A stretch of DNA of 21,773 bases from a virus, in the IMG/VR virus record IMGVR_UViG_3300005356_000020, positions 1 to 21,773 of that record; one strand, written 5' to 3'. Under the pieces are notes generated by a model. It had not been told where the DNA came from. It saw only the letters and a program-made list of their open reading frames with translations, and did not search any database. The position numbers and the translations under genes were made by a program. Within the stretch, counting starts at the first letter, position 1, and each line of letters opens with the position of its first letter. Shown one piece after another: positions 1 to 21,773 of the stretch.

Positions 1-457
1 TTCCGTTTTTCTTCACGATTTCTTCGAGCTGTTCCCACCGCACTTGCCAGACCGATTCACGCGCGTTCAGGCAGTTCTGCTGGTCCTGCGCCAACGTAAT
101 GACCCGACCTAGCGCCTCTGTGGCCTGAGCAACGCGCTCCTGGGTTTGTAGCGATACCGTCGACACAGCCTGCAGAGTCTCGGTCCGGACGGTTATGGCC
201 TGCGCGAGCTTTTCGTTGGCGGACGTACCTTCAGCGAAAACGCGTATGTAGCCCCTCGCTTCGTCAACGCGCTTCTCTTGCAGTTGGTCGCGAAGGTCAG
301 ATGCTTTCTGAGTTTGGATGGTGCAGTTCTCCACAAGCGACTGCCCCCGCATGTAGAGGAGGTAGCAGACCACGAGCAGGATCGCCGAAAGCAGCCAGCC
401 CGCGCCCTGAGAGGCGAGCTGCTTAATCAGCTCGGCGCCGAGTGTGGTCGGGTCCAC
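1..457 (-). CDS. Spanin-like membrane protein with one TM segment, partial (runs off left edge)
   Basis: This is an open minus-strand frame of 152 codons that continues past base 1. The proposed start is a GTG at 457, 9 nt after the stop of the upstream gene, with a weak GAGA element 8 nt or more before it. The protein begins with a short polar stretch, then one hydrophobic segment at about residues 20-36 (WLLSAILLVVCYLLYM). A long hydrophilic region follows, rich in Gln, Glu and Ala and probably helical or coiled coil (for example AQAITVRTETLQAVSTVSL). One N-terminal membrane anchor followed by a periplasmic coiled coil, last in a lysis cassette, is the usual build of an Rz-type inner-membrane spanin. 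A single-segment holin is the other option. The C-terminus and any embedded Rz1 partner lie outside the window, so the role is inferred from topology and position, not from a recognised family motif. Confidence 0.72.
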   Translation of the reverse strand, partial: MDPTTLGAELIKQLASQGAGWLLSAILLVVCYLLYMRGQSLVENCTIQTQKASDLRDQLQEKRVDEARGYIRVFAEGTSANEKLAQAITVRTETLQAVSTVSLQTQERVAQATEALGRVITLAQDQQNCLNARESVWQVRWEQLEEIVKKNG

Positions 458-466
458 GGCACGATC

Positions 467-928
467 TCAAGCGATCCGGCGCGTCGCCCGCCGCCGGCCG
501 ATCCAACCCACGGCGCTGCCAAGGACGCCGCAGACCACGAACGCCGCCACGACGGCATCCCGCACGAGTCCCTGCCGCATGAAGAGGAGGAGTAGTAGCG
601 CCGCCGTGTTGGACACGAACGCGATGGTCGATCCGCGCAGGCCAGCCGACTCGAACCACCGCTTGGGCGGCATCTTCACTTCGAGCGCCCCGAGACACTC
701 GTGCTTGGCGGCTTCATCCCGCGCGGCATCCAAGAGTAGCTGCCGGTTCCGCTCGCTCAGGAAGACGTTCTGGCTGATCCTCGCGCGCTCGATGGAATCG
801 AAGATGATCGCGCGGACATACTTCTGCACGTAGTCGCATCGCCCGGCGGGGTCCTCGGCCACTAGAGCCTCCCATGCCTCACGAATCCGCGGGCTCAACT
901 GTGATAGGTCCAGAGCTAGGCTCGCCAT
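467..928 (-). CDS. Putative holin: lysis-cassette protein with two C-terminal membrane segments
   Basis: The protein has 153 aa and starts with ATG at 928, where it reads MASLALDLSQ. A longer frame to 1126 exists but is Arg/Ser/Pro-rich shadow sequence lying inside the upstream gene. The N-terminal 90 residues are soluble and charged. Two hydrophobic segments follow at about 99-117 (STIAFVSNTAALLLLLFM) and 123-143 (VVAAFVVCGVLGSAVGWIG), with a very basic tail (GRRRATRRIA). A helical hairpin with a positive C-terminus beside an endolysin fits a class II-type holin. The large soluble N-terminal domain is unusual for one, so this could also be another membrane-associated lysis regulator. It overlaps the end of the peptidoglycan-binding gene by 50 nt, which suggests coupled translation, and lies 9 nt before the spanin-like gene. 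I do not recognise a named family. Confidence 0.7.
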   Translation of the reverse strand: MASLALDLSQLSPRIREAWEALVAEDPAGRCDYVQKYVRAIIFDSIERARISQNVFLSERNRQLLLDAARDEAAKHECLGALEVKMPPKRWFESAGLRGSTIAFVSNTAALLLLLFMRQGLVRDAVVAAFVVCGVLGSAVGWIGRRRATRRIA

Positions 929-1496
929 TGTGTAGTCCAGTTCGTTCGGCTTCCAACCGGGCCTGCTTAATCGTTCCGGCCTTGATGGACAGGAACAGGC
1001 CGACGACTGCGACAACGGCGGGCCACGCCCAGGTCGGGATCCATTCGAGGAGCGGCCGCACCGAGTCCGCCATCTTCGAGGCCTCCTCCCAATGGTTGGC
1101 GACGAAGGTAACCAGCGCGATGGCACCGGACAAACAGGTCAGCAGCAGCGAGCCGATGGAGACCTTGTCCGCAGCTTTGATCGTCTTGCTGCCTTCGGCC
1201 CGCAATTCATTCACGGTGACCGACGCCCGCTCCGGCGAAATCTCCCGCCGGTTCTTCTCGGACTTCATCGCCTCCCGCGTGGCCTCGTCATACTGGCCGG
1301 TGACCGGGATTCCGGCCTGCGCTTGCAGAGAGGCGATTGCGCCCGTTGTAGACGGTCCCCAGCGGCCATCCACCTTTCCGACGGTGTGATAGCCCATCTC
1401 GCGCAAACGGCTCTGTACGAGCTCTATTTCGGGTTTGCTGAGGTCGCCAGGCGGCGGGAGGGCTGAGGCGTAGACAGGAAGGTCTAGCGGGGTCAC
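879..1496 (-). CDS. Peptidoglycan-binding domain protein with two membrane segments (holin-like candidate)
   Basis: The protein has 205 aa and starts with GTG at 1496, overlapping the endolysin stop in a GTGA motif (4 bp). Residues about 18-76 match the PG_binding_1 repeat: the motif LVQSRLREMGY, then VDGRWGPSTTGAIASLQ, then GIPVTGQYDEATREAM. A linker is followed by two hydrophobic segments at about 113-133 (SIGSLLLTCLSGAIALVTFV) and 156-172 (WAWPAVVAVVGLFLSI) and a polar tail. PG_binding_1 domains normally ride on cell-wall hydrolases, but no hydrolase domain is present here. The protein looks like a membrane-anchored wall-binding module. It may act as the holin, place the endolysin at the wall, or do both. 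The domain call is from sequence motifs. The lysis role is inferred from position between the endolysin and a second membrane protein. Confidence 0.82.
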   Translation of the reverse strand: MTPLDLPVYASALPPPGDLSKPEIELVQSRLREMGYHTVGKVDGRWGPSTTGAIASLQAQAGIPVTGQYDEATREAMKSEKNRREISPERASVTVNELRAEGSKTIKAADKVSIGSLLLTCLSGAIALVTFVANHWEEASKMADSVRPLLEWIPTWAWPAVVAVVGLFLSIKAGTIKQARLEAERTGLHNGEPSSGPITVEPADS

Positions 1497-2077
1497 GGGA
1501 GGGCTCCTGCGCTGGCGGCGGAGATGGCCGCAATCCGCGCCTCAAGCTCCGCCAGGCGCTTGTCGGTGGCCTCCTTGTAGGCGGCGAGATCCGCCTTCAG
1601 CGCGGCCAGCGGATCAATCGGCGGAGTCACAGGCGGTTTGACCGTGCGATAGAGGGCCAGGGCCTTCTCGGCGAACTTCACCCGCGCCGGCCAGTTCTTG
1701 ACACCGGCCCGCTCGAAGGCGGCCTCAAATGTCTCAGCGGCAGCCTTTGCTGTCGTGGTGAGCTTCAGCTTCTGAATAGAAGCCTTCTCGCTGGTTTGAA
1801 GCTCATGCAAGAGGTAGCCATAGTTGGCCTCGTAGCTCGTGATGGCGAGCTTCTTGGCCTTCGCCCAGTTCTCGAATGCCACCCGGCGCGGTCCGGTCCA
1901 TTGCGCGACTCCAAAGCCGCCGCGACCCGACACCGGGTTCTTCTCCTGGATGGCGAGGAGGCCACTTTCCGCCGCTAGGTTCCCGACGATCCCAGCAGCC
2001 TGCTCCTCTGTGAGGTCCAGGTCGCGAATGAGGTCGGACATATAGCGCGGAGCCAAATTCGTGAAAGCGTCTGCCAT
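1493..2077 (-). CDS. Endolysin, phage tail-lysozyme-type peptidoglycan hydrolase
   Basis: The protein has 194 aa, with ATG at 2077. Residues about 20-130 resemble the Phage_lysozyme2 (tail lysozyme) family. It shows LTEEQAAGIVGNLAAESGL, with the candidate catalytic acid at Glu37 in AAES, followed by GGFGVAQWTGPRR at residues 53-65. It would cleave the glycan backbone of peptidoglycan at the end of infection. A Pro-rich hinge (VKPPVTPPIDP) leads to a helical, probably coiled-coil tail (about 153-188). There is no signal peptide, so it needs a holin to leave the cytoplasm. It is the first gene of the lysis cassette, and the next gene overlaps it by 4 bp. No convincing ribosome-binding site precedes the start. 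The same domain can also occur as a tail-associated enzyme, but the free-standing form and membrane-protein neighbours favour an endolysin. Confidence 0.88.
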   Translation of the reverse strand: MADAFTNLAPRYMSDLIRDLDLTEEQAAGIVGNLAAESGLLAIQEKNPVSGRGGFGVAQWTGPRRVAFENWAKAKKLAITSYEANYGYLLHELQTSEKASIQKLKLTTTAKAAAETFEAAFERAGVKNWPARVKFAEKALALYRTVKPPVTPPIDPLAALKADLAAYKEATDKRLAELEARIAAISAASAGALP

Positions 2078-2101
2078 GGGTCACCAGTCGAAGTCGCGGC
2101 G

Positions 2102-2130
2102 ACCTTAGATGTTCGTCGCGTTGCGGACAA
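2102..2130 (-). promoter_or_regulatory. Possible minus-strand promoter upstream of the endolysin
   Basis: Read on the minus strand, TTGTCC (2125-2130) and TAAGGT (2102-2107) are separated by exactly 17 bp. The -35 matches the sigma-70 consensus at 4 of 6 positions, the -10 at only 3 of 6. It lies in the 126-bp gap between the divergent endolysin and the plus-strand 98-aa gene, where a promoter for the lysis genes is needed if the tail transcript does not reach them. The evidence is weak and by eye. Confidence 0.25.
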
Positions 2131-2145
2131 ATCTTCAGCGGGAGC

Positions 2146-2174
2146 TTGCCGACACACCTGCGCCGGGATAGCGT
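2146..2174 (+). promoter_or_regulatory. Possible plus-strand promoter for the 98-aa gene
   Basis: TTGCCG (2146-2151) and TAGCGT (2169-2174) are 17 bp apart and would start transcription about 20-25 nt before the ATG at 2204. The -35 is 4 of 6 to consensus and the -10 is 3 of 6. Because the downstream gene faces against all the tail genes it must have its own promoter. This is the best-placed candidate in the gap, but the match is weak. Confidence 0.28.
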
Positions 2175-2203
2175 CAGGCCCTCACCCTCAAGAGGATTAC
2201 GCA

Positions 2204-2500
2204 ATGCCAGACACTATCCCCGTCTCATTCAGAGGCGAACCGCTGGACCTGCCCAAGTGCGCAGCGGCGGATCACTTCAACATTCAGCCCACGCAAGAGC
2301 TGACCAACAACCTGCTGTGGTCTCTGGCCGACCTGATGCGGAAGGACGCCGACCCGCAGGTGGCCGAGCGGGGAGAACAGCTTTGGAGGCAGTTCGCTCT
2401 CCCCGACGACCCAAAGGTCTTCTCTGGCCTGGATTTCAGTCACATGGCTTCTGCAGTGGAGGCCGCCAAGGCCGATCGCTCGGACGTGAAAGTCGGCTAG
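2204..2500 (+). CDS. Hypothetical 98-aa protein, opposite strand, between tailspike and lysis genes
   Basis: I do not recognise the family. The gene is on the plus strand, unlike nearly everything else. A good ribosome-binding site (AGAGGA at 2191-2196) lies 7 nt before the ATG. The protein is soluble with no membrane segment or signal peptide. It opens with a short beta-like stretch (IPVSFRGEPLDLP) and is then mostly helical, with acidic and basic residues mixed (LTNNLLWSLADLMRKDADP, VAERGEQLWRQFALPDDPKV). It contains one Cys and no metal-binding cluster. Its stop codon ends one base before the stop of the convergent tailspike gene, so there is no room for a terminator between them. Independent expression suggests a moron or regulatory gene carried in the late region. 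Function is unknown. Confidence 0.78.
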   Translation: MPDTIPVSFRGEPLDLPKCAAADHFNIQPTQELTNNLLWSLADLMRKDADPQVAERGEQLWRQFALPDDPKVFSGLDFSHMASAVEAAKADRSDVKVG

Positions 2501-2501
2501 G

Positions 2502-5500
2502 CTACTTCCGCACGCGAAGAAAAAGCGTGATCTGGTTGAGCCCGAGCGTCGCGGAGCCGGTGTTGACGATGTTGTAGTGGAGCACCCCGCCGAACTGCAG
2601 CTGTGCCTCAATCCGGCAGTGCTGATCGTTGTCGTTGCCCGCGACCGACGCACGGGTCATGGCGATGGTCAGCTCGTCGCTCGCGCCAATCCCCGAGGTG
2701 CTCCCGGTCCATGTCTGCCAGCCGGTTTGACCGCCGGCTGGGACAGCCGACAGGGTAATCGGGCCGATCGAGCGCAGATCCTCGATCTGGCCGAAATTGG
2801 CCCATGTCTTCGAGGCGTTGGCCGCCCCGCCCGTCAGGACAGCCCGGCCAACCCATCCCCCTTTAACAAGCGCGCCCGGGTCGTCGGTTGGATACCCAGC
2901 ACCACCGTCTTGCTTCTCGTACCAGGCAATGTCACCGACTCCGAGCTTCAATTCATTGAGGTGCTCAGACTTGGTGACGACCTGCCGTCTGAGCTGCCAC
3001 CCGAACGACAGAGGGTTGGCAAGCGCGAAATAGGGAAAGACATGCAGGCCGCCTTCTGGGGCTTGGCCAGAGCCGTCCTGGCCAAGACCAGAGCTGTTTC
3101 CCCCGGTGAGGGCGAAGATGTAATTGCGCGGGTTCGTGTCGGACCCTGCGCGGTGGACAAGATTGTCGCCCTCGATCTGCCTTTTCAGCGACATCGACCA
3201 GCCCGAGGCCGACATCCTGTCGAAATACATCGTGTTGTTTTCGGAGCTGGCGAGGGAGTAGTTTAGCGTTTGGCGCGTGGTCGCGTCCGAGTAAAAGGTG
3301 CGGCTGATATTCAGGTCGCCGAGGAACGTATTGCCGGTCCACATGACCGCATACATCCCCGGAAGGTAGCCCGATCCGAGCGAGTTACCCGCAACGAAAG
3401 CCTGGCGACAATAAATCTGCGTGCACCCCTGCCCGCCCTCGGCATACGAGCCGATCAGGACCGAGCAGTTGTTGACGCCCGCGATGTAGTAGGCACCACC
3501 GTCCTTGTAGTACCCAATCTGCTGGTTCGGAATCCAGTCCTTGCCGTTGGGCGCTATGCCTGTCGAGTAGAGAACCCAGACCTGCTCGTTCGTCCCCGGC
3601 ACGGTGTCGACATAAGCCTGCCAGTAGTCCGGGCAGTTGGTAAACTCGTAGCTCGCGCGAGGCGTATAAGTGTTGCCTCCGTAATAGACCCAGACGCCCT
3701 GGCGGTAGAAACCAAGGTAGCCGTGCCCATAAGGGCTGTTCGCGTTGTCCGTGCCGTGGATGCCGCTCCAGTGGTTACCCAAGAAGGAGATCTCCTCCAT
3801 GGTCCACCAGCCGTTATAATTGAACTCCGAGTTGATCACCGTCCCTGCGTTCGAGTCTGGGCCGTGAACACGGATGCCCGAACCGCCGCACCATTGGACC
3901 GTGGTGTTTTGGACGCGGAAGCAGTTGGCGTTACCCGCCGGGTACCCGTTGCCGAGCGCCTTCGGATTGTCGGTCGCGGCCGAGCAGCTCGTGACCACGT
4001 AAATTCCGTGGCAGGGAAAGCTGCCGACAAACACGTTGTCCAGCGTCACGCGCACACGCATGATGATGCCGTGCGCGAGCGGCCTCATATCCTTGTTGGT
4101 GTCCGACTCCGAGAAAATGGCGATGCCCTGGAGCATCGAGCCGGCCGAATGCGTCGCCCTTGCCGGACTCACAAGCACCTGATTGGTGGCGCTGTCGCCG
4201 TCTGTGTTGACGTAGTGAAAAATCAGGCCGCATTGGCCGAGCGGGAACGCCCACACGCTCTTTTGCCAATTCGTCTGCGTTCCCTCGCCGACGATCTTAA
4301 CGACGCCCTTCGTGACCGTGATCGCCTTCTGAAAAGCGTACCACCCCGACTGGACGCGCAGGGTCCGGTAGGGCGAATAGAAGCCGTAGTTAATGAGATC
4401 GTGATAGGCTTCCCATGCCGCTTGGTTCTGTGCCGCGCCCGTCGTGTAGTTGCCATATCCCGACGAGATGGTGCCCAAAGCGTCGAAGTCGACCACGCCA
4501 TCCGTGCTGACAAGTTGCCACCACGAGCCGCCGGACACGTTCGTATCGCCAGCGGCATGGATAAACGCCGGGTTTGTATCATACGGAGCGCTCGGCGCTC
4601 CCGACATGCGCGCATATTTTGCGCCGCCGCGCGTGTCCGAAACCGTATGGTCGAAGCACCCTGTTTCGATGTGCTTGATCGTGAGCGGAATATCTGTCGC
4701 GGCAGCCACGGCTGCGCGATCCTGAAACCAATAGCCGCCCGCCGGGCCTGGCGCTCCGGTCGCGCCCTGTGCGCCTGAGCCCGAGGCACCAATGGTCACA
4801 TCAAGCCGGTCCTGGCCGGTATTGTCGCTGAGGGTGATGGCGACGTTGCTGCCTTCGATCAGGTTGATGGCTTTGCGCGTCCCGATCAGCGTTCCCGACT
4901 TCAGAACGCCCACGCGCTGCTGGGTCGTGTTCGGAAGGACCGCAAGGGATACCGTGCCGGCGCTATCGTCGTAGGTTGCGTCAATCGTGGCGGTGTCGAC
5001 GAGCATCGCGCCCACGACGTCCTGGACCGCCTCTGCGTCGAGCGCACCGCCGCCGCCCCCGCCGCCCGCTGCTGTCGCGGCGGCGTCCCACGAACTATAG
5101 CCGGACGGCAACCACGAGCTTGTCGCGAAGTCAGCCGTTACGGAGCGATTGCCGGCGCCCTGCAGTTCCAGGACTGGAAGGATTGTCCCGGTCGGCACCG
5201 TAATGGCGTTCGTGCCGCTGACCGGGTTCCCGGTGTTGCCGTCGAACCCATAATACGTGGTCCCGTCGTAGCTGTACCAGGCCTTTCGGGCGTCGAGGTC
5301 TACAACCCAATACACCGCTGTCGTGGGGCCGGGATGCCCGGTGCCGAAGCTGCCATCTGCGCCGAGGAAAACGCTGGAGCTGTCGGTGTGTGGGTACAGG
5401 CCGACTGAGCCCGTGTGGCCGGCGTAGCTGGGCGTTGCCCCTTGCTTCAGCAGCCCGTTGCCGATCTCGCCGCCCGCGAGCGTCAGCTTAAAGCCGGCCT

Positions 5501-6281
5501 TTCCGCTCGAGAGGCCCTGCGTGCCATAAACCCAGGTGCGACTGGTCTGCGTCCCTGTCGCCGCAGTCAGATTGCCATTGCTAAGCGTGACATCGGGATC
5601 GGCTGTCGCTGGGTTCCAGGTTGTTGAGACTGAGACCGCATTCCCTGGAGCCGCGCTCGCGGAGATGGTGATGTCAACGCGATCCGAGCCGGCGTTGTCG
5701 GCCGTCGCGATCGTGACATTCGACCCCTGAATCAGGTTGATGGTCTGGCGCGTTCCGATGGCCGTACCGCCCTTCTGGACGGCGACCTTCTGCTGGCTGG
5801 TGTTCGGCTTGACCGCGAGGGAGACCGTCCCGGCATTGTCGTCGTACGTGGCGTCGATGGTCGCGGTATCGACCACCATGGCGCCCACGACGTCCTGGAC
5901 GGCTTCCGTGTCGAGCCCGCCACCACCACCGCTACCACCGGCGGCTGCCGCAATGGTCACGTCGACCCGTTCGGAGCCGGCGTTGTCCACCACCGTCAGT
6001 GTGGCGTTCGCGCCCTGGACGAAGTTAATCGCCTGCCGGGTGCCGATCAGCGCGCCGTTCTTGAGGACCCCGACCTTCTCCTGCACCGAGTTCGGCTTGA
6101 CGATGAGGGTCAGGAGATTCCCGTTGTCGTCATAGACTGCGTCGACGGTAGAGGAGTCTTGGATGAGAGCCCCGACCCGATCGTCAACGGCCTCGGCCAG
6201 GCCCGACACATTGGCGGCAGCAACCGACCCGCCTGACCCGCCACCGCTGGACCCAAAGATGACATCGGAGAGTCGGGTCAT
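2502..6281 (-). CDS. Giant mosaic tailspike: repeat stalk, SPRY-like domain, collagen-like stretch, beta-helix
   Basis: The protein has 1259 aa, with ATG at 6281 and an AAGAGG ribosome-binding site 5 nt upstream. A Gly/Ser-rich N-terminus leads to three copies of an 84-87-residue module (about 24-110, 123-206 and 414-497). The copies share a GTRxxINxxxGxNxxxxxxDN core and end in RxDVTI or RVDITI. Between copies 2 and 3 lies a domain of about 185 residues (213-398) with SPRY/B30.2 character, including SSGKAGFKLTLAGG, GSVGLYP and VYWVVDLDARKAWYSYDG. Poly-Gly linkers and four Gly-X-Y triplets (503-514) precede a long region that reads as a right-handed beta-helix of the pectate-lyase type, with rungs such as HGIIMRVRVTLDNVFVGSF and GSGIRVHG. 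The final ~80 residues look like a beta-rich trimerisation or cap domain. It probably binds and depolymerises a surface glycan. No catalytic residues can be assigned by eye. It lies at the end of the tail operon and is convergent with the 98-aa plus-strand gene. Confidence 0.9.
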   Translation of the reverse strand: MTRLSDVIFGSSGGGSGGSVAAANVSGLAEAVDDRVGALIQDSSTVDAVYDDNGNLLTLIVKPNSVQEKVGVLKNGALIGTRQAINFVQGANATLTVVDNAGSERVDVTIAAAAGGSGGGGGLDTEAVQDVVGAMVVDTATIDATYDDNAGTVSLAVKPNTSQQKVAVQKGGTAIGTRQTINLIQGSNVTIATADNAGSDRVDITISASAAPGNAVSVSTTWNPATADPDVTLSNGNLTAATGTQTSRTWVYGTQGLSSGKAGFKLTLAGGEIGNGLLKQGATPSYAGHTGSVGLYPHTDSSSVFLGADGSFGTGHPGPTTAVYWVVDLDARKAWYSYDGTTYYGFDGNTGNPVSGTNAITVPTGTILPVLELQGAGNRSVTADFATSSWLPSGYSSWDAAATAAGGGGGGGALDAEAVQDVVGAMLVDTATIDATYDDSAGTVSLAVLPNTTQQRVGVLKSGTLIGTRKAINLIEGSNVAITLSDNTGQDRLDVTIGASGSGAQGATGAPGPAGGYWFQDRAAVAAATDIPLTIKHIETGCFDHTVSDTRGGAKYARMSGAPSAPYDTNPAFIHAAGDTNVSGGSWWQLVSTDGVVDFDALGTISSGYGNYTTGAAQNQAAWEAYHDLINYGFYSPYRTLRVQSGWYAFQKAITVTKGVVKIVGEGTQTNWQKSVWAFPLGQCGLIFHYVNTDGDSATNQVLVSPARATHSAGSMLQGIAIFSESDTNKDMRPLAHGIIMRVRVTLDNVFVGSFPCHGIYVVTSCSAATDNPKALGNGYPAGNANCFRVQNTTVQWCGGSGIRVHGPDSNAGTVINSEFNYNGWWTMEEISFLGNHWSGIHGTDNANSPYGHGYLGFYRQGVWVYYGGNTYTPRASYEFTNCPDYWQAYVDTVPGTNEQVWVLYSTGIAPNGKDWIPNQQIGYYKDGGAYYIAGVNNCSVLIGSYAEGGQGCTQIYCRQAFVAGNSLGSGYLPGMYAVMWTGNTFLGDLNISRTFYSDATTRQTLNYSLASSENNTMYFDRMSASGWSMSLKRQIEGDNLVHRAGSDTNPRNYIFALTGGNSSGLGQDGSGQAPEGGLHVFPYFALANPLSFGWQLRRQVVTKSEHLNELKLGVGDIAWYEKQDGGAGYPTDDPGALVKGGWVGRAVLTGGAANASKTWANFGQIEDLRSIGPITLSAVPAGGQTGWQTWTGSTSGIGASDELTIAMTRASVAGNDNDQHCRIEAQLQFGGVLHYNIVNTGSATLGLNQITLFLRVRK
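4740..4775 (-). repeat. Short collagen-like Gly-X-Y stretch in the tailspike
   Basis: Residues 503-514 of the tailspike read GAQGATGAPGPA, four Gly-X-Y triplets directly after the third stalk module and just before the beta-helix. Collagen-like segments are common in phage fibres, where they support trimer formation. Four triplets is very short, so this may be only a flexible hinge. Confidence 0.6.
4791..5042 (-). repeat. Tailspike stalk module, copy 3
   Basis: This is an 84-residue unit (residues 414-497) beginning LDAEAVQDVVGAMLVDTATI and ending RLDVTI. It is very close to copy 2 in protein sequence. The DNA retains a block of 20 identical bases (5008-5027 here against 5881-5900 in copy 2). 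It is separated from copy 2 by the SPRY-like domain. Confidence 0.88.
5088..5645 (-). other. SPRY/B30.2-like domain inserted in the tailspike stalk
   Basis: This segment encodes residues about 213-398. The order of features is typical of SPRY folds: an opening TWNP and VTLSNGNLTA strand, the SSGKAGFKL turn-and-strand, a GLYPHTDSS loop, VYWVVDLDARKAWYSYDG (the strand pair of 'virtual' body plus label), and a closing hydrophobic strand ILPVLELQGAG. SPRY domains bind proteins or glycans. In phage spikes such inserted domains are plausible adhesins. The assignment is by pattern only; another jelly-roll fold is possible. Confidence 0.65.
5664..5915 (-). repeat. Tailspike stalk module, copy 2
   Basis: This is an 84-residue unit (residues 123-206) beginning LDTEAVQDVVGAMVVDTATI, with core GTRQTINLIQGSNVTI, ending RVDITI. 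It is flanked on its N-terminal side by a Gly-rich linker (GGSGGGGG). It is the closest relative of copy 3. Confidence 0.88.
5952..6212 (-). repeat. Tailspike stalk module, copy 1 (most diverged)
   Basis: This is an 87-residue unit (residues about 24-110) with VSGLAEAVDDRVGALIQDSS at its start, GTRQAINFVQGANATLTVVD in the core and RVDVTI at the end. It keeps the same order of motifs as copies 2 and 3 but is more diverged, which suggests that copies 2 and 3 duplicated later. Confidence 0.85.
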
Positions 6282-6282
6282 A

Positions 6283-6306
6283 GAAGCCTCTTGTCTTGAA
6301 GGCTTC
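6283..6306 (-). promoter_or_regulatory. Hairpin overlapping the tailspike ribosome-binding site
   Basis: Arms GAAGCCT (6283-6289) and AGGCTTC (6300-6306) are perfect complements around a 10-nt loop. In the minus-strand mRNA the 3' arm contains most of the AAGAGG ribosome-binding site and ends 1 nt before the ATG at 6281. Folding would hide the site, so it could lower or regulate translation of the spike. It is seen directly in sequence; the regulatory effect is inferred. Confidence 0.45.
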
Positions 6307-6330
6307 CCGACCTATTCGTTCAGAAGGGTA

Positions 6331-6360
6331 TTGACGACTCAGCGCCGATGTGGCGACAAA
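6331..6360 (+). promoter_or_regulatory. Possible plus-strand promoter for the 35-aa ORF (would give a leaderless mRNA)
   Basis: TTGACG (6331-6336) matches the -35 consensus at 5 of 6 positions. GACAAA (6355-6360) is a weak -10 at 18-bp spacing. Transcription would start about 6-7 nt later, at or beside the ATG at 6367, so the message would have almost no leader. This fits the absence of a ribosome-binding site before that ATG. It remains a by-eye prediction. Confidence 0.3.
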
Positions 6361-6366
6361 GCGCGC

Positions 6367-6474
6367 ATGATTCTTCGACTCGCCTACGCCATCCGCGCCG
6401 CCTTGGCGGCATTCTATCGCCAACCCACGCCCGAGGAGGAGCAGGAAGCCCTCCAGGACATCCGGACGTGGTAA
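6367..6474 (+). CDS. Small 35-aa ORF, opposite strand, upstream of the tailspike
   Basis: This is a plus-strand ORF in the 194-bp gap between the tailspike start and the end of the LamG-like gene. It runs from ATG 6367 to TAA 6472-6474. The peptide has an N-terminal hydrophobic and basic segment of about 17 residues (MILRLAYAIRAALAAFY), then a Pro turn and an acidic tail (TPEEEQEALQDIRTW). The first half would form an amphipathic or membrane-associated helix. No clear ribosome-binding site is present, but a TTGACG element is placed for a leaderless transcript. Its stop lies exactly one base from the stop of the opposing LamG-like gene. The composition looks coding, not random, but an ORF this short could occur by chance. 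It is not a recognised family. The hairpin-like GCCGCC-TT-GGCGGC at 6397-6410 is explained by its Ala codons. Confidence 0.45.
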   Translation: MILRLAYAIRAALAAFYRQPTPEEEQEALQDIRTW

Positions 6475-6475
6475 C

Positions 6476-7192
6476 TCAGGTCATCGTGAGCTTGCCGGAG
6501 TAGTAGGTTTTCAGGGACTTCCGAGCGGCGATGAGCTGCGCCTGGGTCAAAACGCGGTCGTAGGCTGCGACGTAGGCCACATCTCCGCCGCCTGTCGCGG
6601 AGGTCCCGACCTGAAGCACGGTACCCGAATGGCGCCCACCGCCGGCCTGCTGGCCGGTCGCTGTCACGACGGTCGGAGCGTCGTCATTGTTGCCATAGAT
6701 GAAGTAGACCTTGCCGGGTTGGCCAAGCGGGCCGGCGCCGGCGATGAAGATGAAGTTGCCGCCATGGCCCGAGAGACTGACCTCAGGGTTATTTGGGCCA
6801 GCAGACCATTGGCTGTTCCAGAAGCTGAGCGTGCTACTCGATAGTTCCAGACCGAGAATGCTCTGTCCGCCGACCGAGCCCTCGAGTGGTGAGAACGCGT
6901 TGCCGCCAGGCACCTTGCAGATGGCCATCACGGTCACATCGCCGGCAGGGAGATAGCCGGTGTTGAAGCCGTTCTGGCCGAAGTTGCCGCCCGAGGTGGA
7001 CACATAATTCGGCGAGTAACTCGGCGTACCCACCACGGTCAGAGGCGCGGCAGAATTTGCCCGGTTGACGACGCTCTTCGACTGGTTGCCGCCGAGGACG
7101 GCTTCCAGGGCCAGGTTCTTCAAGTCAGGCAAGGACAGGGACGCAATCACCTTCGTGAAGCGCACGCCGGCGACTCGGATTGAGGTGGGCAT
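6476..7192 (-). CDS. LamG/concanavalin-like lectin-fold tail protein
   Basis: The protein has 238 aa. I chose the ATG at 7192, which overlaps the upstream stop as TGATG. A GTG one codon earlier is the alternative. After a helical leader (about residues 15-40) the protein is beta-rich with the spacing of a LamG or Concanavalin A-like jelly roll: a strand DVTVMAICKV, a central ILGLELSSSTLSFWNSQWSA, and the characteristic closing segment DVAYVAAYDRVLTQAQLIAA followed by a helix. Such domains bind sugars. Placed between an esterase fibre and the tailspike, it is most likely a receptor-binding or fibre-accessory protein of the virion. No enzyme motif is visible. The fold call rests on the pattern at the end of the domain and overall strand order. 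Confidence 0.75.
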   Translation of the reverse strand: MPTSIRVAGVRFTKVIASLSLPDLKNLALEAVLGGNQSKSVVNRANSAAPLTVVGTPSYSPNYVSTSGGNFGQNGFNTGYLPAGDVTVMAICKVPGGNAFSPLEGSVGGQSILGLELSSSTLSFWNSQWSAGPNNPEVSLSGHGGNFIFIAGAGPLGQPGKVYFIYGNNDDAPTVVTATGQQAGGGRHSGTVLQVGTSATGGGDVAYVAAYDRVLTQAQLIAARKSLKTYYSGKLTMT

Positions 7193-9549
7193 CACAGAGA
7201 CCTTTCAAAAATCACGCAGAAGTTATCCATCCGCTTGTTGATGCCGGTTGGATTGAAAACGATGCTATCGCCCTGCTGATCGCGGAGGTTGCCGCCCGCA
7301 ATGGTCGGCGGCGAGCCGATGAGGCCCCAGCCATAGCGGACCTTCGAGTTGGCCTGGAGGTCGATGGTGGTTTGCAGCCGGACCGTGCGAGGCCCGACGA
7401 TCTCAGGCAGGCCAGCGAGCGTGTATTGAGAGTTCGCGCTGTTGACGACTTGGAAGCCATAGTTGGGATACGTCGGGACCTGCGTCGTATCCCAGACCAG
7501 CTTGCCGACGGGAACGTGGAACGTGAGCAGAATGGTGCGGAGCTGGCCAACCGCCGCGATGCAGTCGAGCGGCGCCCAATCGGTTTTTCCGTCCAGAATA
7601 ATCCGCTTGTACGTCAGGCCGTAGAAGGCGCCGAGCCACTTCGAGCTGGCCGCCGTCAGGTGCGGCTGATCGGCCGTCGGAAATTGGTACATCGGGCAGG
7701 CCACTTTGAAGAGTGGATTGGTCTTGGACAGCGCAAGCTGCGCGAGGGCGCAGGTTGGAGAGCCGCCATTGCCCGCGAACACGTGGTCGGCGCTCTGGCC
7801 GCAGATCATCAGGACCGGCTGCGTCTGCCCGGTAACCGCACGAATGTCAGCGTCCTGGTCGTTGACTAGTTGGTTCAGGGCGGTCTGGTAAGTGCTCTGC
7901 GACGTGCCGGCCAGCATATCGGACGTGCCCTGCGTCCAGGTCGTTGCCCCGACGGCAAACGTGCGCCCGACCGCGTTCGACTCCGTCTTGGCTCCGGATG
8001 CCGTGTTGATCAGGCCCGTGTAGCCGCCGCCTGAATTGCCCTTCGACAGCTGGGCGACGGTCGTCGACGAGACACCGGCCGCCGCGCCGAAAAACGCATG
8101 CTTGAAGTCGTTGGTGGTCAGGAAGTTCTCGGCGCCGATGCGCTCGATCACGCACTCCAGCGAGCCTGTGACGGGCGTCTCGCCGACGTTGGATGCGGTC
8201 GGTTGGACCTGCTCGAATGCCCCGGTCAGGCCCGAGCCCGAGCTCTCACCGGGCCGGATGCCCGAGGTGAAGCGCAGCGCATGGTTCGGGAAGCGAGCGG
8301 TGCCGGAAACGACCGGGACAGCTGACACGCCTTGAGCCAGCGATTGGCCATAGCCGATCAGGCCGATGACGTCGGCTTTGAAATCCGGGACGGCCGGAGC
8401 CGGGGCGCTGGCACCGCCGGCCAGGATGGTGGCGATCGGAACGTTGTTGATGCTGTCCGTCTGAAGGCCGCCGATCGACGCCGTGTCGAACGCGGCGTCC
8501 ACCATCCGGAAGGAGCCGTCCGGGCGCAGGCCGCCGGAGACCTGCTCGAATTCGTCCAGGAACGCGAGCGAGAAGCTGTCCAGTCCGATGCTGACGAGCT
8601 GGATGTCCTCCGTCCCGATCTCCTCGGAGAGAACCGAGGGCGATGTGAACTCGGCTGTCTCGATGGCCGCGAAAACCGAAGTGCCGTCCTCCTTAATGCC
8701 CCAGGGCGCGCGGTCGGAGTCATCAATCACCGAAGCCGCGTATCCCAGCGGCGCGACGAACGGCAGCGGCTCGAGCGCAGCCTCAAGCCCTGAGCGGCTC
8801 GGAACCTCATTGATGGCCGTCGCCGAGCTGCCGCTGCGCCGGTAGAGGGTGAGGAATGTGTTCGAGGGAGCCGCAGACGGGACGTAGAAGTACCCGCCAT
8901 CGGCTGTGGCCGCGATGCCGGCCGCGGTATCGGGATAGACGAGTCCCGCAGCTGCGGCTGAGCCGGCCGACGCTTCGGCATCCGCCGCGTGTCCGGCTGC
9001 GGCTGTGCTCGATGCCGCTGCGGCGTCGGCGCTGTTTTGCGCGGCCGTTGAGTAGGTTTGAGCCTCAGCTGCGGCGTCCACCGCGGCCTGTGTCGGGTCG
9101 GAGGAAATGGCGATGCCGACGCTCCAGTCCGCAGCCGTCGGGCCATTCTTGACGTAGAGGCGCGCCGGTGTGGGCGAGGCCGCCAGGAACAGGAAGGGCG
9201 GGACCACCAGGTCGAATTGGGCCCGGTCCGCAATGGTGCCGGCGTAGTCGGGACTCAGCGGCAGCCCGAGCTTGATCTTCTCGAGCAGCTCGTTGACCTT
9301 AGCCAAGGTCGTGACGTTGTCGTTCCAGAAGTCGCCCGTCTTGAGGATTTGGAAGTCGGTCTGGTCGGCCACGGTGGCACCCGGCCACGCATAGGCCAGC
9401 GTAATCCGCGTGGTCGAGTCGACGCTGGCAATCGGGACGGCGAGCCCGGCCAAACTGAAGAGGTCGCCCTCCGCGCCGACGAAGCTCGTGAGATACCCCG
9501 TGACAACTGCGGAGCTCTCAGTGACGGTGACAGAATTGGCGACGGGCAT
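7192..9549 (-). CDS. Tail fibre with SGNH carbohydrate-esterase domain
   Basis: The protein has 785 aa, with ATG at 9549. Residues 1-70 resemble a common phage fibre N-terminus that docks on the tail (SVTVTESSAVVTGYL, LAYAWPG). An Ala-rich helical shaft follows (about 153-202). The C-terminal half from about residue 390 carries motifs of the SGNH/sialate-O-acetylesterase-like family. These are GYGQSLAQG with nucleophile Ser403, TTWTQGTSD (536-544, the block that supplies the oxyanion hole) and DQPHLT with Asp628 and His630. The predicted activity is removal of acetyl groups from capsule, exopolysaccharide or O-antigen during adsorption. A distal beta domain (about 660-785) may trimerise the fibre or bind sugar. 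It follows the 67-aa gene by 3 nt and overlaps the next gene by a few bases. Confidence 0.88.
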   Translation of the reverse strand: MPVANSVTVTESSAVVTGYLTSFVGAEGDLFSLAGLAVPIASVDSTTRITLAYAWPGATVADQTDFQILKTGDFWNDNVTTLAKVNELLEKIKLGLPLSPDYAGTIADRAQFDLVVPPFLFLAASPTPARLYVKNGPTAADWSVGIAISSDPTQAAVDAAAEAQTYSTAAQNSADAAAASSTAAAGHAADAEASAGSAAAAGLVYPDTAAGIAATADGGYFYVPSAAPSNTFLTLYRRSGSSATAINEVPSRSGLEAALEPLPFVAPLGYAASVIDDSDRAPWGIKEDGTSVFAAIETAEFTSPSVLSEEIGTEDIQLVSIGLDSFSLAFLDEFEQVSGGLRPDGSFRMVDAAFDTASIGGLQTDSINNVPIATILAGGASAPAPAVPDFKADVIGLIGYGQSLAQGVSAVPVVSGTARFPNHALRFTSGIRPGESSGSGLTGAFEQVQPTASNVGETPVTGSLECVIERIGAENFLTTNDFKHAFFGAAAGVSSTTVAQLSKGNSGGGYTGLINTASGAKTESNAVGRTFAVGATTWTQGTSDMLAGTSQSTYQTALNQLVNDQDADIRAVTGQTQPVLMICGQSADHVFAGNGGSPTCALAQLALSKTNPLFKVACPMYQFPTADQPHLTAASSKWLGAFYGLTYKRIILDGKTDWAPLDCIAAVGQLRTILLTFHVPVGKLVWDTTQVPTYPNYGFQVVNSANSQYTLAGLPEIVGPRTVRLQTTIDLQANSKVRYGWGLIGSPPTIAGGNLRDQQGDSIVFNPTGINKRMDNFCVIFERSL

Positions 9550-9552
9550 GGC

Positions 9553-9756
9553 TCAGGTCTTCTTTTTGATGCGGGTCTTCACGGCCTGGCACGCCGCGAT
9601 CCACGCCTTGGCATCGGCGGGCAAATTGATGCCGGCCTTCCCGTCCAGGACGGACAGCGCCTGCATGATGGCGTCCAGGGCGTCGCCGGCAGGCGGGTAG
9701 GCGCGCTGTCGCGCCAGCACGTAATCTTGGGTGACCTGGAGCTTCTTAGCCGGCAT
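9553..9756 (-). CDS. Small conserved-type phage tail-region protein (67 aa)
   Basis: The start is ATG at 9756, preceded by AAGG, and overlaps the upstream gene by 11 nt. The peptide is helical, with the motif YVLARQRAYPPAGDALDAIM near the N-terminus and a Lys-rich end (KTRIKKKT). The YPPxxDxLDA pattern recurs in short proteins encoded next to phage tail fibres. The biochemical role is not known to me; it may be a fibre-associated accessory or assembly protein. Tight overlap with both neighbours shows it belongs to the tail operon. Confidence is high that it is a gene, low on function. Confidence 0.72.
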   Translation of the reverse strand: MPAKKLQVTQDYVLARQRAYPPAGDALDAIMQALSVLDGKAGINLPADAKAWIAACQAVKTRIKKKT

Positions 9757-10240
9757 ACGTCACCTTGAACTGGCCCGTCTTGTGGGTGACGCTCTCAATG
9801 GTGACCCGGTACGTGTCCGGCGTATCGAATGAGAGCTCGATGTCTGGGTCGGACCAGTCATAGACCTGCGGAGTCCACCAATCGTTGCGGCCTGCCGCAA
9901 ACGGCACCGAGACGAAGACCTTGCAGGGAACGGGCAGGCCCGTGATGGTGAGGCCGCTGATAGTCGCCGTGAAGTCAGCCTTTGGGCGCAACTGCTTCGT
10001 GGCGAGGTCAACATAGTTGCCGGCCATGAAATCCATGTGCTGGTCGAACGGCACCGTTGGCGCATGGATGTAGGGCCGGTCCTGGTCGATGTGATCCAGG
10101 ATGTATGTCCTTGGCATCTGGCCGACTTCCATGATCTCGCCGGTGGCCGGGTCGTAGCGCACGAACCCATTCGGCTCCGCGATGCCGGGATCTGAGTCGA
10201 ACCAGTTCTGGATCATGATTTGCGGCGTGAAGCTCGTCAC
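9746..10240 (-). CDS. Tail tip-associated protein of unknown function (164 aa)
   Basis: The start is GTG at 10240, chosen because AGGAGG stands 7 nt before it and because GTGA overlaps the tip-protein stop. A longer frame from 10306 lies inside the tip gene and is not supported. The protein is mostly beta: an N-terminal part with FVRYDPATGEIMEVGQMP, a middle IHAPTVPFDQHMDFMAGNYV, and a C-terminal half with alternating strands (ADFTATISGLTITGLPVPCK, YRVTIESVTHKTGQFKVTYA) that reads like an Ig-like or beta-sandwich domain. I do not recognise a named family. Its location directly after the gpJ-type tip protein and before the fibres suggests a connector or adhesin-base protein. A virion role is inferred from context. 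Confidence 0.8.
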   Translation of the reverse strand: MTSFTPQIMIQNWFDSDPGIAEPNGFVRYDPATGEIMEVGQMPRTYILDHIDQDRPYIHAPTVPFDQHMDFMAGNYVDLATKQLRPKADFTATISGLTITGLPVPCKVFVSVPFAAGRNDWWTPQVYDWSDPDIELSFDTPDTYRVTIESVTHKTGQFKVTYAG

Positions 10241-13200
10241 TTCGATGCCTCCTGGATAACGATGCGCACGAGCCCGCCGACGGTGGAGCGCACCGTGAAA
10301 TTCCACGTCCCGGCTCCGGGATTGGTGAAGGTGATGAGCAACGTCTGAAGGCGCGCAAAGCCGGAGCTGTTGTTGGCGCCGGAGGCCTCATAGTTGAAGG
10401 AGATGCCGTCGACCTGGGTGTTGTTGAGGTCGAAGAAGAGCTGCCCGACATCGGTTCCGATCGGGAGGTACGACCCCGCGGCGCCGTAGTAGTAGCACCA
10501 GACGATCCAGTTGCCCGACCCGCGCGACGTCGCTGTGATTGTCGCCTGGCCGTTGGCGGTCGCGCCAAACACCTGCGTGATGGCGAAGTTCTTGATGTGG
10601 ATGTTGTCGACGATCAGATTCCCAATCTGGGCGCTGACCGAGATGATATTCTGCGTCTGAAGCGCGGCACCCGAAATGGTGCCTGTCACGACCAGGTTGC
10701 CGTCGATGCCGAACTGGCTGACAACCGTGCCAGCGGCGTTCCGGTATCCCACGAGTCTAAAGCCGCCGACCGCTTGCCCGTCGGACGTGATGGACACGCC
10801 CCAGAACCCGGTCTGGCCATCCAGAACCTGAGAGACCTGGCTGATCGTCGTCGTGTGCCCACTCACCGTCGACGAGAGCGACGTGATGTCCTGGGCCATC
10901 GAACTATCGGCATCGGCCCGGACCGTCTGCTCCTGCACGAGAGCGGCCTGCGTGTCGTCGGCCTGCGCCTTCAGGGTCAGCCGCGCTGAGGCCTCCGCGC
11001 CGTCCGCGTCAATCCGCGCCGTGCGCTCGTCGACGATGGCCGCTTCGGCGCCGTTGAGCCGGACCGCCAGCGTGTCGGTGGTCTGCGCAAGCGCCTCGTC
11101 TTCCGAGATGCGCAGCGTCTCCTCATGCCGGATCGCCGCGAAGGCGGTTCCGACCTGACCCTGCAGCGCCACCTTCACATAGCGGTCGCTCTCATAGGTG
11201 CGCCCGGCCTCGGTTGTGGCAGCCGCGGCCAGCTCATTGACCTTCTTGTCGAGGTCGCGGACGGCCTTGCGAAGCGAGCCCTCACCGATCGAGCTGATCT
11301 TCGCGATGTCGTTCCGGACCTGCTCGGAGAGATCCTCAAGGCGGACAACCAGCGATGCAAACTCGTTCGTGATGTAGGGCTTCCAGATTGTGAAGCTGCC
11401 ATTCACGAACGGGCTCTGAATCCCGTACTTGTTGACCGCGTAGGCCCTAATCCAAGCCGTGCCTGTGTTGTCGTCCGTAAGACCGACGACTCGAAGCGGC
11501 CAGCGGCCGGATTGGGAGAGTCCCTCGGAGATGCGCTCGCTGGTGGCCCAGTTGTCGTAGCTCAGGTCCACGACAATGAGCGAGGCGTTCTTGACCCGGC
11601 CGACAGCCCACTCGACGCTGGTCTGGGCGCTGTATTGGACCGTGTGGGCGTAGATGTAGGCGATCTGCGGGACCGCATCGTCCGCGTCGCCCACGGCCGA
11701 AGCACCGGGATCAACCGCGACCTCGCCGAGCGCCTCCCACACGCGCGGGTCATCGTGCAGCGCCTCAATCGACACCGTATCGCGCGAGCGCGGGATAGCG
11801 GACTGAATGAGGTAGGGCTCGCGGACCTCCTCGACCGGGCCGACCAGGACCGATGTCATATCCTCGACGTCGGTGGCCATGATGTCCTGGATCTGGACGC
11901 CGTACGCGCTCTCCAGGCTGCTCACGTCGGAGGAGTTAAGAACGATCTCCCGCAGCGACGCGCCTTGCGTGAAGTCGATAGGCCCGAAGTCCAGGTTATT
12001 CCGGTCCCGGATCGTGATCTTCGACGTGCCGTCGGCCGGGCAATCCGCGTCCAGCGTCAGCGTGAGGCCGGACCGGGCCACCACGCCATAGGCATTACCC
12101 TCTGTCAGGAACCACGAGTCGACGAAGCACGGGTCGTTGCGCTTGACCAGGCGCCCGGATAGCTCGGTCGTGAAGCTCCTGCGCTGCCGCCGGAAGTAGT
12201 TGCTCGCGGCCATCCAGGTCGCGATGTGCGTGGCGTGGGCGTGGTTGGTGACGCCAGCCAGATTGATCCGGCGCGGCGTCGTCGTGCTGGTGCCAAATGT
12301 GACCCGCGTCTCGCGCCGGCGCCGCGGGTCGCCATCAAAGAAGTACTCGGCGATGACGTCGGAGTCGCCGGTCCCGCCGCCGACCGTGAAGGTGCTCTTT
12401 GAACTGCCGCGCAGGATCTGCCGACGTGTGAAGGTGTGCTTGCGAATGTCGCGACTCTCGTCGCGCGTAAGAGACCACGCATTGCCGATCCGCAGCGGCT
12501 CGGCGCGCATGGCGCCCAGGATCGTCTGGCCCGCCTCAAAGACGCTGACAGGCCCGCGCACCACGCCGTTGAACGTGTCATTCGAGCCCGGGAAGGCCGC
12601 GTAGTGCTGGATCATGCCAATGTCGATGGCTGAGTCCGGCAAGTTCGCGCCGTACACCACGCCACCAACCGAGCCGCGCAGGACGTCCGCATACGCCCAG
12701 GCCGCCTTGTCGGTCTCGACAAGCTGCCACGAGCCGCCGATGTAGACCGGGATAATCGCGCTGGCCTGCACCAGGATGTCGCCGAACCCGGTCACGCCGA
12801 GGCTTTTGCCCGAGGTGATCTTGATGGCGATCTCGGTAACGTGCGGCCGGGTGACGTTGTAGCCCGTGAAGGCTCTCAGGCCGTCCAGGACGATCTTGTT
12901 GTGGTTGCCCTGAGACTCGTTCAGGCCGTTCTGGAAGCGGAAGAGATAGCGCCCGGTCGCGATGGAGAACCGCGGCGAGAAGCGCATCGCCCGCGTGTTT
13001 TTGGTGCTTGCGGCTTGCGTGAAAGCGGTGAACCAGCTCCCGACCGGATTATTGTCGTCATCCGCGAGCGCCGCCTCGACCACGAGAGAGTAGCTGCTGC
13101 CGGTCTGGCTGATGGCGTTGGTCTGCGCGTTCGTGACCTCGGCATAGCAGCCCTCAGGCAGCGTAAAGTCGACCTGGTACTCCGAGGCCGTCACGCCCAC

Positions 13201-14115
13201 CGGCGTGCCCGGGAATGGGCCGCTGTAGGCCGGAGTCTGGTTCGGGCGCTGGAGTTCGTTCCCGCCAACCTCCGAGGCGCTGTAGACCGTGTTCGGCACG
13301 AGCGCAGAGGCCGCGCCCGGCTGGATGACCTCGATTTGCGAAGCGAAGAACGTCGGCTGGATGCCCGTGTCCTTGTCCCACAGGACCGCGCGACCGACTT
13401 GAATCTGCTTGATGTCGTAGTAGCCGAGCCCGACCGTCACCCTTTTGTAGAGGATCTGGTCCTCGCCGGAGTAGACGAAGTAGTCCGGCTGGCTGAGGTC
13501 CGGGTTCGTCCAGAACTGCCCATAACCGCGCGGGATACGGTCGCCGGGCCTGGGCTGGTTTCCGCCGCCTGAGACGCCATAGAGTGGCCGGTCCTCTGCG
13601 TCCTGCGTGCCGGGCTTGTTGGCCTTGGACTGGAAGGCGCGCTGGATGAGGTAGCCGCCACCGGCGATGACTGCGGCGCTGGCCACCGCAGACGCGACGG
13701 CCGCCGTCGTGCCGGTCAGGCCGAGGCCTCCGATAACCGGCCCAGCCGGGCCCAGTAGCACCGTTGCAGCCACAGCCAGCGCCACCATCGCGACGGCACT
13801 GCCAATCTGCTTGCCGGCGGACGGCTTGGCGGCCGTGCCCGACGCTGCGGCGCTGCTGCTGCCACCCATCGGGAGGTAGACAATGGCAACCACATCGTCC
13901 GGGCCGACCAGCGTATGCGCCCAGTCCTTGCGCAGGCGGTCGTTCTCTTCGTGCAGGACCGCCGGATCGGAAATGTGGCGGGTGTTGACGATGAAAGGTC
14001 GGCGGAGGTTCGCGTGGCGTTTAACCACCGACGAGAGTCGTCGCCGACGCCGATCTAGCGTGATCGGATCCGCAACCGCTTTCCCGAGGATGTTCTGTTG
14101 CAGGATCAGCGCCAT
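10237..14115 (-). CDS. Tail tip / host specificity protein, gpJ-type with gpI-like N-terminus
   Basis: The protein has 1292 aa, with ATG at 14115. Residues 1-165 resemble a gpI-type tail assembly protein. They hold a basic N-terminus (DRRRRRLSS) and a long hydrophobic, Gly/Ala-rich segment at about 104-158 (VAMVALAVAATVLLGPAGPV). From about 175 the sequence matches the gpJ/TipJ hub pattern (LYGVSGGGNQPRPGDRIP, DYFVYSGEDQILYKRVTVGL). A fibronectin-III-like stretch follows around YDNWATSERISEG and AWIRAYAVNKYG. The C-terminal third is helical with repeated acidic-basic heptads (TARIDADGAEASARLTLKAQ), then a DUF1983-like beta region (QTGFWGVSITSDGQAVGGF). It forms the central tip that contacts the receptor and closes the tube. 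Lambda encodes gpI and gpJ as separate genes; here they appear fused. There is no strong ribosome-binding site in the 38-nt gap upstream. Confidence 0.92.
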   Translation of the reverse strand: MALILQQNILGKAVADPITLDRRRRRLSSVVKRHANLRRPFIVNTRHISDPAVLHEENDRLRKDWAHTLVGPDDVVAIVYLPMGGSSSAAASGTAAKPSAGKQIGSAVAMVALAVAATVLLGPAGPVIGGLGLTGTTAAVASAVASAAVIAGGGYLIQRAFQSKANKPGTQDAEDRPLYGVSGGGNQPRPGDRIPRGYGQFWTNPDLSQPDYFVYSGEDQILYKRVTVGLGYYDIKQIQVGRAVLWDKDTGIQPTFFASQIEVIQPGAASALVPNTVYSASEVGGNELQRPNQTPAYSGPFPGTPVGVTASEYQVDFTLPEGCYAEVTNAQTNAISQTGSSYSLVVEAALADDDNNPVGSWFTAFTQAASTKNTRAMRFSPRFSIATGRYLFRFQNGLNESQGNHNKIVLDGLRAFTGYNVTRPHVTEIAIKITSGKSLGVTGFGDILVQASAIIPVYIGGSWQLVETDKAAWAYADVLRGSVGGVVYGANLPDSAIDIGMIQHYAAFPGSNDTFNGVVRGPVSVFEAGQTILGAMRAEPLRIGNAWSLTRDESRDIRKHTFTRRQILRGSSKSTFTVGGGTGDSDVIAEYFFDGDPRRRRETRVTFGTSTTTPRRINLAGVTNHAHATHIATWMAASNYFRRQRRSFTTELSGRLVKRNDPCFVDSWFLTEGNAYGVVARSGLTLTLDADCPADGTSKITIRDRNNLDFGPIDFTQGASLREIVLNSSDVSSLESAYGVQIQDIMATDVEDMTSVLVGPVEEVREPYLIQSAIPRSRDTVSIEALHDDPRVWEALGEVAVDPGASAVGDADDAVPQIAYIYAHTVQYSAQTSVEWAVGRVKNASLIVVDLSYDNWATSERISEGLSQSGRWPLRVVGLTDDNTGTAWIRAYAVNKYGIQSPFVNGSFTIWKPYITNEFASLVVRLEDLSEQVRNDIAKISSIGEGSLRKAVRDLDKKVNELAAAATTEAGRTYESDRYVKVALQGQVGTAFAAIRHEETLRISEDEALAQTTDTLAVRLNGAEAAIVDERTARIDADGAEASARLTLKAQADDTQAALVQEQTVRADADSSMAQDITSLSSTVSGHTTTISQVSQVLDGQTGFWGVSITSDGQAVGGFRLVGYRNAAGTVVSQFGIDGNLVVTGTISGAALQTQNIISVSAQIGNLIVDNIHIKNFAITQVFGATANGQATITATSRGSGNWIVWCYYYGAAGSYLPIGTDVGQLFFDLNNTQVDGISFNYEASGANNSSGFARLQTLLITFTNPGAGTWNFTVRSTVGGLVRIVIQEASK

Positions 14116-14153
14116 CGCGGCGCTAGTTACTTGTTCGCTCCCGGAGCGGGAAG

Positions 14154-14597
14154 TCAGGCGCGCGGCACAAACAGGGTTGGGTACGCCCAGGTGCGGATGC
14201 GCGGCAGTTCGAACAAGCTATCGAACACGACGCCGTGCCCGTCGTCCATGTGCAGGACTCCGCCGCCATCGAGGTTCAGATACACGCCGGCGTGCTCGAT
14301 GAAATTCGGGTCATGGCCGCGCCGGTGCATCAGAGCCACAGCCCAGTCCGTCATGCCGGCGATCGTCTGGACCCAGTTGCAGCGCTCTGGATGAGTCGTA
14401 AACGCCAGTGCCTTAGCACGCCGCTTGTCTGGTGGAATGGCCGAGACCGGCAACTCTATGCCGAAGAGCTCGAGCACCACCTTGCGGGTAAGGACCCAGC
14501 AGTTCATGTAGACCGGGTCCCACGGTAGCTCCAGGAGGCCATTGACGTAGCGGCTGACCTCATCCGCCTTGAAGCGCGGGATAGTACTGACTGTCAT
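14154..14597 (-). CDS. gpK-like NlpC/P60-family tail tip assembly protein
   Basis: The protein has 147 aa. I chose ATG at 14597 (MTVSTIPRFK); a longer frame to 14705 gives a non-homologous Arg/Cys-rich leader. It overlaps the DUF1833 gene by 38 nt. NlpC/P60 features are the Cys33 region (MNCWVLTRKVVLELFG), where the catalytic Cys starts the first helix, and EHAGVYL at about 101-107 with the candidate catalytic His102, followed by GGGVLHMDDGHGVVFDS. In lambda the gpK homologue is a tail-tip assembly protein whose peptidase fold is thought to help local wall opening. The usual Asp before the Cys is replaced by Asn. Catalytic competence is therefore plausible but not shown. Confidence 0.85.
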   Translation of the reverse strand: MTVSTIPRFKADEVSRYVNGLLELPWDPVYMNCWVLTRKVVLELFGIELPVSAIPPDKRRAKALAFTTHPERCNWVQTIAGMTDWAVALMHRRGHDPNFIEHAGVYLNLDGGGVLHMDDGHGVVFDSLFELPRIRTWAYPTLFVPRA

Positions 14598-15045
14598 AGG
14601 TGGCGAGCGGGAATGCCTGCAGTTCCAGCTCTCTATACCGCAGAGAGCCCTCGGCTGTCGTGGCTGTAACCTCGACATCCCACAGCTCGAGATCGCTGAT
14701 CTCATCGCCGACGTTGAACTTGTCGGAGTCCAGGAAAGCTCGGTACGTCACCTTGATGGGCGAGTCCGCATTCACCGCCTCGCGCAGGTACGTCACCAGG
14801 ATTCGGCTGACGTTGTCGATGGAGATCTTCGCTGGCGTAGGACCGTCCTCAGAAGAGCCTGGGAGCGTCACTGAGACCGGAATCGCCTTATAGAGCTGTC
14901 CACCTAGGGTCATATCGTCGGTGGCGTTGGCGACGATCCTAATAGGGCTCTCGAAGGTGATGTGGTCGAGGACCAGGCACTCGTAGATGATGTCGTCATG
15001 CGGGACGTTCGCATACGCCTCCGCCATCGCAATCGAGCGCGTCAT
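14560..15045 (-). CDS. DUF1833-family minor tail protein (gpL analogue)
   Basis: The protein has 161 aa, with ATG at 15045, 2 nt after the upstream stop. An internal ATG at 15027 is a possible alternative. The DUF1833 pattern is visible: an AEAYANVPHDDIIYECLVLD opening, the strand ITFESPIRIVANATDD, VTLPGSSEDGPTPAKISIDN, a helix (NVSRILVTYLREAVN), and KVTYRAFLDSD. In lambda-type tails the gene between gpM and gpK is gpL, a tip component. In many alphaproteobacterial phages that slot is held by DUF1833 proteins. It has no lambda gpL-type iron-sulphur Cys cluster, and only one Cys is seen. The role in the tail tip complex is inferred from family and position. Confidence 0.85.
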   Translation of the reverse strand: MTRSIAMAEAYANVPHDDIIYECLVLDHITFESPIRIVANATDDMTLGGQLYKAIPVSVTLPGSSEDGPTPAKISIDNVSRILVTYLREAVNADSPIKVTYRAFLDSDKFNVGDEISDLELWDVEVTATTAEGSLRYRELELQAFPLATYDSQYYPALQGG

Positions 15046-15047
15046 CG

Positions 15048-15431
15048 TCAGAAATCCAAGACGTTGAGTTCAAAGTTCCAGATGAAGTGGTCAGCACCAT
15101 ACGGGTCTGGGCCTTTGATGGACCCGCCGGTGATGTAGACCGTCTTGTTCGGCCAGGTCCCGACGGTGCCGCGGCGCGCAACCGGCATCGTGAAGCGGCT
15201 CGAGCCGTGGCCAAGCGTGTCGCGCAGGAAGGTGTGCAGCGTATCGGACTGCGCTTTCGTTACCACGATCTCGTACGCAAGCTTGGTCCAATTTGCGCTG
15301 GCCCACCGCCTCTGAATGGCCGGGCCATCCTCGACTTGATTGACGGCGGGATCGGCAAACGGTTTCGTGACCTTGAAGGCATCGTACCTCGGTGCGTACG
15401 GGACGCTGCCCGGCCAAGCAGGAATTGCCAC
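15048..15431 (-). CDS. Minor tail protein (gpM-position)
   Basis: The protein has 127 aa. The start is GTG at 15431, overlapping the tape measure stop, with GAGAGG about 5 nt upstream. It begins AIPAWPGSVPYAPRYDAFKV and includes GPAIQRRWASANWTKLAYEI, a layout seen in short tail proteins that follow tape measure genes in many siphoviruses. The middle is mainly helical with a central strand, followed by FTMPVARRGTVGTWPNKTVY and a beta-rich C-terminus ending NFELNVLDF. It is probably a distal tail or tip component in the gpM position. It carries no enzymatic motifs. Operon context is clear because both neighbours are within a few bases. Confidence 0.8.
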   Translation of the reverse strand: MAIPAWPGSVPYAPRYDAFKVTKPFADPAVNQVEDGPAIQRRWASANWTKLAYEIVVTKAQSDTLHTFLRDTLGHGSSRFTMPVARRGTVGTWPNKTVYITGGSIKGPDPYGADHFIWNFELNVLDF

Positions 15432-15432
15432 A

Positions 15433-18400
15433 TCAGCCTCTCAGGTTTGATCTGCCGCCCGCGCGAGACGCTTTCGCCAACGGGCCCCGGCCGCGCGCCA
15501 TCCGGTCCGCCAGGCCTGCTTCAGCAAGCGATAGGATGTCGACCTGGAGGCCGCCATTCTCGCCCTGGCTGACTTGTGCTTGAGTCCCGGGCGCCTCGTT
15601 AATGGTGACGTTGTATCCACCCTGCATGTTGGAGAGCGCACCGGCCATCGCCGCATAGCCCTCCGTCTGGCGCTTCGTAAGGACTGACTCGCCCTGGTGA
15701 AGGATCGCGGCAAACTCTCCCGGACGGAGGCCGCCTGCGTAGTGCGGAGCATCGCGCAAGAGAGACTCTGAGACGGTCCGCATCTGGCGCGGATAGCCCA
15801 CAAGACCGCCCACGTGGTACAGGCCAAGCGTTGTGGCTGTGTCCGTCCCGCCGCCGCCGCCGCCAAACAAGCCCGCCAGTCCGCCGCCACCGGGCGCAAA
15901 GGCATTGGCCAGCCCGCCGCGCAGCATCTGCCGGAGCGGCTCGATCGCGGTCTCATTCAGCACCAGCTTGAAGAGCGCCTTGCCCAGATTGTTCACCGCC
16001 TCGGCGAACGTGTCGGCATTGAGCTTGCCGTCATAGAGCGTGTCGGCCAGCGTGTCGCCGAAGCTCTTCAAGGAGTCCGTCAGCTTGTCGATCCACTGGA
16101 ACTCCTTGAACTTCGACATGTAGTCCGCCAGCGCCGATCCAGCCTGCATGGCGTTGATATGCTGGTCCTTCAGAAGGAAGTTGAGCTTCTCCTGCTCAGT
16201 CCGCACGAACGGCGTGACCTGGGCCATGTTGCCGTACTCTTGGACGATGTTCTTGTATTCCTTGGCCGCCTCGCGCGCCGTGACAGCGCTCTTGAGGTCA
16301 GCGAACTCGCCCGTAAGAGGCTTACCCGCTTCAAGCTGCTTGCGGACATTCGCAGCAATACCGGCCGTGCCCTTCGTCTTGGTGATCTCAGCGATGACGT
16401 CCTTATCCAGCTCGGGAAGGAAGGCGGAGTCCGACTCCTCCCGGATGCGCTTGATACGCTCAGACAGGCGCTCCTCGGGCGTCTCCTTTGGCTTCCGACC
16501 AGCCTTCGGTGCCTTAGCGTCCTGCAGAGCTCGCTCGCGGCGCGCCAAATCGAGAGCCTGGTCCTTTGTGAACATCCCTCGGTTCTGGTTCTGGATCTCA
16601 GTGGCGCGATCCTGATCTTCGAGGCCAGTGTCCTTCTTGTCGGCCCGGCGGAGGATGTTCGCTTCTACCTGACTTCGCACAATGTCCGGCACGGCCGCCG
16701 GCTCTGGCGCCCCCACCATTTGGTCAATGCGCCGCGCTGCCTCAGCATTCGCGCGAGCTTGTGCGACTTGAGCAAAGCTGCCCGCCAGCTGAGCTGCCGA
16801 GCCGGCGGCCGTGAGAAAAGCCTGCGCAGCGCGCACCGCCTCATCAATCGGGCCCGACAGATCAAGCCGCGTGCCACTCAAGTTCGCAAGAACCCGGGCT
16901 AGATCCTCTACCGCCTTTGCCGTCTGCTCGGCCGGCGATTTGGTGTCGGACAGGACCTTGATGATTTCGCTGGAGCTGGTCCCGATCTGCTTCGCAGCCG
17001 TATCGAATTCGTCCTGCCCAATGTTTGACAGCGCTTTCTGCAGTGTGTCCTTCGCCTTTTGGAGGTCGGCCTGCAAGCTTTCCGTGATCTCAATCCCGGT
17101 CGGGACGCGCATCGCAGGGTCATCGATCCCATCGCCCCATTCTCTCCGGATGGCGTTCTTGGCGTCCTCAATCTCCTTGTTGATCTGATCGGTCAGCTCG
17201 ATTCCCGTCGGAATGCGGAGCGCAGGATCCTGATCGTTGAGTTGGCGCTGCGCTTCCATCTCCCGGTCAATGCGAAGGCCAATCACGTCCGGCTTGAAAT
17301 CCGTGTCGTAGACGCTCTGTCGACCGCTCGCCTGCACGGTTCGCGCCGCTGCCGTCCGGGCCGCGCCCTCAAACTCAAGAACCCTGGCCCTAGCACTCGC
17401 ATATTCGTCTGCAAGCTTCAGGATAGCCTGAGCATGCTTTTGCGCCTCTGGCGTTCCCTCTCTCTGTAGGAACTCAGCTAGGCGCGTCAGATCGCCGAGC
17501 GCGCCAACCGTCTCCTGGCTTAGCGGCCCGCCAACTCTCAGAGTTGCAAGGATCTGGCCCATGCTTATGCCGAGCTGCTCGGCCTGTTCCTGTGTCCGCT
17601 GGGACCCTCGTCCATACTGCAGGCCGGCGGTTTCCTGCCTAATGCGCTCCCGAATATCCCGGACACCCTTTGCCGACTCGCGCAAAGATGCTTGGTCCCC
17701 AGCCACATCGGAGACCGAGCGGATTGCGCCCTTGGTTTGTTCCTCCCGAAGAGCCTTCAACCTATCAGCGAGGCCATCAAGGGCCTTCTTATGCCGCTCT
17801 GCGGCCTCCGCCCCTTTGATCTGCCCGAGTTCATAGAGGCCGAGGCCAGCAATGACAGCCGTAAAGACCACGCCCCACGGGCCGCCGAGAAAGTCGACAA
17901 GTCCCGTTGCGGACCGCAACAGGACGGACTTTGCGCCGGACAAAGCGATGAATGAGCGTGTGTTTTTCTCCACTGTGGCAGCCACAGCCCTGTGAGCCTC
18001 ATCCTCTGCTTTCAAGGCATCTACAGCCTCTCTGGATAGGCGCGATTGATTTGCCACGGCCGACTGCGCGACGGCCTCTGTCGCCGTCGCAACCTGCGCC
18101 CGCGAGAACGACGCTGCGCTCTCTGCCGCCGCATGCGCCGCGCGTGCTGCCGCAATTCTCTCATCAATGGCGGCCAGACGACGCGCCTTGGCTTCCGCCG
18201 ACCGGATCTCATTGTTGTCGATGAGCTCCCGCTTCTTCTCTTCAAGCGCCAGGACCCCAGTAAGAGCCTTTGCTGCTCGCTCCTGATCCGCGTTCGCTTT
18301 CAGGACGGCATCGCTCAGGGCGTTTCGAGACTGGGCGCTGGCCTGAACCAACACTGGCTGCTCGGCGAACTGCCCCAAGGCCGCTCCTGCAGCCTGGCGC

Positions 18401-19518
18401 CTCTGGCGGGCCGCTGCGGCCAAAGCCTCGGCATCCTTAATCTCTTGGCCTGCCTGCTCAGCCGCCGCAGCAAATGGCGAACTAATCGCACGGCCGGCCG
18501 CACGGCCGGCTCGACCGACAACCCGGTTCGCGAAGACGGCCGCGACAAGCGGTGCAACCGCCATCGCGACGTCGCCCAGGGTTTTTAGATTGTTCGCCAA
18601 GCCGATAATGCCCTGCGCCATGGCGTTCGATACGCCAAGCGACTTGTCCACCTGGCCAATGTACTGGGTGAAGGCGTTGTCCAGCACCTGCATCGACTGC
18701 TGGATTGTCGGACGCAGTGCCTTGAACTGCTTGTCGATGTCCACGCCGGCGGAAAGGATGGCCTTGAAGACGCGATCCGATGTCAGTTGGCCCTCGGCAC
18801 CCATATCGTGCAAAGCGGCAACCGAGACACCGAACTCCTTCGCAATCGCGGCCGAGAGCACCTGAGAGTTCTCAAGGATAGACCGGAGCTCGTCGCCGGC
18901 GAGGCGGCCCGAACCCAAAGCCTGGGAAAACTGGACCGCTGCCGACGCCGCCTCCGCCGTGGTGGCACCGCCAGACTGAAGCGCCTTGTTCACAGTCTCG
19001 GTGACTTCCAGCACCTGCTTCTGCGTCGCGCCAAGCATATTCGCGCCCATTGAGATGCGCTGGAACAGCTGCGCGGTCGCCTCGTATGAGGTTCTGGTCT
19101 CCTGGGCGATCCTGAAGATGTTCGCCTCGACATCGGCGCGCTGCTGCCCGGTCTGGACGATCGCCGCGATCCGGTTCTGGATGTTGGTGTAGCGGTCGGC
19201 GGTCTCCGTCAGAGACTTCAGCGCAACCGCGCCGGCGAAGCCGCCACCCGCTGCCGCCGTGAGTGCCAGGATCGTCCGCTGCAACCGCTCCACGTTGTTC
19301 TGAGCCCGAAGGGCAGAGGCTCCAAGGGCACGGAATGGATCGGACTGGAAGCTGCTGGCCTTTCGGTTGAGATCGTCGACCGACTTCGCGACGCCTCCGA
19401 GGCCGCGCTCCATACGCTGGCTTTGCTGGGTCACCAGCGCGGCGTTGCGCTCCATGCTCTGCGTGAAGCGGGCCGAGTCATCCTCTAAAGCGATGGAAAT
19501 CGTGCCGATGACTGCCAC
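15433..19518 (-). CDS. Tape measure protein
   Basis: The protein has about 1361 aa; length sets tail length. I chose GTG at 19518 (reads AVIGTISIALEDDSARF after the initiator), with GAGG 8 nt before it. A GTG at 19542 has an AGGAG only 2 nt away and is less likely. The N-terminal tape-measure domain is at about residues 107-290, with GSGRLAGDELRSILENSQVL and GAEGQLTSDRVFKAIL. Hydrophobic segments follow at about 295-335 and 530-565 (LLRSATGLVDFLGGPWGVVF). Long Ala-rich coiled coil lies between them, and a 36-residue tandem repeat sits near the middle. The C-terminus has a Gly-rich run, then GGLRPGEFAAILHQGESVLT, a motif common at the end of such proteins. It is packed in the tail lumen and ejected first. 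It sits directly between the chaperones and the tip genes, as expected. Confidence 0.94.
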   Translation of the reverse strand: MAVIGTISIALEDDSARFTQSMERNAALVTQQSQRMERGLGGVAKSVDDLNRKASSFQSDPFRALGASALRAQNNVERLQRTILALTAAAGGGFAGAVALKSLTETADRYTNIQNRIAAIVQTGQQRADVEANIFRIAQETRTSYEATAQLFQRISMGANMLGATQKQVLEVTETVNKALQSGGATTAEAASAAVQFSQALGSGRLAGDELRSILENSQVLSAAIAKEFGVSVAALHDMGAEGQLTSDRVFKAILSAGVDIDKQFKALRPTIQQSMQVLDNAFTQYIGQVDKSLGVSNAMAQGIIGLANNLKTLGDVAMAVAPLVAAVFANRVVGRAGRAAGRAISSPFAAAAEQAGQEIKDAEALAAAARQRRQAAGAALGQFAEQPVLVQASAQSRNALSDAVLKANADQERAAKALTGVLALEEKKRELIDNNEIRSAEAKARRLAAIDERIAAARAAHAAAESAASFSRAQVATATEAVAQSAVANQSRLSREAVDALKAEDEAHRAVAATVEKNTRSFIALSGAKSVLLRSATGLVDFLGGPWGVVFTAVIAGLGLYELGQIKGAEAAERHKKALDGLADRLKALREEQTKGAIRSVSDVAGDQASLRESAKGVRDIRERIRQETAGLQYGRGSQRTQEQAEQLGISMGQILATLRVGGPLSQETVGALGDLTRLAEFLQREGTPEAQKHAQAILKLADEYASARARVLEFEGAARTAAARTVQASGRQSVYDTDFKPDVIGLRIDREMEAQRQLNDQDPALRIPTGIELTDQINKEIEDAKNAIRREWGDGIDDPAMRVPTGIEITESLQADLQKAKDTLQKALSNIGQDEFDTAAKQIGTSSSEIIKVLSDTKSPAEQTAKAVEDLARVLANLSGTRLDLSGPIDEAVRAAQAFLTAAGSAAQLAGSFAQVAQARANAEAARRIDQMVGAPEPAAVPDIVRSQVEANILRRADKKDTGLEDQDRATEIQNQNRGMFTKDQALDLARRERALQDAKAPKAGRKPKETPEERLSERIKRIREESDSAFLPELDKDVIAEITKTKGTAGIAANVRKQLEAGKPLTGEFADLKSAVTAREAAKEYKNIVQEYGNMAQVTPFVRTEQEKLNFLLKDQHINAMQAGSALADYMSKFKEFQWIDKLTDSLKSFGDTLADTLYDGKLNADTFAEAVNNLGKALFKLVLNETAIEPLRQMLRGGLANAFAPGGGGLAGLFGGGGGGTDTATTLGLYHVGGLVGYPRQMRTVSESLLRDAPHYAGGLRPGEFAAILHQGESVLTKRQTEGYAAMAGALSNMQGGYNVTINEAPGTQAQVSQGENGGLQVDILSLAEAGLADRMARGRGPLAKASRAGGRSNLRG
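17014..17121 (-). repeat. 36-aa tandem repeat in tape measure protein, second unit
   Basis: This unit encodes DPAMRVPTGIEITESLQADL and the following helix, in direct tandem with the first unit at exactly 108 bp. The conserved core is DPAxRxPTGIExT followed by an amphipathic helix. Tape measure proteins often grow by such tandem duplications. Confidence 0.8.
17122..17229 (-). repeat. 36-aa tandem repeat in tape measure protein, first unit
   Basis: This unit encodes DPALRIPTGIELTDQINKEI and the following helix up to GDGID. It aligns residue for residue with the next unit at 108-bp spacing and with no gap. Confidence 0.8.
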
Positions 19519-19563
19519 TGCACCATCCTCAAGCTGGTGCACGACTCCTAGCTGTTCAGGCTG

Positions 19564-19668
19564 TCAGTGGCGAGTTTCGTAAATGGCGAAGGCCAGGAGG
19601 ATGCAGCCTCCTGGCCTTCTGGCTCCGCGGTGCTCTAGCTGGCGCGCCCGAACTGCGATCCGCGCCAT
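19564..19668 (-). CDS. Possible 34-aa ORF between chaperone and tape measure
   Basis: This ATG-started frame begins 9 bases after the gpT-like stop and fills the gap before the tape measure gene. The peptide is Arg-rich at first (MARIAVRARQLEHRGARRPG) with a short hydrophobic stretch (CILLAFAIYE). No strong ribosome-binding site precedes it. A perfect hairpin lies in its middle, which argues more for a structural RNA element than for a protein. It is listed because the gap is otherwise unexplained. Confidence 0.2.
   Translation of the reverse strand: MARIAVRARQLEHRGARRPGGCILLAFAIYETRH
19588..19619 (-). promoter_or_regulatory. Perfect 13-bp hairpin upstream of the tape measure gene
   Basis: Arms GAAGGCCAGGAGG (19588-19600) and CCTCCTGGCCTTC (19607-19619) are exact complements around a 6-nt loop. 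The stem is long and GC-rich enough to form in RNA of either strand. On the minus strand it is not followed by a U tract, so it is not a standard intrinsic terminator. It could be an attenuator, an RNA-processing or 3'-end-protecting structure, or a partial pause that sets the ratio of chaperone to tape measure. Confidence 0.65.
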
Positions 19669-19677
19669 CACAATAAC

Positions 19678-19914
19678 TCAGTGCCGCGTCTCGTCAACCA
19701 CGTGCAGGCCAGACCTCTGGAACATGGCGATGATGTCCGAGCCGTCGGACACATAGTCATCATCCCGCGGCGGGTGCTTCTTCCGCTCCCACTTCTCAAG
19801 GTCCTCAGCGAGCAACCGAGGTTTGTTGAAAGCCTTTGCCACCACGAAGCCCATGGCGAAGCGGCGGTCCACCTCGACGCGCGCCCGCACGGACAGGTAG
19901 CGATCAATCTCCAT
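19678..19914 (-). CDS. gpT-like tail assembly chaperone segment (probably read by -1 frameshift)
   Basis: From its first ATG (19914) this frame gives 78 aa, MEIDRYLSVRARVEVDRRFA and onward, ending VDETRH. The open frame extends upstream to the TGA at 20071-20073. The stretch before the ATG looks strongly coding (PDILRLIEDAHEHGLTPAEA, then WDLSP) although it contains no ATG, GTG or TTG. That is the signature of a lambda gpG-T type arrangement, where a fraction of ribosomes shift -1 near the end of the first chaperone and make a longer fusion. The fusion would bind the tape measure and tail tube proteins during assembly. A separate gene started at 19914 is the alternative. The frame is -1 relative to the upstream gene. 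Confidence 0.75.
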   Translation of the reverse strand: MEIDRYLSVRARVEVDRRFAMGFVVAKAFNKPRLLAEDLEKWERKKHPPRDDDYVSDGSDIIAMFQRSGLHVVDETRH

Positions 19915-19970
19915 AGGGCTGAGATCCCACGCCTCCGCCGGCGTGAGTCCGTGCTCGTGGGCGTCTTCGA

Positions 19971-20447
19971 TTAGCCGGAGGATGTCGGGCTTTCGGGCCC
20001 GTTCATCGTAGGGTCCACCTCGGCGCCCTCCGACGCCGCGGCCTGCTCGCGCAGTTTCTCCGCCAACTGGTCAGGTGTCATTCCCCAGCGGGACCACATC
20101 AGGCCAGACTCAATAAGGTCGGCCACTTCAGAGTAGCTGAAGGGCGGCGACTCCCACCAATCCTCGTCGCGCTGGATCGGCACGACCTTGCCGTTGGCGT
20201 TGCGCTCCTTGAGCCCAAACTTCAGTAGATTGCCGATGACAACCGGGTCGTGCACCGACAGCCACCCCAGGATGGTGCCCCAGAAATACTGGGCGACCAT
20301 GCCGGTGCGCGGATCGACGTCCGGCGGCTTGCGTACGTCCGGCCCATAGACGCTGTGCAGCCTGGCCAAGTCGGATGCGGTAAACTTCAGAACAACGCCC
20401 TCTCCAGCGAGTGGAAAGGGCGTCTCACCGGCGAATGGATTGTGCAT
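19971..20447 (-). CDS. Tail assembly chaperone, gpG-like
   Basis: The protein has 158 aa, with ATG at 20447, 5 nt after the PsiF-like stop. It begins MHNPFAGETPFPLAGEGVVL and reads KFTASDLARLHSVYG, a form seen in phage tail assembly chaperones (the sequence resembles gene-transfer-agent and HK97-type TAC proteins that start with a metabolic-like FTxxxLARL helix). A helical middle (FWGTILGWLSVHDPVVIGNL) is followed by a Trp-rich segment (DEDWWESPPFSYSEVADLIE) and a disordered acidic tail ending in the overlap with the gpT frame. Location between the tail tube and tape measure genes supports the call. It acts in the cytoplasm and is not expected in the virion. Confidence 0.82.
   Translation of the reverse strand: MHNPFAGETPFPLAGEGVVLKFTASDLARLHSVYGPDVRKPPDVDPRTGMVAQYFWGTILGWLSVHDPVVIGNLLKFGLKERNANGKVVPIQRDEDWWESPPFSYSEVADLIESGLMWSRWGMTPDQLAEKLREQAAASEGAEVDPTMNGPESPTSSG
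19973..20070 (-). other. Overlap region where the chaperone -1 frameshift must occur
   Basis: Both frames are open here. The shift must fall between the TGA of the -1 frame (20071-20073) and the TAA of the gpG frame (19971-19973). No canonical X XXY YYZ heptamer is present in frame. The best candidates are GGACCCT (read on the minus strand, 20010-20016), where a CCT codon can re-pair as CCC to give EVDP then YDERARKPD, and the GGG CCC pair just after it. The exact site is undetermined. Confidence 0.5.
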
Positions 20448-20452
20448 GAGGC

Positions 20453-20674
20453 TTAGTCGTCGCTCCCGGGAACCCGAACCGGCGGCTCGATCTTCCCGCT
20501 CATGCAGTCCGCAATGTACTTCTTGCGGTCATAGCCTTTGAGGCCATGCTGCTTCTTCCAGATGCCCCAGCCCTTGTTGCAGGCGACCTTGCGGTCATGG
20601 TCGGCGGGAGGCTTGGCGATGACGGGCCCGAGCGCGAGCAGAAACAGAAAGACGAAAGCCAGAAGGCGTCTCAA
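20453..20674 (-). CDS. Small secreted PsiF-like protein inside the tail operon
   Basis: The protein has 73 aa. The start is TTG at 20674, supported by a very strong AAGGAGG 5 nt upstream that overlaps the major tail stop. A clear signal peptide (MRRLLAFVFLFLLALGPVIA, cleavage after residue 20) leads to a short mature domain. This holds two Cys (32 and 57) and the layout of the PsiF repeat: a basic VACNKGW, then LKGYDRKKYIADCMSGK. PsiF proteins are small periplasmic proteins linked to phosphate starvation in Escherichia coli; their biochemical role is unclear. A secreted protein is out of place among structural tail genes, so this is a likely moron or a periplasmic effector expressed late. It is not expected to be a tail component. 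Confidence 0.8.
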   Translation of the reverse strand: MRRLLAFVFLFLLALGPVIAKPPADHDRKVACNKGWGIWKKQHGLKGYDRKKYIADCMSGKIEPPVRVPGSDD

Positions 20675-20684
20675 GATCCCCTCC

Positions 20685-21116
20685 TTACGAAGCGGCGGCC
20701 AGCGTCACAGCCCCAGAGATCTTGAGGCGCCAGCGGTGGGTCATGATGCCCTCGGCCTCGAACGGGCCAAACAGGCGCGACCGCACGAGCCCGGCGAACT
20801 TGATTTTCTTCGACTGCTGATTCGGCAGCAGCTCGAAGTTCACCGGCAGCTTGCTGGCGTAGGCCGCGTCCAGAGACTGGTGGGTCACGCTGTCCATCAG
20901 GAGCGCGGCCTCCACGTCGAGCTCTGCGCCGTCCGGTAGCCCACCGATGTACTCGCGGCCGGTCGACTCCAAGTCGGTGGCATCGATCAGCGGCGACTCT
21001 TCCGAGACCTCGCCGATCCGCCGGATCTTCGCGATTGCAGTAAAGCCTTCAGTCGGCGTCACGCCGTCGCCGATCTTCAGAACGGTGCCTGCGCCTACTC
21101 GTTTTGCGTCGGGCAT
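20685..21116 (-). CDS. Major tail tube protein
   Basis: The protein has 143 aa, with ATG at 21116 and TTAGGAG 7 nt before it. The pattern is that of siphovirus tail tube proteins. Strand GAGTVLKIGDG is followed by FTAIAKIRRIGEVSEESPLI, then DATDLESTGREYIGGLPDGA, in which the iDvTdLes-tgReyi block is highly characteristic. A helical loop (MDSVTHQSLDAAYAS) and closing strands (NFELLPNQQSKKIKFAGLV, THRWRLKISGAVTL) complete it. Many copies stack into the tail tube. It lacks a lambda gpV-style C-terminal Ig-like domain. Its place between the tail terminator side and the chaperones is as expected. Confidence 0.9.
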   Translation of the reverse strand: MPDAKRVGAGTVLKIGDGVTPTEGFTAIAKIRRIGEVSEESPLIDATDLESTGREYIGGLPDGAELDVEAALLMDSVTHQSLDAAYASKLPVNFELLPNQQSKKIKFAGLVRSRLFGPFEAEGIMTHRWRLKISGAVTLAAAS

Positions 21117-21138
21117 GTCGTGCTCCTAAGGCTACTGA

Positions 21139-21402
21139 TTAGCTGATGTCGGTGAGACCCTTGGCCTTGAAGTCAAAGCCAGGGCGGCGCTCTTGGGCGA
21201 GGCGGAGGCTGATGGTGGCAAATCCACAGCGCGGGCACTCCGCATTGGGATAGTCATGCCACTTGCCCATCCGATCCCCGACAAGGCAGTTGCCGGGCTG
21301 GCAAATTTGGGCCGCGCCCGCCTTGGCCGGACCACCGGGCTTCAGCTCGTCGAGAGTCTGAAACTCAGGATTGGCCTGGGCCTCTTGTTTCCGATGCGGC
21401 AT
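21139..21402 (-). CDS. Small Cys-rich (possible zinc-ribbon) protein in tail operon
   Basis: From ATG 21402 (AGAGG 7 nt upstream) the protein has 87 aa. A GTG at 21423 that overlaps the upstream stop would add seven residues. Two cysteine pairs, CX4C (Cys34, Cys39: ICQPGNCLVG) and CX2C (Cys56, Cys59: ECPRCGF), are about 16 residues apart and could hold one zinc ion, although His49 lies between them as a further ligand. The rest is Lys/Pro-rich and probably flexible. I do not recognise a named family. It sits between the tail terminator and the tube protein, and being in the operon it is probably expressed late. DNA-, RNA- or protein-binding are all possible. Confidence 0.7.
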   Translation of the reverse strand: MPHRKQEAQANPEFQTLDELKPGGPAKAGAAQICQPGNCLVGDRMGKWHDYPNAECPRCGFATISLRLAQERRPGFDFKAKGLTDIS

Positions 21403-21419
21403 GGTCTTGCCTCTCTGCG

Positions 21420-21773
21420 TCACGCCGGTGAATGGATCACCCGGAAGTCAACGATTCGCCTACGGATTGCGGCTGTCTCGTCATACTCGGAGACGTCGCT
21501 CACCAGTCTGCAATCGTCTATTTGTTCGCCAGAGACCGCGCCAGTGTAATTGTTGAGGACGCGGATCACGTGATCCCCGACGGAATGCGCGCCTGATGTG
21601 CCGCCGTACGTCTCGGCCCGGCACTCGAAGGTGATGCGGCGGTTCCAGGGCGGCTCCGTGCCCTTGAGATCATCGCCCATCATGAAGCCGCTGGCCGGGT
21701 ATTGGACGATGTCTGGATAGGGCTGGCCGGGCACCGCCGCCGTGAAGTAGACGCGTGTGCCGACCAGGGCCGC
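21420..21773 (-). CDS. Tail terminator / completion protein (DUF3168-like), N-terminus missing
   Basis: The frame is open to the right edge, so the true start is outside the window. A GTG at 21734 is internal, not the start, because the residues before it continue the family pattern (LVGTRVYFTAAVPGQPYPDI). Visible features are the LVGTRVY strand, a PYPDIVQYPAS segment, a long strand with basic residues (RRITFECRAETYGG), a helix (AHSVGDHVIRVLNNYTG) and closing strands (EYDETAAIRRRIVDFRVIH). This is the order of DUF3168-type tail terminators, which cap the tail tube and join it to the head. The next gene overlaps its stop or follows closely. The call is good at family level, but the missing N-terminus prevents a full comparison. 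Confidence 0.78.
   Translation of the reverse strand, partial: AALVGTRVYFTAAVPGQPYPDIVQYPASGFMMGDDLKGTEPPWNRRITFECRAETYGGTSGAHSVGDHVIRVLNNYTGAVSGEQIDDCRLVSDVSEYDETAAIRRRIVDFRVIHSPA

Follow-up and report, generated by a model that had tools for sequence, protein, structure and literature searches.

A SPRY domain between repeated stalk modules of a probable siphophage tailspike

The SPRY fold is best known from animal immune proteins, and animals use it to recognise pathogens. What role might such a domain play in a phage tail protein, where it lies between two copies of one repeated module and ahead of a beta-helix-family spike, and are binding heads swapped between the repeats, as a first-pass annotation of this DNA suggested? 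We addressed these questions in the 21.8-kb window (the whole stretch of viral DNA, of environmental metagenomic origin, that was analysed), whose main genes lie on the minus strand.

Tail context and domain order of the spike gene

The spike gene lies downstream of the genes for the tape measure, TipJ and two other tail proteins. The gene set is a siphophage-type tail module, so that the spike gene would stand, judging from the order of tail genes, where receptor-binding proteins are expected.

15433-19542, minus strand, tape measure gene (TMP_3, tape_meas_nterm)
15048-15431, minus strand, virion structural gene
14560-15045, minus strand, DUF1833 minor tail protein
10237-14115, minus strand, TipJ-family tail tip protein
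7192-9549, minus strand, tail fibre of 785 aa (phrog_4201, 1.8e-92; SASA/SGNH esterase signal below threshold, residues 494-644)
6476-7195, minus strand, phrog_4390 protein of 239 aa, immediately ahead of the spike
2502..6281, minus strand, spike gene, whole (intact ORF of 1259 aa, ATG at 6281, stop at 2502)
1493-2077, minus strand, tail lysozyme
879-1496, minus strand, peptidoglycan-binding protein

Three features of the surroundings may be recorded here. The tail fibre with the SASA/SGNH signal is possibly a second sugar-modifying tail protein; the phrog_4390 protein reads as a LamG/ConA-type lectin and has no Pfam match; and a near-perfect 32-bp palindrome at 19588-19619, just upstream of the tape measure gene, is possibly a terminator.

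From its N-terminus, the spike protein consists of a short N-terminal part, module 1, a Gly linker, module 2, a SPRY domain, a second Gly linker, module 3, a collagen-like stretch, a beta-helix-family spike and a small C-terminal beta domain.

6213..6281, minus strand, putative N-terminal anchor, aa 1-23, with a Gly/Ser run at aa 10-18 (from the sequence; attachment role presumed)
5952..6212, minus strand, stalk module copy 1, aa 24-110 (local scores and HMM; helix plus six strands in the model)
5916..5939, minus strand, poly-Gly linker, aa 115-122 (from the sequence)
5664..5906, minus strand, stalk module copy 2, aa 126-206 (local scores and HMM; DNA identity to copy 3)
5088..5645, minus strand, SPRY/B30.2 domain, aa 213-398 (phrog_10080, window-free HMM, family profile to TRIM9, Foldseek to TRIM67)
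5046..5066, minus strand, poly-Gly linker, aa 406-412 (from the sequence)
4782..5042, minus strand, stalk module copy 3, aa 414-500 (local scores and HMM)
4731..4775, minus strand, short collagen-like stretch, aa 503-517 (from the sequence)
3201..4721, minus strand, beta-helix spike body (likely fold), aa ~521-1027 (Vibrio phage relatives, window-free HMM, family profile to 7chu)
2505..2774, minus strand, apparent C-terminal beta domain, aa ~1170-1259 (several strands in the model, pLDDT ~45-75)

The low-complexity elements of the first-pass annotation are all present, with poly-Gly linkers at the second and third of the runs at aa 10-18, 115-122 and 406-412, and a Gly-X-Y stretch that is short (aa 503-517, GAQGATGAPGPAGGY).

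Three copies of one stalk module

The protein does contain three copies of one module of ~85 aa, as had been proposed. BLOSUM62 local scores between the modules are 265 (1 versus 2), 346 (2 versus 3) and 265 (1 versus 3), far above the highest shuffled score of 65, and a window-free HMM built only from the modules of other organisms finds exactly three copies in the spike, with domain E-values of 1e-20 to 1e-23. By this HMM, all three copies comprise the full module with both halves, as in phrog_30390. Copies 2 and 3 are 75% identical in protein sequence, compared with 53% for copies 1 and 2, and at the DNA level they are 76% identical over 218 bp, which marks them as old copies and not as an assembly echo. 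A Gly run immediately precedes each of these two copies (aa 115-122 for copy 2, aa 406-412 for copy 3), which suggests that "Gly linker plus module" is the unit of repetition.

Full-length relatives of the module occur in Synechococcus phage S-CBS4 gp47, in related viral contigs and in a cyanobacterial MAG. The module or its first half stands in tandem in many phage fibre-like proteins; it is for the tandem repetition of the first half that we call it a stalk unit, and the earlier reading of the modules as a stalk is reasonable on the same ground. The AlphaFold model shows one helix followed by about six strands per copy at moderate to low confidence (pLDDT ~50-77), and the module profile matched no structure in the PDB. 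A weak, sub-threshold Pfam match of module 3 to BACON was judged to be due to chance.

The segment between modules 2 and 3 is a SPRY domain

A Pfam search with the whole protein and its parts gave no SPRY or spike match, and the SPRY segment alone gave none even at E 10. Residues 213-398 do match phrog_10080 (E 1e-8), other members of which match Pfam SPRY (PF00622) directly, namely a DoCa8 virion protein (3e-20), the AH2 tail fibre (1.4e-5) and SURPRISE13 (2.6e-5); by sequence, membership of the spike segment in PF00622 would be reached through such intermediates, not directly. A scan for relatives of the segment yielded 36 viral loci; a search of the plasmid collection gave no match. Searched against the PDB, a 37-sequence family profile (A6), which includes the spike's own segment, found TRIM9 as the best match (E 2.4e-17), together with TRIM67, RanBP9/10, RyR, Ash2L and DDX1, and an HMM built without the spike protein recovered the segment at E 2e-28.

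The structural model leads to the same assignment. AlphaFold predicts most of the segment with pLDDT ~90-97, and the model has the SPRY beta-sandwich fold by Foldseek, which against the PDB returned TRIM67 (TM 0.74 by target, E 4e-9) and, more broadly, TRIM67, TRIM9 and MID1 (TM 0.70-0.80 by target). The best 50 PDB matches are all SPRY domains or SPRY-bearing proteins or complexes, and the best matches in a viral structure library are phage proteins annotated as "B30.2/SPRY" and the AH2 tail fibre. Thus, by profile, fold and relatives, the SPRY-like insert proposed between copies 2 and 3 is a genuine SPRY/B30.2 domain, and its proposed limits, residues 213-398 (5645-5088), are right. Two further matches were discarded: the one in Mycobacterium phage TarsusIV is antisense to an annotated gene and was rejected, and the one in Achromobacter phage 2-1, on the strand opposite to an annotated CDS, was set aside.

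Spike body and C-terminal domain

The family of residues ~520-1027 is small and also comprises Vibrio phage proteins (E 7e-7) and sequences from seven viral contigs. The window-free HMM of this family matches the spike with E 4e-36, with a match that already starts within module 3 (aa 425), so that the spike body can be given only an approximate N-terminal limit. Homology to the tailspike/pectate-lyase-like family follows from this HMM, from the relative L075, which carries PF12708 and the phrogs "EPS depolymerase" and "tail spike", and from the match of the spike family profile to the pectin lyase 7chu (E 2.4e-7, with only ~90 positions covered). The model of the spike body is poor (mean pLDDT 43), with a regular short-strand pattern at aa ~640-840; Foldseek with this model returned 7chu, RbmB and AlgE4 (E from 5e-6, for 7chu, to 4e-4). 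A beta-helix fold is therefore likely from the family profiles and, weakly, from the model, as the first-pass annotation had it, but its upper limit of residue 1180 is not supported, since the spike family match stops near aa 1027.

Relatives of the spike body bear other N-termini, P22-type head-binding-like in L074 and L076 and T7-fibre-type in L080, which is the usual mosaic pattern of tailspikes. In the model, the C-terminal ~90 residues look like a small beta domain of their own, and the relative L077 has, by eye, a similar ending.

How unusual the domain order is

Each part of the protein is known in phages. SPRY domains have been published from phage tail proteins, where they are common, and the same holds for tandem stalk modules; the unusual part is the order, with SPRY between two copies of one stalk unit, followed by a spike. 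An association of phage SPRY domains with tail fibres and further virion components has been described (PMC7824862), and insertion between stalk repeats is not described in the part of that source considered here. The closest known systems share parts of the architecture. The tail fiber gp46 of Burkholderia phage AH2 (phrog_10080) has a SPRY domain 33% identical over 96% of the segment (Foldseek E 3e-11), but its SPRY is N-terminal and followed by DUF2793, it lacks stalk modules, and the spike profile does not match it. The tail fiber gp47 of Synechococcus phage S-CBS4 (phrog_30390) has one full stalk module (~46-47% identity), but this is a single copy at the N-terminal end, in a protein that has no SPRY domain and is unmatched by the spike profile. 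Hypothetical proteins of Vibrio phages 1.193.O and 1.115.B share the spike body (27% identity over ~175-200 aa, with the SFLGN motif in common), whereas their N-terminal parts differ and contain neither modules nor SPRY. Pectin-lyase-like tailspikes (Geobacillus virus E2 ORF18, 7chu; the P22, Dettilon and CBA120 TSPs) resemble the spike body by profile and by a weak fold match.

Among the loci fetched, which were found with short conserved peptides as search patterns and are limited in sampling accordingly, SPRY and stalk modules occur together only in the spike protein. All other SPRY-bearing ORFs in these loci (some of them duplicate records) are without stalk modules, and no stalk modules were found in the SPRY proteins of MMDA13, S-BM3, ACP17 and PCA1. 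The domain order is thus unusual within the searchable data, as had been claimed.

The broader plan of a SPRY domain between repeated units is rare in this sample and not unique, for in L049 two copies of an unrelated repeat (score 179 versus a shuffled maximum of 59) flank a SPRY domain. Another partial parallel is L020 (IMG/VR contig 3300046028_002863), where adjacent genes at 379-4188 encode a collagen-like fibre, a stand-alone SPRY and a half-module plus, by eye, a pectate-lyase-like spike; here the SPRY gene directly precedes the gene with tandem half-modules and a pectate-lyase-type-looking spike, but these are two separate proteins with half-modules only. L051, in which SPRY adjoins low-complexity repeats (score 159 versus a shuffled maximum of 110), was not counted as a clear parallel. 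The L049 frame (2-3247) is open for 1082 residues and runs off the start of the locus, with long tandem DNA repeats in the region after it, and tandem SPRY domains occur in the phage proteins L053 3875-5695 and L043 3308-5953.

Discussion

We consider the protein to be probably a receptor-binding protein of a siphophage, either the tailspike or a short side fibre, that bears two kinds of head, the SPRY domains on the stalk and the distal beta-helix. In the proposed arrangement, three chains would form a trimer and be fixed by their N-termini to the TipJ tail tip, with the repeated modules and Gly linkers forming a jointed stalk from which three SPRY domains would protrude as a further group of binding heads. 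The distal beta-helix would bind, and perhaps cut, surface polysaccharide, although no catalytic residues were identified, and the SPRY domain, a concanavalin-like sandwich, could make the first or an additional contact with a surface protein or sugar. Such a protein would illustrate concretely how a phage adhesin may acquire another binding head while the tip spike is kept, and it adds a phage case for the SPRY fold.

This architecture could have arisen by duplication of the stalk unit (Gly linker plus module) and addition of SPRY at the joint, since Gly joints presumably tolerate insertion; copying of "linker plus module" would be expected to leave modules 2 and 3 most similar to each other and each directly behind a Gly run, as they are. 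The further proposal that heads are swapped between stalk units found no direct support, as the collections yielded no close relative in which the segment is missing or another stands in its place, and base composition is not odd: GC and GC3 are even across all parts of the spike gene, with the SPRY segment inside the gene's range, and thus give no sign of a recent SPRY insertion. Searches for close relatives via TipJ and the SASA fibre led back only to this same phage, in a near-identical contig that stops in module 2, and to a short fragment of 4.4 kb (98% identical) whose end lies within TipJ. Exchange of heads is therefore something we infer, with indirect support from L020, which has the parts in question as individual genes side by side, and from L049. 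The protein has a somewhat better than even chance of being an ordinary mosaic tail fibre, its order one among a great many random combinations and not the product of any special head-swapping logic. Such a reading is compatible with the receptor-binding function proposed above and denies only the swapping; it draws on the wide occurrence of SPRY and of the modules, each in many contexts, and on L049 with its SPRY between copies of another repeat, whereas in the spike SPRY sits at a Gly joint flanked by the two stalk units most alike, which points to some constraint, albeit in a single case. A stronger generalisation, in which Gly joints between duplicated stalk units are a general exchange site where phages insert lectin-type heads to give two-headed spikes, SPRY being one cassette, seems doubtful to us. 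If heads were exchanged at Gly joints, host-recognition domains could be predicted from metagenomes by what separates repeated stalk units.

The position of SPRY, with stalk units on both sides and away from the tip, together with the "unknown function" annotation of phrog_10080, would also suit a structural spacer or an assembly/chaperone-contact element in the shaft. We regard this as rather improbable compared with a receptor-binding head, because in phage relatives SPRY occurs N-terminally, C-terminally, in tandem and as a gene of its own, a range of positions more in keeping with an independent binding domain than with a fixed part of the shaft, and because the solved SPRY structures that match include many with a peptide or protein bound.

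A metagenomic mis-assembly that joined two fibre genes via similar modules is highly improbable: the second contig, IMGVR_UViG_3300025937_000026, shows 2 mismatches to the window in 16,084 bp and stops inside module 2 at 5690, so that the end of module 2, module 3, SPRY and the spike are backed by one assembly only, but no exact repeat in the gene is longer than 20 bp, which is little to mislead an assembler, and the frame is open for 1259 codons with the even composition noted above. The end of the second contig inside module 2 may mark a point where a variant caused the assembly graph to branch.
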